A DNA stretch of 64,000 nucleotides, from positions 1-64,000 of the forward strand of contig JACDGV010000007.1 in the NCBI GenBank assembly GCA_013821425.1, written 5' to 3'. The DNA is from Nitrosospira sp. (GTDB taxonomy: Bacteria > Pseudomonadota > Gammaproteobacteria > Burkholderiales > Nitrosomonadaceae). Of the stretch, positions 1-64,000 are shown piece after piece (the first letter of the stretch is position 1; every line of letters begins with the position of its first letter). Made by a program: the position numbers and the translations under genes. The notes beneath the pieces are model-generated. The model saw nothing but the letters and a program-made list of their open reading frames with translations, had not been told where the DNA came from and did no database searches.

Positions 1-288
1 ATTACCGGCAGGGGATTGCTGGATGTGACTGGCGGGTCAGCAGCTTCGTTCTTCAATACGAACACATTTGGATGCGTAGGGGCGAACGGCGCACCTTGCC
101 CTGACGACGCTGACAAGAGCTTCACATCCTCAGGTCAACTGGGGGTCGCAGGAGCCTGGGCGGCGCGTGGCACTGGGGAAGTACAGGACGTTGCTTTGAT
201 CCCTGAACCAGCCACCTTAGCCCTGCTCGGCGTGGGCCTGGCCGGAATGGCGTTTGGCACCCGGCGCAAAGCCAAAGCGGTCGCATAA
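1..288 (+). CDS. PEP-CTERM sorting domain protein, C-terminal part (cut by window edge)
   Basis: The reading frame is open from base 1, so the gene begins before the window. The visible 95 residues match the C-terminal end of the protein at 1237-2082 almost exactly. They end in the PEP-CTERM signal: an IPEPAT motif, a hydrophobic stretch and a basic RRKAK tail. In this family exosortase recognises the tail in the inner membrane and the protein is then sorted to the surface or exopolysaccharide. The gene is followed by a strong terminator. It is one of two tandem copies; the N-terminal half cannot be judged from here. Confidence 0.9.
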   Translation: MTGRGLLDVTGGSAASFFNTNTFGCVGANGAPCPDDADKSFTSSGQLGVAGAWAARGTGEVQDVALIPEPATLALLGVGLAGMAFGTRRKAKAVA

Positions 289-320
289 ACCTCTCGCTCG
301 TTACCGAACCCGTTGTCCTT

Positions 321-355
321 AAGCCCCCGCATAATTGGCGGGGGCTTTTCTATTT
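321..355 (+). terminator. Rho-independent terminator of PEP-CTERM copy 1
   Basis: A perfect 9-bp stem, AGCCCCCGC (322-330) with GCGGGGGCT (338-346), has a 7-base loop and is followed by TTTCTATTT. It lies 33 bases after the stop codon of the partial gene. Confidence 0.9.
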
Positions 356-1114
356 CTTATCAGCCTGTTTAACTTCGGGCTACGGATAATAAATAGAGGT
401 GACACGAAGCACACCATGTCTCGATTCCCTTGAAGGCAGTTTTTTTTGGGGGGGACGAACACGTGCGATGGAACCTCACGCTTTCAAGGCGAAAAATCGC
501 TTCATGTTCCATAGGCCAGGCACACAGGTTCATTCGCCGGACGACTGAGCGATATGATTATCCGATGTTCTGTTGGCAAGTCCGACAGACTTTTAGAGCA
601 GAAATCGCAATAGCACTGGAAATACCGAACGCGCGCAGACAGTTATAATTAACGTTTTTATTGGTTGACGGAATCGGCCTTGTGCGCACAATCTCGTGCC
701 CAATGCCGGTGCCAGAACCTGCCCTCGCTGAGCTGTGGCATCGTGTTTCTGCAAGTACCCTTCCTCCATACTCTGCGCTCCATGCAACCACTCCGTCAGT
801 GGTCATGGCTGTATTCCAATAGCCAGCAACTAGCTTTGCTGCTTACCTGAGCGCCGCTGCAAGTGAGTCCGCGGCGCGCACAGTGGCTTCCACAAGGTAT
901 CCATCACGCCGGAAGCCCTGCGATGCCCTCATGCGCTCTCCGGGATAAGTTCAAGCTGGGCCGTCAGGTCACCTAATCCGATGCATATTGGAAAATGCCT
1001 AGACTTAGTATTTTGTCGCAGGCCTTGACACTAGCAGAAAAGAAAAGCGGGCCAGGCCTTGTATTGAGAGAAATTAACTTCGTGAAATTAGCACGTTAAA
1101 AGTTTGTTAAAGAA
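356..1114. other. Long intergenic region without a recognisable gene
   Basis: No reading frame here resembles a known protein or has a convincing ribosome site. Bases 594-812 are a worn copy of the sequence at 2152-2372. Bases 356-593 have no counterpart after the second gene copy and include a run of T then G near 440-455. The right end leads into the RpoN-type promoter of the next gene. Confidence 0.6.
594..812 (+). repeat. Degenerate repeat downstream of PEP-CTERM copy 1 (pairs with 2152-2372)
   Basis: Shared blocks appear in the same order in both stretches: a CGCAATA block, a block around TGCCAGAACCT, GGCATCGTGTTT, CTTCCTCCATA and GGTCATG. Identity by eye is roughly two thirds, with small gaps. 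The old duplication therefore reached beyond the terminator. Confidence 0.7.
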
Positions 1115-1131
1115 TTGGCACAGTACTTGCT
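1115..1131 (+). promoter_or_regulatory. Sigma-54 (RpoN) -24/-12 promoter of the PEP-CTERM gene
   Basis: The sequence TTGGCACAGTACTTGCT fits the RpoN consensus at every key base, with GG and GC separated by exactly ten bases. It predicts a start of transcription near 1142 and a leader of about 95 bases. Two GTTAAA direct repeats (1095-1100 and 1106-1111) sit just upstream, and three AATAGC repeats (1160-1177) lie in the leader. PEP-CTERM/EPS systems commonly encode the NtrC-type activator PrsR, so RpoN control is expected; that regulator is not in this window. Confidence 0.85.
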
Positions 1132-1236
1132 TATATGACATCGGTTGCGGGAAATTATAAATAGCAATAGCAATAGCACGCAAGAGTTCATTTTATTTCA
1201 CCGCCCCCTAACTTAATTCTACTAACGGAGAGTCAC

Positions 1237-2082
1237 ATGAACATACGTAATACGGTATTGGCAGCGGCGTTACTTGGAACGATAGGCTTTTCTCAGTCGT
1301 CTATGGCTATAACCATTGATGGCATTACATTCGCCAATGGCTCGAACTTTGAAACACTAGATCTATTCCAAGGAAGACGTGGCGGAGGCGCAATCACAGC
1401 CGTTGGCGATGAGTTGATCGGTATCGGTATCGTGAATCGTATTCTGGATGCCGATAATAACGTACTCTGGCAGAATGGGGATGATGGCAGGGAGTTAACG
1501 GTTTATTTCCAAGGCTACTTTGCAGAGAGTCTGGCCACTGATGCTTTTGGAACCACTTTCTTGGATAGAATATTATTTAGCGGCGGCTCGCTATCCCTGT
1601 TCTCTGATTCAACCCCAAATTTTTCGGCCTCAGGAACACAAGCGGCTGGAATTGCTTCTGCGACGGACGGGAGCCTTTTTCTGTCCCTAACAGGCTCAGC
1701 AATCGGAGGATTCGGGGCCAACACCGGCGATCCTATTACATTGGCTTCAGAAGCGCTTCGCAACAGCGGCGATCCCTTCACGAACAGCTTCAATATTACC
1801 GGCAGGGGATTGCTGGATGTGACTGGCGGGTCAGCAGCTTCGTTCTTCAATACGAACACATTTGGATGCGTAGGGGCGAACGGTGCACCTTGCCCTGACG
1901 ACGCTGACAAGAGCTTCACATCCTCAGGTCAACTGGGGGTCGCAGGAGCCTGGGCGGCGCGTGGCACTGGGGAAGTACAGGACGTTGCTTTGATCCCTGA
2001 ACCAGCCACCTTGGCCCTGCTCGGCGTGGGCCTGGCCGGAATGGCGTTTGGCACCCGGCGCAAAGCCAAAGCGGTGGCATAA
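1237..2082 (+). CDS. PEP-CTERM sorting domain-containing protein
   Basis: This 281-residue exported protein has a signal peptide (residues 1 to about 24, ending SSMA), a Ser/Gly/Asn/Thr-rich body with no recognised enzyme domain, two cysteines within a short loop near residue 210, and a C-terminal PEP-CTERM signal. The PEP motif is at about 254-256, followed by a hydrophobic helix and RRKAK. Such proteins are processed by exosortase XrtA and are linked to exopolysaccharide or biofilm. The start has an AACGGAGAG ribosome site. The gene stands alone between the RpoN promoter at 1115 and the terminator at 2115, and is the intact copy of the pair. Its exact function is unknown. Confidence 0.93.
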   Translation: MNIRNTVLAAALLGTIGFSQSSMAITIDGITFANGSNFETLDLFQGRRGGGAITAVGDELIGIGIVNRILDADNNVLWQNGDDGRELTVYFQGYFAESLATDAFGTTFLDRILFSGGSLSLFSDSTPNFSASGTQAAGIASATDGSLFLSLTGSAIGGFGANTGDPITLASEALRNSGDPFTNSFNITGRGLLDVTGGSAASFFNTNTFGCVGANGAPCPDDADKSFTSSGQLGVAGAWAARGTGEVQDVALIPEPATLALLGVGLAGMAFGTRRKAKAVA

Positions 2083-2149
2083 ACCTCTCGCTCGTTATTG
2101 AACCCGTTGTCCTTAAGCCCCCGCATAATTGGCGGGGGCTTTTCTATTT
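1795..2149 (+). repeat. Long direct repeat, copy 2 (pairs with 1-355)
   Basis: This is the second copy of the near-identical block covering the C-terminal codons and terminator of the PEP-CTERM gene. Identity collapses right after the terminator, where TATTTGGAGAAA replaces TATTTCTTATCA. Confidence 0.95.
2115..2148 (+). terminator. Rho-independent terminator of PEP-CTERM copy 2
   Basis: The stem AGCCCCCGC (2116-2124) with GCGGGGGCT (2132-2140), a 7-base loop and a T-rich tail is identical to the terminator at 321-355. It is 33 bases after the stop. Confidence 0.9.
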
Positions 2150-2151
2150 GG

Positions 2152-2372
2152 AGAAAAAACCGCAATAACACCGGAATAATCAACGCGGATAAACGAATTA
2201 TGATTAAGTGATATTCTGATACAGCCTCGCGCGTAATCTCATGTCCAACATCGTTGCCAAAACCTACCCCCTATCGGCTGCGGCATCGTGTTTTTGCAAA
2301 TAATATTTGTCAACCCTTCCTCCATATCTGCACACCATGCAAGGGAAGTATCCGAACGCCGGTCATGACGTC
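2152..2372 (+). repeat. Degenerate repeat downstream of PEP-CTERM copy 2 (pairs with 594-812)
   Basis: This is the partner of 594-812, with the same ordered blocks at much lower identity than the adjoining coding repeat. Confidence 0.7.
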
Positions 2373-2970
2373 GCCAGAGGAAGCAAATTGACATAGTTTT
2401 GGAGCAACCCCCCCTGAAGCTGGACAACTTGCGATGAAGAATTTAAGCCCTCGCGTAACAAGTTGCGACTCACACTGTTCCGGCAATACATAGCCTAAGG
2501 CGGAGGGCATCTGAATGGCATTGTAAATTTCCTCGAAAAAGGGGAACAGGCCTCGCTCTGACGTCGAAGTTAGCGCAATACGGCTGCTTATTTATTCTGC
2601 CCTCCTCTCCTATAATAAAGGCTTGCAACATCGCTTAAGGGCCTTTGCCTCTCATTTCTCATGGCTACTCTTCAGTAGCAATGGCACAGCTGATCGCCGC
2701 TTACCCCTCGGTTTCTTTCCACCCATGCGAAGAGTTATAATTTTCTTGGTATCGATGCACATAATAAGATGGGATAATGCCTGCCTGATTCCAAAATTCT
2801 CAATTCTCGAAAAAATGCTCAGGAGAGGCAAGGAAAGCTTGTCGGTGCAGGTGGGGAAGAAACAGAACCGTTCTCGTGTCCGACGCAGTTCCTGAGGCAT
2901 TCTTATGTTCCCCTCGTCCGAGCAGTTATCCGAAATAGAATGTGGCGCAAAAAATTAACCTTCGGTAAGA
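2373..2970. other. Intergenic region without a recognisable gene
   Basis: The frames here give no recognisable protein; one open frame at 2623-2895 (TTG start) has no family resemblance or good ribosome site. The stretch presumably holds the promoter of the permease pair starting at 2971, but no confident sigma-70 or RpoN site was seen. Confidence 0.5.
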
Positions 2971-4194
2971 ATGCTCTGGCACGAATTTAACTTGGCATTG
3001 CGCAACGTGGTGCGTCAAAGACGCCGCAGCGCCATAACGATAGGGGCTGTTGCGTTCGGTATTGCAGCGTTGGTCTTGGCCAACGGGTTTATCCAATGGA
3101 TACTTCTGGATTTCCGGGAAGCAACAATCAATTCTCAACTTGGGCATCTCCAAGTTGTTCGTCCAGGCTACCATGCCGCAGGAAAAGCCGATCCCTTTGC
3201 TTTTCTTTTGCCGGAAACCTTGCCTGAGCTGGAAGCGGCAAAAGGGGGGCAACAAATAAAAGCAATCATCCCCAGACTTTCCTTTAGTGGATTGATCAGT
3301 CACGGAGAAACGACGCTCTCCTTTATCGGCGACGGTGACGATCCGGAAGGGCAAGAGGCTTTTACAAAGGCCCTACAAATTTCTGTTGGACGGAACCTCT
3401 CCGTTGACGATCCACTTGGCATCATAGTTGGAGAGGGACTCGCACGTAGTCTTGGGCTCGATGTTGGCGACCGCGTGGTGTTAATGGCGACCACCGTTTC
3501 AAGAAGAACAAATGCAGTCGAGGTGACTATAAAGGGCTTGTTCTCCACCGTGAGTAAATCCTACGACGACATTGCGCTGCGCATGCCCATCGATACTACG
3601 CGACGACTACTACGTACACCAGGGTCCCATATCTGGATGGTGCTACTTAATAACACTGCAGATACGGATATTGTCCTTGCAAAATTGCGCAACAAACTTC
3701 CCCGGGGCGAATTCGAAATTGTGCCATGGCATGAATTGGCGGATTTCTATAACAAGACAGTGATATTGTTCAACAAACAGATACAGGGAATCAAGCTGAT
3801 AATTGCTGTGATCATTCTGCTTAGCATATCTAACACCATGACCATAAGCGTAATGGAGCGGATCGGAGAAATTGGAACCTCTATGGCCCTCGGAGTGAGC
3901 CGCACCGGTATCATGCGGCTGTTCCTTGGAGAAGGTGTTCTCCTAGGCTGCTTGGGTAGCGCGCTCGGTTTGCTAATTGGAAAGCTGTTAGCTACTTTGG
4001 TTTCCAGCATCGGTATCCCGATGCCACCCCCACCAGGAACATCCCACGGCTACACTGCGGAAATCCTGCTCTCTTGGAACATAGCGGCGGAGTCTTTTGC
4101 GCTTGTCATTGCCACCACCCTTGTTGCCAGTATTTATCCGGCATGGAGGGCATCAAGAATGCAAATTGTCGACAGTTTGCGCCACAACCGCTAG
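2971..4194 (+). CDS. ABC transporter permease, FtsX/LolC-E/MacB family (first of a pair)
   Basis: This 407-residue inner-membrane protein has the four-helix FtsX layout: one N-terminal helix (about residues 20-42), a large periplasmic domain (about 45-270), and three C-terminal helices (about 275-300, 320-350 and 368-392). It keeps the family signature near 'ERIGEIGTSMALG' before helix 3. It works with a MacB/LolD-type ATPase to move lipoproteins, lipids or hydrophobic molecules out of the membrane. The next gene, 13 bases away, is a paralog, so the pair resembles LolC/LolE. The matching ATPase is probably the gene at 9294-10019 on the other strand. The substrate is not shown by sequence; the neighbouring N-acyl amino acid synthase suggests an acylated small molecule. 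Confidence 0.88.
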   Translation: MLWHEFNLALRNVVRQRRRSAITIGAVAFGIAALVLANGFIQWILLDFREATINSQLGHLQVVRPGYHAAGKADPFAFLLPETLPELEAAKGGQQIKAIIPRLSFSGLISHGETTLSFIGDGDDPEGQEAFTKALQISVGRNLSVDDPLGIIVGEGLARSLGLDVGDRVVLMATTVSRRTNAVEVTIKGLFSTVSKSYDDIALRMPIDTTRRLLRTPGSHIWMVLLNNTADTDIVLAKLRNKLPRGEFEIVPWHELADFYNKTVILFNKQIQGIKLIIAVIILLSISNTMTISVMERIGEIGTSMALGVSRTGIMRLFLGEGVLLGCLGSALGLLIGKLLATLVSSIGIPMPPPPGTSHGYTAEILLSWNIAAESFALVIATTLVASIYPAWRASRMQIVDSLRHNR

Positions 4195-4207
4195 CAAAGT
4201 AATAGAT

Positions 4208-5419
4208 ATGTTCAAACTTGCGCTTCGCAATGTTCTCCGTCAGAGAGCCCATACGGCAATGACACTCGTGGCAATCATGTGCGGCGTAGGAGGACATGTC
4301 TTGGCCGGCGGCTGGGTAAACGATATTTTCATAAAACTGGGTGAAGCATTGATTCATTCTCAATCAGGACACATACAGGTTTATAAATCTGGCTTCTACG
4401 CAAAGGGGTCTCCCGAGCCAGAGAAATATCTGCTCCCAAACGCGGAAACGGTAAAGCGACGTATCGCTGGCGTAGCTGGCGTGGAGAGCGTAATGGCACG
4501 CCTCAATTTCTCCGGTTTGCTCAACAATGGCCGTAGTGATATGCCGATCATCGGGGAAGGTATTGAGCCTGAACGGGAAGCTGAACTTGGAAGCTCTGTC
4601 GTTATTACCGCAGGACGGCAACTGACCAGTACGGATACTTTTGGCATCATGGTTGGGCAAGGCCTTGCTTCGGGATTGAGATTAAAACCGGGTGATCTTG
4701 TTACCTTGCTGGCAAGTACGCTCGATGGTACGCTTAACAGTATGGATTTCGAGGTAACTGGGATATTCCAGAGTTTTTCAAATGATTACGATTCACGAGC
4801 TGTAAAAATTCCGCTGGCTGCAGCTCAGGAACTGCTCGATAAAGTAAGCGTAAACGCGCTTGTCGTCACGTTGGGAAGAACCAGTGACACAGATCGCATT
4901 GCAGAAAGCTTGAAGGAGCAGTTTGATCCTTTGGACTTGGAAGTCAAAACCTGGATCGAACTGAACGATTTTTACGAAAAAACGGTAGAACTATATAAAG
5001 GTCAGTTTGGGGTTTTACAGCTGATTATTCTCGTTATGATTTTATTAAGTGTTGCAAACAGCGTGAACATGAGTGTATTTGAACGGGTTGGAGAGTTTGG
5101 CACAATGATGGCTCTCGGCAACCGTAACAGTCAGGTGGTTGGGCTAATCATGACTGAAAGTATACTGCTCGGGCTGATAGGTAGTGCCCTTGGGCTTGCA
5201 TTCGGCATGCTATGTGCGCTGGTAATCTCGGCAGTAGGCATCCCGATGCCGCCACCCCCGAATGCGAACCTGGGCTATACAGCCCAGATCCAGATCGTTC
5301 CTTCGGCTCTGCTCATCTCGTTTACCATCGGTTTCGCCGCGACGGTCGTAGCCACCCTCCTTCCGGCAAGACATGTTTCCCGTACACAAGTCGCAGAGGC
5401 GCTAAGGCAGAATTTTTGA
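4208..5419 (+). CDS. ABC transporter permease, FtsX/LolC-E/MacB family (second of a pair)
   Basis: This 403-residue paralog of the preceding permease has the same layout: helix 1, a periplasmic domain, then three helices around the ERVGEFGTMMALG motif. Both proteins share the unusual GIPMPPPP segment before the last periplasmic loop. I start it at ATG 4208 because MFKLALRNVLRQRAHT aligns with the start of the upstream paralog; a longer in-frame extension from 4097 would overlap that gene. The two genes are cotranscribed by position. The downstream flavoprotein gene converges on this one with a 31-base gap. Confidence 0.88.
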   Translation: MFKLALRNVLRQRAHTAMTLVAIMCGVGGHVLAGGWVNDIFIKLGEALIHSQSGHIQVYKSGFYAKGSPEPEKYLLPNAETVKRRIAGVAGVESVMARLNFSGLLNNGRSDMPIIGEGIEPEREAELGSSVVITAGRQLTSTDTFGIMVGQGLASGLRLKPGDLVTLLASTLDGTLNSMDFEVTGIFQSFSNDYDSRAVKIPLAAAQELLDKVSVNALVVTLGRTSDTDRIAESLKEQFDPLDLEVKTWIELNDFYEKTVELYKGQFGVLQLIILVMILLSVANSVNMSVFERVGEFGTMMALGNRNSQVVGLIMTESILLGLIGSALGLAFGMLCALVISAVGIPMPPPPNANLGYTAQIQIVPSALLISFTIGFAATVVATLLPARHVSRTQVAEALRQNF

Positions 5420-5450
5420 TGACGGCCAATTAAAGTAATATTGTAATAAC

Positions 5451-7148
5451 TTAATCAATACCATATCTCCCAGGGGAAAATATACCGGCTGGATCAAGTG
5501 CTGCCTTGAGTTTTTGATTTAGCTCTTTTAACTCAGGACATTTCTGGTACAGTTTCTTCCACCCATTTATCCCCGCACGAAAATGTTGATATCCCATATT
5601 GTGAGATAAATCCAGAATTGCCCCGTATAGTTGTTCCGCACGCTTGCAATCGTCCTGATCCAGACGATCGTAAAGTATTACCATTAAGGGGCACACGCTG
5701 CGAGCATTAAAAATCATGGTGGTCATATAAAAATCGAAATTGAACTTTTCAAACAGCGCTTCACATTTCTCGGTAAACAGGATAACTTCAGCACCTTTAA
5801 ATGGCAGCACTGGAACAGACCATAATATTCCAATATTGTCACGTCCCACGTGAATGTCTTTTACTGGTCGTTTTTTTGGATATCGAAAGTAGCCGCGTTT
5901 AACGACCGTTTCAACTGGTTTGCCCTCATGCAGATCGATCAATCCAGGGAAGAGCCTGACAAGCGCCAGTGATGAACCCAACATGTTTCGTATCGCCCGA
6001 TCAATCAACGTCAAGAGAAACTTCGATTCGATTTTTTCGACTGATTCAACCAGGCTGCGAATGAACCGGGCGCGTCTTTTAGCAAATACATTAATGTGCG
6101 CCACTGAACCCGATTTCTTCAACTGGCGACTGGCGAGCCTGGATGCAGCATTTACCATTGAGGTGGGACCATATATTCCAAACGAACCTGTCCAACCTGG
6201 TACATGGTATTTTTGCTTTAGCCTTGTAAGTTCATCCCTACTAATAGCTTTTTTGGGCTCTATCCCTTCATCAATAGCCTGGGTAAGTAGCGTTAAAATT
6301 GCAACATCATTTGAAAACCGCCCGGTTTCCTGAATCACACCTGAAAGCATCAGCTCACGCACGGTATCCATGCATTTAGCTAGGGCCACATTATCCTCAA
6401 TGTTCAGGCTAAATAAGACATAATCCTCGGGTTTACGCATCAACCATATCCCGGCTCTAGTTACAATACCGAAATTTGACTGACTAAACAGGCCCTCAAC
6501 ATACGGACCCACACCCCACTTATATAAATGAGCACCACCTTTAGTACCGTCTTTGCTGACAGCGCCTGTGTTTACGATGTTTCCGTCAGCAAGTACCACC
6601 TCGTACCCGCACAAGCACGCGAAGTGGTCGCCATATTTAGTTACACCCACACCGCGGTCGAGAGCGTTACCTATTACACTACCTGTTGGCGGCCCTCCCG
6701 GAGAGTCAGTCCATAACGAATAGTTATTCTCAATCAGAAAGTGGTTTAATGCTTCATAGGTGACGCCCGGTTCGATAATGGCGTAAGCGAGTTCGTCATC
6801 CACATAGATGATTTTATTCATGCGGTTTAAAAGTACGACGATAGAATACATACTGCCGCTGGTATTTAAATAACCCCAATTCTTACCAGTGCTATAAACC
6901 CAAAGTTTTACCTTGTGTTGACCCGCCAACTTAACCAAGACTTGAGCTTGCTCTTTCGATTCGGGATATACAAAAGCAAAAGGTTTACATGCGTTTACTG
7001 CTGGATCTTTTGAAAGTAACTCGTAATCGCTACCCGACTCAATTATTTGATCCTCGTTAAATTCGACCTTAAGGGATGACATAAAAGAATTCAGCATTGA
7101 GGCTGGAGATTCATCGGTCGTTCCATTTAAACTTTTCTCATTCAGCAA
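5451..7148 (-). CDS. FAD-linked oxidase, p-cresol methylhydroxylase / vanillyl-alcohol oxidase family
   Basis: The 565-residue protein has the N-terminal FAD-binding type 4 fold. A YSTGKNWGY pyrophosphate loop is at about 85-93, EPGVT at 126-130, and a GSVIGNALDRG...YGDHF block at about 156-175 that is typical of the 4-cresol dehydrogenase subgroup. A FAD-linked oxidase C-terminal domain includes RDNIGILWSVPV near residue 430. Known members oxidise para-alkyl or hydroxybenzyl phenols. The first codon is TTG, placed ten bases after AAGGAG; ATG at 7097 is the alternative. There is no signal peptide and no cytochrome partner gene. Its place between exporter genes and an N-acyl amino acid synthase suggests a phenolic or acyl-amino-acid substrate, which is inference. 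Confidence 0.8.
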   Translation of the reverse strand: MLNEKSLNGTTDESPASMLNSFMSSLKVEFNEDQIIESGSDYELLSKDPAVNACKPFAFVYPESKEQAQVLVKLAGQHKVKLWVYSTGKNWGYLNTSGSMYSIVVLLNRMNKIIYVDDELAYAIIEPGVTYEALNHFLIENNYSLWTDSPGGPPTGSVIGNALDRGVGVTKYGDHFACLCGYEVVLADGNIVNTGAVSKDGTKGGAHLYKWGVGPYVEGLFSQSNFGIVTRAGIWLMRKPEDYVLFSLNIEDNVALAKCMDTVRELMLSGVIQETGRFSNDVAILTLLTQAIDEGIEPKKAISRDELTRLKQKYHVPGWTGSFGIYGPTSMVNAASRLASRQLKKSGSVAHINVFAKRRARFIRSLVESVEKIESKFLLTLIDRAIRNMLGSSLALVRLFPGLIDLHEGKPVETVVKRGYFRYPKKRPVKDIHVGRDNIGILWSVPVLPFKGAEVILFTEKCEALFEKFNFDFYMTTMIFNARSVCPLMVILYDRLDQDDCKRAEQLYGAILDLSHNMGYQHFRAGINGWKKLYQKCPELKELNQKLKAALDPAGIFSPGRYGID

Positions 7149-7586
7149 AGTCCGTTTACTCCTTCCATAAACATGGTCTTCTACATCCCGCAGATTATCC
7201 CCGGTTAAAGTATCCGAATATTATCAATCTTCACTCTGAGCCAGCATCGACATCAAGGGCTAATTTCTTGCTTCCTTCCGTATCCTTTAACGATCAATAA
7301 ATCCACGCCTCGTTCCAATTGCTGCCCGCGCATTATCAAAGTTGAACGATTGAGAAATTCCATAATGTCGATCGCCCGAGCGCCAGCCATGCATGAGGCC
7401 TCATGCAGCAATTCTCGATTTTTTAATGCCAAAGCGTTGTCCTTGCTCATGGCGATTACTTATTTTCATGAATTGATGATCTGGTCAACCATAGGAACCC
7501 CCTCTCACCACTCGTCACACAAGTTTTCATCATAACCCCTACGGATGGAATAACAGCTTCTTGAGTCTGCCTGCCTCTAACTTGCA
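7149..7586. other. Intergenic region with one doubtful short frame
   Basis: A 65-residue minus-strand frame (7253-7450) starts with ATG but has no ribosome site and resembles nothing I know; it may be chance or the remnant of a gene. The rest should hold the promoter of the flavoprotein gene. No hairpin or repeat stood out. Confidence 0.4.
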
Positions 7587-9245
7587 TTAAAACGAAAAGC
7601 GCAACTCGGTGTAGACCCGGTCATTTTGATCGAAGCGGCCAAACAGCCCGGTGGGTCTGCCGCCGAAAACATCCGCTCCCAGTGCCCAGCGCCAGTTCCT
7701 CTCGAAATTCCACGATACCCGCGGGCGAAACATCCAATCGCTGCGATTCAAACTGTGAATTAGCAAGGCTTGCGCTTCAAGCGTGTGCCACAGCTTTCGG
7801 TTAAGAAGGACGCTGGCGCCGTTTTCCACCATGTCCGAAGTAATGCCAGGATCGTGCGCGAAAAACACTCGCTGGAAGAACTGCAGGTTCAAGCGTGTCT
7901 CCGCGGGCAAACTGAAGTCGAGACCCAGCGCGTAATCGAGGGTATTCTGCCTGACCAGCCCATCCACGGCGGCAGGTCGTGCGACGTTGAACTTGCGCCC
8001 ATCCGTGTAAACGAGTTCACCCTTGAATACCATCGGCCCAAAATCCTTTGTAATGGTTCCGCCAACCTGGTCGATCTGGTCGTGGCGCGGCTGAAACACT
8101 GGCGGCTCTGTTGGGCCGCTTACCCGATAGAACGTGGAAGAGGCATCAAGGCTGTGGTAATAGAAACCTGAGATGTCCCAACCATTCATCAGTTGTGATA
8201 AACGGACTCCGTAATTCGAGTTGCCAACATTCCGTCCGGAACGGTCTTCCGGCAGATAGGCGGCTCCACGTAACGGACCCGGGTAAAAGTCGGCGCCCGG
8301 CTTTCCGATTTCGTCGAGGGTCGGCACCGGTATCCACAGTACTTCAGCATGGAGTTCATTTTTTGAATATTCCGCGCGCACCGCGTACTGCGGGATGCGC
8401 AGGATATCGAATGCCGGGAGGATGAACTCGCGCATATCCTTCGCGGATACCACATCGGCAAAAAACAGGCCGACCATTTCACCCCATATTACATGTTGCC
8501 GGCCGAGGCGGAAGTCGAAATCGCCGGCGGACACATCCACATAGTTCTCGCGCAGAAAGAACTCGTAGCGTTGGTCCCGGCGGACCGCCGCCGGGTAAAA
8601 ATTGGACAAATCGTACGCTGCGTCATAGTCGAACCGACCGCTGATTTTCCATTTTATATGTTCGTTGAATTGCCCGGTGCGTAATAGCTCGGTTCTCAGC
8701 TTAGCTTTGGATAAATGCTCGGGATTGCTATAGTTATCCGCAATTTCCAGTTGAGAAAACCCCTTCCAGTCCGTCACCAATTTCTTCCAGGGGGGGAGCG
8801 GGGCCGCGTTGTCACTGGATGCTTCATCGTCGCCGAATAGCGATTCACGCGACGTGAGTGCGGCTCCCACGTCATCTTTAGCCGGCGCGGTTAAACTGTC
8901 CTCTTCCTTCCGCGTCACTAGTTGGAGCGGGAGCGGGGAAAGGGTCGGGGACAGCGATATGAGCAGTGGCTCCCCGTTGATCTCCTGAATGGAGACGCTA
9001 TGACGGATAGCGAAATCGGCACTAGACACCGTTTTCGCCGCCTCGCGAGGTGGGAACGAAGACAGGGATAAAGACAAGGTCAAAACTAAAGGTTGCTCAT
9101 CATTATGGGTCGTCAGTGGAGCGGATAACGCCGAAACCGGATGGGCCGGGGAAACTGGTGCCGCAGTTCCGGCAAAGCTTTGCGGCGGCAATACGATCAA
9201 TGCCGCAACGGATATGAAATACCCGAGTTTAGGTCCGTGTCCCAT
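7587..9245 (-). CDS. DUF1302-like outer-membrane beta-barrel protein
   Basis: The product (552 residues from ATG 9245) has a signal peptide ending about PQSFAG, a Pro/Ser/Thr-rich linker of about 130 residues, then a region of alternating strands with FRLGRQHVIWGE and FFADVVSAKDMREF, hallmarks of the DUF1302 family. It ends in YTELRFSF, the C-terminal aromatic pattern read by the BAM machinery. DUF1302 proteins are often paired with exporters and a periplasmic partner. Here it lies just downstream (48 bases) of the ATPase gene on the same strand, so the two are probably cotranscribed. A GTG at 9272 could give a nine-residue longer form. It is a likely outer-membrane pore or acceptor for the exporter. 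Confidence 0.75.
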   Translation of the reverse strand: MGHGPKLGYFISVAALIVLPPQSFAGTAAPVSPAHPVSALSAPLTTHNDEQPLVLTLSLSLSSFPPREAAKTVSSADFAIRHSVSIQEINGEPLLISLSPTLSPLPLQLVTRKEEDSLTAPAKDDVGAALTSRESLFGDDEASSDNAAPLPPWKKLVTDWKGFSQLEIADNYSNPEHLSKAKLRTELLRTGQFNEHIKWKISGRFDYDAAYDLSNFYPAAVRRDQRYEFFLRENYVDVSAGDFDFRLGRQHVIWGEMVGLFFADVVSAKDMREFILPAFDILRIPQYAVRAEYSKNELHAEVLWIPVPTLDEIGKPGADFYPGPLRGAAYLPEDRSGRNVGNSNYGVRLSQLMNGWDISGFYYHSLDASSTFYRVSGPTEPPVFQPRHDQIDQVGGTITKDFGPMVFKGELVYTDGRKFNVARPAAVDGLVRQNTLDYALGLDFSLPAETRLNLQFFQRVFFAHDPGITSDMVENGASVLLNRKLWHTLEAQALLIHSLNRSDWMFRPRVSWNFERNWRWALGADVFGGRPTGLFGRFDQNDRVYTELRFSF

Positions 9246-9293
9246 CGGCCTCGCTTTTACCGGTACCGGCACTTCCGGGCAAGAGGTTATCGC

Positions 9294-10019
9294 TCACGCG
9301 ATGCGGCCGGCCGCAGTGGGCCGTTTCTCTTCGTCCCGGACTTCCTGCGTTATGATCTGCCCGTCTTCTATATGTACCAACCGATTCGCCATCTCCATGA
9401 CGCGCGAATCATGGGTAGAAAAAATAAAGGTTGTTCCAAAATTGCCGTTAATATCCTTCATCAATTGCAGAATTCCTTCACCCGTCTTATGATCAAGATT
9501 GGCAGTCGGCTCATCGGCCAAAACGATCTTCGGTTGGGTTGCCAGCGCCCGCGCGATCGCGACGCGCTGCCGTTGCCCGCCACTAAGCTGGTTGGGGCGA
9601 TGTCTGGCAAACTTGGATAAGCCGACAATGGAGAGGTATTTCGAGACACGGTCGCGACGCTCTGATGTGCTTAGCTCCTTCAGTTGCAGCAGGGGATACT
9701 CGACGTTTTCCTCAGCAGAAAGAACGGGGAATAAATTGAACGTCTGAAAAATGAAGCCGATGGTGCGTGCCCGGAGATCCGAAAGTTGGTCCGGCGTCCG
9801 GCCGCTGACATCCTGACCGTTGATGAGTATCTTCCCGCATGATGGAGTATCAATGCAACCGATGAGATTAAGCAGGGTGGACTTGCCACTTCCGGATGGG
9901 CCCGCAATCGCAAGGAAAACACCGTCATCGATACTCAAGGTGATGTCGAGGAGCGCCTGGACTTGCTGTTCGCCCAGCGTGTAATCTTTGGAAACATTCT
10001 CGAGGCGTACAATGCTCAT
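9294..10019 (-). CDS. ABC transporter ATP-binding protein, MacB/LolD family
   Basis: This 241-residue ATPase is complete. Walker A is GPSGSGKST (40-48), the Q-loop is near residue 92, the signature is LSGGQ (145-149), Walker B is KIVLADE (164-170), and the H-loop histidine is at 203. The overall pattern is that of the LolD/MacB/FtsE subgroup, which pairs with FtsX-type permeases. No permease is adjacent, so it most likely energises the permease pair at 2971-5419. It is transcribed with the DUF1302 gene and divergently from the LolA-like gene at 10074; the 54-base gap must hold both promoters. Confidence 0.9.
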
Positions 10020-10073
10020 TGATACTCCAAATAGGCAACCTGGGGAAACGACACCTGGTTAATAGGAATCAAA

Positions 10074-10835
10074 ATGCAAAAAAACTGCTTGCAATACTTG
10101 CTTTCGCTGGCCTTTATGTTCATAGCCTCAGTGTCCGTAGTATCCGCGGCGTCCAGCGACGCCGAAACCGCGCAGAGCCTTTTGCAAAAGGCTGACCAGA
10201 TACGTTTCCCGCGCGAAAGCTTTCAGGTGGACGTCGTCATCACGACCATTGCCCCGGGCCGGGCACCCGATGTGGGCAAGTACCGGGTTCTATCCAAGGG
10301 AAACGAAAACAGTGTGGTGATGACCACTGCGCCCGCTTCCGAGCGCGGACAGATTTTGCTCATGAGAGGCCGCGACCTCTGGATATTCATGCCCGATATC
10401 TCGCAACCCGTACGCCTTTCATTGTCGCAACGGCTTACGGGCCAAGTCGCCAACGGCGACCTGGCTCGCGCCAACTTTAGCGGTGACTACAACGCAACTA
10501 TTTTGCGTACAGATACCATTGACGGCGAGGACTACTATGTACTTGAACTCATCGGCGTCGATCGTAGCGTTACGTATCATAAAGTCTTGTATTGGGTGCG
10601 GCAATCGAATTTGTGGCCCTTCCGTGCTGAGTTCTACTCGCTTTCCAATCGCCTGCTCAAGACCGCCCGCTACGATAATTTTCAGCCCGTGCTGGGAAAG
10701 CAGAGACCAACCCGCCTTGTCATGCAGGATGCCCTCCGGGAGGGGGAAGAATCCGTCCTGGAATATTCCGAAATGAAACTGCGGGATTTGCCAGACAAGG
10801 TTTTTACCAAAGACTATCTCAAAAAACTTGAATAG
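10074..10835 (+). CDS. LolA-like outer-membrane lipoprotein-sorting family protein
   Basis: The 253-residue product has a signal peptide of about 25 residues (ending VVSAAS). The mature domain has the pattern of the LolA-like family: repeated beta strands, the 'GRDLWIFMPD' strand, then 'YWVRQSNLWPFRAEFYS' and a C-terminal 'YDNFQPVLGKQRPT' strand. LolA-like folds form an open hydrophobic barrel that carries lipids or lipoproteins across the periplasm. Together with two FtsX permeases and a LolD-like ATPase it completes a Lol-like set. The gene is followed after 12 bases by the N-acyltransferase, so the carrier and the enzyme are coupled. This is not the housekeeping lolA by context. Confidence 0.8.
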   Translation: MQKNCLQYLLSLAFMFIASVSVVSAASSDAETAQSLLQKADQIRFPRESFQVDVVITTIAPGRAPDVGKYRVLSKGNENSVVMTTAPASERGQILLMRGRDLWIFMPDISQPVRLSLSQRLTGQVANGDLARANFSGDYNATILRTDTIDGEDYYVLELIGVDRSVTYHKVLYWVRQSNLWPFRAEFYSLSNRLLKTARYDNFQPVLGKQRPTRLVMQDALREGEESVLEYSEMKLRDLPDKVFTKDYLKKLE

Positions 10836-10847
10836 CGACAAATCCAG

Positions 10848-11630
10848 GTGCTAGACCTTAAAAAAGAAACGAGTGGATTCGAACATCGGGCACAGCCTCC
10901 GTCCGACACGCCCGATTTGGGCAGTATTTTCCATCAATACTTCGAGATCGTACCGGCATTCTCCAGCAAACTTAAGAATGAAGTCTACCGTGTCCGGCAC
11001 CAGGTGTATTGCGAAGATCTCACATTCGAGCCCGTGAGACCCGACGGACTCGAAACCGATGAGCATGACTCCAACGCGCTGCATCTTCTGATGCGCAGCT
11101 TAAAGACGGGAGAGTTCATTGGGTGCACCCGGATTGTACGTCCTCGGCCGGCCGATTCCCATTACCGATTGCCTTTCGAAAAAACCTGCGCCACCGCCTT
11201 GGATCGGGCGGTTATTGACCCGGAAAAACTGCCCCGTCATCGTATCGCCGAGGTGTCGCGTCTCGCCGTTATCGCCAGCTATCGCAGGCGCAAAGGGGAA
11301 GCAAGCAGTCCCATCAGCCTGCCTGACGAAGATTTAGACCCGCGCAAATCGCCCCGCTTTCCGTACATCCCACTGGGTCTCTATCTCGGCACGACGGAAC
11401 TGGCACGTCGGCATGGGATCGACACTTTATTCGTCCTGACCGAACGCCGATTAGCGAACCATTTTAGCAAGCTGGGAGTCAAGCTTCAAATTATAGGCGA
11501 GGCGGTTGAGCATCGCGGAGAACGTGTTCCCGCGGTAATGGACGTCAACAGCATCATCAGTGAGATGCGTAACATGTTTCGCTCACTCTATCGCGCTATT
11601 GCATCGGATATCGAACGGGGCGCCCCATGA
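10848..11630 (+). CDS. PEP-CTERM/exosortase system-associated acyltransferase (N-acyl amino acid synthase type)
   Basis: This 260-residue GNAT-fold protein belongs to the family annotated as PEP-CTERM/exosortase-associated acyltransferase. Supporting motifs are 'EVYRVRHQVYCED' (about 45-57), 'GLETDEHDSNALHLL' and 'IAEVSRLAVIASYRRR' (about 137-152). Members tested from environmental DNA make long-chain N-acyl amino acids, and the family is known to cluster with PEP-CTERM genes. The start is GTG, since no other start precedes the conserved N-terminus; its ribosome site is weak, which suggests coupling to the upstream gene. The acceptor amino acid cannot be read from sequence. The gene ends the exporter locus; a hairpin follows at 11728. 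Confidence 0.85.
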   Translation: MLDLKKETSGFEHRAQPPSDTPDLGSIFHQYFEIVPAFSSKLKNEVYRVRHQVYCEDLTFEPVRPDGLETDEHDSNALHLLMRSLKTGEFIGCTRIVRPRPADSHYRLPFEKTCATALDRAVIDPEKLPRHRIAEVSRLAVIASYRRRKGEASSPISLPDEDLDPRKSPRFPYIPLGLYLGTTELARRHGIDTLFVLTERRLANHFSKLGVKLQIIGEAVEHRGERVPAVMDVNSIISEMRNMFRSLYRAIASDIERGAP

Positions 11631-11727
11631 AACGTCGCGTGTTCCCTCGAGTTCCCAAGTAAGCCTGCGGAAGCGCGCGGCGCATGGCTTGAACGCCTTT
11701 CGCGAAGACGTTTTCGGCTCGAAAACA

Positions 11728-11757
11728 TTCCTTGGCGAGTTCTGACTCGCCAAGGAA
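11728..11757. terminator. Perfect 13-bp inverted repeat after the acyltransferase gene
   Basis: TTCCTTGGCGAGT (11728-11740) pairs with ACTCGCCAAGGAA (11745-11757) around a 4-base loop. On the plus strand no T-run follows, while on the minus strand TGTTTTC follows, so terminator action is only tentative. It may instead protect the 3' end of the mRNA. Confidence 0.45.
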
Positions 11758-11947
11758 ATCGCTCGACCAAGACGATCACTTTTTGCAACACCTCTGCAGT
11801 AGTACGACTACCAACCTGTCTTCTTGAACGTCCAAGGTATATCTCTGGATGCCAGGATATTTGCTATATCCCTATTGTTTTTAAGGCTATGAAGGATCAC
11901 ACTCTTGCGTGGGGAACTCAACAATTCTGCCATGGGAGAAGAATCAA

Positions 11948-13168
11948 ATGAAAAAAAGCCTCTGCTCGACCCTGTTTGGCGTAGCTAACCTGTTTTTGCT
12001 GTGTTTCAGCGCTTGGGCAAGCGAGAACGGCGCCGCCCCCCAGTTGAGCGAGGCACGGCAAGTGGCTCAATACAACTACGTTATCCACATCCTTGCCATG
12101 CTGCTGGTAGGTTTCGGTTTTCTCATGGTTTTTGTTCGAAGGTACGGATTTGGCGCCACGACCGGCACCTATCTGGTGGTGGCAGTGGGGCTCCCCCTTT
12201 ACATGCTGCTGCGAGCAAACGGCATCTTCGGCCACGAGATAGCACCGCATTCAGTCGAGGCCTTGATGTTCGCGGAATTCTCCGTCGCTGCCGCGTTGAT
12301 TGCCATGGGCGCGGTGCTTGGACGTCTGCGTGTTTTCCAGTACGCGTTGCTGGCACTATTTCTGGTTCCCGCATATCTGCTAAACGAATGGCTGGTGCTC
12401 GATAACGCAATGGGATTGACGGAAGGTTATCAAGACACCGCCGGTTCAGTGATTATCCACGCCTTCGGCGCCTATTTTGGCCTGGGGTTATCCCTTGCTC
12501 TGACCACTGCGCGGCAACGCAGTCAGCCGATCGAGTCCGATGCCACTTCTGATCGTTTTGCGATGCTCGGCTCCATGGTGTTGTGGCTTTTCTGGCCCAG
12601 TTTCGCGACCGCCATCGTTCCTTTCGAGGAGATGCCGCAGACCGTGGTCAACACAGTACTCGCCCTGTGCGGCGCCACCATTGCCACCTACTTCCTTAGC
12701 ACGTATTACCACAAAGGCAAGACGTCCATGGTGGACATGGCGAATGCGGCGCTGGCCGGCGGAGTGGCCATCGGATCGACATGCAATATCGTATCACCGG
12801 CAGGTGCTTTCGGCATCGGTCTGCTGGCCGGGGGGGTCAGCGTCATCGGATTTGTGTTTATTCAACCGGCGCTGGAACGGCGCTTCAAAATCGTCGATAC
12901 CTGCGGAGTCCACAATCTGCATGGGCTACCGGGACTGTTGGGCGCTTTTATTGCAATACTGGTGGTGCCGGGAATAGCGGTGGCCCAATTCATCGGCATC
13001 ATTTTCAGTGTGACGTTTGCCTTCGTTGCCGGTCTCGTTGCCGGTAAGCTGATAAGGGCGACGGGTACAACGGATCTGGCTTATGAGGACAGCGAGGAAT
13101 TTACTCACACGGCAGCGCCGGCGGGAGAATCCGTTGTTCATACCTCGGCAACCCCTACATCAGAATGA
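11948..13168 (+). CDS. Rh-type ammonium/ammonia transporter
   Basis: The 406-residue membrane protein has a leading hydrophobic segment (likely signal peptide, to about WA in 'FSAWAS') and about eleven helices. It is of the Rh50 rather than AmtB type: IIHAFGAYFG carries the first pore histidine (about 171), DMANAALAGGVAIG is the conserved helix, and DTCGVHNLHG holds the second pore histidine (about 325). These positions agree with the characterised Nitrosomonas europaea Rh50 channel. It conducts ammonia, the energy substrate of these bacteria. I chose ATG 11948, eight bases after GGGAG; an upstream in-frame ATG at 11909 lacks a ribosome site. Its end overlaps the convergent rng gene by 14 bases. 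Confidence 0.92.
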   Translation: MKKSLCSTLFGVANLFLLCFSAWASENGAAPQLSEARQVAQYNYVIHILAMLLVGFGFLMVFVRRYGFGATTGTYLVVAVGLPLYMLLRANGIFGHEIAPHSVEALMFAEFSVAAALIAMGAVLGRLRVFQYALLALFLVPAYLLNEWLVLDNAMGLTEGYQDTAGSVIIHAFGAYFGLGLSLALTTARQRSQPIESDATSDRFAMLGSMVLWLFWPSFATAIVPFEEMPQTVVNTVLALCGATIATYFLSTYYHKGKTSMVDMANAALAGGVAIGSTCNIVSPAGAFGIGLLAGGVSVIGFVFIQPALERRFKIVDTCGVHNLHGLPGLLGAFIAILVVPGIAVAQFIGIIFSVTFAFVAGLVAGKLIRATGTTDLAYEDSEEFTHTAAPAGESVVHTSATPTSE

Positions 13169-14606
13169 CGTCGTATTGTTCCTGCGTGTAGGCTGTCTCC
13201 ACCTGCAGGCTGATGGGTTTGGCAATAAAATCGCCCAGTTGCGCAAGGCTTTGGGATTCTTCGTCGAGAAACAGATCGATGACTTGTTGAGAAGCCAGAA
13301 TGCGGAATTCTCGCGCATCGAATTGACGGGATTCGCGCAGTAATTCGCGCAGGATTTCGTAGCACATCGTCTTGGCGGTTCTTATCCTGCCGCGCCCTTG
13401 GCAGGTGGGGCATGTTTCGCACAGGATGTGGGAAAGGCTTTCGCGGGTACGCTTGCGCGTCATTTCGACAAGACCGAGCGCGGTAAAACCATTAACAGTC
13501 ATGTGTGTTCTATCTTTCGTTAATGATTTCCGGAATTCAGTGAGCACGGCATTCCTGTGTTCCGCGCTTTCCATATCTATATAATCAATGATTATAATTC
13601 CGCCCAGGTTACGGAGACGCAACTGACGCGCAATGACTTGCGCCGCCTCCAGATTGGTTTTGAAAAGCGTTTCGTCAAGGCTTCGCAGACCGACGAAGGC
13701 TCCGGTATTCACGTCTATAGTCGTTAACGCCTCGGTCTGATCAATAATGAGATAGCCACCGGACTTCAGATTTACGCGTCTAGCCAGAGACTTTTCAATT
13801 TCATCTTCGATTCCGTACAAGTCGAACAACGGACGTTCTCCGGCATACAGATCTATTCTTTCCGTTACATTTGCCATATATACCTGAGCAAACGCCGCCA
13901 TTTTCTGAAAGGTTTCCCGGGAATCCACCACGAGGCGGGTCGTGCGGTCATTCACAAAGTCGCGCAGCACGCGGTAGCCCAGGTTCAGGTCCTGGTACAG
14001 CAGTCCGGGCTGGGCGGTAGTGGACTTCTCCCTGATGTCGTGCCACAGCTTGTGCAGATATCCGATATCCGTTTGCAGATCCTGCTCGCTGGCGGCTTCC
14101 GCCATGGTTCGAATGATGAAGCCGCCCTTCTCACCCGGGGAAAGCAGATGCTTGAGTTTTTCACGTAATGACTTACGCTCGGTTTCGTCCTCGATACGCT
14201 GGGAAATACCAATATGGGATACCTGTGGTAGATACACCAGCATGCGTCCCGCAATACTGATCTGGGTGGAAAGCCGGGCTCCTTTTGTGCCGGTGGAATC
14301 CTTGATTACCTGGACAACGATATTTTTTCCCTCGTGCAGCAATCTTTCGATAGGTTTATCGGCGTCCTCGCCCTCACGCAACCGCCAGATGTCCGCAAGG
14401 TGAAGAAAAGCCGCACGATCCAGGCCAATATCCACGAAGGCAGATTGCATGCCTGGCAGCACCCGGATGACACGCCCGGTATAAATGTTGCCCACCATGC
14501 CGCTGGCGCTGGCGCGCTCGATGTGTAATTCCTGCACCGCGCCTTGCTCGATTACGGCGACCCGCGTTTCCTGCGGAGTAACGTTGACGAGAATTTCGCT
14601 GCTCAT
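13155..14606 (-). CDS. rng: Ribonuclease G
   Basis: This endoribonuclease matures 16S rRNA and decays some mRNAs. The product (483 residues from ATG 14606) begins SSEILVNVTPQETRVAV like E. coli RNase G and has an S1 domain near residues 35-125. The catalytic segments TTIDVNTGAFVG and IIIIDYIDM carry the two metal-binding aspartates, followed by the CPTCQGRG zinc-link motif. A longer start at 14624 is open but has no ribosome site. It is the last gene of the nadD-rsfS-rlmH-maf-rng series and follows maf by 29 bases. Confidence 0.95.
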   Translation of the reverse strand: MSSEILVNVTPQETRVAVIEQGAVQELHIERASASGMVGNIYTGRVIRVLPGMQSAFVDIGLDRAAFLHLADIWRLREGEDADKPIERLLHEGKNIVVQVIKDSTGTKGARLSTQISIAGRMLVYLPQVSHIGISQRIEDETERKSLREKLKHLLSPGEKGGFIIRTMAEAASEQDLQTDIGYLHKLWHDIREKSTTAQPGLLYQDLNLGYRVLRDFVNDRTTRLVVDSRETFQKMAAFAQVYMANVTERIDLYAGERPLFDLYGIEDEIEKSLARRVNLKSGGYLIIDQTEALTTIDVNTGAFVGLRSLDETLFKTNLEAAQVIARQLRLRNLGGIIIIDYIDMESAEHRNAVLTEFRKSLTKDRTHMTVNGFTALGLVEMTRKRTRESLSHILCETCPTCQGRGRIRTAKTMCYEILRELLRESRQFDAREFRILASQQVIDLFLDEESQSLAQLGDFIAKPISLQVETAYTQEQYDVILM

Positions 14607-14635
14607 AGGGTATTTTCCATGCATTCGAGGCGAGT

Positions 14636-15259
14636 TCAGGGAAACAGTTCTATTCCGGCTTCCTCGAGCAGTTGCGCTGTCTCGAATAGGGGCAATCCCA
14701 CCACGCCGCTGTAGCTACCGGAAATTTCCGCTACGAAAACTGCCGCCTTTCCCTGAATTGCATAGGCGCCCGCCTTGTCATGGCCTTCGCGACAAGCGAG
14801 ATAGCCGCGGATTTCGCGATCACTGATATTGCGGAACCTCACCGTGGATACACACACGCGCACCTGCATCTCTTGCTGCGCCACCACTGCGACAGCAGTC
14901 AAAATGTGATGGGTCTGGCCGGACAGTGCGCCCAGCATCGCTTTCGCGTGAGCGGGACTGTGTGGTTTTCCATAAATGCGCTCCCCCAGCACCACCGCCG
15001 TGTCTGCAGCCAGCACGGGCAGATCAGGCAACCCTCGTTCGGTTACCCGACGCCGCCCCGTCTCAGCCTTTGCCCCGGCAACGCGGCAGACGTAATCTGC
15101 CGGAGCCTCACCCGGAAGCGGGGTTTCATCCACATCCGGGGCCCGGGGCAAGGCTTCGCGTAGGGACAGGGGCAGGAAATTTACGTCGATCTGCCTTAAT
15201 AACTCGTGCCGCCGCGGGCTGCGGGAAGCAAGGTAAATCCGATTTTCAGGAAGAGTCAC
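14636..15259 (-). CDS. maf: Maf-like nucleotide pyrophosphatase
   Basis: The 207-residue protein begins with IYLASRSPRRHELL, the Maf signature, and has the family's central AADTAVVLGERIYGKP stretch and the late KAGAYAIQGKAAVF motif. Maf proteins hydrolyse non-canonical or modified nucleoside triphosphates such as dTTP/UTP or m7GTP. The gene sits directly before rng, as in many betaproteobacteria, but is separated from rlmH by an unusual 310-base gap. Confidence 0.93.
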   Translation of the reverse strand: MTLPENRIYLASRSPRRHELLRQIDVNFLPLSLREALPRAPDVDETPLPGEAPADYVCRVAGAKAETGRRRVTERGLPDLPVLAADTAVVLGERIYGKPHSPAHAKAMLGALSGQTHHILTAVAVVAQQEMQVRVCVSTVRFRNISDREIRGYLACREGHDKAGAYAIQGKAAVFVAEISGSYSGVVGLPLFETAQLLEEAGIELFP

Positions 15260-15569
15260 GAAATGCGGATCCCCTCAGGAGACGCCCCATCCGGGTAAAA
15301 GGACGTTCTCATAAATTGCTTAGCCTAAGTCAAGAAAGAATTCAGCCGATGGGGAATCGGGGGGAGATAGCATTCTGTTCGGTCCAGCCGCTTTGCGAGG
15401 ACACATCTGAATTTGCGAAAACGTCGATCGGCGAATTTCGCAACAGGGTCCAGACCAGCGCTGCTCCCCCTTCGCATCGCTATCGGCACCAGGATGTGGA
15501 CCGTGGACCCTCCCGCAAGCGGCCTCCGACGTTCCTGCCGGGCCTGTCCGGTGCTTGAGCTCCAAGGGG
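15260..15569. other. Gap between rlmH and maf with no recognised feature
   Basis: The 310 bases separate two genes that are usually adjacent in this operon. Open frames here look like chance frames. No clear promoter, hairpin or repeat was seen. Confidence 0.5.
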
Positions 15570-16040
15570 CTATGCCCGATGATAAGGATGTCCCCTGATG
15601 AGCGTTACAGCGCGGTACAATTGTTCCGCCAGTATTATGCGCGCCAACCCATGTGGCAGCGTCAGCGAGGATAATGCCAGAATCTCGTCGGCCGAATTCT
15701 TGACGCTGACATCCAGCCCATCGGCACCGCCGATAAGGAAGCTGGTGTCTCCGCCATTTTTCATCCATTTGGTGATGGAAGCCGCTAACTCGGCCGTAGT
15801 CCATTGGCTGCCGCGCTCATCCATTGCCACAATACGGCATCTGCCCGGTATGGCAGCGCGGATACGGGCACTCTCGGCAGCCAGCAATTGTTCCATTGCC
15901 TTGCCGGCACCACGTTTCTCAGGCCTGATTTCGACAAGCTCGATAGCAGCCTCGCGGGGCATGCGCCGCGCGTATTCTTCGAAACCCTCTGCCACCCATT
16001 GGGGCATCCTGTGGCCCACCGCGCAAACCAGGAACTTCAT
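15570..16040 (-). CDS. rlmH: 23S rRNA (pseudouridine-1915-N3) methyltransferase RlmH
   Basis: The 156-residue SPOUT-fold enzyme methylates pseudouridine 1915 in helix 69 of 23S rRNA. It begins MKFLVCAVGHRMPQWV and keeps the SAM-binding FLIGGADGL stretch near 102-110. It ends with the family's LPHGLARIILAEQLYRA...GHPYHR C-terminus. It follows rsfS by 12 bases. Confidence 0.96.
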   Translation of the reverse strand: MKFLVCAVGHRMPQWVAEGFEEYARRMPREAAIELVEIRPEKRGAGKAMEQLLAAESARIRAAIPGRCRIVAMDERGSQWTTAELAASITKWMKNGGDTSFLIGGADGLDVSVKNSADEILALSSLTLPHGLARIILAEQLYRAVTLIRGHPYHRA

Positions 16041-16052
16041 GTGATCCGTTGA

Positions 16053-16529
16053 TTAATCCCCGCCATCCTTGCCCGCTTCGGGCTTGGAGACTTTCTTTTT
16101 TTTGACTCCGGAGTCTGTTCGAGCCGCAGCCTCGCCGTTAACGGAAATAGATGACTTCGCGCGAGACTCGCCGTTAACTGAACTGGCCGACATCCGTTTT
16201 ATGTTTCTCGCTCCCGCCCAAAGCTCCTCCAGGTTGTAATGCGCGCGTGCAGCGACTTGCATGACATGTACCAGCACGTCCCCCAGATCTACCAGAATCC
16301 ATTCGCCGGTTCCTTCGCCTTCCATGCCATATACTGTGCCTCCGGCGGCTTTGACTTTCTCCGCCACATTATTTGCGATCGCCTTCGTGTGTCGGTTAGA
16401 GTCGCCGCTGGCGATGATCATGCGATCGAATAAAGTTGTTATTTTACGCACGTCCAGTACGTCGATATCCCGTGCCTTGATTTCTTCGAGCGCGTCAACA
16501 ACGGTTTTTACCAGCTTAACTAGTGTCAT
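16053..16529 (-). CDS. rsfS: Ribosomal silencing factor RsfS
   Basis: RsfS binds L14 of the large subunit and blocks subunit joining in starvation. Residues 1 to about 110 form the Iojap domain, with DVLDVRKITTLFDRMIIASG and the later GEWILVDLGDVLVHVM. The remaining 45 or so residues are an unusual charged tail with serine repeats and KKKK near the end; the typical protein is about 105-120 residues. Its start overlaps nadD by 14 bases. Confidence 0.95.
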   Translation of the reverse strand: MTLVKLVKTVVDALEEIKARDIDVLDVRKITTLFDRMIIASGDSNRHTKAIANNVAEKVKAAGGTVYGMEGEGTGEWILVDLGDVLVHVMQVAARAHYNLEELWAGARNIKRMSASSVNGESRAKSSISVNGEAAARTDSGVKKKKVSKPEAGKDGGD

Positions 16530-17199
16530 CGTTTTTTGAATACAAGTGATTTACTGCAATATAATCGAGAACGGCATCGGGGACCAGATAACGGATGCTT
16601 TTTCCAGCGGCAATGCGCGCACGGACAAGAGTCGCAGAAATATCCAGCAAAGTTGTCGGTGCAATAAAAATCAGCCCGCTTGAGGCGTGCTTGAGGCTGT
16701 CCCCATTCGATACCCAGCGCGGGACGCACTCTTCCTTCAATTTCTGTGGCAGGGTATCGCGATGAGAGGCGAGGGGGTGGCCCGGGCGGGCAGCGACAAT
16801 GAAATGGCACAGGGTGAACAGCTCGCGCCAACTGTGCCAGTGGGGAAGCTGCATAAAAGCGTCTGCTCCCGTGACAAAGCAAAGTATTGCGCGTTCGCCC
16901 AATTCCTGCTTGAGCTCGCGCAATGTTTTCACGCTGCGGCTCACTTCATGCTGCCGGACTTCGCGCTCGTCCAGCATGAATACAGGGTTTCCCTGAATTG
17001 CCAGACGAACCATCGCTACCCGATGGTGAGGCACGGCGACGGGATTGGAACGTAGGCGGGGAATCCCGGCCGGAATAAAACGCATTTCGCTCAAACCCGT
17101 CATTTCGGCAATTTCTTCGGCTATGCGCAAGTGGCCATAATGTACGGGATCAAAGGTCCCGCCGAAGATACCGACAAGGCGGGATTCGCGGTCATCCAT
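16516..17199 (-). CDS. nadD: Nicotinate-nucleotide adenylyltransferase
   Basis: NadD makes deamido-NAD from nicotinate mononucleotide and ATP. The 227-residue protein has GIFGGTFDPVHYGHLRIAE (residues 9-27) with the HxGH nucleotidyltransferase motif. Near the C-terminus ISATLVRARIAAGKSIRYLV supplies the ISxTxxR motif. It starts the run nadD-rsfS-rlmH and overlaps rsfS by 14 bases, implying translational coupling. Confidence 0.96.
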   Translation of the reverse strand: MDDRESRLVGIFGGTFDPVHYGHLRIAEEIAEMTGLSEMRFIPAGIPRLRSNPVAVPHHRVAMVRLAIQGNPVFMLDEREVRQHEVSRSVKTLRELKQELGERAILCFVTGADAFMQLPHWHSWRELFTLCHFIVAARPGHPLASHRDTLPQKLKEECVPRWVSNGDSLKHASSGLIFIAPTTLLDISATLVRARIAAGKSIRYLVPDAVLDYIAVNHLYSKNDDTS

Positions 17200-17294
17200 T
17201 GCCTGATGAGACCGGACTAACAGAAGCGATGGAACGGTCTTTTATAATAATCCAGTCCTCGTATTTTCCGGAAACAGCCCGTTTTCACAACAAT

Positions 17295-18653
17295 TCACAG
17301 CAAAACCCGACGCATGTCGGCCAGCACCTCGCCCAGATAGGAAGTGAACCGCGCGGCGGTTGCGCCATCGATTACACGGTGATCATATGACAACGACAGC
17401 GGCAGCATCAAACGGGGAACAAACTGGCCCTCGCGGAAAACAGGCTTCATGCCCGCGCGTGATACGCCCAGAATCGCGACTTCCGGCGCGTTGATGATGG
17501 GTGTGAAAGCGGTGCCGCCAATGCTCCCCAGACTGGAAATAGTAAAGCTTGCTCCCTGCATCTGGGCAGATATAAGCTTGCCCTCGCGCGCAAGCGCCGC
17601 AAGCGCCGCCATCTCCTTGCCAATGGCAATCACGCCTTTTTGATCCACGTCCCGGATAACCGGCACTACCAGGCCGCCCGGCGTATCCGCCGCAAATCCC
17701 AGGTGGTAATAGTTCTTGATCACCAGGTTTTCGCCGTTACCGTCAAGCGAAGCATTAAATTCGGGAAATTTCTTCAATACCGCTACGGACGCTCGCATCA
17801 GAAAAGCGAGTATTGTTATTTTCACGCCCTCCTCTTTTGTGGCCTCATTGGAATCCTGGCGAAGGGCTTCCAGTTCCGTGATATCGGCTTCATCGAACTG
17901 TGTAACGTGGGGAATCATTACCCAGTTACGGTGCAGATTCGCCCCGGATATTTTTTTTATCCGTGACAGCGGCTGCAATTTCACGGGACCAAATTTCTCG
18001 AAATTGACTCGCGGCCAAGGCAACAAATTGAGTTCGACGCCCTTCCCCCCGGGAGGCCTGGCCAGTTCCGACTTGACGAAAGTCTGCACATCTTCCTTGA
18101 GAATCCGCTGCTTCGGACCGCTGCCCTTGACCAAACTTAGGTTCACGCCCAATTCGCGCGCGAATCGCCTGACTGCCGGGCCGGCGTGGGCCTTTGCGAA
18201 ACCAGCGTCGTCGAGAGGGGGAGGGGCAGATGCGGCCCCAACGGTGGGTTGCAAGACCGCCGCCGCCTCTGGCCGGGGACGGGCAGGTACACTATCGGCA
18301 GAGCCAGGATGCTCAGGGCCCGGGGGGGCGGGAGAAGTTTCGGGAGCCGCCTGCGGAGCTGCCGCCACTGGAGCTGATGCGGGTCGGGAAGGCGAGTCCG
18401 CGGCGTCTGGCCCCGGAGCTTCAACCACTGCAATGGGAGTTCCCTCCGAAACCTTGTCATCCACCTTTACAGAGACTTCTTTGACTACGCCCGCAAATGG
18501 CGACGGCACTTCTATGGTTGCCTTATCGGATTCAAGCACGATCAAGGGATCCTCCACACTGATCGAGTCGCCGGCTTTCACCAGCACTTCTATCACCGGG
18601 ACGTCCTGAAAATCGCCAATGTCTGGGATCAATACCTGTTTTGTCTCTGCCAC
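17295..18653 (-). CDS. aceF: Pyruvate dehydrogenase E2, dihydrolipoamide acetyltransferase
   Basis: The 452-residue E2 has one lipoyl domain (residues 1 to about 75, lipoyl lysine about K44 in LESDKATIEV), an Ala/Pro-rich flexible linker (about 76-150), a peripheral subunit-binding domain (about 155-192), and the acetyltransferase core ending in SYDHRVIDGA with the catalytic His and Asp. It passes the acetyl group from E1 to CoA. Some relatives have two or three lipoyl domains; this one has a single domain. The partner aceE lies 240 bases upstream. No E3 gene is in the window. Confidence 0.95.
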   Translation of the reverse strand: MAETKQVLIPDIGDFQDVPVIEVLVKAGDSISVEDPLIVLESDKATIEVPSPFAGVVKEVSVKVDDKVSEGTPIAVVEAPGPDAADSPSRPASAPVAAAPQAAPETSPAPPGPEHPGSADSVPARPRPEAAAVLQPTVGAASAPPPLDDAGFAKAHAGPAVRRFARELGVNLSLVKGSGPKQRILKEDVQTFVKSELARPPGGKGVELNLLPWPRVNFEKFGPVKLQPLSRIKKISGANLHRNWVMIPHVTQFDEADITELEALRQDSNEATKEEGVKITILAFLMRASVAVLKKFPEFNASLDGNGENLVIKNYYHLGFAADTPGGLVVPVIRDVDQKGVIAIGKEMAALAALAREGKLISAQMQGASFTISSLGSIGGTAFTPIINAPEVAILGVSRAGMKPVFREGQFVPRLMLPLSLSYDHRVIDGATAARFTSYLGEVLADMRRVLL

Positions 18654-18893
18654 GCTTCTTCCTTTACTTCTGTACTGATGTCATTTCAATCTGCGATAAG
18701 ATCACGCGCCGGGCTGGTCTTCGGCTACCACGTTGCACCGGTCTCGCCTTGGCACCCTCCTCTTTCCTTTCTGGCAACGGAATTGGAATAAGGGCCTCCC
18801 GCTCCAGCACGTCGGCCGCAGGCAGGTGGGGGATGCTGGAGTACAACCATGGTTCACGTAAACCCACGTCAACCAAGCGCCGGTTTCAGTGCC

Positions 18894-21563
18894 TTATACT
18901 GTCACCGGATTAGGTTTCTCCGGATCAATGCCAAACTTCGCTATCGCCCGCGCCACCTGCTCTGCCTCAATTTTGCCTTCTTCGGCCAGCGCCTTGAGCG
19001 CAACTACGGTAATGTAATGGCGGTCGACTTCGAAGAACCGGCGCAGCCGTTCCCGCGTATCCGAACGGCCAAAGCCGTCAGTACCCAACACCTTGTACCG
19101 CCGCGGTACAAATTCACGTATCTGGTCGGCAAAAATCTTCATATAGTCGGTTGCTGCCACTACCGGGCCCTCCCGGTCCTGAAGACATGAGCCCACGTAA
19201 GACTGCCTCGCTGCTTCGGCGGGATGCAGCACGTTCCACCGCGCTACATCCAGTGCCTCGCGTCTTAACTCGTTAAAGCTGGTGACGCTCCAGATATCGG
19301 CGTCGACGTCATATTCCTTTTCCAGTATATCGGCCGCGGCTATAACCTCTCGCAGAATAGTGCCGGAACCGAGCAGTTGCACCCTCAGCCCGGAGCTCTT
19401 CCTTCCCACTGGCTTACCCTCCTGGAACAGATACATGCCTTTCAATATGCCTTCCTCTGCATTTTCCGGCATTTCCGGGTGCGAATAATTTTCGTTCATC
19501 ACCGTAATATAGTAATAAACATCTTCTTGCGCTTCACACATTCGGCGCAGGCCATCCCGGATAATGACAGCGAGTTCATATGCGAAGGTGGGATCGTACG
19601 ATATGCAATTGGGAATGGTCGAGGCAATCAAATGGCTATGCCCATCCTCATGCTGCAACCCTTCGCCGTTCAGGGTCGTGCGTCCCGCGGTGCCCCCAAG
19701 CAAAAATCCGCGGCAACGCATATCTCCGGCCGCCCAGGCCAGATCGCCCACGCGCTGAAAACCGAACATGGAATAGAAAATATAGAACGGTATCATCTGT
19801 ACCCCATGGGTACTGTAAGACGTTGCCGCGGCCATCCAGGATGACATTGCGCCTGCCTCGTTAATACCCTCCTGCAGAATCTGGCCGTTCTTGTCCTCCT
19901 TGTAGTACATCAATTGATCGGCATCCTGCGGCGTGTAGAGTTGTCCTGTCGACGACCAGATACCCAATTGCCGGAACATCCCTTCCATGCCGAAAGTGCG
20001 TGACTCGTCCGCAACGATGGGCACCACGCGCTTGCCGATATTCTTGTCTTTCACCAGTATGTTGAGTATGCGTACAAAAGCCATGGTAGTGGAAGACTCC
20101 CGTCCCTCGCCACTGGCCTTGAGCAGCGTCTCGAATGCGGATAGCGGCGGTATCTGAAGCGCTTCAGCCTTGCGTCGGCGCCGGTGGAGAAACCCTCCCA
20201 GCGCACGACGCTGCTGCTTCATATAGAGAAACTCAGGCGAGTCCTCGTCGAATTTGAGATACGGTATGTTGTCTATCTTGTCATCTGCAATCGGCAGCCC
20301 GAAGCGGTCGCGGAATGCTTTCAGCGAGGTGGTTCCCATCTTCTTCTGCTGGTGAGTGATATTCTGCGCCTCGCCGGCTTCCCCCATGCCATAACCCTTT
20401 ATGGTCTTCGCCAGGATCACGGTAGGCTGGCCGGTATGCTTCGCCGCAGCTGAGTAAGCTGCGTATACCTTATGCGGATCATGCCCGCCGCGATTCAACC
20501 GCCAGATGTCATCGTCGGACATGTTCGCGACCATTTCCAGCAATTCAGGGTATTTGCCGAAGAAGTTTTCGCGAACGTAGGCACCGTCCCTCGACTTGAA
20601 GGCCTGGTATTCACCGTCGACGCATTCCATCATGCGTTGCTGCAACAGGCCTTTGGTATCCTTCGCAAGTAACGGATCCCAGTAAGAGCCCCAGATTACC
20701 TTGACCACATTCCAGCCCGCGCCGCGAAATGCGGCTTCGAATTCCTGCATGACCTTACCGTTACCACGCACCGGTCCGTCGAGACGCTGTAGATTGCAGT
20801 TAACGACAAAAATCAGATTGTCCAGTTTCTCCCGCGAGCCCAGCGATATGGCGCCCATCGATTCCGGTTCGTCCATTTCCCCGTCACCCATGAATGCCCA
20901 GACTTTGCGTCCCGTGGTCTCGACCAGGCCACGGCTGCCCAGATATTTCATGAACCGGGCCTGATAGATTGCCATGAGGGGGCCAAGACCCATCGATACG
21001 GTGGGGAATTGCCAGAAGTCCGGCATGAGCCAGGGGTGCGGGTACGATGACAGCCCTTTGCCATCAACTTCCTGGCGGAAATTATTGAGCTGTTCCTCCG
21101 TCAACTCCCCCAGCAGGAAAGCGTAGGCGTAAAGCCCGGGTGAAGAATGTCCCTGAGCAAATACCAGGTCCCCCCCGTGATTTTCGGAAGGGGCATGCCA
21201 GAAGTGGTTGTAGCCGACGTCGTAAAGCGTTGCGGCGGACGCAAAGCTTGCGATATGACCGCCGACATTGGAATTTTTGTTGGCGCGCAACACCATTGCC
21301 ATGGAATTCCATCGGACATAAGAACGGATGCGGTGCTCCAGCGCGTGGTTACCGGGAGAGCGCTCTTCCTTGCCAGGTGGGATGGTATTGATATATGCGG
21401 TGGTTGCGCTATAAGGCAGGTATGCGCCTGAACGGCGGGCTTTCTCCACCAGCCTCTCCAGCAAGTAATGCGCCCGCTCCGTTCCCTCATGGGTTAGCAC
21501 GGAGTCCAGCGCGTCCAGCCATTCCTGAGTTTCGGAGGGGTCTATGTCAGGTAAAGGTTCCAT
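18894..21563 (-). CDS. aceE: Pyruvate dehydrogenase E1 component (homodimeric)
   Basis: The 889-residue homodimeric E1 decarboxylates pyruvate on thiamine diphosphate and loads the lipoyl arm of AceF. The ThDP site is visible as MGDGEMDEPES followed by NLIFVVNCNLQRLDGPVRG. The length fits the AceE type rather than the alpha/beta type. Acetyl-CoA from this complex feeds biosynthesis even in a chemolithoautotroph. folD lies 43 bases upstream on the same strand, and a 240-base gap with no recognised gene separates it from aceF. Confidence 0.96.
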   Translation of the reverse strand: MEPLPDIDPSETQEWLDALDSVLTHEGTERAHYLLERLVEKARRSGAYLPYSATTAYINTIPPGKEERSPGNHALEHRIRSYVRWNSMAMVLRANKNSNVGGHIASFASAATLYDVGYNHFWHAPSENHGGDLVFAQGHSSPGLYAYAFLLGELTEEQLNNFRQEVDGKGLSSYPHPWLMPDFWQFPTVSMGLGPLMAIYQARFMKYLGSRGLVETTGRKVWAFMGDGEMDEPESMGAISLGSREKLDNLIFVVNCNLQRLDGPVRGNGKVMQEFEAAFRGAGWNVVKVIWGSYWDPLLAKDTKGLLQQRMMECVDGEYQAFKSRDGAYVRENFFGKYPELLEMVANMSDDDIWRLNRGGHDPHKVYAAYSAAAKHTGQPTVILAKTIKGYGMGEAGEAQNITHQQKKMGTTSLKAFRDRFGLPIADDKIDNIPYLKFDEDSPEFLYMKQQRRALGGFLHRRRRKAEALQIPPLSAFETLLKASGEGRESSTTMAFVRILNILVKDKNIGKRVVPIVADESRTFGMEGMFRQLGIWSSTGQLYTPQDADQLMYYKEDKNGQILQEGINEAGAMSSWMAAATSYSTHGVQMIPFYIFYSMFGFQRVGDLAWAAGDMRCRGFLLGGTAGRTTLNGEGLQHEDGHSHLIASTIPNCISYDPTFAYELAVIIRDGLRRMCEAQEDVYYYITVMNENYSHPEMPENAEEGILKGMYLFQEGKPVGRKSSGLRVQLLGSGTILREVIAAADILEKEYDVDADIWSVTSFNELRREALDVARWNVLHPAEAARQSYVGSCLQDREGPVVAATDYMKIFADQIREFVPRRYKVLGTDGFGRSDTRERLRRFFEVDRHYITVVALKALAEEGKIEAEQVARAIAKFGIDPEKPNPVTV

Positions 21564-21606
21564 GTTTCAATTCTCGAAATTGTTGTGGCTTACCGGCGCT
21601 AGCCGT

Positions 21607-22476
21607 TCATTTCGCAGCTAAACTCCGTGCTTGAGCGCGCTCCGCAGCTTCGATGGTATTGCACAGCAACATGGTTATTGTCATCGGTCCGACTCCGCCT
21701 GGAACGGGCGTAATGTACCCCGCTTTCTCCCTGACGGAGTCGAAATCCACATCGCCGGCAAGTTTACCACCCGGCATACGGTTGATGCCGACATCTATTA
21801 CTGTCGCTCCGGACTTGACCATCCCGGCGGTAATCATGCGAGGCTTTCCGGTGGCAACCACCAGGATGTCAGCACGGCTCGTATGTTCCGCCAAGTCCCG
21901 CGTCTTCGAGGTACAGATTGTTACGGTTGCGCCCTTTTGCAAGAGCATCAGTGCCATCGGCTTTCCTACGATGTTGCTGCGCCCTACCACTACCGCGTGC
22001 CGCCCTTCGATTTCCACGCCGTATGCTTCCAGCATTTTCATCACGCCGAGAGGCGTGCACGGCGCAAATACCGTGCTCCCGGTGAGAAGTGCGCCTACAT
22101 TATGAAGATGGAAGCTGTCCACGTCTTTTTCCACCGCAATGGACGCGATTACCTTGGCGCTTTCAAAATGGCGCGGCAGTGGAAGTTGCACCAGGACGCC
22201 GTGAATTCGAGGGCTTCCATTCAGTTCCTGAATGCGCCGGATCACCTCATCCTGATTCGCATTCTCCGGGAATTCATGTATCTCGGAGTAAATTCCCGTT
22301 TCGCTGCAAGCCCTGGCCTTGTTCCGCACATATACGCGCGAGGCCGCGTCATCGCCGACAATAACAACCGCGAGGCCGGGTTGATTGCCATTTCCCGCCA
22401 AAAGCTGGGCACGACCCTTCCACTCGGCTCGCACCTTTCTGGCAAGCCCAGTACCATCCATCATCGTGGCACTCAT
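21607..22476 (-). CDS. folD: Bifunctional methylenetetrahydrofolate dehydrogenase / methenyltetrahydrofolate cyclohydrolase
   Basis: FolD interconverts methylene-, methenyl- and formyl-tetrahydrofolate with NADP. The 289-residue product shows the substrate motif [12 protein letters not shown] with the catalytic lysine, the [16 protein letters not shown] nucleotide-site stretch, and the signature [17 protein letters not shown] start it at ATG 22476, six bases after GGAG; a TTG at 22488 would put the start upstream of this ribosome site. It may be cotranscribed with aceE. Confidence 0.95.
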
Positions 22477-22656
22477 ATCTAGCTCCAATTGCCCATTTGA
22501 GGGAGCGAACGGCCGATTATATATACGCCTGCTCGTACTTTCATCGCGGCGTCTCTGAAATTACTTGAGAATGCATGTCCGAGCGGTGCCGTACCGTTAT
22601 GGCCATAGAACACCGACCTGAGGGGGCTGCCGGGTTTTCATCGGCTTTCTCCGCAA

Positions 22657-23325
22657 TCAGGAAGGAGATGAAGCTGCCGAATTCGGCTTTTTGATCTTCA
22701 AACGATAAATCAATAATCCGATCAAAAATGTGGGAATGACCACCATAGCCGCAGCTACCAGTCCCGCAGCGAGTATGTCGATACCCTCGGTTTTTGGAAG
22801 GAGAATTGTGACTGCCCAGATTGTAACGAATGCCGCTACCGCGCCACCGATAAACATGATCTTCTTGCCATGTTGGAAAAGGCGCCACAAAGCACCCGAA
22901 ACCCTGGTTTCATGCCGGTACTCCTCGAACACTGTCGCCAGGCTTCCGTCATCTAGAGTAGCCTCATAACCCATGGCGACAGCGAGGGTATCGGTACTAT
23001 CTTCCCCATGGGACATGTTATTCAGGAACGCGATGCGCTTTTGCGCTTCCTTTTTAGTCATTCCATCGCTAATGAGCATCGCCTGTAACGCCATAAAGGC
23101 GTGATCACGCGGATCCACCGGCAGATCGAGCCTTCCTTCACCACGGCGCCACATCACACCCAGCAAATAGAGCTGGATAGTCAGTTGGCGAAATGGAGGC
23201 GCAAAATCGAAGTCTTTGTCCTTGACTTGCGGAAGTTGGGAGGAAAGCATTTCCCGCGCGTGTTGGACACAAATATCAACCGCAGTCTCTTCCGACTCTG
23301 GTTTGGCTTCATTCATTTGTTTCAT
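22657..23325 (-). CDS. Unknown protein with two C-terminal membrane segments
   Basis: I do not recognise the family. From ATG 23325 the product is 222 residues: a mostly helical soluble part of about 145 residues and then two hydrophobic segments (about residues 150-172 and 180-205) with a short basic tail. The region around 'DPRDHAFMALQAMLISDGMT' is ordered and looks conserved. Further in-frame starts exist at 23373 and 23490, but their ribosome sites are no better. It stands alone between folD and a divergent flavoprotein. Confidence 0.6.
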   Translation of the reverse strand: MKQMNEAKPESEETAVDICVQHAREMLSSQLPQVKDKDFDFAPPFRQLTIQLYLLGVMWRRGEGRLDLPVDPRDHAFMALQAMLISDGMTKKEAQKRIAFLNNMSHGEDSTDTLAVAMGYEATLDDGSLATVFEEYRHETRVSGALWRLFQHGKKIMFIGGAVAAFVTIWAVTILLPKTEGIDILAAGLVAAAMVVIPTFLIGLLIYRLKIKKPNSAASSPS

Positions 23326-23634
23326 TGCGGGATTACCCCGGCGCCTTAACTTTGGATTTGTAGAAGAACCCATTATATACTGGCGAAAGCCTGGTTGAAA
23401 AAGGTTGAATCGCGGGACTGCCGTCCGTAAAACGAGAGCGTGTTTGGCTGTCCCCGAGTCCTTCTCTCTTTCTGCATGATGCTTCACCATGCTTCGAAGA
23501 CATCTCGGATATCGGAAAGAGTTGCAAAACCGTGTGTATCTGCCTTACAGGCCTTTCATAAATCGAGTGAAAAATCCTCACGACATTGAATTTGGTCCAA
23601 CGTCCACTTTTTACGTGTCTACAAAGGAATGATC
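23326..23634. other. Divergent intergenic region
   Basis: About 309 bases separate the unknown membrane protein from the flavoprotein reading the other way. The stretch should hold promoters for both, but no convincing site was identified. Confidence 0.4.
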
Positions 23635-24813
23635 ATGAAACATCATAAATATGTCATTGTAGGTGGTGGAATAGCTGCGGACTCCGCTGTTCACGCCATT
23701 CGTAAAAATGACCAGGACGGGGCTATTGCCATGATTTGCGAGGAGCGGCATCCGCCTTATGACCGGCCTCCCCTGACAAAAGCGCTATGGAAAGATTCTC
23801 CCTACGAATCCATCTGGCGCAACACTCATGGACTCAATGTCGCAATGCACCTCGGCAAAAAAATAGTCGCTCTCGACACGGCAAAAAAGACCGCAACCGA
23901 TGATACGGGAAACATCTATACCTATGAGAAGCTTTTGCTCGCCACAGGAGGCACGCCCCGGCGCTTTCCCGGTTTCAGCGATGACATCATCTATTACAGG
24001 ACAGCGGATGACTACCGGAAGTTGCGCGAACTGAGCAAACAGGGGTCGGATTTTATCGTTATCGGGGGAGGCTTCATCGGATCGGAGATCGCGGCAGCGC
24101 TTGCGGCCAATAATAAACGTGTAACAATGATTTTTCCGGAACACGGGATCGGTGCACGCGTATATCCGCAACCTCTGGTAGAGTTCCTGAATTCCTACTA
24201 CCGGGACAAGGGTGTCACCGTGCTTGCATCCGAGACTGTCAAATCCGTACGGACAGAAGGCGCCAAAAGGATTGTAACCACGGGCAGCGGCACGCAACTA
24301 TCCGTCGATGGAGTTGTTGCCGGTTTAGGCATACTTCCCAATATCGGGTTGGCGGTGCAGGCGGGGCTTGCGGTGGACAACGGCATAGTGGTGGATGAAT
24401 TCCTCCGCACGAGCGATCCCGACATCTATGCTGCCGGGGATGCCGCGAATTTCCACAGTGCCATATTGAACAAGCGCGTGCGCGTGGAACACGAGGACAA
24501 CGCGAACGTCATGGGGGAAACGGCAGGGCGGAACATGGCCGGTCAAATGGATGCGTACCGCCACCTGCCTTTCTTTTACTCGGATCTGTTCGACCTGGGC
24601 TATGAAGCAGTGGGAGAACTGGATTCCAGCCTGGATATTGTCGAAGACTGGGAGGAACCGTTTCGCAAGGGGGTGATTTATTATTTGCTCGACGAGCGCG
24701 TCCGCGGTGTACTGCTTTGGAATACCTGGGGACAGGTCGCTGCCGCCACTCAACTGATTTCCGAACATGCCGCACACACCAGCGAGTCACTGATGGGACG
24801 CATCGTGGAATAG
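23635..24813 (+). CDS. FAD-dependent NAD(P)H oxidoreductase, ferredoxin-reductase-like
   Basis: The 392-residue flavoprotein has two Rossmann nucleotide folds: IVGGGIAADSAVHAI near the N-terminus for FAD, and FIVIGGGFIGSEIAAAL near residue 145 for NAD(P)H. The FAD ribityl motif DIYAAGDAA is near 268. This is the layout of BphA4/rubredoxin-reductase/AIF-like enzymes that pass electrons to a ferredoxin or similar carrier. ATG 23635 is preferred since AAGGA lies six bases before it; the ATG at 23629 touches that site. There is no adjacent ferredoxin gene, so the partner is unknown. Confidence 0.88.
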   Translation: MKHHKYVIVGGGIAADSAVHAIRKNDQDGAIAMICEERHPPYDRPPLTKALWKDSPYESIWRNTHGLNVAMHLGKKIVALDTAKKTATDDTGNIYTYEKLLLATGGTPRRFPGFSDDIIYYRTADDYRKLRELSKQGSDFIVIGGGFIGSEIAAALAANNKRVTMIFPEHGIGARVYPQPLVEFLNSYYRDKGVTVLASETVKSVRTEGAKRIVTTGSGTQLSVDGVVAGLGILPNIGLAVQAGLAVDNGIVVDEFLRTSDPDIYAAGDAANFHSAILNKRVRVEHEDNANVMGETAGRNMAGQMDAYRHLPFFYSDLFDLGYEAVGELDSSLDIVEDWEEPFRKGVIYYLLDERVRGVLLWNTWGQVAAATQLISEHAAHTSESLMGRIVE

Positions 24814-24943
24814 ACCCAGGTTTCCTACCTATAACCGCGTTAGCGACCCACATTCCCCGGGGTGATCACGCTGAACTCACAAGATAAGGACGGGTGAGCT
24901 TCCTTACAGAATTAACCGAAATTGTTGTGGGACCATTCCGCTT

Positions 24944-25978
24944 TTGACAACCCTGACCCTTACTCGTCCCGACGACTGTCATCTCCATCTGCGTGACGGC
25001 CCGCAGATGCGGTCGGTACTCCGGGATACCGCGCGACGCTTTAAGCGCGCGATTGTCATGCCCAACCTCAGTCCCCCGGTAGTGACCGTGGAAATGGCTG
25101 TTGCATACCGGGCGCGCATCCTTGCCGCCCTGCCTGGGGGTATGAGCTTCGAACCGCTGATGACGCTCTATCTTACGGATAATACCCTGCCTGCGGAAAT
25201 TGTTAAAGCCACCAATAGCGGTGCTGTGCATGGCGTGAAATATTATCCCGCCGGCGCCACGACCAATTCAGCCGCGGGTGTGACAGACATAACGCGGTGT
25301 TATGGCGCACTCTCGGCAATGGAAGAGATGGGTATGCCGTTGCTAGTGCATGGCGAGATGACCAGCCCCGAAGTGGACGTATTCGACAGGGAAAAAATCT
25401 TTCTCGACCAGGTGCTGGTGCCCCTCATGAGTCGATTTCCCCATTTGCGGATTGTGTTCGAACACATCAGCACCCGTGAGGCAGTGGAATTTGTCAGAGG
25501 CGCATCGAATCATATTGCGGCAACTATTACAGCCCATCACCTACTGCTTAACCGCAATGCGCTGTTTAACGGGGGGCTACGGCCGCACCACTACTGCCTT
25601 CCCCTATTGAAGCGTGAAATTCACCGTCGACAACTGGTGAATGCAGCGACCAGCGGGAATCCCAAGTTCTTTCTCGGCACGGATAGTGCCCCCCATTCGA
25701 GATCCACTAAAGAAACTGCTTGCGGCTGTGCGGGTATTTACACCTCTCATGCCGCAATCGAGCTGTATGCCGAAGCCTTTGACCGGGCGGGGTCGCTGGA
25801 TAAGCTCGAAGCTTTCGCGAGCTTTCATGGCGCTGATTTCTACCGGCTACCGCGCAACACGGACAGCATTAAGCTGAAAAAAGAAAGCTGGACAGTGCCT
25901 GGACAACTGGAATTTGCGGAAGATACGCTAGTTCCGCTATGGGCGGGGGAATGCCTGACTTGGCAGTTGACTGATTAA
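24944..25978 (+). CDS. pyrC: Dihydroorotase (class II, PyrC type)
   Basis: PyrC cyclises carbamoyl aspartate to dihydroorotate in pyrimidine synthesis. The 344-residue protein matches the E. coli-type enzyme in length and motifs: DDCHLHLRDG with the HxH metal ligands, VKYYPAGATTNS with the carboxylated lysine, HGE, and FLGTDSAPH with the catalytic aspartate. The start is a TTG at 24944, since no ATG or GTG fits the conserved N-terminus; this would lower its translation. Confidence 0.94.
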   Translation: MTTLTLTRPDDCHLHLRDGPQMRSVLRDTARRFKRAIVMPNLSPPVVTVEMAVAYRARILAALPGGMSFEPLMTLYLTDNTLPAEIVKATNSGAVHGVKYYPAGATTNSAAGVTDITRCYGALSAMEEMGMPLLVHGEMTSPEVDVFDREKIFLDQVLVPLMSRFPHLRIVFEHISTREAVEFVRGASNHIAATITAHHLLLNRNALFNGGLRPHHYCLPLLKREIHRRQLVNAATSGNPKFFLGTDSAPHSRSTKETACGCAGIYTSHAAIELYAEAFDRAGSLDKLEAFASFHGADFYRLPRNTDSIKLKKESWTVPGQLEFAEDTLVPLWAGECLTWQLTD

Positions 25979-26212
25979 TACTTTCCTGAACACGTGGCTG
26001 GTTCCGGAAGTTATGCAGTGCATTTCCACAGCGCGCCTACTTTCGAAATAACCCAACCTCGCATATCCGCTCCGCTCAAAGACATCCCTGATAGTCCACT
26101 TTTCGTCCATAGCGGCCGTCTTGACGGACTTCACCCACTGGACCAGAAGCGTTTCATCCGGGCCGCCGCAGCCTCAAGCAGCGCGGGCTTATTTCTCCCC
26201 AGCCCCTATTTT

Positions 26213-26245
26213 CCCGTCGGTGCGCCGCCGCACAGACCCGACGGG
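26213..26245. repeat. Hairpin-forming inverted repeat
   Basis: CCCGTCGG (26213-26220) pairs with CCGACGGG (26238-26245), and an inner TGCG/CGCA pair extends the stem. No T-run follows on either strand, so it is not a standard terminator. Confidence 0.55.
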
Positions 26246-26263
26246 AAGCCAGGGTTACAAGTC

Positions 26264-26307
26264 AGTTCTACTGAAGCTCGTGGCTAGTTTTACTGAAGCT
26301 CGCAGCT
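26264..26307 (+). repeat. 22-bp imperfect tandem repeat, two units
   Basis: The unit AGTTCTACTGAAGCTCGTGGCT is followed directly by AGTTTTACTGAAGCTCGCAGCT, with three differences. The purpose is unknown; it could be a regulator-binding pair spaced by two helical turns. Confidence 0.7.
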
Positions 26308-26367
26308 ATATTGTTAAGCCCGTTTCAAGGCATAAGAGAACATAAGGGAAACAGGGGAGAAAACGCC

Positions 26368-26442
26368 ATGACTCAGCGCTGTAACTCAGATGCGAGCTGG
26401 GGGGAATGTTGCGCCGGCGCGTGTAAATCGTGCCGAGTATGA
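26368..26442 (+). CDS. Possible 24-residue Cys-rich peptide
   Basis: An ATG at 26368 stands eight bases after GGGGAG and opens a 24-codon frame with five cysteines (positions 5, 14, 15, 19, 22), one tryptophan and a TGA stop. It precedes the heptose cluster by about 120 bases. It might be a leader peptide, a metal-binding peptide or a chance frame. No known family was recognised and no modifying enzyme lies beside it. Confidence 0.3.
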   Translation: MTQRCNSDASWGECCAGACKSCRV

Positions 26443-26565
26443 TTTTCCCGGGGGTTGTTGTGTTACCGGTGGTTCAGATCACCGTAGTGCTGCATGTGTC
26501 CAGACTGTTTCTGTCTCGCAGCCGACGCATGCCAATATGACAGGCTCAAGATACAAGGGGAGAGC

Positions 26566-28497
26566 ATGAAAAAGAGAATTGCACTTATAAGTGAACACGC
26601 CTCGCCATTAGCAGCCGTCGGGGGAGCGGATACCGGCGGCCAGAATATCGCCGTGGCTGAATTAGCTCAACATTTAGCAGCTTTGGGCTATCAAATTGAC
26701 ATCTTTACCCGCTGGGACGACCGGCGGATGCCTAAAATCATTAACTGGCGGGGGGGGATACGCGTCATCCATGTGGAAGCGGGTCCAGTAACTTTCATTC
26801 CGAAAGAAAAGCTGCTCCCTTATATGCCGGCTTTTACAAAGGATATGCTGCGCCTTATTGAAGCGGAAAATAACCCCTACAAGCTGATCCACGCCCACTT
26901 CTTTATGTCTGCACTGGTTGCCGCGGACATTAAGCGAAAACTTGGCATTCCTTTCATCGTTACCTTTCATGCACTGGCAAAAGTACGCAGAATCCACCAA
27001 GGCAGGAACGACTGGTTCCCTGATGAAGGTTTTGCCATAGAAGAACGAGTAGTGGCAGAGGCCGACCAGATTGTAGCCTTGTGCCCGCAAGAGCACGACG
27101 ACCTGACCAATCTCTACCAGGCTCATTCTGCGAAAATTACGATTATTCCAAACGGTTTCCGCCCGGATGAGGTTTATCCGCTTGACAAACTGTTCGCCCG
27201 AATGGCGTTAAAACTCGATCCGAAAGAAAAAATTGTCCTGCAGGTGGGTCGCATGGTGCCACGGAAAGGAGTTGATAACGTCATAAAAGCGGTTGCTTAT
27301 ATGCGTCGGGAGCATAACGTCCGGACGCGGCTGTTAGTTGTAGGCGGTGAATCGGATGAGCCAGATCCCAGGATAACGCCCGAAATCGGCCGCCTGCAAA
27401 GATTAGCCGAAACGGAGGGTGGCAGTGACCTGGTGACATTTGTCGGGCGCCGCAACCGGGCCATGCTGCATTATTACTACAGCGCGGCCGACGTCTTCGC
27501 GACTACGCCGTGGTATGAACCATTCGGGATTACTCCGCTTGAGTCCATGGCCTGCGGAACGCCCGTGGTCGGTTCAAGTGTCGGCGGCATCAAATCCACC
27601 GTTGTGGATGGCAAGACGGGGTTCCTCGTGCCGCCCAACGATTTCGCCTTGCTGGGCCAGCGCATCATCGAGTTACTTAACAGCAACAAGCTCATGATGT
27701 ATTTCAAGGAAAACGCGATTCGCCACGTCAATGAAAACTACACATGGACGAAAGCCGCGCATCTGACGGCTAACATGTACGAACGGGTCGCGACGCAGAG
27801 CCCCCTGCGGGCGGTCGACGAGGACGACCCGCTGTCGTATATCGACGAATCCTTCGAGTCATTGATCAGAACCATCAGGAAATCGAGGCGCAAAATCCGC
27901 CTCGCGACCCTGGACTCAGCCCAGGCTATTTACCGCTCACTCGCGCGTGGGGGAAAGGTATTAGTCTGCGGCAATGGGGGCAGCGCAGCAGAAGCCCAAC
28001 ATTTCGCGACCGAACTCGTTGGTCGGTTTGAGGCCACCGGGCGTCGCGGGCTGCCGGTCATGGCGCTGACGGCAGACACGACATTTATCACTGCCTGGGC
28101 AAATGATTTCAGCTTTGATGACGTGTTCGCCAGGCAGGTCGAGGCGCACGGACAACCGGGCGACGTTCTCGTCGTTATCAGCTCAAGTGGCAGATCGCCC
28201 AACCTGCTCAAGGCAATACAGGCGGCTCGCACGCGACAAATGTTTTGCGTTGGGCTGCTTGGTAGAGAGGGCGGTCCTGCGGCAGAGTTGACCGATGTGA
28301 ACATCGTTATTCCGTCGGATGAGACATCGCGCATTCAGGAGGTACAACTGCATGTTCTCCATGTGCTCGGCCACCTGATTGAGCAGCAAATCATGGCGGA
28401 CGACCAGAAAACGGTTCAGATACCAGAAGAATGGCCAATTAGCCATTTTCAGGTAGCTGATCTACCTGTTAAAACCATTAGCAAGGGGAAGATCTGA
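26566..28497 (+). CDS. Fusion of GT4 glycosyltransferase and GmhA-type sedoheptulose-7-phosphate isomerase
   Basis: The 643-residue protein joins two enzymes. Residues 1 to about 420 form a GT-B glycosyltransferase of family 4, with the sucrose-phosphate-synthase-like GGADTGGQ near 20, VGRMVPRKGVDNVI and the donor-site EPFGITPLESMACGTPVV. Residues from about 450 to 610 form a SIS domain of the GmhA type, with VCGNGGSAAEAQHFATELVG, ISSSGRSPNLLKAI and RIQEVQLHVLHVLGHLIE. GmhA makes D-glycero-D-manno-heptose-7-phosphate, the first step to ADP-heptose; the next steps, gmhB and hldE, follow in the same operon. The start ATG has AAGGGGAG before it. The gene ends one base before the next start. Confidence 0.9.
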   Translation: MKKRIALISEHASPLAAVGGADTGGQNIAVAELAQHLAALGYQIDIFTRWDDRRMPKIINWRGGIRVIHVEAGPVTFIPKEKLLPYMPAFTKDMLRLIEAENNPYKLIHAHFFMSALVAADIKRKLGIPFIVTFHALAKVRRIHQGRNDWFPDEGFAIEERVVAEADQIVALCPQEHDDLTNLYQAHSAKITIIPNGFRPDEVYPLDKLFARMALKLDPKEKIVLQVGRMVPRKGVDNVIKAVAYMRREHNVRTRLLVVGGESDEPDPRITPEIGRLQRLAETEGGSDLVTFVGRRNRAMLHYYYSAADVFATTPWYEPFGITPLESMACGTPVVGSSVGGIKSTVVDGKTGFLVPPNDFALLGQRIIELLNSNKLMMYFKENAIRHVNENYTWTKAAHLTANMYERVATQSPLRAVDEDDPLSYIDESFESLIRTIRKSRRKIRLATLDSAQAIYRSLARGGKVLVCGNGGSAAEAQHFATELVGRFEATGRRGLPVMALTADTTFITAWANDFSFDDVFARQVEAHGQPGDVLVVISSSGRSPNLLKAIQAARTRQMFCVGLLGREGGPAAELTDVNIVIPSDETSRIQEVQLHVLHVLGHLIEQQIMADDQKTVQIPEEWPISHFQVADLPVKTISKGKI

Positions 28498-28498
28498 T

Positions 28499-29230
28499 AT
28501 GAGTCTGCGGAGCATGACCGATAAGGTGGTTATTGTTACCGGCGCGGGCCAGGGATTAGGCGAGGCTATTGCGAAGACGCTCGGCGCAGCAGGCGCGATG
28601 ATATGCGGCTGCGATATCAAGGCAAATGAGGTGAAGAAAGTAGCCCAGGCTATCAATGATGGCGGCGGGACCGCCCGCTCGTATGTGCTGGATGTTCGTA
28701 ACGAGGATGATGTCAACCACACCATGGACCATATCATGGCGGAACATGGGCGGATTGATGTATTGGTCAATAATGCCGGTACTGACACGACGCTCCCGAT
28801 TGAAGATTTGAGTATCGCCGATTGGGACCGCGTCCTGGATGTTAACTTACGCGGCCCCTTCCTGCTGTCGAAAGCGATCTATCCGTTCCTGAAGCATCAG
28901 GGCAAGGGCCACATTGTCAATATCACCTCGACGGCCGCCAAGCGAGTCTGGACCGAGGCGACCGCCTACCACGCCAGCAAGTGGGGACTGCTGGGGTTCA
29001 GCCACGCTTTGCATGCAGAAGCCCGGCGCTATAATGTGAAGGTTACCGCCGTTGTTGTCGGCGGGATGCGTACACCCTTTATTCTGGAGCGTTTTCCCGA
29101 GACCGATCCGGGTGTTCTCCAGGACCCGCAAAATGTTGCTGAAACGATACACTTCGTCCTAACGCAGCCGGACGAAACCGTGATTCCCGAGGTGATGGTA
29201 CTGCCGATGAGGGAGACGTCATGGCCGTAG
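28499..29230 (+). CDS. SDR-family NAD(P)-dependent oxidoreductase
   Basis: This 243-residue classical short-chain dehydrogenase has TGAGQGLG (cofactor loop, about 15-22), NNAG (about 91-94), a serine in NITSTAAK and the catalytic YHASK (about 160-164). The substrate is not evident; its place between the GmhA fusion and gmhB suggests it oxidises, reduces or epimerises a heptose intermediate. It begins one base after the preceding stop and overlaps gmhB by ten bases. Confidence 0.88.
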   Translation: MSLRSMTDKVVIVTGAGQGLGEAIAKTLGAAGAMICGCDIKANEVKKVAQAINDGGGTARSYVLDVRNEDDVNHTMDHIMAEHGRIDVLVNNAGTDTTLPIEDLSIADWDRVLDVNLRGPFLLSKAIYPFLKHQGKGHIVNITSTAAKRVWTEATAYHASKWGLLGFSHALHAEARRYNVKVTAVVVGGMRTPFILERFPETDPGVLQDPQNVAETIHFVLTQPDETVIPEVMVLPMRETSWP

Positions 29231-29793
29231 AGCTTGGCAAGGCCGTGTTCATCGATAAAGATGGCACGCTTATTCACGACGTGCCGTACAACGTTGATCC
29301 CCGGCGTATCGAGCTAACGGAGGGCATCGGCGCGGCGCTCCACCGTATGAAAAATGCCGGTTATAAACTGATCGTCATTTCCAACCAATCCGGGATTGCA
29401 AGAAGGCTGTTTAACGAAAACGATCTCCTGCCTGTTAATCAGCAAATTCAAGCCCTGTTGGGGCCTTACGACGCCAGAGTCGACGCCTTTTATTACTGCC
29501 CGCACGGGCCGGGGGATGGTTGCGAATGCCGCAAGCCGATGCCGGGGATGATTTTACGGGCAGCGAGGGATCAGGCCATCGATCCGCGGAGCTCATGGAT
29601 GATAGGCGATATTTTACATGACGTCGAAGCCGGCAACCGCGCCGGCTGTCGCACCATCCACTTCAATAACGGAAACGAGACGGAGTGGATAACGGGCAAC
29701 TATCGACAGCCAAGTCACTCGGTGAAAAACCTGGCGGAAGCGGCCGATGTCATTTGCCGGCACGCCTTGGGCCTGTGGAAGGAGGCAGTATGA
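29221..29793 (+). CDS. gmhB: D-glycero-D-manno-heptose-1,7-bisphosphate 7-phosphatase (HAD-IIIA)
   Basis: GmhB removes the 7-phosphate from heptose bisphosphate. The 190-residue HAD enzyme has the nucleophile motif FIDKDGTL (10-17), ISNQSGIARR, the zinc-loop pattern CPHGPGDGCECRKP and the late SWMIGDILHDVEAGNRAG motif. It overlaps the SDR gene at its start and hldE by four bases (ATGA) at its end, typical of coupled translation. Confidence 0.92.
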   Translation: MAVELGKAVFIDKDGTLIHDVPYNVDPRRIELTEGIGAALHRMKNAGYKLIVISNQSGIARRLFNENDLLPVNQQIQALLGPYDARVDAFYYCPHGPGDGCECRKPMPGMILRAARDQAIDPRSSWMIGDILHDVEAGNRAGCRTIHFNNGNETEWITGNYRQPSHSVKNLAEAADVICRHALGLWKEAV

Positions 29794-31265
29794 ACAGCCC
29801 GTACCTGGCCACTATCGATCGTTTTAATAGCTTGAATGTCATGGTGATTGGGGATGCGATGCTCGACGTTTATCTCAATGGATCGGCTAATCGTATTTGC
29901 AGGGAAGCTCCCGTTCCGATTGTTGATATTAAAGATGTCAGGACGTTGCCGGGAGGAGCAGCGAATACGGCGGTGAACCTGGCAGAATTAGGGGCCCGGG
30001 TGCACTATTTGTCCATAATGGGTTGCGATCACGAGGCCGAGTTGCTAAAAGACTCTCTCGAGAGCCATGGCCTCGACACCTCGCTAATAATGCGCGACCG
30101 GGCTCGCCGGACAATTACAAAACAACGTGTGGCTGCTGGTAATCAACTGCTCGTGCGTTTTGATACCGGAACGACCGAAGCGATACGAGGCGGGTATGAG
30201 CGCCAGCTAATCAACAGCCTGAAAGAAAAGTTTCACGAGGTTGATGCGGTCGTTGTCTCGGACTATGGCTACGGTGTCATGACAGATAAGGTCATCGGCG
30301 TGCTCGGGGCTTTACAACGTAAAAAAGAGAATATCCTAGTGATCGATGCCAAGTCGCTCGATAAATATGTCCGCATCGGCGCTACCGTCGCGAAGCCGAA
30401 CTATCAGGAGCTGGTGACGCTACTTGCCATTACGGAACCCGCTGCAACTGGTTACCGGTCTGAGCAGATCAAACGCTACGGACAGAAGCTGCTAAAAAAA
30501 ACCGGAACAAGATATGTTGCGGCCACGATTGATATTGAAGGCGCATTGTTGTTTCAGCATGGCAAGGAGCCCTATCGCACTTTCTCCAAACCGGTGGAGA
30601 ATACCAGGGCGGCTGGAGCTGGCGATACCTATGTAAGCGCCCTTACGCTTGCGCTAGCCGCGGGAGCATCTATTGAAGCCGCCGCCGAGATCGCCAAGTC
30701 CGCTGCTGTGGTGATACTGCAAAAATCCGCCACGGCCACCTGTACCCAGAACGAGTTGAGCCATTATTTTGGGAGTAGCAGCAAATATATCCCCGACTGG
30801 AAAGAACTAAAGAGCCGGTTTGACACATTCAGAAAAGAAGGCAGGCGCATCGTGTTTACGAACGGTTGCTTTGATCTGCTTCACAGCGGGCATGTCACCT
30901 ATCTGGAGCAGGCGCGGGCCTTGGGCGATGTCCTGGTTCTCGGCCTTAACTCCGATACCAGCATTAAACGCCTGAAGGGCAGCAACCGGCCGATTAATAA
31001 TCTGTATGAACGCATTCGCATACTGTCGGGGCTGGAGTCAGTCACGCTCATGACATCGTTCGAGGAAGACACACCAATAAGTCTCCTCGCCATCATTCGG
31101 CCCGACATGTATGTAAAGGGTGGTGACTATAACATCGAGAATCTTCCCGAGGCCCCGATCGTCCTGGCCTATGGTGGAAAAGTGCAGATAATGCCTTTCG
31201 TCCAGGACCGATCCACCACTAAGATCATAACCAGGATTAAAAGCCTCGATAAGCAACCTGCGTAA
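29790..31265 (+). CDS. hldE: Bifunctional heptose 7-phosphate kinase / heptose 1-phosphate adenylyltransferase
   Basis: The 491-residue protein joins a PfkB-type kinase (residues 1 to about 330, with GDAMLDVY, PGGAANTAVNLAELG and the anion-hole motif AAGAGDTY) to a nucleotidyltransferase (about 355-491, with FTNGCFDLLHSGHVTYL containing HxGH). It phosphorylates heptose-7-phosphate at C1 and later adds AMP to give ADP-heptose. The start ATG 29790 follows GGAGG by four bases. It completes an ADP-heptose route with the GmhA fusion and GmhB; only an HldD-type epimerase is missing. Confidence 0.94.
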   Translation: MNSPYLATIDRFNSLNVMVIGDAMLDVYLNGSANRICREAPVPIVDIKDVRTLPGGAANTAVNLAELGARVHYLSIMGCDHEAELLKDSLESHGLDTSLIMRDRARRTITKQRVAAGNQLLVRFDTGTTEAIRGGYERQLINSLKEKFHEVDAVVVSDYGYGVMTDKVIGVLGALQRKKENILVIDAKSLDKYVRIGATVAKPNYQELVTLLAITEPAATGYRSEQIKRYGQKLLKKTGTRYVAATIDIEGALLFQHGKEPYRTFSKPVENTRAAGAGDTYVSALTLALAAGASIEAAAEIAKSAAVVILQKSATATCTQNELSHYFGSSSKYIPDWKELKSRFDTFRKEGRRIVFTNGCFDLLHSGHVTYLEQARALGDVLVLGLNSDTSIKRLKGSNRPINNLYERIRILSGLESVTLMTSFEEDTPISLLAIIRPDMYVKGGDYNIENLPEAPIVLAYGGKVQIMPFVQDRSTTKIITRIKSLDKQPA

Positions 31266-31279
31266 CCAGGGCAGGGGCA

Positions 31280-32398
31280 ATGTTTTCCGCGGGCTGGAAG
31301 AACCTGAAGAATATACTGTGTATCCGTTTGGATAACATGGGCGATGTTCTGATGAGCCAGCCGGCTATGCGGGCGTTGAAACAATCAGTTCCAGGCAGGA
31401 AAATAACCCTGCTGACATCAAGCGCAGGCTCAGGTATTGCTCCGTTTATTCCTGAAGTAGACGATACCATCTCCTTCGATGTTCCATGGGTAAAGACGGA
31501 GGAAGTCAGCGGAGAGCGCCGGCTTGCAGCGCTTGCAAACGAGTTAAAACGCCGTCGGTTTGACGCAGCGGTAATCTTTAACGTCTATAGCCAGAACCCG
31601 CTGCCAGCAGCGATGATGTGCTACCAGGCAGGGATCAGAACGGTTTTGGGTTATTGCCGCGAAAACCCCTATCAGCTTATCACTCATTGGGTACCGGACA
31701 AGGAGCCGCTCAACTATATCGCCCATGAGGTTGAACGCCAGCTGCGGCTAGTACAGTCCACCGGAGCGGCGACGTTCGACACAGAGCTTTCGCTGGAAAT
31801 TCCAGAGGAGAGCCGGCAAAAGATATCGGAAAAGATAACGGAGAGGTTAGCAGCGCTGAGGATTCGAGCGAATGAGCCGTGGCTGGTACTGCATGCCGGG
31901 GTAAGCGAAGAAAAGCGGCGCTATCCGCCCAATGATTACATAACGGCCTGCCGATCGCTCATCAAGCAAGGCTATCGGATTGTACTTACTGGTAGTGGCA
32001 GCGAACGAGGTTATGTTGACGAAATTGCTCGCCAACTCAGCGATGCTGCCACTAATGTCGCGGGTGAACTGTCGGTCGCGGAACTCATTACGCTGATTGC
32101 GGCGGTGCCGGTTTTAGTCTCGAATAATACCGGTCCAGTCCACATCGCTGCCGCCGTCGGGACCCCTGTCGTCGTGCTGTATGCGATGACAAACCCCCAG
32201 CACACTCCCTGGCAGATACCGAGTCGCGTGCTTTACTTTGAGGTCCCGCCAGAATTAAGAACGAAGAACGAGCTGCTTCAGTCTTTCCCGGGGGTATCAA
32301 CTCCCAGGGCTTCACCTGGCGCGATTGTGCAAGCGGTTAATGAACTTGTAGGGGGAACTAATGCGAGCAGGAACTACTGTACTTATTCCTTCCTGTAA
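31280..32398 (+). CDS. Glycosyltransferase family 9 (heptosyltransferase-like)
   Basis: The 372-residue GT-B enzyme has the GT9 N-terminal pattern CIRLDNMGDVLMSQPAMRAL (about 16-35) and the C-terminal VSNNTGPVHIAAAVGTPVVVLY donor-site motif. GT9 enzymes transfer heptose from ADP-heptose to lipid or glycan acceptors. Its ribosome site is GGGG before ATG 31280, 14 bases after hldE. The last 38 bases overlap the next gene. Confidence 0.9.
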   Translation: MFSAGWKNLKNILCIRLDNMGDVLMSQPAMRALKQSVPGRKITLLTSSAGSGIAPFIPEVDDTISFDVPWVKTEEVSGERRLAALANELKRRRFDAAVIFNVYSQNPLPAAMMCYQAGIRTVLGYCRENPYQLITHWVPDKEPLNYIAHEVERQLRLVQSTGAATFDTELSLEIPEESRQKISEKITERLAALRIRANEPWLVLHAGVSEEKRRYPPNDYITACRSLIKQGYRIVLTGSGSERGYVDEIARQLSDAATNVAGELSVAELITLIAAVPVLVSNNTGPVHIAAAVGTPVVVLYAMTNPQHTPWQIPSRVLYFEVPPELRTKNELLQSFPGVSTPRASPGAIVQAVNELVGGTNASRNYCTYSFL

Positions 32399-33164
32399 CC
32401 GGCCCGCTACCCTGGCGGTTACGCTCTCTGGGCTTTGTTTTCAGGAGTGCCGAGATTTTGGCGTCGTTATCTCCCATCAAAGTGACACGCCCGTTTATCG
32501 GGATTCTTCAGTCCAGACGGCTATACGGCTGCTGGAAAAAAAAGGGCATCAGGTGCGGCAACTGGCCAATCTGCCACGGCGCGGGCTGGCTCAGCAACGC
32601 CAGTTTCTATTGGACTCTGCGGAGTCTCCCTACTGCCTTTATCTTGATGACGACGTTTTACTGGAGCCTTTTGTTGTCGGCAATATGCTGCAAGCTCATG
32701 AGGAAGAAGATATCGGATTTGTCGGGCAAGCCCTCATTGGCCTCTCATATCGGCATGACTATCGGCTTCATGAGCAGACAATCGAGTTATGGGAGGGGCC
32801 AGTTGAGCCGGAGCTTGTTACTCCCCGGGATCGAGCCTGGCAGAGGCACACCCTCCATAATGCAGCCAATATTCTCCATATCCAGGAAAAACTAGAGCTT
32901 ACTCCCAACACCCAGAAAAAATACAAGGTTGCCTGGGTTGGGGGCTGCGTGCTGTACGACACTCAAAAGCTTCGAGAAACGGGCGGGTTTGAATTCTGGC
33001 AAGACATACCAAAAGAGCATGCTGGCGAAGATGTCCTTGCACAGCTGAGAGTGATGAAGCGCTATGGCGGCTGCGGCCTCATCCCGTCGGGCGCTTACCA
33101 CCAAGAGGCGCAAACCACCGTAACCAACAGAAAATTCGATCTCCCGAAGGAATTGGCCTTATGA
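32361..33164 (+). CDS. Glycosyltransferase family 2
   Basis: The 267-residue GT-A enzyme has TVLIPSCNRPATLAVTL at its start and the metal-binding LYLDDDVLLEP (about 93-103), plus GGCVLYDTQKLRETGGF. It probably adds a sugar to the growing glycan. The ATG at 32361 has GGGGGAA before it, so the 38-base overlap with the GT9 gene appears real. No membrane segments are seen. Confidence 0.86.
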   Translation: MRAGTTVLIPSCNRPATLAVTLSGLCFQECRDFGVVISHQSDTPVYRDSSVQTAIRLLEKKGHQVRQLANLPRRGLAQQRQFLLDSAESPYCLYLDDDVLLEPFVVGNMLQAHEEEDIGFVGQALIGLSYRHDYRLHEQTIELWEGPVEPELVTPRDRAWQRHTLHNAANILHIQEKLELTPNTQKKYKVAWVGGCVLYDTQKLRETGGFEFWQDIPKEHAGEDVLAQLRVMKRYGGCGLIPSGAYHQEAQTTVTNRKFDLPKELAL

Positions 33165-33196
33165 GCAAAGAGCGCAAAAAAAAAGCAAAAGAGTAG
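33161..33196 (+). other. Micro reading frame of 11 lysine-rich codons
   Basis: ATG 33161 overlaps the preceding stop (ATGA) and opens a frame of 11 residues, six of them Lys or Arg, that runs through nine consecutive A bases. An AAGGA lies nine bases upstream. It may be the relic of a lost gene start or a slippage site; real expression is uncertain. Confidence 0.2.
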
Positions 33197-33223
33197 AGCC
33201 GTACCTTTCTAATAAGCTATAGC

Positions 33224-34018
33224 ATGGAAAATCTGAAGATTAAAATGCCTGAACAAGAAGATTTTTTTATTGAAGAAATAGAAAAAATAGCAAGGAGCGC
33301 AGGGGACATTGTTAAAGCACATTACTTGCGAGGCGTGGCACATGAATTCAAATCTGCGCGGCAGGTAGTAACCGATGCCGACAAGGAGTCTGAACAGCTG
33401 CTAAAAGAAAGACTTCTGCAAATACACCGCTGCCGGTTTTATGGAGAAGAAGGAGGCGGAGATATTGCGGAACAAGGCGATCAGTGGGTGGTTGATCCAC
33501 TTGACGGGACGGAAAACATGAGCGGATACCCTCCGCTTCTTGCTATCTCGGTTGGGCTTCTTTGCGACGGGAAGCCTATTCTCGGCGTCATTTACGATCC
33601 CATCCACGCCATTCTATATAGCGCTTGGGAAGGTGGGCGAACAAGAGTAAACGGGGAAGTCGCAGGCGTAAGCAGCCAGACCAATCCGGCAGAGGCCATT
33701 GTCGCGCTGGATTTTTCGTCGGAAATGGACACGCGCTGTCAGACACTTGAGCAACTTTCACGCGTACTGGAACAAGCTCGTGCAGTAAAGGTATTTGGTG
33801 CTCCTGTTCTATCGTTGGCGGCGGTGGCAGCGGGACGACTCGATCTATTTTTCCGTCCCTCGACCAAACTAACGGATATGGTAGCGGGTGTCTGCATAGT
33901 CAGGGCATCGGGAGGAAGAGCGGTCGATTATGACGGTAGGGATTGGACAATCCATTCAAAAGGGGTGATTGCAGGCTCTGCCGGGATGGTTGACGCCTAT
34001 CTCCCTTGTTTCGGGTAA
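33224..34018 (+). CDS. Inositol-monophosphatase-family phosphatase
   Basis: The 264-residue enzyme belongs to the Mg-dependent IMPase/CysQ/FBPase fold. It has VVTDADKESEQ, YGEEGGGD (first metal site), WVVDPLDGTENM (second site) and TKLTDMVAGVCIVRASGG, the family's late motif. Family members act on inositol phosphates, PAP or sugar phosphates; here a sugar or heptose phosphate is plausible from context only. A second possible start is ATG 33245. Confidence 0.88.
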   Translation: MENLKIKMPEQEDFFIEEIEKIARSAGDIVKAHYLRGVAHEFKSARQVVTDADKESEQLLKERLLQIHRCRFYGEEGGGDIAEQGDQWVVDPLDGTENMSGYPPLLAISVGLLCDGKPILGVIYDPIHAILYSAWEGGRTRVNGEVAGVSSQTNPAEAIVALDFSSEMDTRCQTLEQLSRVLEQARAVKVFGAPVLSLAAVAAGRLDLFFRPSTKLTDMVAGVCIVRASGGRAVDYDGRDWTIHSKGVIAGSAGMVDAYLPCFG

Positions 34019-34032
34019 TCCCCGTCAATAGA

Positions 34033-34082
34033 TACTGATTGATCGGCCTATTGGGCCCTACGCCCGGCCGCTCCAATCAGTA
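34033..34082. repeat. Composite inverted repeat after the IMPase gene
   Basis: TACTGATTG (34033-34041) pairs with CAATCAGTA (34074-34082). Inside, CGGCC pairs with GGCCG and GGGC with GCCC, giving a long stepped hairpin. There is no T-run. It could serve as a terminator for both strands or as a repeat element. Confidence 0.6.
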
Positions 34083-34186
34083 CCGTCTTGTGAAATTATG
34101 CAGGCTCTTCCGAAATGGCTGACGTCTGCCTCCCTATTTGTCAGGTAGTTGTCCAAGTTCTACTATTTGCATCTATGTTAAGGGGG

Positions 34187-34645
34187 CTACGCTTCGGCTT
34201 TTGTCCCCTCACACAAGCCAACGAGCATTACGGAATCAATCACATGATTCTGCATGCTCGCCACCACCTTTGATTTATCGGCGCTCGCAGGTAAGTCAAG
34301 CACGGTATCGAGGGCAAATAACTGAAAGTGATAATGATGGGTGCCGCTGAAGTACTTCGGACAGGGTCCCTCATAACCATGGGTGCCGCCGTTGGCGATG
34401 CCTTCCATGCCGCCATCGGGAATATGGCCGACCGGTACAGATGTTGTTATTGCTGGGATATCAAAAACAAGCCAGTGGATCCAGGGGTCCGGTGTTGCAT
34501 CTCGATCTTCCACGATAAGAACGAGACTTCTGGTCTGCGGGGGGGGATCTCCAAACTCGAGGGCAGGACTGATATTCTCTCCCATACAAGTATGCGGCGT
34601 AGGGACGCTGGTACGATCGCGAAATACTGGACTGGTAATAAACAT
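34187..34645 (-). CDS. YbhB/YbcL-family Raf kinase inhibitor-like (PEBP) protein
   Basis: The 152-residue protein has the bacterial PEBP fold. Visible motifs are SPALEFGDPPPQTRSLVLIVEDRDA with the ligand-pocket Asp residues, PWIHWLVFDIPA and YEGPCPKYFSGTHHYHFQLFALD. The molecular role of bacterial members is poorly known. ATG 34645 follows AAGGAG by six bases, so the longer frame to 34750 is not used. It interrupts the heptose cluster on the opposite strand, suggesting an unrelated insertion. Confidence 0.9.
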   Translation of the reverse strand: MFITSPVFRDRTSVPTPHTCMGENISPALEFGDPPPQTRSLVLIVEDRDATPDPWIHWLVFDIPAITTSVPVGHIPDGGMEGIANGGTHGYEGPCPKYFSGTHHYHFQLFALDTVLDLPASADKSKVVASMQNHVIDSVMLVGLCEGTKAEA

Positions 34646-34779
34646 GAATGGCTCCTTTCTTGCCCCACATGGGTAACGAAACAAAGATGGAATACACCGG
34701 AAAATCGTTGCGGAAATAGTTCCTGTCTTCCATGTGATAATAGGACACAAATAATAAACGGTTTATCACCAACAATCAT

Positions 34780-35787
34780 ATGCCTCAAGTGACCGGACTC
34801 CCGATCAAGAAAATTGCCGTCTTCAGAGCACTAAAGTTGGGTGACTTCCTGTTGTTTACCCCGGCATTGAAAGCCATTCGGCGGGCTTTTCCACACACGA
34901 CCATCGATTATATCGGTCTACCCTGGAATAAAGAGCTTGCAAAGCGCTACAATCATTACATTGATAATTTTGTCGAATTCCCCGGTTTTCCGGGGCTGCC
35001 GGAAAACACGTTCAGGGCCGAAGCAGTAACAGCCTTTTTAGCCGGCATGCAGCAGCGAAAATACGACCTGGTCTTGCAGATGCACGGCAAAGGCACGGTG
35101 TCTAATATCCTCGTCCCCCTTTTTGGAGCCAGGATAGTGGCTGGATTTGCCAGCGAGGAAGGATACTGGCCTAATCGTGAGTTCTTCCTGTCATACCCCT
35201 CCCGCCAGCCTGAGCTGCTAAAAGCCCTTGATTTACTGAAATTTCTCGGTATGATCAAATTGGATACCGCCATGGAGTTTCCATTATTCGAGACGGACTA
35301 TAAAAAACTACAGGCATTAAAAACATATCTGTCAATCAGAGGCGCGCCTTATGCCTGCCTGCATCCTGGTGCCATTTCCGCGATACCATGGCCAGCCAGG
35401 CATTTCGCGGCAGTTGCGGATAGTTGTATAGGGATGGGATTGAAAGTCCTCTTGACGGGTACCGCTGGGGAAAAGCCGCTAACGCAGGCGGTCATGCAAA
35501 ATATGAAAGGTGAGGCAATCGATCTGGCGGGTAAAACCGATATCGGAACGCTTGCAGCTCTGTTAAAAGATAGCCTAGCGGTTATTTCCAATGACACGGG
35601 TGTTGCACATTTGGCGGTAGCGGTTGACGCGCCAAGTGTGACCGTCTTTACGACAGCCGATCCACTGATTTGGGGCCCGCTTGATCAAGTTCGGCACCGG
35701 GTTGTGGCGGGAACTGCTGTTGAGACACCAGAGGCAACCATCCGGGCGGCCAAAGCAGTAATAGAAAATGAAAGGAGCAACCAATAA
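34780..35787 (+). CDS. Glycosyltransferase family 9 (heptosyltransferase-like)
   Basis: The 335-residue protein has [19 protein letters not shown] (about 14-32) and [23 protein letters not shown], the two GT9 hallmarks. The acceptor is unknown. Its stop TAA (35785-35787) overlaps the apparent ATA start of the next gene, an ATAA version of the usual ATGA overlap, and its last codons contain that gene's AAAGGAG ribosome site. Confidence 0.9.
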
Positions 35788-36737
35788 AACAAAGAAAACT
35801 GCGGGTTCTTACCTGGCATATTCACGGCAATTATCTTTACTACCTCACGCGAGCACCTTTTGAATTTTATTTACCAAAAGGAGAGGGTGAAGGTTATGGT
35901 GGCTGCACGCCCGGTTTTGACTGGGGGGATGATGTGCACGATGTTCCAGCCGGGCAGGTGAAAGATCTGGATTTTGATCTTATATTGTTTCAGCATCGCA
36001 AAAATTATGAAGTTGACCAGTACGATATATTATCCGACACCCAGCGCCGGCGACCGAAAATATATCTCGAACACGACCCGCCGCAAGAACACCCGACCAA
36101 TACCAGGCACTGGGTGAACGACCCCTCCATGCTGCTGGTTCACGTTACCGATTTTAATCGACTGATGTGGGATAACCGGCGGACACCGGCGACAGTCATC
36201 GACCATGGGGTAATAGTACGGGAAGACGTGGCTTATACCGGCGAGTATCCAAAAGGCATAGTCGTGGTAAATAACATGCGGAAACGCGGCCGCCGGTTAG
36301 GCCTGGATGTGTTCGAGAAGATCCGTGAACAAATCCCCCTGGATCTCGTAGGGATGGGAGCAACCGAACTCGGTGGCCTGGGGGAAGTGCCTCACGACGA
36401 GCTGCCGGCTTTTGAAGCGAAATACCGCTTCTTCTTTAATCCGATTCGCTATACGAGCCTCGGTCTATCGGTCTGCGAAGCGATGATGACGGGATTGCCG
36501 GTGGTGGGGCTTGCTACGACCGAGATGGTGACAACAGTAAAAAACGGCAAGACGGGGTACGTTGAAACCGATGTGGACAAATTAATAGAGCGCATGCGCT
36601 ACCTGATCGATCATCCCGAACACGCGAAGGAACTGGGTCAAAACGCGAGGGAGTATGCGAACCGGAGGTTTAATATAAAGAGATTCATGAGTGACTGGCA
36701 ACGCATCGTCAGCGGCTTTGTCGAGAACGCCCGCTAA
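35784..36737 (+). CDS. Glycosyltransferase, GT-B fold, with apparent ATA start
   Basis: The C-terminal two thirds has a GT1/GT4-like donor site: [28 protein letters not shown] near residues 215-245, then [15 protein letters not shown]. The frame is open back to a TGA at 35769 and the N-terminal sequence [20 protein letters not shown] reads as real protein. No ATG, GTG or TTG exists in that part; the first GTG is 35934, which would remove about 50 residues. The codon ATA 35784 lies six bases after AAAGGAG and overlaps the upstream stop, so I place the start there (317 residues). It could be a rare start, or an ATG damaged by one base change. Confidence 0.75.
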
Positions 36738-37915
36738 GCTTGAGGAGACAGTAATTCCGAGGCCAACTCAAGTATCTCCGCAACCGGGATGCTATCAACA
36801 AACGAATACGGATGGTCGCACTCCGGCACTACCGGTTGAAATGGCCAGGGTGAAACAGGTTTAACGCCGCATTGGGGGCATTCCAGTTGCCAACTTATCG
36901 CGACTCGATGACTGTTCCGGCTAAGCGGACCCCAGTTGAGCACATTGGGAGCCCAGAAAATACCGACCGTAAGCGCCCCCACCGCTCGCGCCAGATGAAG
37001 TGGTCCCGTGTCATTGCTGATGACCAGTGAACTTTTCCGTAAGAGAGCGGCAAAGCCGCCAAGCGCAAGCGAAGTGCAAGGAATGGCCGTCTGCTTCATT
37101 GCCTGCATGACGTTTGTCACGATCTCGTCTTCGTTTGGCGTACCCGTCAGCACAATTGCGTATCCCTTTTCGATAAGGCTGTCAGCTATATCGGCAAATT
37201 TTACCGCTGACCATCTCCGCCGGATGTCATCAGCGCCAGCATGAATCACGACATAGGGCCTGCCCTTCATGATCTCTCTAACGGGGGCAGTTTCCTGCTC
37301 GTCTGCCTTTGTCACCTCGATAGAAGGTTCGAGAATGGTAGTACGAGCTCCTATCAGAGCGGCAATTTCCAGACAGCGCAGAACCTCACTCTGGTAATGC
37401 ACATACGGAATAAAGCGATCGATAGGTTCGGCGCCCTGGTTGCGCATCCCTACCGTAAGGCCGGCGCCCAGCTTATTGATAAAAGGATTGGCCGCTTTAC
37501 CGTCGCCTTGCATATGAATAGCGATGGCGAACTTTTCAGCCTGCATTTCTTTGTAAAACAACTCAACTTCGCCTGATCCAGAACCGGAACGAGTGTCGTT
37601 GACCTGGCCTTTTGTTTCTACCGCATCGTTGACGCCCGCAAGTACTGGAAGGGTAATTACACGATCGACCACCGAGGGCCGCGTAGACAGGAATTCCTTT
37701 GCCCAAGGCTTGGCGAGCAGCACCAACTCCGCGCTCGGGTAGCTTTTCTTTATGGCCCCCAACGCTGGCAAGGTCACAATAAAATCGCCCAGTGCCTTTG
37801 CATGGAGAACGGCAATTTTACGTGGAGCGCCAGTCGGGTAAGCTGTTACCAAAATTTCGCAACCGCGCCGCCGCTTTCGTCGTCCCCGGTGATGATATGT
37901 TCCCCGGCGAGCCAA
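36734..37915 (-). CDS. Glycosyltransferase family 9 (heptosyltransferase-like)
   Basis: This third GT9 gene reads toward the cluster and overlaps the end of the previous gene by four bases. It has VLHAKALGDFIVTLPALGAI and VISNDTGPLHLARAVGALTVGIF. An extra Cys/His set near the C-terminus (ECPQCG and ECDHPY) could bind metal. The start is uncertain: the frame opens with a TTG at 37915 giving an Arg-rich lead of about 20 residues, while the core begins around residue 30. About 372-393 residues. Confidence 0.85.
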   Translation of the reverse strand: MARRGTYHHRGRRKRRRGCEILVTAYPTGAPRKIAVLHAKALGDFIVTLPALGAIKKSYPSAELVLLAKPWAKEFLSTRPSVVDRVITLPVLAGVNDAVETKGQVNDTRSGSGSGEVELFYKEMQAEKFAIAIHMQGDGKAANPFINKLGAGLTVGMRNQGAEPIDRFIPYVHYQSEVLRCLEIAALIGARTTILEPSIEVTKADEQETAPVREIMKGRPYVVIHAGADDIRRRWSAVKFADIADSLIEKGYAIVLTGTPNEDEIVTNVMQAMKQTAIPCTSLALGGFAALLRKSSLVISNDTGPLHLARAVGALTVGIFWAPNVLNWGPLSRNSHRVAISWQLECPQCGVKPVSPWPFQPVVPECDHPYSFVDSIPVAEILELASELLSPQA

Positions 37916-38013
37916 CCGCGGGGTTCCGCTTTCCGCTCGCCGGGGTTCAACAGCGGACTTGTTCGGTTGCTATCTAGGACGAGAAGCTCATCCTGCAAAA
38001 AGACGCACATACA

Positions 38014-38208
38014 TTATGCAATCTGACCAATAGCCTTGCTGACGTCCGCTGGAGTTTCAAAGCTTTCGTCGGATAGCTGCTGAAGCGTTTGCATTATGTT
38101 GTCATCGGCTCCTTTCGATTTGGCATGGCCCACAATTTCGTCTTTTTTCGCCGGGCAATTCATACCGGATAAAAACTTTTGCACTTGAATCGGGTTGGCT
38201 GTTGCCAT
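38014..38208 (-). CDS. DUF2795 domain-containing small protein
   Basis: The 64-residue acidic protein fits DUF2795: 'NPIQVQKFLSGMNCPAKKDEIV' followed by a helical half with DNIMQTLQQLSDESFETPADV. Function is unknown. The ribosome site AAAGGAGGAG is very strong, hinting at high expression. It stands alone. Confidence 0.85.
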   Translation of the reverse strand: MATANPIQVQKFLSGMNCPAKKDEIVGHAKSKGADDNIMQTLQQLSDESFETPADVSKAIGQIA

Positions 38209-38461
38209 AACTCCTCCTTTATTCCGTCGATAGTATGAAGGTCAATAGGGAACTTGGACTAAGGAAGCCCTGAAGTTTCAGCCCCGCACGAAGGTTTCCC
38301 TCTCGATATTAGAATAGACCACTTACTAGCTGGGCGCAATGCAACTGCCGCTAATGGGCTTCAGCATAGGTATATATTGAGATGGAAGTCGACGACTGAT
38401 TATCCTTTCACATTTAGAGACGTACTGTCTCTGGTTGGCTTCCAAAGCTGCACGTCGGGCA

Positions 38462-38830
38462 TTACCAGTGGCGCTTTGCGCGATTCCAGCGGTACAGTGC
38501 CCGGGCAAAGACGTTATAGACCAGACGGGTCAGCTGCTGGATGATGGGCAACTGCACCAGTTTCGCGAGCCAACGCTGGCCGGGCGTTTGGGACCAGAGG
38601 CGTGCGAAGGCGTCCGCGCCAACATCCAGCCGGCCATCCTCGGTTTTTACATGCAGCCGTTCCCGCACTTGCTCCAATGGAACCCCCACCTCTTCTGCTG
38701 CTTCCGGGTGGGTGTGCACATCGATCCATTCGACGTCCTTGCCACCGCAGGCCTCCATGCGGCGGCGCTGATCCTTGATTCCCGCATTGCACACCGGGCA
38801 GGCGCTGTTGTAGTAGACCTTGCTGTGCAT
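38462..38830 (-). CDS. DCC-family (DUF393) thiol-disulfide oxidoreductase-like protein
   Basis: The 122-residue protein starts with VYYNSACPVCNAGI, the CxxC motif that names the DCC family, and has EWIDVHTHPEAAEEVGV and a C-terminal basic helix with ARALYRWNR. Such proteins are predicted redox-active thioredoxin-like proteins with little experimental data. It is a single gene with no evident partner. Confidence 0.88.
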   Translation of the reverse strand: MHSKVYYNSACPVCNAGIKDQRRRMEACGGKDVEWIDVHTHPEAAEEVGVPLEQVRERLHVKTEDGRLDVGADAFARLWSQTPGQRWLAKLVQLPIIQQLTRLVYNVFARALYRWNRAKRHW

Positions 38831-39284
38831 ATTAAGCCGTGCCTATTGCTGCTTGCCGACGCCTGGATTCAGCGGCGTGACGGCTTGATGCAACCCGTTC
38901 CAGAATAAACATTGCCGCTTGCGATCAAGAGCAACTGACAGAAATTGGGGCGCTCGTCTTACCACCAAGTGACAGAGCCTTTCAAAAACAAGTAAAAATG
39001 ATGGGAATTGTCCATTCAACGATAGTAAGCCTTTTCAGAGGGACCGTGTAACCATAGTGATTTAGTGTACGGAACAAGAAACCTCCTTGTCCTTTGAAAG
39101 CAGACAAGCCTGCCTGAAGCACATTCAGGAAAAAACGTGTCCGAAATTGTCGCGCCAGGCATGAACAATCTTCTCCTATTAGCCTTACGATAATAGCTAT
39201 AGCATTTCGTTGCTTTTTGAAAGTCCCTGGTTCTGCCGAAGCACCTTCATGAATCTGGACATTTCCCTCCCCGGCCATGGAAGT
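38831..39284. other. Intergenic region with no recognised feature
   Basis: About 450 bases. A minus frame (38982-39278) is open for 98 codons but resembles nothing and lacks a ribosome site. No strong hairpin or promoter seen. Confidence 0.4.
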
Positions 39285-39617
39285 TTAGGCATGCCTTGGG
39301 GCGAACATGATAATGGCCATACCTGCCAGCGCCACCAGGGAACCGGTCACATCCCAAACCGTGGGCCTGATGCCTTGTACAGCCCATAGCCAGAATACTG
39401 CGACAAAAACATAGACCCCTCCATATGCGGCGTAGGTCCGGCCTGCGGCGGTGGGATGAAGCGTGAGTAGCCATGCAAATAATGCGAGGCTGGCGGCTGC
39501 AGGTAAAAGGAGCCATGCATTCCCACCCTGTTTGAGCCAGAGGTAAGGCAGATAGCAACCCACTATTTCGGCAAGGGCCGTGACCAGGAAGAGAAAAAAA
39601 GTTTTCAGCTCGAACAT
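39285..39617 (-). CDS. YnfA family (UPF0060) small membrane protein
   Basis: The 110-residue protein has four predicted membrane helices and the family pattern [20 protein letters not shown], then [20 protein letters not shown]. YnfA is related to small multidrug resistance transporters, and reports for enterobacterial YnfA suggest efflux of some cations. It lies 276 bases downstream of the START-domain gene on the same strand. Confidence 0.93.
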
Positions 39618-39893
39618 GATCAGTCCTGGTTATCTCACCCCATTTACAGGTATCGAATAACACTCGCCATATTTTGCGCTCTTTAGCAAGGACCAATAAT
39701 ACAGACTTTGAAAAGGCAATCTGTACATAAGCGTTTTTTGTGCAATGGCGCACCAACAAAATCAGTCGCGAACTCTTCAATTTACGGCTTTTAAGGCGGC
39801 TTTGCGATCGTTCAATCGTCCGCAAGACGATTCGCGCTAGCGGGGTTTCGAACATTTTCCCGATTTGGGCACCGTCGCGCAAATCCTGCTTTT

Positions 39894-40532
39894 TTACCGC
39901 TCCCCGGACTTCTCAATTGCGCGCTTCATCACAGCCTTGAAAAGTTTGGGTATCGCAATCGTATTCGACATGTTGGTAACAAAGTCGGGGATCAAACCGC
40001 CGGGATTCGTCAGCAATGTGTAGGTGAGCCGCGTACGCTCTCCACCGTCTAGCGGCTCCGCAAGCCATGAACCTTCGTTGAGCTTGATTCGTACCACTCC
40101 TTCAACCTCGGGGTAGGCCTCTGGACTTACCGCCCACTCGACCTTGAATACGCCGCCATTCGCGGTCGAGCCCGACGTCAGCCGAACCCTGAGCGGGTAG
40201 TCGCGCTCGCTCACAAATGGCGGCGCTAAACGAGCATAAGTTATAACCTCGCTATCGCTCTGGCGACTGAGCACCGTGGACTCTTCCACATACGGCATGA
40301 ACTCGGTGAAATGCCCGAAGTCGCTGACAGCATCGAAAACGGTTTGCGGCGGAGCGGCTACCTCGCCAACCGCCACGATTCTGCGCCCTTGTTCGACGTC
40401 CTTTGTAAAAATAACAAGATCGCTGGTACGATGAGCTTCAGTCCACCCCGTACCAGGGCTTTTCACGTCGAGAGCCTGCACGGATGAGGCGCCAAACACC
40501 ACGAGGACAGCCAGGGCGGTAACGCGACGCAT
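39894..40532 (-). CDS. Exported START/SRPBCC-domain protein
   Basis: The 212-residue protein has a signal peptide (about 20 residues, ending VQA) and a START-like hydrophobic-cavity domain, seen in VFDAVSDFGHFTEFMPYVEES and the FVSERDYPLRVRL strand. It may bind a lipid or other hydrophobic ligand in the periplasm. It is 51 bases after the methyltransferase gene and may be cotranscribed with it and lgt. Confidence 0.82.
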   Translation of the reverse strand: MRRVTALAVLVVFGASSVQALDVKSPGTGWTEAHRTSDLVIFTKDVEQGRRIVAVGEVAAPPQTVFDAVSDFGHFTEFMPYVEESTVLSRQSDSEVITYARLAPPFVSERDYPLRVRLTSGSTANGGVFKVEWAVSPEAYPEVEGVVRIKLNEGSWLAEPLDGGERTRLTYTLLTNPGGLIPDFVTNMSNTIAIPKLFKAVMKRAIEKSGER

Positions 40533-40583
40533 GGAGCTCCCGAAAAGTGCCTTATTGACATGTGGACGCTAAATTAGAGCATT

Positions 40584-41201
40584 CTACTTCCATTCCACCT
40601 GGCGGTCGCCTTTAACCAGGCGGATACTACGAAACCATCCCCCTGCCAATACCGGCTCGTCCCTGGCCATGCCCAGTTCCGGAGCGGCTGCCAGCACCTC
40701 CTCGAACACCACGTCCAGTCTTGTAACGATATGCTGCGACACCAAATTCAACATCCGCCTGAACCATGCCGTCTCGCCTGGCTTGAGAAACTTGTCGAGT
40801 ATCAGCACGCTTCCACCCGGCCTCAGTACGCGCGCGGTTTCCCGGAGGCACGCGCGCGCATCCGGCACGATCGCGAGAATCAGATGAAGCACCACGTGGT
40901 CGAAAGAGGCATCGGCAAAGGGCAGGGACATGCTATCGCCACGGACAAGATTCAGGGAAAGATTTCCAGTACGGGGCTTTACCCGGTCAAGCATCGCGGC
41001 GGTAAGATCGAGTCCGGTATAGCGATGCTCCGGCGGAAGATGAGGGAGGTCAAGGCCGGTGCCGATCCCGCTGATGAGGATATCGAGTTCGCCCTGCTGC
41101 GGCAATTGCCCGAGACTTGCCGCGCGCAGGCCGGTGCCCGCGGCCGCGAGCAAGGTGTCGTAAAGCGGGGCGATGACGGTGTAAGAGCGGCGCAGAGACA
41201 T
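40584..41201 (-). CDS. Class I SAM-dependent methyltransferase
   Basis: The 205-residue protein has the SAM-binding ISGIGTGLDL motif (about 43-52), the acidic loop at YTGLDLTAAMLDRV, and MSLPFADASFDHVVLH, a typical methyltransf_11 sequence. The substrate is unknown; small phospholipid or quinone methyltransferases look similar. It begins 11 bases after the end of lgt. Confidence 0.85.
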   Translation of the reverse strand: MSLRRSYTVIAPLYDTLLAAAGTGLRAASLGQLPQQGELDILISGIGTGLDLPHLPPEHRYTGLDLTAAMLDRVKPRTGNLSLNLVRGDSMSLPFADASFDHVVLHLILAIVPDARACLRETARVLRPGGSVLILDKFLKPGETAWFRRMLNLVSQHIVTRLDVVFEEVLAAAPELGMARDEPVLAGGWFRSIRLVKGDRQVEWK

Positions 41202-41212
41202 GAGAAAGAGTT

Positions 41213-42070
41213 CTACTTCCTATTCCGCTTCGCGGCTGTGACCGATCTGGCCGGCTTATCCGGTTTCCCCGTTTGAGATGGCGGAGGAGCAGGCGTGCGG
41301 TAAACCCAGGCCATCATGATTACCCCCGCCACAATCATCGGCAGCGATAGCCACTGGCCCATGCTGATACCCAATGTCATCACGCCCATGAAGCCATCAT
41401 CCGGTTCGCGGAAAAATTCGGCAGTGGAGCGGAATACGCCATAGCCGATGAGGAACATCCCCGAGACCGCACCGACCGGTCTCGGCTTTGCCGAGTAAAT
41501 CCATACCAACGCGAAAAAAGCCAGTCCTTCCAGTGCAAACTCATAGAGCTGGGAAGGATGGCGCGGGAGGCCGTCCACATGGGGAAAGACCATGCCCCAG
41601 GGCACATCGGTGGGACGTCCCCATAACTCGGCATTTATAAAATTACCAATGCGGCCGGCGCCCAGCCCCAAAGGCACCAGCGGCGCAATGAAGTCCGTTA
41701 CGGCCAGCCATGGGAGTTTATATTTCCGGGCCAGCAGCGCCATGGCGGTTATTACGCCGAGAAAACCGCCATGGAAGGACATTCCACCCTGCCATACGGA
41801 AAGGATTTCCAGCGGATGCTGGAGGTAATAGCCAAACTGATAAAATAGCACGTGGCCCAGACGGCCACCCAATACCACTCCCAGTACGCCGTAAAATAGC
41901 ATGTCATCCAGCATAGCGTGGGTGAACGCCCCACCCGGATTACGCTTGATGCGGTAGCGGCCCAGCAGTATGAACAGCGCAAATGCCAGGAGATACATGA
42001 GCCCGTACCAGCGGACGGCAAGAGGGCCAATATAGATGGCAACCGGGTCGAACTGCGGGTGAACGAGCAT
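41213..42070 (-). CDS. lgt: Prolipoprotein diacylglyceryl transferase
   Basis: Lgt moves diacylglycerol from phosphatidylglycerol to the lipobox cysteine of lipoproteins. The 285-residue, multi-helix protein has [14 protein letters not shown] with the essential His and the Lgt signature [19 protein letters not shown] short Lys/Pro-rich tail follows the last helix. Being upstream of a methyltransferase and a START protein, it may head a small membrane-related operon. Confidence 0.96.
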
Positions 42071-42263
42071 AGGCTTCTGCTTTTTAGGCTAAAATAGGTG
42101 ATTATACAGCCACTGTTGGCACGTCGAATGGCCGAGAAACATTAATAGGAAAACCGTCCTACCTGGCCTCCCCCCATTTTCCATAGCCGTTTTACCATTC
42201 GCACTTCCAGGTACGCTGCGGATGCTAATGATTAGAGTTTTTCCAACCTTTCAAGGAGCATTT

Positions 42264-43934
42264 ATGTCAGATAATCAACGCAGCCGGGCCATCACGCATG
42301 GGGCGCAGCGTACCCCTAACCGCGCCATGCTGCGCGCGGTAGGTTTTAGCGACAGCGATTTTGACAAACCTATCGTCGGCGTCGCTAATGGCTTTTCCAC
42401 CATCACACCTTGCAACAAGGGATTGAATGAGTTAGCGGTGAAGGCCGAACAGGCGTTGAAAAAAGCCGGTGCGATGCCGCAGATGTTCGGCACCATCACC
42501 GTTTCCGACGGTATCTCCATGGGAACGGAAGGCATGAAATATTCGCTGGTTTCCCGCGAGGTGATTGCAGACTCCATAGAGACGGCGGTGCAGGCCGAAA
42601 GCATGGATGGCGTGATTGCGATCGGGGGCTGCGACAAGAACATGCCCGGCGCGATGATTGCGATGGCACGGATGAATATTCCGGCTATTTTTGAGTACGG
42701 CGGCACCATCAAACCCGGTAATTACCAGGGAAGGGATTTGACCGTCGTCAGCGCTTTCGAAGCGGTCGGGCAATATACGGCGCACAAGATAGACGAAAAG
42801 GAATTGCTTGAAGTGGAGCGGCATGCCTGCCCGGGGGCCGGTTCCTGCGGTGGCATGTTCACCGCCAACAGCATGTCGTCGGCATTCGAAGCGATGGGAA
42901 TGAGCCTGCCTTACTCCTCCACGATGGCCGCGGAAGATGATGAAAAGGCCGATAGCGCCACCCGCTCCGGCGAAGTCCTGGTTGAAGCCATCAAGAGGCA
43001 GCTCCGCCCGCGTGACATTATCACCAGAAAATCCATAGAGAACGCGATTGCCGTAATCATGGCGGTCGGCGGCTCAACCAATGCCGTGCTGCATTTTCTC
43101 GCTATTGCTCATGCGGCGGAGGTGGAGTGGACGATCGACGATTTTGAGCGCATGCGCAAGGTGCCGGTGCTGTGCGACCTGAAACCTTCGGGCCGGTATG
43201 TCGCCACCGATCTGCATAAGGCGGGGGGAATTCCGCAGGTAATGAAGATGCTGCTCGAACACGGGTTGCTGCACGGCGACTGTATAACCATTAGCGGCCA
43301 GACCGTGGCAGAAGTATTGAAGTACGTTCCTCCTGCGCCGCGCCGCGATCAGGATGTAATCCGCCCATGGGAAAATCCGATGTATGCGCAGGGCCATCTC
43401 GCGATACTTAAAGGCAATCTCTCCACAGAGGGCTGCGTGGCGAAGATAACCGGCGTGAAGACACCGAAAATTACAGGCCCGGCGCGGGTATTCGAATCGG
43501 AAGAAACCTGTATGGCGGCCATTCTCGCTCGCCAAATACAGCCTGGTGATGTGGTGGTCATACGCTATGAAGGGCCAAAAGGTGGCCCCGGCATGCGTGA
43601 AATGCTCTCCCCCACCTCCGCGCTCATCGGCGAAGGGCTGGGCGACTCCGTGGCGCTTATCACCGATGGCCGCTTTTCGGGCGGCACTTATGGAATGGTG
43701 GTCGGTCACGTCGCGCCCGAAGCTTTCGTGGGAGGCCTCATAGCGCTGGTGCATGAAGGCGACGCCATTACCATTGATGCCGAACAACGGCTGCTGCAGC
43801 TTAATGTTCCGGCGGAAGAACTGGCGCGGCGAAGCGCAGGATGGACCCCCCCGCAGCCCCGCTACACCCGGGGCGTACTCGCAAAGTATGCCAAACTGGT
43901 TTCGAGCGCCAGCCAGGGAGCGGTAACAGACTAG
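42264..43934 (+). CDS. ilvD: Dihydroxy-acid dehydratase
   Basis: IlvD dehydrates dihydroxy acids in valine, isoleucine and leucine synthesis using an iron-sulfur cluster. The 556-residue protein has the cluster cysteines in [21 protein letters not shown] and [16 protein letters not shown], and the late [19 protein letters not shown] motif. ATG 42264 is five bases after AAGGAG. The DUF255 gene starts 23 bases downstream. Confidence 0.97.
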
Positions 43935-43957
43935 AAGCTACGGAACAGCTCCCAACC

Positions 43958-46090
43958 ATGCCCAATCATCTTGAACGCGAAACCAGTCCTTATCTGCTTC
44001 AGCATGCGGATAACCCTGTGAACTGGTACCCATGGGGAGAGGAGGCGCAAACGCTGGCGCGCGCACAAAACAAGCCAATCCTGCTTTCCATTGGCTACTC
44101 GGCCTGTCACTGGTGCCATGTAATGGCACACGAGTGCTTTGAAGATGCGGAAGTTGCCTCGGCGATGAATCGGCACTTTATCAACATCAAGGTGGATCGC
44201 GAGGAACGACCGGATATCGATCAGATATATCAGACCGCCCTTTACATGCTCACGCGGCGCAATGGCGGATGGCCGCTGACCGTGTTTCTCACGCCCGACC
44301 AGAAGCCTTTTTTCGGGGGTACGTACTTTCCGAAAACGGCGCGGCATGGCCTGCCAGGTTTTCTTGATCTGTTGCCGCGCGTGGCGGAGACCTATCATGT
44401 TCGGGGCGCAGATATCGAGCGGCAGGCCGCCTCACTGCTGAAATCATTCGTCAACATGCTGCCATCGAGGAGTACGGGTGGGCCAGCATTTTCAGAGCAA
44501 CCGCTTGCCCGGGCGCTCGCGGAATTAGAGGACCGCTTCGATTCTGCCAATGGGGGTTTTGGCGATGCGCCAAAGTTCTTCCATCCAACGGAACTGGAAT
44601 TTTGCTTGCGCCGTTACTTTGCCGAAGATAACCACGAAGCCTTGCACATGGCCGCCTTCACCCTGAAAAAGATGGCCGAAGGCGGTGTTTATGACCAGCT
44701 TGGGGGCGGTTTCTGCCGTTACAGCACGGACCCGTTCTGGCGCATACCTCACTTTGAAAAAATGCTCTATGACAACGGGCCGTTGCTGCGGCTCTACGCT
44801 GACGCCTGGCTCACCACCCATGACCCCCTGTTCGAGCAAACGGTGGATGAAACGGCCGGATGGGTGATGCGCGAAATGCAGGGATCCGGGCCACAGGGCA
44901 GCGTCGACGTGCAGACAGGGAACAAAGGCAGCGCTGGCAGACGCACCACGGAAGGCGGCTACTACTCGACACTGGATGCCGATTCCGAAAATGAGGAAGG
45001 CAAATTCTACGTCTGGGACCTCGGTGACGTGGCGCAAATTCTTTCACCGGAAGAATATGCCGTGGTTGCGCCCTATTACGGCCTGTCCGGTAATCCGAAC
45101 TTTGAAGACAAGCACTGGAATCTGGGGATTACGCAGCCGCTTGCAGACGTTGCCTTGCACGTTTGCATCAGCGAGGAAGAAGCGCAGCTAAGACTTGCGT
45201 CGGCGCGGAAAAGACTTTTGAGCAAGCGGGAACTGCGGGTGCATCCGGGACGTGACGAGAAGATCCTCACGAGCTGGAACGGGCTAATGATAAAAGGGAT
45301 GGCGCGCGCGGGTCGCGTATTCGCGCGCGAGGATTGGGTCCGATCGGCTAGCGTCGCGGTGGATTTCATTCGTTCCACTCTTTGGCGAAACAACCGCCTG
45401 CTCGCAACCTATAAGGATGGCAGGTCTCATCTCAATGCCTATCTCGACGATTATGCCTTCCTGCTGGATGGCTTGCTGGAACTGATGCAGGCCGAGTTTC
45501 GCCAGACTGACCTGGATTTCGCCGTTGCACTGGCGGATGTGTTGCTGGAGCAATTCGAAGATACCGGGGAGGGAGGGTTTTTCTTTACCAGCCACGATCA
45601 TGAAAAGCTGATTCATCGTGCCAAGCCCGGCCATGACAGCGCAACCCCTTCAGGCAATGGCGTCGTGGTATCGGGGTTGCAGCGGCTCGGGCATCTTCTC
45701 GGGGAATTCCGTTACTTGCAGGCGGCGGAACGCGCACTGGAATTATTCTATCCGTCCCTGTCCCACTATCCCGGTTCCTGCTGCAGCCTGTTGATAGCGC
45801 TGGAGCAATCGCTCTCTCCACCGCAAATTATAGTCCTGCGCGGACCGGCAGATGCTTTGGCGGAATGGAAGGATGCTTTACGCCGCGCTTCCCCTTGCAG
45901 CCTTGTATTTGCGTTGCCTGCGGAACTTGTTGGGTTGCCGGCAAGTCTGAGTAAACCGGCAGCATTGGATAATACTGTCAACGCCTGGGTTTGCAGCGGG
46001 GAAAAATGCTTACCGGAGATCACCGACCTGCAGGAGTTACTGCGCGTCAGCGAAATTCAAGGTAAGATTAGATTCCCCTTCAATAAATAA
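43958..46090 (+). CDS. DUF255 thioredoxin-fold protein (YyaL/spermatogenesis-associated 20 family)
   Basis: The 710-residue protein has an N-terminal thioredoxin-like domain with SACHWCHVM (CxxC at about 50-53) and a C-terminal alpha/alpha toroid like that of six-hairpin glycosidases; the family opening is [20 protein letters not shown]. Its biological role is not settled. I start it at ATG 43958 because this opening is the conserved N-terminus. It lies between ilvD and a cytochrome c gene and is probably cotranscribed with them. Confidence 0.9.
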
Positions 46091-46107
46091 CGGATAAAGG
46101 AGTAAGT

Positions 46108-46419
46108 ATGAAAGCTGTCTGGATGGGAATAGTAACGGCATCAGCCCTGTTAATTGCAGGTACCGCGCAGGCGAATGCGGACCTGGCGAAGGCCAACGGT
46201 TGCACGAATTGTCACACCGTTGACACGAAATTGGTCGGACCGTCTTTAAAGGATATTGCGGCCAAGTACAAGGGCGACGCAAATGCCCAAGCCAGTCTGG
46301 CAGAGAAAATAAAGAAGGGAAGCAGCGGGGTCTGGGGTCCGGTTCCGATGCCCCCGAATGCGCATGTCAGCGATGAGAATGCCAAGACTCTGGCGGGATG
46401 GGTCCTCTCGCTCAAGTAA
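46108..46419 (+). CDS. Class I cytochrome c (c-551/c-552 type)
   Basis: The 103-residue periplasmic monohaem protein has a signal peptide ending about TAQA, the haem motif CTNCH (residues 32-36) and an axial methionine in GPVPMPPN (about 81). It resembles the c-552 of Nitrosomonas, an electron carrier between hydroxylamine-derived electrons and the terminal oxidase. RBS AAGGAG precedes ATG 46108. A strong terminator follows at 46444. Confidence 0.93.
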   Translation: MKAVWMGIVTASALLIAGTAQANADLAKANGCTNCHTVDTKLVGPSLKDIAAKYKGDANAQASLAEKIKKGSSGVWGPVPMPPNAHVSDENAKTLAGWVLSLK

Positions 46420-46443
46420 TCTCAAGTACCTGTATGAAAGAGA

Positions 46444-46477
46444 GCCGGCGCAGTTTGGGCGCCGGCCTTTTTATTTT
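46444..46477 (+). terminator. Rho-independent terminator after cytochrome c
   Basis: GCCGGCGC (46444-46451) pairs with GCGCCGGC (46459-46466) around a 7-base loop, followed by CTTTTTATTTT. Confidence 0.93.
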
Positions 46478-46566
46478 CCGAGCGTCAAGCCATTAGAGCC
46501 ATGAGCGTTCCTCCATATCGTGCTGACAATCAGGACGCGTTTGCGCATATCTCCGCAGTTTGAATT

Positions 46567-47406
46567 ATGAGCTGGTATGCGACGAACCTGGTAAGCGCAT
46601 TTCTGCTTCCGCCCTTCAACCTCATTCTGCTCGGCTTGACAGGCGTTCTGCTACTGAAACGCCGGCCTGGTTTCGGCAAGCTGGTGGTTATGGCTGCGGT
46701 CACCCTGCTTTATCTATTGTCCATTCCATTTAACGCCGACGCCCTCCTGCAAAAACTGGAGACCGTGCCAAAACGTGACCCTCCTGATAGCGGCGCGCAG
46801 GCCATTGTCGTGCTGGGCGGAGGAACATATCACGATGCCCCGGAATATGAAGGAGATACCGTGGGCCGGTTCACGCTGGAGCGCATCCGTTATGCCGCCC
46901 GGTTGCACCGCCTGACCGGGAAACCGATACTGGCGACCGGCGGCGATCCTCTAGGCGTTGGTTCTTCCGAAGCAGCACAGATGAAGGCAGTGCTGGAGCA
47001 GGAGTTTCAGGTTCCGGTGAAATGGATAGAAGGCGCTTCGCTCAACACGCGGGAAAACGCCTACAAGAGCTCCGCTATCCTCAAGCAGGAGAGGATTAGC
47101 CGTATCGCACTAGTTACCCACGCTTGGCATATGCCGCGAGCAGCAAGGGAATTTGAACAGGCCGGGTTCGAGATCGTTCCCGCTGCGACCGCGTACACCA
47201 CCCGCCACAAAACGGACGTATTCGCATTCATCCCCACGGCTGGAGCCCTGCAAAAAAGCAAGCTGTTCTTCCACGAAGTCATAGGCATATTGTGGTATCG
47301 CCTACTGCCTGTCCTCGATCCGACGTGGCTTTCATCCCGCCCGGAATTGCCGCATCCGGTCCATGTGAACATGTTTCCGCCGCCTCCGGGTTCCAACCCC
47401 GAATAG
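46567..47406 (+). CDS. YdcF/ElyC-family DUF218 protein
   Basis: The 279-residue protein has two N-terminal membrane helices (about 7-28 and 38-57) and a DUF218 domain with AIVVLGGGTYHD, GGDPLGVGSSEA, SLNTRENAYKSS and ALVTHAWHMPRAAREFEQAG. E. coli ElyC of this family affects envelope and peptidoglycan precursor metabolism; the chemistry is unclear. Confidence 0.9.
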   Translation: MSWYATNLVSAFLLPPFNLILLGLTGVLLLKRRPGFGKLVVMAAVTLLYLLSIPFNADALLQKLETVPKRDPPDSGAQAIVVLGGGTYHDAPEYEGDTVGRFTLERIRYAARLHRLTGKPILATGGDPLGVGSSEAAQMKAVLEQEFQVPVKWIEGASLNTRENAYKSSAILKQERISRIALVTHAWHMPRAAREFEQAGFEIVPAATAYTTRHKTDVFAFIPTAGALQKSKLFFHEVIGILWYRLLPVLDPTWLSSRPELPHPVHVNMFPPPPGSNPE

Positions 47407-47612
47407 GAATTGCTCCGCGTCGCGCATATCTGCTCCGAATCAAACCGGTGGAACCTGTTGCTGGTAAAATGACTGAAACCGACGCGGGAGACCGGCGAAT
47501 CATGAGGCAACCGATACCAATAGAGGGAATGATGACCGGCGGAATTCCCTTCTCCTCATAGCCAGTACGCCGTGCCGTATCTCATGCGGCGAACTTACAG
47601 AGAGGCAATAAC

Positions 47613-48029
47613 GTGAAAGCGCGCATCAAGTGGAAGAACGGAATGAGCTTTCTGGCTCAATCGGGCAGCGGCCATGCCGTACTCATGGATGGTCCACCCG
47701 AAGCAGGCGGCAAAAATTCGGGACCGCGTCCGATGGAAATGTTGTTAATGGGAACCGGCGGTTGCGCAGCTTTTGACGTGGTGCTGATTCTTAAAAAGAG
47801 CCGCCAGGATATCAGCGACTGCGTAGTCGAAATCGAAGCAGAACGGGCTGCGCAAGAACCCAAGGTATTCGTCCGGATTCACTTTCATTTTATCCTGACC
47901 GGAAGAAAACTAGACCCCCCCCAGGTAGCCCGGGCTATTACCCTTTCTGCGGAAAAATACTGTTCGGCCTCGATAATGCTGGGAAAAACAGCGCAACTGA
48001 CACACGACTTTGAAATCGTGGAGGCTTGA
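47613..48029 (+). CDS. OsmC-family protein (YhfA-like)
   Basis: The 138-residue protein has the OsmC fold: GPRPMEMLLMGTGGCAAFDVVLILKK (about 37-62) and a second cysteine in SAEKYCSAS (about 108-116). These two cysteines match the peroxidatic pair of OsmC/Ohr proteins. The start is GTG with AGAGAGG nine bases upstream. It converges on coq7 with an 18-base gap. Confidence 0.9.
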   Translation: MKARIKWKNGMSFLAQSGSGHAVLMDGPPEAGGKNSGPRPMEMLLMGTGGCAAFDVVLILKKSRQDISDCVVEIEAERAAQEPKVFVRIHFHFILTGRKLDPPQVARAITLSAEKYCSASIMLGKTAQLTHDFEIVEA

Positions 48030-48047
48030 AGCCTCAAAACCTTCTGT

Positions 48048-48674
48048 TTAAACCCAATACGCGGTTTTCGTCATCACTTTCGATCCCAGCTTCATTATCA
48101 GCTTCGCCGGCGTTGGCAATTCCTCCCCGCCATGAGCCATTGCCGTGGTGGCATGACCGGCTTCGTCGATCTGCATCTGGGCGACGATGGCACGGCTTTT
48201 CCCGTCCTTATGCGGTAAGCGCTTCAAATGCCCAGCCAGATGCGTCTCCACCTGACGTTCGGTTTCGGCGAGAAACCCGAGGTTCCATTTATCGCCGAGC
48301 ATGCCTGCGAACGCACCGATCGCCAATGACCCTCCGTACCACAACGGATTCAATAGGCTCTTGCGTCCGCTCAATTCCGCGATGCGCCGCTCGGTCCAGG
48401 CGAGATGTTCGGTTTCTTCCCGCGCCGCCTGCGTCAGCGCGCGCTGCACCTCTGCGTCATGCGCGGTAAGCGCCTGCCCCTGATAGAGCGCCTGTGCGCA
48501 GATTTCACCAACGTGATTCACGCGCATCAACGCGCTGGATTCACGTTTTTCCCAATCATTGAGTTCACTTTCCGGCAGCTCGGATCCCGGCACGGCCCGC
48601 AGTGTTTGCGCCGGTGTCAGCAATGTGCGTAGGGCATGGTCGAAGCCGATGATAAATTTGTCGATGTTGGGCAT
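48048..48674 (-). CDS. coq7: Demethoxyubiquinol hydroxylase (di-iron Coq7)
   Basis: Coq7 performs the penultimate hydroxylation in ubiquinone synthesis. The 208-residue protein has the di-iron ligands of the family: [45 protein letters not shown] and [11 protein letters not shown]. It is single, with no other ubi genes near. Confidence 0.93.
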
Positions 48675-48709
48675 GAAACCCTCCCGGAAAAAAATACAAA
48701 CAATATTAT

Positions 48710-50123
48710 TTACGATTGTATACCCATTTGCCGCGCGACCAGCGTAACCGGATGCACGATCTCGATCTCCAAACCTGCTTCGCGCAACCCGCTGCCAATA
48801 TACATGGCGCAGCCGACGTTGGATGTGACGAGATAACGCGCGCAGCTTGCGTTTAACAACGCCGCGATCTTATCGGCCCGCAACGCCTTCGCCATCTCCG
48901 GCTGATCGAGGAAATAGGTTCCGGCGGCGCCACAGCACCGATCATTCCCGGCGAGCGGCGCGACCAGAGCTCCAGGTATGCGCGCCAGCAGGGCATAGGA
49001 ATGGGCCGAGGCGCGTAACACATTACGAAGGCTGCAAGGTTCATGAACCATGATTTCGTGCGGCAGAGGGGCCAACTTCACCTCATCCCAGCCCTCGGCC
49101 ACTGCCAGAAACGCGCTAATGTCCATCACCCTGGCTGTAAATTTACCGGCCAACCTGTTCCCGGGATTGCTTTCTACAACACTCCCTTTCGGTTCCGAGT
49201 GTATTTGATAAGGTGTCGCTGACGGTTGCGATGACGAGGGTAAAAATACGTGCTCCGCCAATTGCACGCCGCAGCCCGACGCCGTGCTAATGATTGAGTC
49301 CAATTTCAATCCGTTGAAAGCCACAATATTCCTGCGCGACAACTGCGCCGCCGTCTCCAAATCTCCGCCATGCTGATGCAAGGCACCGCAGCAGGTCTGG
49401 GCGGGCGGCACATGTACCGTGTAGCCTAGACGATTAAGCACGAATATTGCCGCGTTGAGCGTGGCAACATCCGTCAGCCGTGCGACGCAACCGAGGAACA
49501 GCCCAACTTGCCCCCGTGGCTTCCCTGCTGATGGATAAACTGCTTGCCACGATCCGGAATCCGCGCCGCCCAACGCGGCGAAGGACTTGCCGATGGGGGG
49601 AAGCTGCGCCTCCAGCAGGGCAAGTGTTGCTTTTCCCAATAATCCGGATTTACGCGTCCATTTCTGCAAGCCTCCTCTCTGGTAGAACCGCAACAGCGGG
49701 CGCAACGCATCAATGCGTGCCGGCCTGGTAAGTAACTCGCGCTCCGCCCATTTGCGGAACCAGGATTTTCGCATCGCAGGCTTCCCATCCAACGGGAGGG
49801 GCTGTGACGTTGTCATCGCCGCGCGCGCCATCGATCAATTGTCCAAAACGCACATGGTTCGGGCATGCTGCCTCGCACGCCCGGCATGTGAGGCAGCGGT
49901 CCATATGCAGTGCGAAGCGCTCGTTCATTGGAATGCGTCCTGCCGCCACCCCGCTTATAAGCGCGATGCGCCCGCGAGGTGAATCCGCCTCCGAGAGTGT
50001 TATGCGATACGTGGGGCAATGCGGCAGGCAAAGACCGCAGGCGACGCAGCGGTTGGCCTCGTCGCTTATTTCGGCATCCAATAACTCGTGGGAAAACTGG
50101 GGGGGAAGATCAGCTGGTTTCAC
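48710..50123 (-). pseudogene. glcF: Glycolate oxidase iron-sulfur subunit (GlcF-like), split by a frameshift
   Basis: Two overlapping frames together make one GlcF-like protein. Frame 1 (50123 to 49710) encodes two 4Fe-4S motifs, [11 protein letters not shown] (26-36) and [11 protein letters not shown] (77-87), then fades into unrelated residues. Frame 2 (48710-49831) carries the rest with two CCG domains, seen in TCCGALHQHGGD and RCCGAAG. The frames meet at a GC dinucleotide run (49821-49828): one extra GC there would join them as [12 protein letters not shown]. Either the gene is inactive, the run varies, or the base call is wrong. GlcF with GlcD and GlcE oxidises glycolate made by Rubisco oxygenation; glcD/glcE are not in the window. 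Confidence 0.85.
49821..49828 (-). repeat. (GC)4 dinucleotide run at the glcF frame junction
   Basis: The run of four GC pairs is where the two halves of the GlcF frame change phase. A change by one GC unit restores a continuous frame without adding a stop. Confidence 0.8.
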
Positions 50124-50468
50124 GATCGTATCCGCCGGAAAAGAGCCATAGACCGATTTTCATCAAAGCCGTTCGCATCCCGAAGTGTCAACCTCCGGAA
50201 TGGAAGACAAGACGCAGATCGCAACAGTGGCACTGGTGGCGAGTTGCGATTCGCTAACGGCGGTGGTGCTGGAAACATGTTTGGCATGAATGCTCGCCAA
50301 CGTCCCTGCGGTCTTGGCCGCAGCATCAACATGCAAAGGGTGCGCTAGCCGGCAGCGGCTTCGTTCCTGCTGATGGGGCTGGTCGCTGGCGGAGGGAGCG
50401 TCCCGCTGATTGCCCATGGGTATGTATCATCGCCTACACGGCCGACAGCAGTTCGGCCCATCGCTTGG
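50124..50468. other. Intergenic region before glcF with no recognised gene
   Basis: About 345 bases between the CBS protein gene and glcF, both on the minus strand. Open frames look random and low in order. It may carry the glcF promoter. Confidence 0.4.
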
Positions 50469-50906
50469 TCAGCGAATCCCGTGGATGTAGCGTTCGAGTT
50501 GATTGATAATGAATTCCTGCCCAGAAATCGCGTCCTTAACCAGATCGCCAATGGAAATAATGCCGACGACCTGACCGTTATCAAGTACGGGCAAATGGCG
50601 AACCCGCATCTCGGTAACGAGTGCCATGCAATCCTCGGTTGTATAGTCGGGGTCTACATAGGCCACCTCGGACGTCATGATTTCTCTTACGCGTATGTCT
50701 TTCGCAGTCCTATCCAGCAGCAAGTAGGCCTTACGCGAATAATCTCTTTCGGTAACGATACCGACCAGCTTCCCATCCTCCAGCACCAGCAATGCACCAA
50801 TGTTCCTGGCAGCCATCGATTGCATCGCGTCAAACACGGAATTATCCGGCTCGATGCTTGCAACTTCGAATCCTTTGCCTTCCAGTAATTGCTTCACAGT
50901 AGCCAC
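50469..50906 (-). CDS. CBS-domain pair protein
   Basis: The 145-residue protein consists of two CBS motifs, about residues 10-65 and 75-130, with GALLVLEDGKLVGIVTERDYSRK and HLPVLDNGQVVGIISIGDLVK. Such stand-alone CBS pairs bind adenine nucleotides and act as energy or redox sensors. The binding partner is not visible from context. Confidence 0.92.
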   Translation of the reverse strand: MATVKQLLEGKGFEVASIEPDNSVFDAMQSMAARNIGALLVLEDGKLVGIVTERDYSRKAYLLLDRTAKDIRVREIMTSEVAYVDPDYTTEDCMALVTEMRVRHLPVLDNGQVVGIISIGDLVKDAISGQEFIINQLERYIHGIR

Positions 50907-50976
50907 GGCATAACTCCCACTTCAGTTTCGAATTTTTCATTCCAATCATAGCACGTCACGAAAGCCGGAGCAGGCT

Positions 50977-51093
50977 ATGGCAATCAAGTGGCCAAATGGC
51001 GGGACGATGCAATTAATCGGCACCTCCCTCCTGCTGACCCTGCCCGGATGCCTACAGCAACCGGCTCTTATCACCCCGGGCAAAACCTATTAG
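50977..51093 (+). CDS. Predicted small lipoprotein (38 residues)
   Basis: A short frame with GGAG six bases before its ATG encodes a signal sequence (residues 11-24) and the lipobox-like LTLPGC with C25, followed by 13 residues rich in Pro and Gln. It overlaps the end of the MidA-like gene on the other strand by 42 bases. LptM-type small lipoproteins have this size class, but I see no firm match. It could be chance, though signal, lipobox and ribosome site occur together. Confidence 0.45.
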   Translation: MAIKWPNGGTMQLIGTSLLLTLPGCLQQPALITPGKTY

Positions 51094-52242
51094 AGGCAGG
51101 TCCACATATTTGCCGAAACCGATGACCTTGAACAATTCTCCCATTTCGGCCGGGCTTACCAGCTTTTGCACCTGATTCGCCAGCGGCAGATAGTCCTTTG
51201 CGTTCTCCGCAGGAGTCTGCGCCAGAATTCCAGTTATTCCGCAGTTGATGAGAAAATTGGCCTGAGTCGTGTAACCCAGCAACTTCAGTCCGGCCCTGGT
51301 AGCCCGTTCGGTCACGGCACTGAAGTCGACATGGCTGGTAATATCCTGCAGGCCCGGCAAATAAAAAGGATCGTCGTGAGCATGATGGCGATAATGGCAC
51401 ATCAATGTTCCCCGGCTACGCTGGGGATGATAATACTCATCCCGGCCAAAGCCATAGTCGATCAATATGATCGCGCCGTGCTGCAAAATATTCCCCAGGC
51501 TGAATATGAAACGCTGGGCGGCCAGGCCGATTTCGGTGACGTAGGTGTCGCCATGGGCGGCGCCGGAATTGATCCGGGCATTGAGTTCAAGGGTGGCGGC
51601 GAAGAGCTCTCCTTCGACGAGGGGGCGATCGCTCCATGTCAACTTATCCCTGTCGAATGTTACGCCACGCTCGAACAGGTGAGACCCCGACCATGCCACC
51701 AGATGCACCGGCATTGCATCCAGCACCTCATTGGCAAGCATCAGCCCGTTGAATTCGAAAGGTAAATGTTCCAGCCAGACAACCCGCGAGGCAAGATGCG
51801 GGGCGGACTTTTCAAACAGGCGGCGTTGCCGCTGCTGCAGGTCCCCGCTGACTTCAAGAATGAAATACTCCCTTGGCAAGCGGCCGAGTCTTTCGAGTTC
51901 AAGCAATAAGTCGAGTGCGAGTTTGCCCGTGCCGGCACCGAATTCCAGAATACTGCCGTCAGAATCCTGCGTTTCCAGCACTTGTGCGGCTTGCCGTGCC
52001 AAGGCTCTACCGAACAGAGAGGAAATTTCCGGGCCAGTGACAAAGTCTCCTTCAAGCCCGAATTTTGCTGCACCGCCGCTGTAGTAACCCCTTCCCGGGG
52101 CGTATAACACCAGCCTCATATAATGCTCGAACGAAATCCACCCGCCGGCAGCGGCGAGTTCGGCGAGTATCAGTTGCTTTAAGGCGAGACTATGCTGGAC
52201 GGAAGTCTCCCCTGGCACAGGCAGTGGCGGTATTGGCTGCAT
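51052..52242 (-). CDS. MidA/NDUFAF7-family SAM-dependent methyltransferase
   Basis: The product (396 residues from ATG 52242) has the family block AAAGGWISFEHYMRLVLYAPGRGYY, FVTGPEISSLFGRALA, and the SAM site ILEFGAGTGKLALDLL. In mitochondria the relative NDUFAF7 methylates an arginine of complex I; bacterial targets are not well known. An upstream in-frame extension to 52374 would overlap the divergent SDR gene. The ribosome site at 52242 is weak, so the start is uncertain. Confidence 0.85.
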   Translation of the reverse strand: MQPIPPLPVPGETSVQHSLALKQLILAELAAAGGWISFEHYMRLVLYAPGRGYYSGGAAKFGLEGDFVTGPEISSLFGRALARQAAQVLETQDSDGSILEFGAGTGKLALDLLLELERLGRLPREYFILEVSGDLQQRQRRLFEKSAPHLASRVVWLEHLPFEFNGLMLANEVLDAMPVHLVAWSGSHLFERGVTFDRDKLTWSDRPLVEGELFAATLELNARINSGAAHGDTYVTEIGLAAQRFIFSLGNILQHGAIILIDYGFGRDEYYHPQRSRGTLMCHYRHHAHDDPFYLPGLQDITSHVDFSAVTERATRAGLKLLGYTTQANFLINCGITGILAQTPAENAKDYLPLANQVQKLVSPAEMGELFKVIGFGKYVDLPLIGFARGDKSRLL

Positions 52243-52309
52243 TGGGTCTATGCTACGCTTTACCGAATTATAAAAATCGGATCGATTCACAAGTGTAGAG
52301 GAGATAGCG

Positions 52310-53050
52310 ATGCAAGGGAAAGTAATACTCGTTACCGGGGGAGCCAAGCGCGTCGGCGCAGCGACATGTCGCAAATTGCATGCTCGGGGGGCAAACCTGA
52401 TCGTTCATTATAGGGAATCGGGGAAGGAAGCACGCGCGTTGCAGTCGGAACTCGATCAGAACCGTGCCGGATCGGTGGCACTGGTGCAGGCCGATCTGCT
52501 GGACATTGCGCGCCTACCTCATGTGGTTGACGAAACCGTGAATCATTTTGGGAAACTCGACGCGCTCGTCAATAATGCATCCAGCTTTTTCCCCACCCCG
52601 ATTGGAGAAATCACGGAGAGCATGTGGGATGACCTTATCGGCAGCAACTTGAAGGCTCCGCTATTCCTGTCGCAGGCCGCGGCGCCACAGCTCACGAAAC
52701 ACCGAGGTTGTATTGTCAATATCGTGGATATCCACTCGGAGTGGCCGCTAAAACGATACGTGGTATATAACTCCGCAAAAGGCGGCCTGGCCTCTCTCAC
52801 CCGGTCCCTGGCACTGGAGCTTGCACCGGAAGTCAGGGTAAATGGCATTTCTCCCGGCCCTATACTGTGGCCGGAGGCAGGCGAGTGGACGGATGAAGCA
52901 GCGCGGCAGCGCATTATCAATAGAACTCTGCTGAAACGAACGGGCGAACCGGAGGATATTGCAAAAACGGCCGCGTTTCTGATCGCTGATGCGCCCTATA
53001 TTACCGGGCAGATTATTGCGGTGGACGGGGGGCGGAGCGTGAATCTATAG
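52310..53050 (+). CDS. SDR-family pteridine reductase-like protein
   Basis: The 246-residue SDR has TGGAKRVGAATCRKL (cofactor site with the R typical of NADPH-preferring pteridine reductases), LVNNASSFFPTPIGE, the catalytic serine-like position in VDIHSEWP, and YNSAKGGLASL with Tyr and Lys. This pattern fits the pteridine reductase/FolM subgroup, which reduces dihydrofolate or dihydromonapterin. ATG 52310 has AGAGGAGATAG before it. Confidence 0.86.
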   Translation: MQGKVILVTGGAKRVGAATCRKLHARGANLIVHYRESGKEARALQSELDQNRAGSVALVQADLLDIARLPHVVDETVNHFGKLDALVNNASSFFPTPIGEITESMWDDLIGSNLKAPLFLSQAAAPQLTKHRGCIVNIVDIHSEWPLKRYVVYNSAKGGLASLTRSLALELAPEVRVNGISPGPILWPEAGEWTDEAARQRIINRTLLKRTGEPEDIAKTAAFLIADAPYITGQIIAVDGGRSVNL

Positions 53051-53054
53051 GTGG

Positions 53055-53091
53055 CAGCCACAAAGGGTAGCCGCAAAGGGTAGCCGCAAAC
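53055..53091 (+). repeat. 13-bp tandem repeat, nearly three units
   Basis: The unit TAGCCGCAAAGGG follows a variant CAGCCACAAAGGG and precedes a partial TAGCCGCAAAC, just after the SDR stop codon. Confidence 0.75.
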
Positions 53092-53120
53092 AATCGGGAA
53101 ACAGCGAAGGCTCTCCCAGC

Positions 53121-54629
53121 TCATTCCTGGATCACGCTTCCGTCTGCAAGTTTTTTCTTCAATATCATATTCACCTGCGCCGGATCGGCCTTGCCTTTGG
53201 CCGCCTTCATTACCTGTCCGACGAGGGAATTGAAGGCTTTCTCCTTGCCGGCCCTGAATTCCTCCACAGACTTTCCGTTAGCGGCTATCACTTCTCCAAC
53301 CAATTTTTCCAGTTCGCCTGAATCAGAGATCTGCTTCAATCCCTGCGAGTCGATAATCTGGTCCACAAGATTTTCATCGAACGGCCTGTCCCCGCTCTTC
53401 CATGAGAGGGCCTTCTCACCGGCTGCACTGACCTTGACCCACATCTGCCTAAACACTTCTTTGGCGATCTTGCCTGAGATGGTGCCATCCCTGATGCGCG
53501 TCAGAAGCCGCGCAAGCTGCCCTGGCAATAGCGGGCAATCGTCAAACCACCTTCCTTCGTTGTTAAGGTAACTGGAGATCTCCCCCATTATCCAGTTTGC
53601 GCACAGTTTCGCCTCAGCAGGAAGTTTGCCGGCAACCGCGTTGAAGTACTCCGCTATCTCGCGATCGACGGTCATGGCCGCCGCGTCATAGGGAGAGAGT
53701 CCATAGTCGCGCTCAAGGCGTGTCCGCATTTGCTGTGGCAGTTCAGGAAGCCCGCCACGCACTTCCTCGACCCAACTCTGCGGGATTTCAAGCGGCAACA
53801 AATCCGGATCGGGAAAGTAGCGGTAATCCTGAGCATCTTCCTTGCTGCGCATGGCTCGGGTTTCATCCTTTTCCGGATCATAGAGCCGGGTTTGCTGCTG
53901 TATGATTCCGCCGTCCTTGATGAGTTCTATCTGGCGTCTGGCTTCGTAATCGATAGCCTTCTCAAGAAAGCGGAACGAGTTGAGATTTTTTATTTCGCAC
54001 CGGGTACCTAGCTTGTCCGATCCTTTGGGACGCACGGATACGTTGGCGTCACAGCGGAAGGAACCCTCCTGCATATTGCCGTCGCAAATGCCGATCCAGC
54101 GTACCAGTGTATGCAGTGTCTTGGCGTAGACTACTGCTTCGGCGCTGCTGCGCATATCCGGTTCGGAAACGATTTCGAGCAAGGGCGTCCCAGCACGATT
54201 CAGATCAATGCCGGTCATGCCGTGAAAATCCTCATGCAATGACTTGCCCGCATCTTCTTCCAGGTGTGCCCGAACAAGACGAATGGTTTTCTCTATCTCG
54301 CCGACCTTAATCTTGACATTACCCCCCTCGACCACCGGTAACTCGTATTGGCTGATTTGATAACCCTTGGGCAAATCAGGATAAAAATAATTCTTGCGCG
54401 CGAAAATTGACGGCGAATTGATTTTTGCTCCCACCGCGAGGCCCAGCTTGATCGCGCCTTCGACCGCGCCGCGATTCAACACGGGCAGAACGCCCGGCAG
54501 CGCCAGATCAACCGCGCAAGCTTCCGCGTTAGGTGCAAGACCAAACGCGGTCGAGGCACCCGAGAATATTTTCGATCGGGTCGAAAGCTGGGCATGGACC
54601 TCAAGACCGACAACGATTTCCCATTGCAT
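53121..54629 (-). CDS. gatB: Aspartyl/glutamyl-tRNA amidotransferase subunit B
   Basis: GatB activates mischarged Glu-tRNA(Gln) or Asp-tRNA(Asn) for amidation. The 502-residue protein has [15 protein letters not shown] at the start, [17 protein letters not shown], and the [11 protein letters not shown] stretch of the kinase part. The C-terminal helical and YqeY-like tRNA-binding tail ends in [13 protein letters not shown]. It is the last gene of gatC-gatA-gatB; the gap to gatA is 53 bases. Confidence 0.97.
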
Positions 54630-54682
54630 TTGCGAGAATCCTTTCTTCTACAGCCGGCTTATTCCGGAGGGAAAAGCAGTCA

Positions 54683-56179
<1,497 letters not shown>

Positions 56180-56263
56180 GATGTTCGCTGGGCGAAGCAG
56201 ATTGTGAAAAAGGTTTCAGATGGAAGGAAAATGCAGGGATAGCAGCGCGGCTTCCGCGAGACT

Positions 56264-56551
56264 TTACTCGATAACCTTGGGCACCAGGTAAAGCCCCCCC
56301 TCGACCTGGGGCGCTATCGATTGAAACAATTCACGCTGATCGGTCTCGGTTACGGCATCCGGGCGGAGCCGCTGGGTGACATCCTGAGAGTGGGACATGG
56401 GTTTTAATGCCGATGTGTCCACCGCCTGCATCTGCTCGATGAGGCTGAAGATACCGGACAACTGAGTCAGCGCCGCCCGCGCCTCATCCTCGCCAATTTC
56501 AATCCGGGCCAAGTTCGCGACCCGCTTCACATCATCCAGGGACAGAGACAT
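56264..56551 (-). CDS. gatC: Aspartyl/glutamyl-tRNA amidotransferase subunit C
   Basis: The 95-residue GatC wraps around GatA and GatB. It begins [22 protein letters not shown] and has [17 protein letters not shown]. The presence of gatCAB implies that the organism makes Gln-tRNA or Asn-tRNA indirectly. It is divergent from mreB. Confidence 0.96.
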
Positions 56552-56661
56552 TGGGCACAGAAACCCTTATATTCAAATAGCTAATAGAGTATCATAGCGC
56601 GCCTGAGTGACACATTCTTTTCACGCGCTTTTGCCATCGTCGTTTGCAACGGATTCCGTAA

Positions 56662-57723
<1,062 letters not shown>

Positions 57724-57819
57724 ATGTTTTGCGCCAGTGATTAAATGGTTTTTTTTGACCACCTTTCTGGGCCCTTACTGGACGCACCCTGAACCGGAAA
57801 CCGTGAAGCCCGGGACGTG

Positions 57820-58722
57820 ATGGAAATGGCCCCGCGGTTTTTCAGGCACGGCCCCAGTCTGCTGTCACGCCTGGTTTTTTTTGTAATGCTGTCGTTTGTG
57901 CTGATGGCAGTTGACTCGCGTTTCAAATACCTCATCGAAATTCGCCAGGCTTTCTCCGCAGTCGTTTATCCGCTCCAGAGACTGGCCAACGTGCCTATGG
58001 CACTCTATGATGGAGTAAGCGAGTTTTTCGACAGCCGAAACCTGACGGACGAAAACACATATCTCAAGCAACAGCATCTTCTTGACCAGGGCCTGTTACA
58101 ACGGTTGCACGCACTAGAGGCTGAAAATGCACAGTTGCGCACGCTTCTGGATGCCGCGCAGAGGGCTGAAGGTAAAGCAGTCATGGCTGAAATCCTGCAC
58201 GTTCCACGCGACCCGTTCAACCGCAAGGTCATGCTCGATAAAGGCAGCCAAAGCGGAATTCAGGCGGGCCAGGTGGTGGTAGACAATGCCGGCGTCGTGG
58301 GACAGATTACCCGCAACTTTCCATGGGCATCAGAGGTCACGCTCATCACCGACAAGGACCACTCTGTACCGGTACAAGTGGTACGCAATGGCCTGCGCTC
58401 GATCGTATCCGGCAGCGGCGAGGATGGAACACTGGAACTTCGCTATCTGGCAGCTAACACTGACATTCAGGAAGGCGATAAGCTGGTAACCTCCGGAATA
58501 GATGGGATTTATCCCCCTGGCCTTCCGGTGGCCATTGTGTCCAAAATCGAGCGTAATTCGACTTATGTCTTTGCGCGCGTAACCTGCACGCCCGTGGCTG
58601 CGGTAGCCCACAACCGGCAACTGCTGATACTGGCTCCGCTTCCGCCAGCTGCGGAAATTCCCGCGGAAGCGTTCGAAACCCCGCCTGAGAACAAGAAGCG
58701 AGAAAAAATTGGCCTTCGCTGA
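57820..58722 (+). CDS. mreC: Rod-shape determining protein MreC
   Basis: MreC links the MreB filament to the periplasmic wall enzymes. The product has one N-terminal membrane helix (about 14-34), a coiled coil (about 65-112) and a beta-barrel domain ending with a Pro/Glu/Lys-rich tail. The start is ambiguous by one codon: GTG 57817 directly precedes ATG 57820; I use the ATG. It overlaps mreD by 14 bases. Confidence 0.95.
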   Translation: MEMAPRFFRHGPSLLSRLVFFVMLSFVLMAVDSRFKYLIEIRQAFSAVVYPLQRLANVPMALYDGVSEFFDSRNLTDENTYLKQQHLLDQGLLQRLHALEAENAQLRTLLDAAQRAEGKAVMAEILHVPRDPFNRKVMLDKGSQSGIQAGQVVVDNAGVVGQITRNFPWASEVTLITDKDHSVPVQVVRNGLRSIVSGSGEDGTLELRYLAANTDIQEGDKLVTSGIDGIYPPGLPVAIVSKIERNSTYVFARVTCTPVAAVAHNRQLLILAPLPPAAEIPAEAFETPPENKKREKIGLR

Positions 58723-59230
58723 TCAGCCCAAACAGGAAATTCTACTGCCCGTCAGAGGCTCGCTGATTTTGCTCAGCCTCACGTTGGCGCTGGTACTGAA
58801 TCTGTTGCCGCTGAGGGGCGCGGCACTCGTGTTCTGGCCTGATTTCATCGCGTTGGCGATACTATACTGGTGTATCAGCCAACCGCAACGCGTCGGCATC
58901 AGTATCGCTTTTGTCATGGGACTGTTAATGGATGTGGGCCATGCCAGCACTTTTGGGCAGCATGGCCTGGCCTATAGCATAATGGCTTTTGCCGCGCTGG
59001 CGCTTCACCGGCGTTTGAGCATTTTCGGGGAGCTGAAACAGGCTCCGCAAATAGGATTGATACTGCTCCTCGGACAAACGGTCATACTTCTCACAGGCCT
59101 TCTCGATGGTTCCCATTTCCCGGGCTGGAATTTCTTTCTTGCCAGTGTCACCGGCACATTGCTTTGGCCGCTTTTCTCTTCACTACTGAAATTGCCTCAG
59201 AGACCCCGATCTGATTCCGATGCACGATGA
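58709..59230 (+). CDS. mreD: Rod-shape determining protein MreD
   Basis: The 173-residue, five- or six-helix membrane protein is the MreC partner. It shows FWPDFIALAILYWCISQP and FVMGLLMDVGHAS, which are typical of MreD. The only start before the conserved part is a TTG at 58709 inside mreC, so translation probably depends on mreC. It overlaps mrdA by ATGA. Confidence 0.93.
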   Translation: MAFADQPKQEILLPVRGSLILLSLTLALVLNLLPLRGAALVFWPDFIALAILYWCISQPQRVGISIAFVMGLLMDVGHASTFGQHGLAYSIMAFAALALHRRLSIFGELKQAPQIGLILLLGQTVILLTGLLDGSHFPGWNFFLASVTGTLLWPLFSSLLKLPQRPRSDSDAR

Positions 59231-61137
59231 GCCGCAGAGTAGAGCTTCGTAATCACCCCCGGGAACTACATCATTTCCGGTCGCGACTCGCGATCAGTGG
59301 CGGCTTCGTGCTGCTGCTGTTCTTCATACTGTTCGCCCGTTTCTTTTACTTGCAGGTATCAAAGGGAGAGCACTACCATACGCTGGCGGAAGCTAACCGT
59401 ATATCCATCGCACCCATTGTTCCAAACCGCGGGCTGATCTTCGACCGCAATGGCGAAGTACTGGCGCATAACTACTCCGCTTACACTCTTGAAATCGTGC
59501 CGAGCAAGGTTGCCAACCTTGAGGCTCTTATCGATGAACTCTCTACTGTCATCGAAATAGGGGCCAGAGACCGCAAGCGATTCAGGAAACTGATGGACGA
59601 GAGCAAGAGATTCGAGAGCCTTCCCATCCGCACCCGCCTGTCCGACGTGGAGGTGGCCCGCCTCGCCGCGACCCGGTATCGTTTTCCCGGGGTGGAGATA
59701 AAGGCACGGTTGTTCCGCCAGTATCCAAGGGGAGAAAGCGCATCCCATGTGGTGGGCTATATCGGGCGCATTAATGATAAGGATCTGGAACAGCTGGAGG
59801 CTGATGACGCCCTGGCCAACTATCGTGGCTCCCAATACATGGGCAAGATCGGTATCGAGCAGAGTTACGAAAAGGAATTGCACGGCATTACCGGCTTCGA
59901 GGAAATGGAGACAGACGCTGCCGGAAGGGTAATACGGATCATATCCCGCACTCCGCCGGTTCCCGGTAATAACCTGACGTTATCGCTCGACGCAAAGTTG
60001 CAGGATGTGGCGGAAAAAGCTTTCGGAGACAGGCGGGGCGCGCTGGTGGCTATTGAGCCGTCAACGGGGGACGTGCTGGCGTTCGTTAGCAAGCCGGGCT
60101 TCGATCTCAATCTTTTCGTCGACGGCATCGACTCGGAAAACTGGGATTTGCTGAACAACTCCATAGACAGACCCCTGAACAACCGGGCACTGCGGGGGCT
60201 GTATCCGCCGGGCTCCACATTCAAGCCATTTATGGCGCTGGCCGGCCTGGAACTCAACAAGAGGGGACTTCAGCACGCTATCAATGACCCTGGATATTTC
60301 AGCCTGCCCGGGAGCAAGCACCGCTTCCGCGACTGGAAGGTTGGGGGCCATGGCGTTGTCGATCTTCACAAGTCTCTGGTCGTGTCGTGCGATACGTATT
60401 ACTACGCGCTTGCCAACGATCTTGGTATTGACAACATCTTCAATTTTATCAGCCAGTTCGGCCTGGGACAGAAAACCGGTATCGACATTGATGGCGAGGT
60501 TGCCGGACTGTTGCCGTCTCAAGAGTGGAAGATGAGGCGGCATAAGCAAAAATGGTATGCGGGCGACACCATCTCCGTCGGGATAGGGCAAGGCTACAAT
60601 CTGACCACTCCGCTGCAACTGGCTTTTGCCACAGCGGTACTGGCTACCCAAGGCACGGCTTTCCGTCCGCATCTGGTTAAGAAGATCCTGAATAACAATA
60701 ATGAAGTCGTCCGCGAAATCGCCACGAAGCCGTTGTTCACACTCAACCTGAATCCGGCCAATATGGAAGCGGTACAGAATGCACTCGTAGATGTGACCCG
60801 GCCTGGAGGCACCGCCGCGCTCGCCGGCGCTGGCGCCGCCTATACTTTCGCGGGCAAGACAGGCACTTCTCAAGTGGTGGGTATCAAGCAGGGAGAAAGA
60901 TATGTGGAAGACAAAGTTCAGGAGCGCCATCGTGATCATGCGCTCTTCATCACCTACGCCCCGGTTGAAAACCCCCGCATCGCGCTGTCTGTACTAGTGG
61001 AAAATGGCGGACACGGCGGTGCGGCAGCCGCGCCGATCGCCCGGCTGGTGATGGATTATTACCTGCTCGGAAAGCTGCCTGAAGACGCGGCCGCAGAGAT
61101 TGTCGGCCAGGTTGCCGAAGAAGACGAGCATGATTAA
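59227..61137 (+). CDS. mrdA: Penicillin-binding protein 2 (peptidoglycan transpeptidase)
   Basis: The 636-residue class B PBP has a short cytoplasmic lead, one membrane helix (about 23-42), a dimerisation domain and a transpeptidase domain. The active-site motifs are STFKPF (SxxK), SCDT at the SxN position and KTGTSQ (KTG). It cross-links side-wall peptidoglycan together with RodA, the next gene, which it overlaps by eight bases. Confidence 0.97.
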   Translation: MSRRVELRNHPRELHHFRSRLAISGGFVLLLFFILFARFFYLQVSKGEHYHTLAEANRISIAPIVPNRGLIFDRNGEVLAHNYSAYTLEIVPSKVANLEALIDELSTVIEIGARDRKRFRKLMDESKRFESLPIRTRLSDVEVARLAATRYRFPGVEIKARLFRQYPRGESASHVVGYIGRINDKDLEQLEADDALANYRGSQYMGKIGIEQSYEKELHGITGFEEMETDAAGRVIRIISRTPPVPGNNLTLSLDAKLQDVAEKAFGDRRGALVAIEPSTGDVLAFVSKPGFDLNLFVDGIDSENWDLLNNSIDRPLNNRALRGLYPPGSTFKPFMALAGLELNKRGLQHAINDPGYFSLPGSKHRFRDWKVGGHGVVDLHKSLVVSCDTYYYALANDLGIDNIFNFISQFGLGQKTGIDIDGEVAGLLPSQEWKMRRHKQKWYAGDTISVGIGQGYNLTTPLQLAFATAVLATQGTAFRPHLVKKILNNNNEVVREIATKPLFTLNLNPANMEAVQNALVDVTRPGGTAALAGAGAAYTFAGKTGTSQVVGIKQGERYVEDKVQERHRDHALFITYAPVENPRIALSVLVENGGHGGAAAAPIARLVMDYYLLGKLPEDAAAEIVGQVAEEDEHD

Positions 61138-62230
61138 ACCGCTGCCGCTATGGCACTACCTGACGCGTTATGTGGACGGTCTTCTGCTGATCGGAATCCT
61201 GCTGCTGATGTTGACCGGCTTGTTCACACTGTATAGCGCGACCGACGCAAACGTCATCCGCGTCACGAACCAGGCACTTAATATGCTCGTGGCACTCGGC
61301 ATCATGTGGCTTGTTGCCAACATTCCGCTGCAGCATATCATGCGCATTGCCTTACCTATCTACGTGACCGGCCTCCTGCTGCTCGTTGGCGTAGCGTTGT
61401 TCGGGGAGATAAATAATGGAGCGCGGCGCTGGCTGAACATAGGCGTGACCCGGATTCAGCCTTCCGAGTTGATGAAAATAGCGGTACCGCTGATGATGGC
61501 ATGGTATTTCGACAAGCATGAGGCGACGCTGCGGCTGAGAGACTACGCGATCGCCACACTGCTGTTGCTGCTGCCGGTGGTTATGATCCTGCGCCAGCCA
61601 GACTTGGGTACCGCGTTATTGATTGCGTCGAGCGGTTTCTTCGTGCTCTTTCTTACCGGGCTGTCGTGGCGCATTATGGCCGCTCTATTTGTTGCTGGCG
61701 TGGGAAGCCTGCCGGTGATATGGTCCATAATGCACAATTACCAGCGACGGCGTGTCATAACGCTGCTTGATCCGACACAGGATGCGCTGGGAGCCGGTTA
61801 CCATACCATTCAGTCCACCATCGCCATCGGATCGGGGGGGCTGCTTGGCAAGGGCTGGCAACAAGGAACTCAGGCTCACCTCGATTTTCTTCCGGAGAAG
61901 AGCACCGACTTTGTCTTTGCGGTATTTTCCGAGGAATTCGGACTGATTGGCAATTCATTGCTATTGCTGCTGTATCTGGCGGTAACAGCCCGCGGCATGA
62001 TCATCGCCGCCAATGCCTCCACCCAGTTTACACGTCTTATAGCCGGTTCGATCACGCTCACATTTTCTACCTATGTATTCGTAAACATCGGCATGGTCAT
62101 CGGCATCCTGCCCGTGGTTGGAGTCCCGTTGCCGCTGATCAGCTACGGCGGCACATCCATGGTGACAATGCTGCTGGGATTTGGTATTTTGATGAGCATA
62201 CAGATGCATCCCAAACTGGTGAAGACGTGA
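61130..62230 (+). CDS. rodA: Peptidoglycan glycosyltransferase RodA
   Basis: RodA is a SEDS glycosyltransferase that polymerises lipid II. The 366-residue, ten-helix protein has the SEDS motifs NNGARRWLNIG, QPDLGTALLI, STDFVFAVFSEEFGL and PLPLISYGGTSMVTMLLGFG. ATG 61130 lies inside the end of mrdA. The stop overlaps the next start as GTGA. Confidence 0.97.
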   Translation: MIKPLPLWHYLTRYVDGLLLIGILLLMLTGLFTLYSATDANVIRVTNQALNMLVALGIMWLVANIPLQHIMRIALPIYVTGLLLLVGVALFGEINNGARRWLNIGVTRIQPSELMKIAVPLMMAWYFDKHEATLRLRDYAIATLLLLLPVVMILRQPDLGTALLIASSGFFVLFLTGLSWRIMAALFVAGVGSLPVIWSIMHNYQRRRVITLLDPTQDALGAGYHTIQSTIAIGSGGLLGKGWQQGTQAHLDFLPEKSTDFVFAVFSEEFGLIGNSLLLLLYLAVTARGMIIAANASTQFTRLIAGSITLTFSTYVFVNIGMVIGILPVVGVPLPLISYGGTSMVTMLLGFGILMSIQMHPKLVKT

Positions 62231-63291
62231 GCAACCTCAATTCGTATCCCGTCAGCGTGTCACATTTCTGGTCCGCTAACTCGTTACCACTCTCGCGGCT
62301 CGCGGGGCTGGCTCTCCTCATGCTTGCGGCTGGTTGCGGCAGCGTACTGAAACGCGATACCCCGGGGAAAATCACCTTACCCCCGGCAACATCGGGCGCG
62401 GAAAAAAGAGGCGCCTATTATCTCGACGATGGCCCCGGAGATAATCCACCGGCGGATATGGCCTCCATTCCCGATGCCGTTCCGCGTGATGAACCGCTAC
62501 GCCCGGCCAATATGCGGCCTTACGTTGCGCTAGGAAAAACCTTCACGCCGATGACCGCCCTCGAATCGTATAGGGAACGCGGAATCGCTTCCTGGTACGG
62601 CCGCCGTTATCACGGGCAGAAAACCGCTACCGGTGAAGTGTACGACATGTACGGCATGACTGCCGCGCATCCCATCCTCCCATTGCCCAGCTATGTCCGC
62701 GTCACCAACATCGGTAACGGGAAGTCCGTGGTAGTCCGCGTCAATGATCGCGGGCCCTTCCTTTCAGAACGCCTCATCGACCTCTCCTACACCGCTGCCT
62801 ACAAGCTGGATGTACTGGCTGGCGGCAGCGCCTGGGTGGAAGTTGAAACCATCCTGCCGGGTACAGAGCCCCCAATGCAGGTGGCGGCCGCGCCCGCTTC
62901 TTCTTTCGGACACGCCCGGGAAAACGAAAGCGCGCCGCTTTCTTTCGCAGTGGAACAACAGGAATCCGGGCCCAGACCGGAACTGTTCGAAGCTGGCTAC
63001 CCGCCGGAGCAATCCGACGCGCAGATTTCCAGTGCCGTCGATACGGCCAGCACCACCGCCGGCGGAATCTACCTGCAACTGGGAGCGTTCAGTGCCTACG
63101 ATAATGCCGATAATTTTCTCGCCCGTCTGCGCAACGAATTTCCCTCGATCGAAGTCCTCCTTGGCATCGTCGCGAAAGACGGCTTGTTCAAGGTCCATGC
63201 AGGGCCTTATCCCGACCATGCTGTTGCCAGGCAGGCAGCCGATAGGATCGCACAGAGCCTTTCCATTAAACCGATGCTGCTGGTGCGCTGA
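62227..63291 (+). CDS. rlpA: RlpA-family septal ring lytic transglycosylase lipoprotein
   Basis: The 354-residue lipoprotein has a long N-region, signal sequence and lipobox LMLAAGC (C at about 37). A double-psi beta-barrel follows (GIASWYGRRYHGQKTATGE to VNDRGPFLSERLIDLSY), then a Pro/Ala-rich linker and a C-terminal SPOR domain (about 277-354). RlpA cleaves naked glycan strands; SPOR directs it to the septum. The start is GTG, overlapping the rodA stop. Confidence 0.94.
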   Translation: MSNLNSYPVSVSHFWSANSLPLSRLAGLALLMLAAGCGSVLKRDTPGKITLPPATSGAEKRGAYYLDDGPGDNPPADMASIPDAVPRDEPLRPANMRPYVALGKTFTPMTALESYRERGIASWYGRRYHGQKTATGEVYDMYGMTAAHPILPLPSYVRVTNIGNGKSVVVRVNDRGPFLSERLIDLSYTAAYKLDVLAGGSAWVEVETILPGTEPPMQVAAAPASSFGHARENESAPLSFAVEQQESGPRPELFEAGYPPEQSDAQISSAVDTASTTAGGIYLQLGAFSAYDNADNFLARLRNEFPSIEVLLGIVAKDGLFKVHAGPYPDHAVARQAADRIAQSLSIKPMLLVR

Positions 63292-63448
63292 TGGGTCGCA
63301 GGAGGTAAACAAAACTATCAGCCATTGGTATGCAAGCCGGCATGGCAGTGGAGGGGAGAGACCTGGGGTGGATAGCCAAATTCACGCGCCCTTGATAGAA
63401 TCGGCCCTTCTCCTCATTTAATTCAGTCATTACAATTCAGGAATAATT

Positions 63449-64000
63449 ATGACCGCACACTTCGGCCCAGCCAAAAAAATCAGCACATTCTATCCTCCGC
63501 AACGCGTCCTGATGGGGCCGGGGCCGTCGGATACCCATCCGCGCGTGCTGTCCGCCATGGCGCGGCCCACGCTGGGCCATCTTGATCCAGTGTTCACGGA
63601 TATGATGGAGGAACTGAAAAGCCTGCTGCGCTATGTCTTTCAGACATCCAACCTGCTGACTTTTCCCGTTTCCGGACCTGGCTCGGTCGGCATGGAAATG
63701 TGCTTTGTCAATATGGTCAATCCGGGTGATAAGGTGATCGTATGCAGGAACGGGGTATTCGGTGGACGCATGATCGAGAATGTAGAACGGTGCGGGGGCA
63801 CTGCGGTGATAGTGGAAGACAAGTGGGGCGCACCGGTCGATCCGCAGAAAGTGGAAGACGCACTGAAACGCAATTCCGATGCAAGGATTGTCGCGTTTGT
63901 TCATGCGGAGACATCCACCGGTGCATTGTCAGACGCAAAAACGCTTTGCGAGATTGCTCATCGCCACGACTGCCTCACCATTGTCGATACGGTCACCTCA
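63449..64000 (+). CDS. Class V aminotransferase, alanine/serine-glyoxylate type (cut by window edge)
   Basis: The first 184 residues show the AGT/SGAT pattern: [32 protein letters not shown], and [17 protein letters not shown], then [11 protein letters not shown] and [11 protein letters not shown] leading to the PLP lysine beyond the window. Such enzymes convert glyoxylate to glycine. AGGA precedes ATG 63449 by seven bases. Together with GlcF this would fit glycolate salvage in a Rubisco-bearing bacterium, although the two genes are 13 kb apart. Confidence 0.88.

Follow-up and report, generated by a model that had tools for sequence, protein, structure and literature searches.

Gene content of the locus

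The window, a 64-kb stretch of the genome of a Nitrosospira sp., carries between nucleotides 2971 and 11630 seven genes named in a first-pass annotation. All seven (7/7) proved to be open frames at the positions given in Table 1, and each family assignment was backed by Pfam or NCBIfam matches. P1 and P2 are separated by 13 bases, the P2 start being an ATG within a longer open frame that was picked by inspection, and 12 bases lie between the end of the carrier gene and the start of the synthase gene. The neighbouring PEP-CTERM gene may, judged by its sequence, specify an exosortase substrate. No structured RNA was detected at the gathering threshold in nucleotides 1–14000.

Table 1. Genes and other features of the Nitrosospira sp. 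locus, with positions in the window
Feature	Position	Strand	Remarks
Exact -24/-12 (RpoN-type) promoter sequence	1116..1131	+	Upstream of PEP-CTERM gene
PEP-CTERM protein gene, neighbour	1237..2082	+	PF07589 28.3 bits; TIGR02595 24.4 bits (cut-off 16)
P1, inner-membrane permease	2971..4194	+	FtsX C-terminal and MacB-like periplasmic core; LolCE-like, under LolCE cut-off
P2, second permease	4208..5419	+	FtsX 62.4 bits; MacB_PCD 54.7 bits
FAD-dependent oxidase, vanillyl-alcohol oxidase / p-cresol methylhydroxylase family	5451..7148	-	FAD_binding_4 91.4 bits; accessory, not core
DUF1302 outer-membrane beta-barrel, proposed exit or receptor	7587..9272	-	PF06980 40.3 bits
ABC ATPase, LolD/MacB/DevA kind	9294..10019	-	ABC_tran 121.4 bits; under LolD cut-off
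Periplasmic LolA-like lipid carrier (predicted)	10074..10835	+	PF17131 LolA_like 172.7 bits
N-acyl amino acid synthase, exosortase-associated acyltransferase (predicted)	10848..11630	+	TIGR03694 262.5 bits

Permeases and ATPase

P1 contains FtsX (69.8 bits) and MacB_PCD (65 bits) domains and shows 40% identity to P2, with which it may form a heterodimer. Against the LolCE model (TIGR02212; cut-off 362.45 bits) P1 and P2 scored 96.9 and 97.8 bits, and the ATPase scored 217.9 bits against the LolD model (TIGR02211; cut-off 307.75), all three falling far short of the cut-offs. This qualifies the Lol-like label of the first-pass annotation. The first-pass annotation had also raised the prospect that the permeases are the housekeeping LolCE. 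This was rejected, since their scores lie far under the cut-off and true LolCE (515.4 bits) and LolD (328.7 bits) proteins, both over their cut-offs, are specified outside the window on contig C24 of the same genome.

Periplasmic carrier and outer-membrane barrel

PF17131 (cut-off 30 bits) is the sole Pfam match of the carrier at E ≤ 0.001, which leaves it outside the LolA Pfam family. A profile search matched it to 3buu_A, the Nitrosomonas europaea protein NE2245 (E-value=1e-131). Its predicted model (mean pLDDT 68.3) superimposes on 3buu with Z 26.7 and on the best LolA chains with Z 10–12 over 163–174 residues, the values for other LolA chains being lower; as modelled, the carrier has a LolA-type fold. 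3BUU itself is a solved, uncharacterised structure.

The DUF1302 protein exceeds the PF06980 cut-off (23.2 bits), and its model predicts a barrel over approximately residues 165–561, the mean pLDDT of the whole model being 69.1. Comparison with MOMP, the OprD/Occ porins and AlgE gave Z values of about 20–23; these structural comparisons list porins and AlgE and do not thereby identify a cargo. No profile match was found between the barrel and the third protein of the more distant ABC-permease-LolA sets (L157, L159). The folds predicted for the carrier and the barrel would fit the export of a lipid.

In the LolCDE–LolA–LolB pathway, an ATP-driven mechanical stroke of LolCDE extracts the cargo from the inner membrane. 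The locus shares with this pathway an FtsX-type permease pair, a LolD-like ATPase and a periplasmic carrier of LolA fold, and ATP-driven extraction from the inner membrane would be the expected common step. It differs in its sub-cut-off permeases and ATPase, its PF17131 carrier, its beta-barrel outer-membrane partner and the presence of separate LolCE and LolD genes in the genome. One alternative is accordingly a second, specialised lipoprotein-sorting system, which would bring some of the ordinary lipoproteins to the outer membrane or the surface with the synthase and oxidase as mere neighbours. LolCE is the best NCBIfam model for both permeases (about 97 bits) and the modelled carrier is of LolA fold, both of which favour such a system. 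Against it are the scores under the Lol cut-offs, the restriction of the carrier to PF17131, the housekeeping LolCE/LolD pair and the absence of a LolB-like protein among the nine window proteins scanned with Pfam; it would also leave the recurring lipid-tailoring genes unexplained. We regard it as improbable.

A DUF1302 outer-membrane protein and a LolA-superfamily periplasmic protein also occur together in AmeABCD of Castellaniella, which is described as serving efflux in monoterpene metabolism (PMC6394551). AmeABCD differs in having an RND pump and a DUF1329 carrier and in serving monoterpene metabolism, and no synthase is named in the passages drawn on here (PMC6394551). By analogy, the locus could be an importer or an efflux line for hydrophobic compounds, its synthase neighbourhood being historical. 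The motor here is an FtsX/MacB-type ABC pair, however, and such pairs extract or export in known cases. Lipid synthases and tailoring enzymes make up the neighbour families identified, in a screen that did not extend to catabolic genes. This alternative appears very unlikely.

The N-acyl amino acid synthase

The synthase belongs to TIGR03694 (exosort_acyl; cut-off 111.95 bits) and is predicted from its sequence to make long-chain N-acyl amino acids. Its match to FeeM (25.7 bits) lies below the cut-off of 27. A phmmer search for solved relatives returned weak matches only, mainly to acyl-homoserine-lactone synthases (best E-value 0.017), and FeeM was absent among the matches listed.

In a phylogenetic tree of the synthases, 51 of the 52 that come from these loci group in a single clade with support 0.971, which leaves out nearly every other copy; three of the 51 belong to congeners without the transport genes. 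The synthase beside the transport genes thus belongs to a locus-associated clade. In a genome of 3.1 Mb with two TIGR03694 genes, the probability that one of them lies by chance about 10 kb or less from the carrier is approximately 1.3%.

The idea that the transport core always goes with TIGR03694 was rejected: in 30 carrier-bearing genomes no synthase lies nearby, and 28 of these lack a match over the cut-off, all 30 having a match at E ≤ 0.001 which in these 28 is below the cut-off only. A FeeM-type synthase is present in 29 of the same 30 genomes. At E ≤ 1e-20, FeeM-type synthases were found in 41/44 carrier-bearing genomes versus 8/185 in the class sample, an enrichment confounded by taxonomy, the comparison being with the class sample and not with carrier-lacking close relatives of the 44 genomes. 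Inside the class sample of 185 genomes the figures are 3/6 carrier-bearers and 5/179 others (p 0.001; p 0.012 with the genome studied here excluded).

Conservation of the transport genes

The five transport genes (P1, P2, ATPase, carrier and barrel) are all present in 18 of 22 congener stretches and all absent from the other four. Decayed pieces of the carrier, ATPase and P1 genes persist in two of these four. A homolog of the synthase occurs in 22/22 stretches, including the four without transport genes, which indicates that its product does not always need this route. In one congener (G020), the permeases lie about 38 kb from the remaining genes of the module. The five-gene set occurs in ammonia oxidisers, Accumulibacter and other Betaproteobacteria. 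Eighty loci were named, of which 58 had enough flanking sequence and were scored with our own profiles at 50 bits; these revealed the ATPase in 57, the barrel in 58, P1 in 38, P2 in 37 and the synthase in 28, neither permease being found in the fetched flank of 20/58.

The gene grouping is more than chance, and the five transport genes are a conserved unit. The proposal that the genes travel together in relatives is borne out for these five and does not extend to one fixed set of seven, since the oxidase is exchangeable, 28 carrier-bearing genomes lack a TIGR03694 match over the cut-off and four congeners have the synthase without any of the five transport genes. No description of the combination was among the papers listed by full-text searches of the open-access literature.

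Oxidase and accessory genes

The closest solved proteins to the oxidase in the PDB are p-cresol methylhydroxylase and vanillyl-alcohol oxidase, which places it in the VAO/PCMH family. A place for it in the conserved core was rejected: across 60 relatives, the match with the best E-value shows 34% identity. The oxidase, counted in the first-pass annotation as a member of the set, is better described as an exchangeable accessory, other loci carrying unlike phenol-type oxidases or ThiF. The oxidases form several groups, 25–34% alike between groups. A family oxidase match at E ≤ 1e-30 exists somewhere in the genome of 20/22 congeners, mostly away from the locus; these off-locus proteins are about 35% identical to the window oxidase over part of its length and are closer to it than the locus-linked ones.

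A VAO/PCMH-type oxidase is found in 13 of the 80 named loci (three of the 13 cut by the locus edge) and ThiF in 24, with both in none (Fisher p 0.008). P1 is on the minus strand at 17 loci; the profiled gene that comes next is ThiF at 10 of them, an oxidase at four (two on each strand) and the barrel at three.

The phenolate-binding residues of the VAO/PCMH family are a Tyr, a Tyr-Arg pair and an Arg. The pocket tyrosine and the arginine of PGRY are kept in all 18 oxidase rows aligned (18/18), at least two pairs of which are identical. The window oxidase retains the Tyr of NWGY, the Arg of FR and the Arg of PGRY, and the Tyr of the YR motif, present in the other 17 rows, is replaced by Phe. 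This substitution weakens the case for a phenolic substrate in this strain.

Accessory genes near loci in relatives include a desaturase, an O-methyltransferase, ThiF and FeeM; the window itself has the synthase and one oxidase, the other four lying near the locus only in relatives. This accessory set is comparable with that of the stieleriacine cluster (BGC0002080), which is described as containing N-acyl amino acid synthases, a desaturase, a methyltransferase, a TcdA-type enzyme, an oxidoreductase, a PEP-CTERM gene and transporters, the last being given no clear role in the parts of the paper cited here (PMC7293339). That cluster is from a planctomycete and has a C-methylating methyltransferase (PMC7293339), as against the O-methyltransferase family at the present loci; the window shares only synthase and oxidase with it, the remaining genes being found in relatives. 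The FEE cluster from environmental DNA likewise pairs an N-acyl amino acid synthase, FeeM, with an oxidising enzyme, FeeG, which is described as oxidatively decarboxylating N-acyl-tyrosines (PMC8762209); the window synthase is of TIGR03694, its FeeM match being sub-cut-off. The aryl polyene set ApeL/ApeM/ApeN, tied to biofilm in the title of the report, offers another lipid-type product cluster which, like the window, has its own LolA-like carrier and inner-membrane pump (PMC8253772). As described there, it employs an RND pump and a LolB-like protein, where the window has an ABC FtsX pair and a DUF1302 barrel, and the lipid chemistry differs (PMC8253772).

Association with exosortase

The Nitrosospira sp. 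genome contains two exosortase genes (PF09721). In the class sample, exosortase is present in 6/6 carrier-bearing genomes versus 55/185 overall (p 0.0019 with the genome studied here excluded); among 61 relatives it occurs in 24/24 genomes with an intact carrier ortholog, and it is over the cut-off in 45 of 48 named carrier-bearers. Synthases of this kind are reportedly linked to PEP-CTERM/exosortase genomes. That linkage (Craig 2011, as cited by others) is the same synthase–exosortase tie, and the citing passages do not mention a Lol-like transport unit.

These counts support an alternative in which the module belongs to the exosortase (PEP-CTERM) surface system. Its task would be to sort either lipid-bearing proteins processed by exosortase or a lipid linked to exopolysaccharide, and the synthase, though often nearby, would be separate. 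Several loci have PEP-CTERM genes in their vicinity. Moreover, at 14/58 loci the flank containing P1/P2 also holds a gene from the cluster whose representative, when tested, proved to be the XrtA export protein TIGR03027, and all 14 lack a nearby synthase, falling among the 30 carrier-bearing genomes without one.

The link is one-way, however: an intact carrier ortholog is missing from 49/55 exosortase genomes in the class sample and from 11/35 among the relatives, so that exosortase does not need the module; the synthase clade, moreover, is tied to the locus. The promoter search also bears on this alternative. The sequence at 1116..1131, of RpoN type by the -24/-12 consensus, is the only zero-mismatch match in the window; it precedes the PEP-CTERM gene, and no exact site was found before the transport genes. 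With up to two mismatches there were 49 matches against 37.4 expected, a number reached by 3 of 100 shuffles, and single weak sites are therefore not informative. Shared control of the module and the PEP-CTERM gene through RpoN was rejected, there being no exact site before the transport genes. On balance a role within the exosortase system is rather unlikely.

Proposed function

The explanation that we favour, tentatively and at somewhat below an even chance, is that the module serves exosortase-bearing Betaproteobacteria for the Lol-like export of an N-acyl amino acid lipid, perhaps an aromatic one. It is backed by the unity of the five genes, the locus-associated synthase clade, the FeeM enrichment and the mutual exclusion of oxidase and ThiF. 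The lack of a nearby synthase at all 14 loci with the XrtA-type gene lowers its weight and raises that of the exosortase alternative.

We infer that an N-acyl amino acid is the cargo. The synthase would take a long acyl chain from acyl carrier protein and couple it to an amino acid. In this strain, the oxidase could oxidise a benzylic carbon of the product, for which an aromatic residue, tyrosine for example, would be needed. P1/P2 and the ATPase would then lift the lipid from the inner membrane by a mechanical stroke as in LolCDE, and the LolA-like protein would shuttle it through the periplasm to the DUF1302 barrel, which would receive it and either insert it in the outer membrane or let it pass to the outside. 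Once there, the lipid would probably serve the exopolysaccharide/PEP-CTERM matrix. The LW13 mutants are also described as not growing in the gradient syringe, and their band defect may therefore be indirect.

A further proposal, which we consider very unlikely, joins the two systems: the synthase lipid would be the C-terminal anchor that exosortase uses for PEP-CTERM proteins, and the module would sort either this lipid or the proteins bearing it to the outer membrane, where the DUF1302 barrel would act as surface gate. If true, Gram-negative bacteria would possess a second lipoprotein pathway, and a non-canonical one.

With export of an N-acyl amino acid lipid as the preferred reading, the locus provides a concrete five-gene candidate for the exit of such lipids from Gram-negative cells, and a close relative of its carrier already has a solved structure (3BUU). 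The mutual exclusion of the flavin oxidase and the ThiF-family gene leads to a direct biochemical hypothesis. The locus touches on the question of why N-acyl amino acid synthases go with exosortase, and suggests that Lol-like machines driven by an ABC ATPase have come to handle small lipids.

Organization of the locus

Each of the seven genes claimed in the first-pass annotation proved to be an open frame at the position listed in the table, and the family assignments were upheld by Pfam and NCBIfam models. The ATPase and carrier genes diverge across 54 bases, while gaps of 21 and 12 bases separate the barrel from the ATPase gene and the carrier from the synthase gene. The first-pass annotation would have been contradicted if the permeases had proved to be the housekeeping LolCE; for the permeases and the ATPase this is not the case. 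Against the LolCE model (cut-off 362) P1 and P2 each reach only about 97 bits, and the ATPase reaches 218 bits against that of LolD (cut-off 308); a separate LolCE (515 bits) and LolD (329 bits) are encoded together on contig C24 of the same genome.

Coordinates of the features discussed
Feature	Source	Position	Direction or remark
Duplicate of PEP-CTERM gene 3' end	window	1-300	99% identical to 1795-2094
-24/-12 promoter sequence	window	1116-1131	105 bases upstream of PEP-CTERM gene
PEP-CTERM gene	window	1237-2082	
P1, LolCE-like permease	window	2971-4194	rightward
P2, LolCE-like permease	window	4208-5419	rightward
VAO/PCMH family oxidase	window	5451-7148	leftward
DUF1302 outer-membrane barrel	window	7587-9272	leftward
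LolD/MacB-type ATPase	window	9294-10019	leftward
LolA-like carrier (PF17131)	window	10074-10835	rightward
N-acyl amino acid synthase (TIGR03694)	window	10848-11630	rightward
Second TIGR03694 synthase	G000 (own genome), C54	56848-57555	28% identical to window synthase
FeeM-type synthase	G000, C7	170587-171039	
Carrier and ATPase remnants	L141	4642-5493	adjoin intact synthase
Carrier and ATPase remnants	L148	8893-9746	adjoin intact synthase
Genes between permeases and divergent synthase	L154 (G055)	8099-11786	three intervening genes

Contig C44 of the 3.14 Mb genome begins where the window does, at base 1, and the first bases duplicate the end of a nearby PEP-CTERM gene; because the window begins at the contig end, the assembly seems to break within a tandem duplicate of this gene. 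The promoter sequence upstream of the gene at 1237-2082 is the sole exact match in the 64 kb.

Carrier and barrel

The carrier profile matched 3buu_A, described as "Uncharacterized LolA superfamily protein NE2245", with an E-value of 1e-131. Its model (mean pLDDT 68.3) superimposed on this N. europaea structure with Z=26.7 (2.2 Å, 217 residues), the best LolA chains giving Z=10–12. In the literature text available, the only mention found of NE2245 or 3BUU lists the code among LolA-superfamily structures of mostly unknown function. In the DUF1302 protein (mean pLDDT of the whole model 69.1) a barrel is predicted over approximately residues 165–561, the first 153 residues being of low confidence. 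The model lies nearest to MOMP, OprD/Occ porins and AlgE (Z about 20–23), a widespread fold that reveals little about the cargo. AmeABCD, in which a barrel is reported to be paired with a LolA-fold protein (PMC6394551), offers a precedent for this pair.

The transport genes as a unit

The five transport genes (P1, P2, ATPase, carrier and barrel) are complete in 18 of 22 congener stretches and entirely missing from four (G012, G015, G016 and G022); a homolog of the window synthase is present in all 22. Whole-genome searches of these four congeners, covering the carrier and P1, revealed neither an intact carrier nor a close P1 (best E-values about 1e-19 to 1e-20). Remnants of the carrier, ATPase and P1 persist in G016 and G022, the carrier pieces being interrupted by stops. 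Loss has therefore struck the transport genes together and spared the synthase. Their joint loss points to a functional unit; the synthase is able to persist without them. In G020 the permeases lie some 38 kb from the remaining module genes. The decayed pieces in G016 and G022 adjoin the synthase (L141 and L148 in the table).

When the carrier alignment was used to search the genome collection more widely than the genus, it gave 326 relatives; the best 80, which were retained, came from Nitrosospira, Nitrosomonas, Accumulibacter, Dechloromonas, Propionivibrio, Azonexus, Rhodocyclus, Sulfuriferula and others. Genes were counted with our own profiles, built from the genus and relatives (at least 50 bits), in the 58 of these 80 loci whose carrier is preceded by 9 kb or more and followed by 2 kb or more. 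The ATPase was found in 57, the barrel in 58, P1 in 38 and P2 in 37, both permeases being missing from the fetched flank in 20; the ATPase-carrier-barrel trio is the firmest part of the module. The same loci contained the synthase (28), ThiF (23), nitroreductase (16), oxidase (10) and FeeM-type (9) genes.

A more distantly related ABC-permease-LolA_like set occurs in three loci (L157, L158 and L159, from G040, G059 and G058). After it come an unassigned protein of about 400 residues lacking a Pfam match and then two recurring genes, by eye a LytS/LytR-like pair. The three intervening genes in G055 specify a sugar-transfer-associated ATP-grasp protein, a PEP-CTERM protein and a weak match to PaaK-type ligases.

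Synthase relationships

In a tree of 85 synthases, identical sequences having been merged, one clade (support 0.971) holds 51 of the 52 synthases from these loci, the exception being that of L154; three of the 51 (L139, L141 and L156) belong to congeners that lost the transport genes. Five more sequences fall in this group: those of G003, G020, G027 and G030, which their coordinates identify as the locus copies, and one from G064. A TIGR03694 copy of carrier-bearing G080 (L248) lies outside, and the window's own genome encodes a second, divergent synthase above cut-off as well as a FeeM-type enzyme. The window-synthase subfamily thus mostly goes with the locus.

Among 30 carrier-bearing genomes without a nearby synthase, 28 lack TIGR03694 over cut-off, with weak matches only, and 29 possess a FeeM-type synthase. 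The latter occurs at E≤1e-20 in 41 of 44 carrier-bearing genomes (42 over cut-off); its rate in the class sample is 8/185, a comparison confounded by taxonomy. Within that sample the carrier-FeeM association gave p=0.001 (0.012 with the own genome left out), on small counts, G129, G189 and G242 having the carrier and no FeeM at this threshold.

Tailoring genes and the oxidase

Among the genes at the loci of relatives are those for FeeM and ThiF proteins, a nitroreductase, a fatty-acid desaturase, an O-methyltransferase and a glycosyltransferase. Below cut-off, PRK14852 (NCBIfam) matched the FeeM-like protein at model positions 80–225 and the ThiF protein at 313–586, and PRK14851 spanned ThiF then nitroreductase in succession; these matches suggest the existence of such fusions. 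TcdA is a member of the ThiF family, with which the weak match of the ThiF protein to the TcdA model (65.7 bits; cut-off 304) agrees. For the dehydrotyrosine of the stieleriacine cluster, formation by a TcdA-type enzyme together with an oxidoreductase has been proposed (PMC7293339), and FeeG is reported to be an oxidative decarboxylase of N-acyl-tyrosines (PMC8762209).

A VAO/PCMH-type oxidase is present in 13 and ThiF in 24 of the 80 loci, and never both (p=0.008); the genus shows the same pattern (7/22, 10/22 and 0/22), the oxidase and synthase of G015 lying on separate contigs. Where P1 is on the minus strand (17 loci), ThiF follows as the next profiled gene in 10, the oxidase in four (two on each strand) and the barrel in three. 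In a comparison of 18 oxidase rows including that of the window, with at least two identical pairs, the groups are 25–34% alike, one broader group spanning 44–48%. The pocket tyrosine and the PGRY arginine are conserved in all 18; the window oxidase has FR in place of YR. We infer that 4-hydroxybenzyl-type oxidases were recruited repeatedly for a step performed elsewhere by ThiF and a partner. An oxidase of the same family (E≤1e-30) occurs in 20 of 22 congeners, usually away from the locus, which counts against a special meaning of the locus oxidase.

Exosortase association and proposed role

In the class sample of 185 genomes, all six with a carrier ortholog are among the 55 with an exosortase (p=0.0019, own genome left out). 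Exosortase was found in 35 of 61 relatives, including all 24 whose carrier is intact and at least 63% identical. Of the 80 named genomes, 48 were checked: exosortase was over cut-off in 45, weak in one and absent from two. The link runs in one direction only, most of the class-sample genomes with exosortase having no carrier. The flank of 14 of the 58 loci contains a gene from a cluster that was tested through one representative, the XrtA export protein TIGR03027 (236 bits), the neighbouring cluster matching TIGR03007 (513 bits). All 14 carry P1/P2 and none has a nearby synthase, which favours assigning the module to the exosortase/PEP-CTERM system. That alternative is plausible, and because of these loci the most economical account, in which a Lol-like machine is dedicated to exporting an N-acyl amino acid lipid, is put tentatively at a little under an even chance. 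The aryl polyene set provides a precedent for a Lol-like route reserved for one lipid natural product (PMC8253772). A synthase mutant of Methylomonas LW13 is reported to show an altered polysaccharide band, the mutant also failing to grow in that set-up (PMC11072679); the altered band suggests a role in matrix formation.
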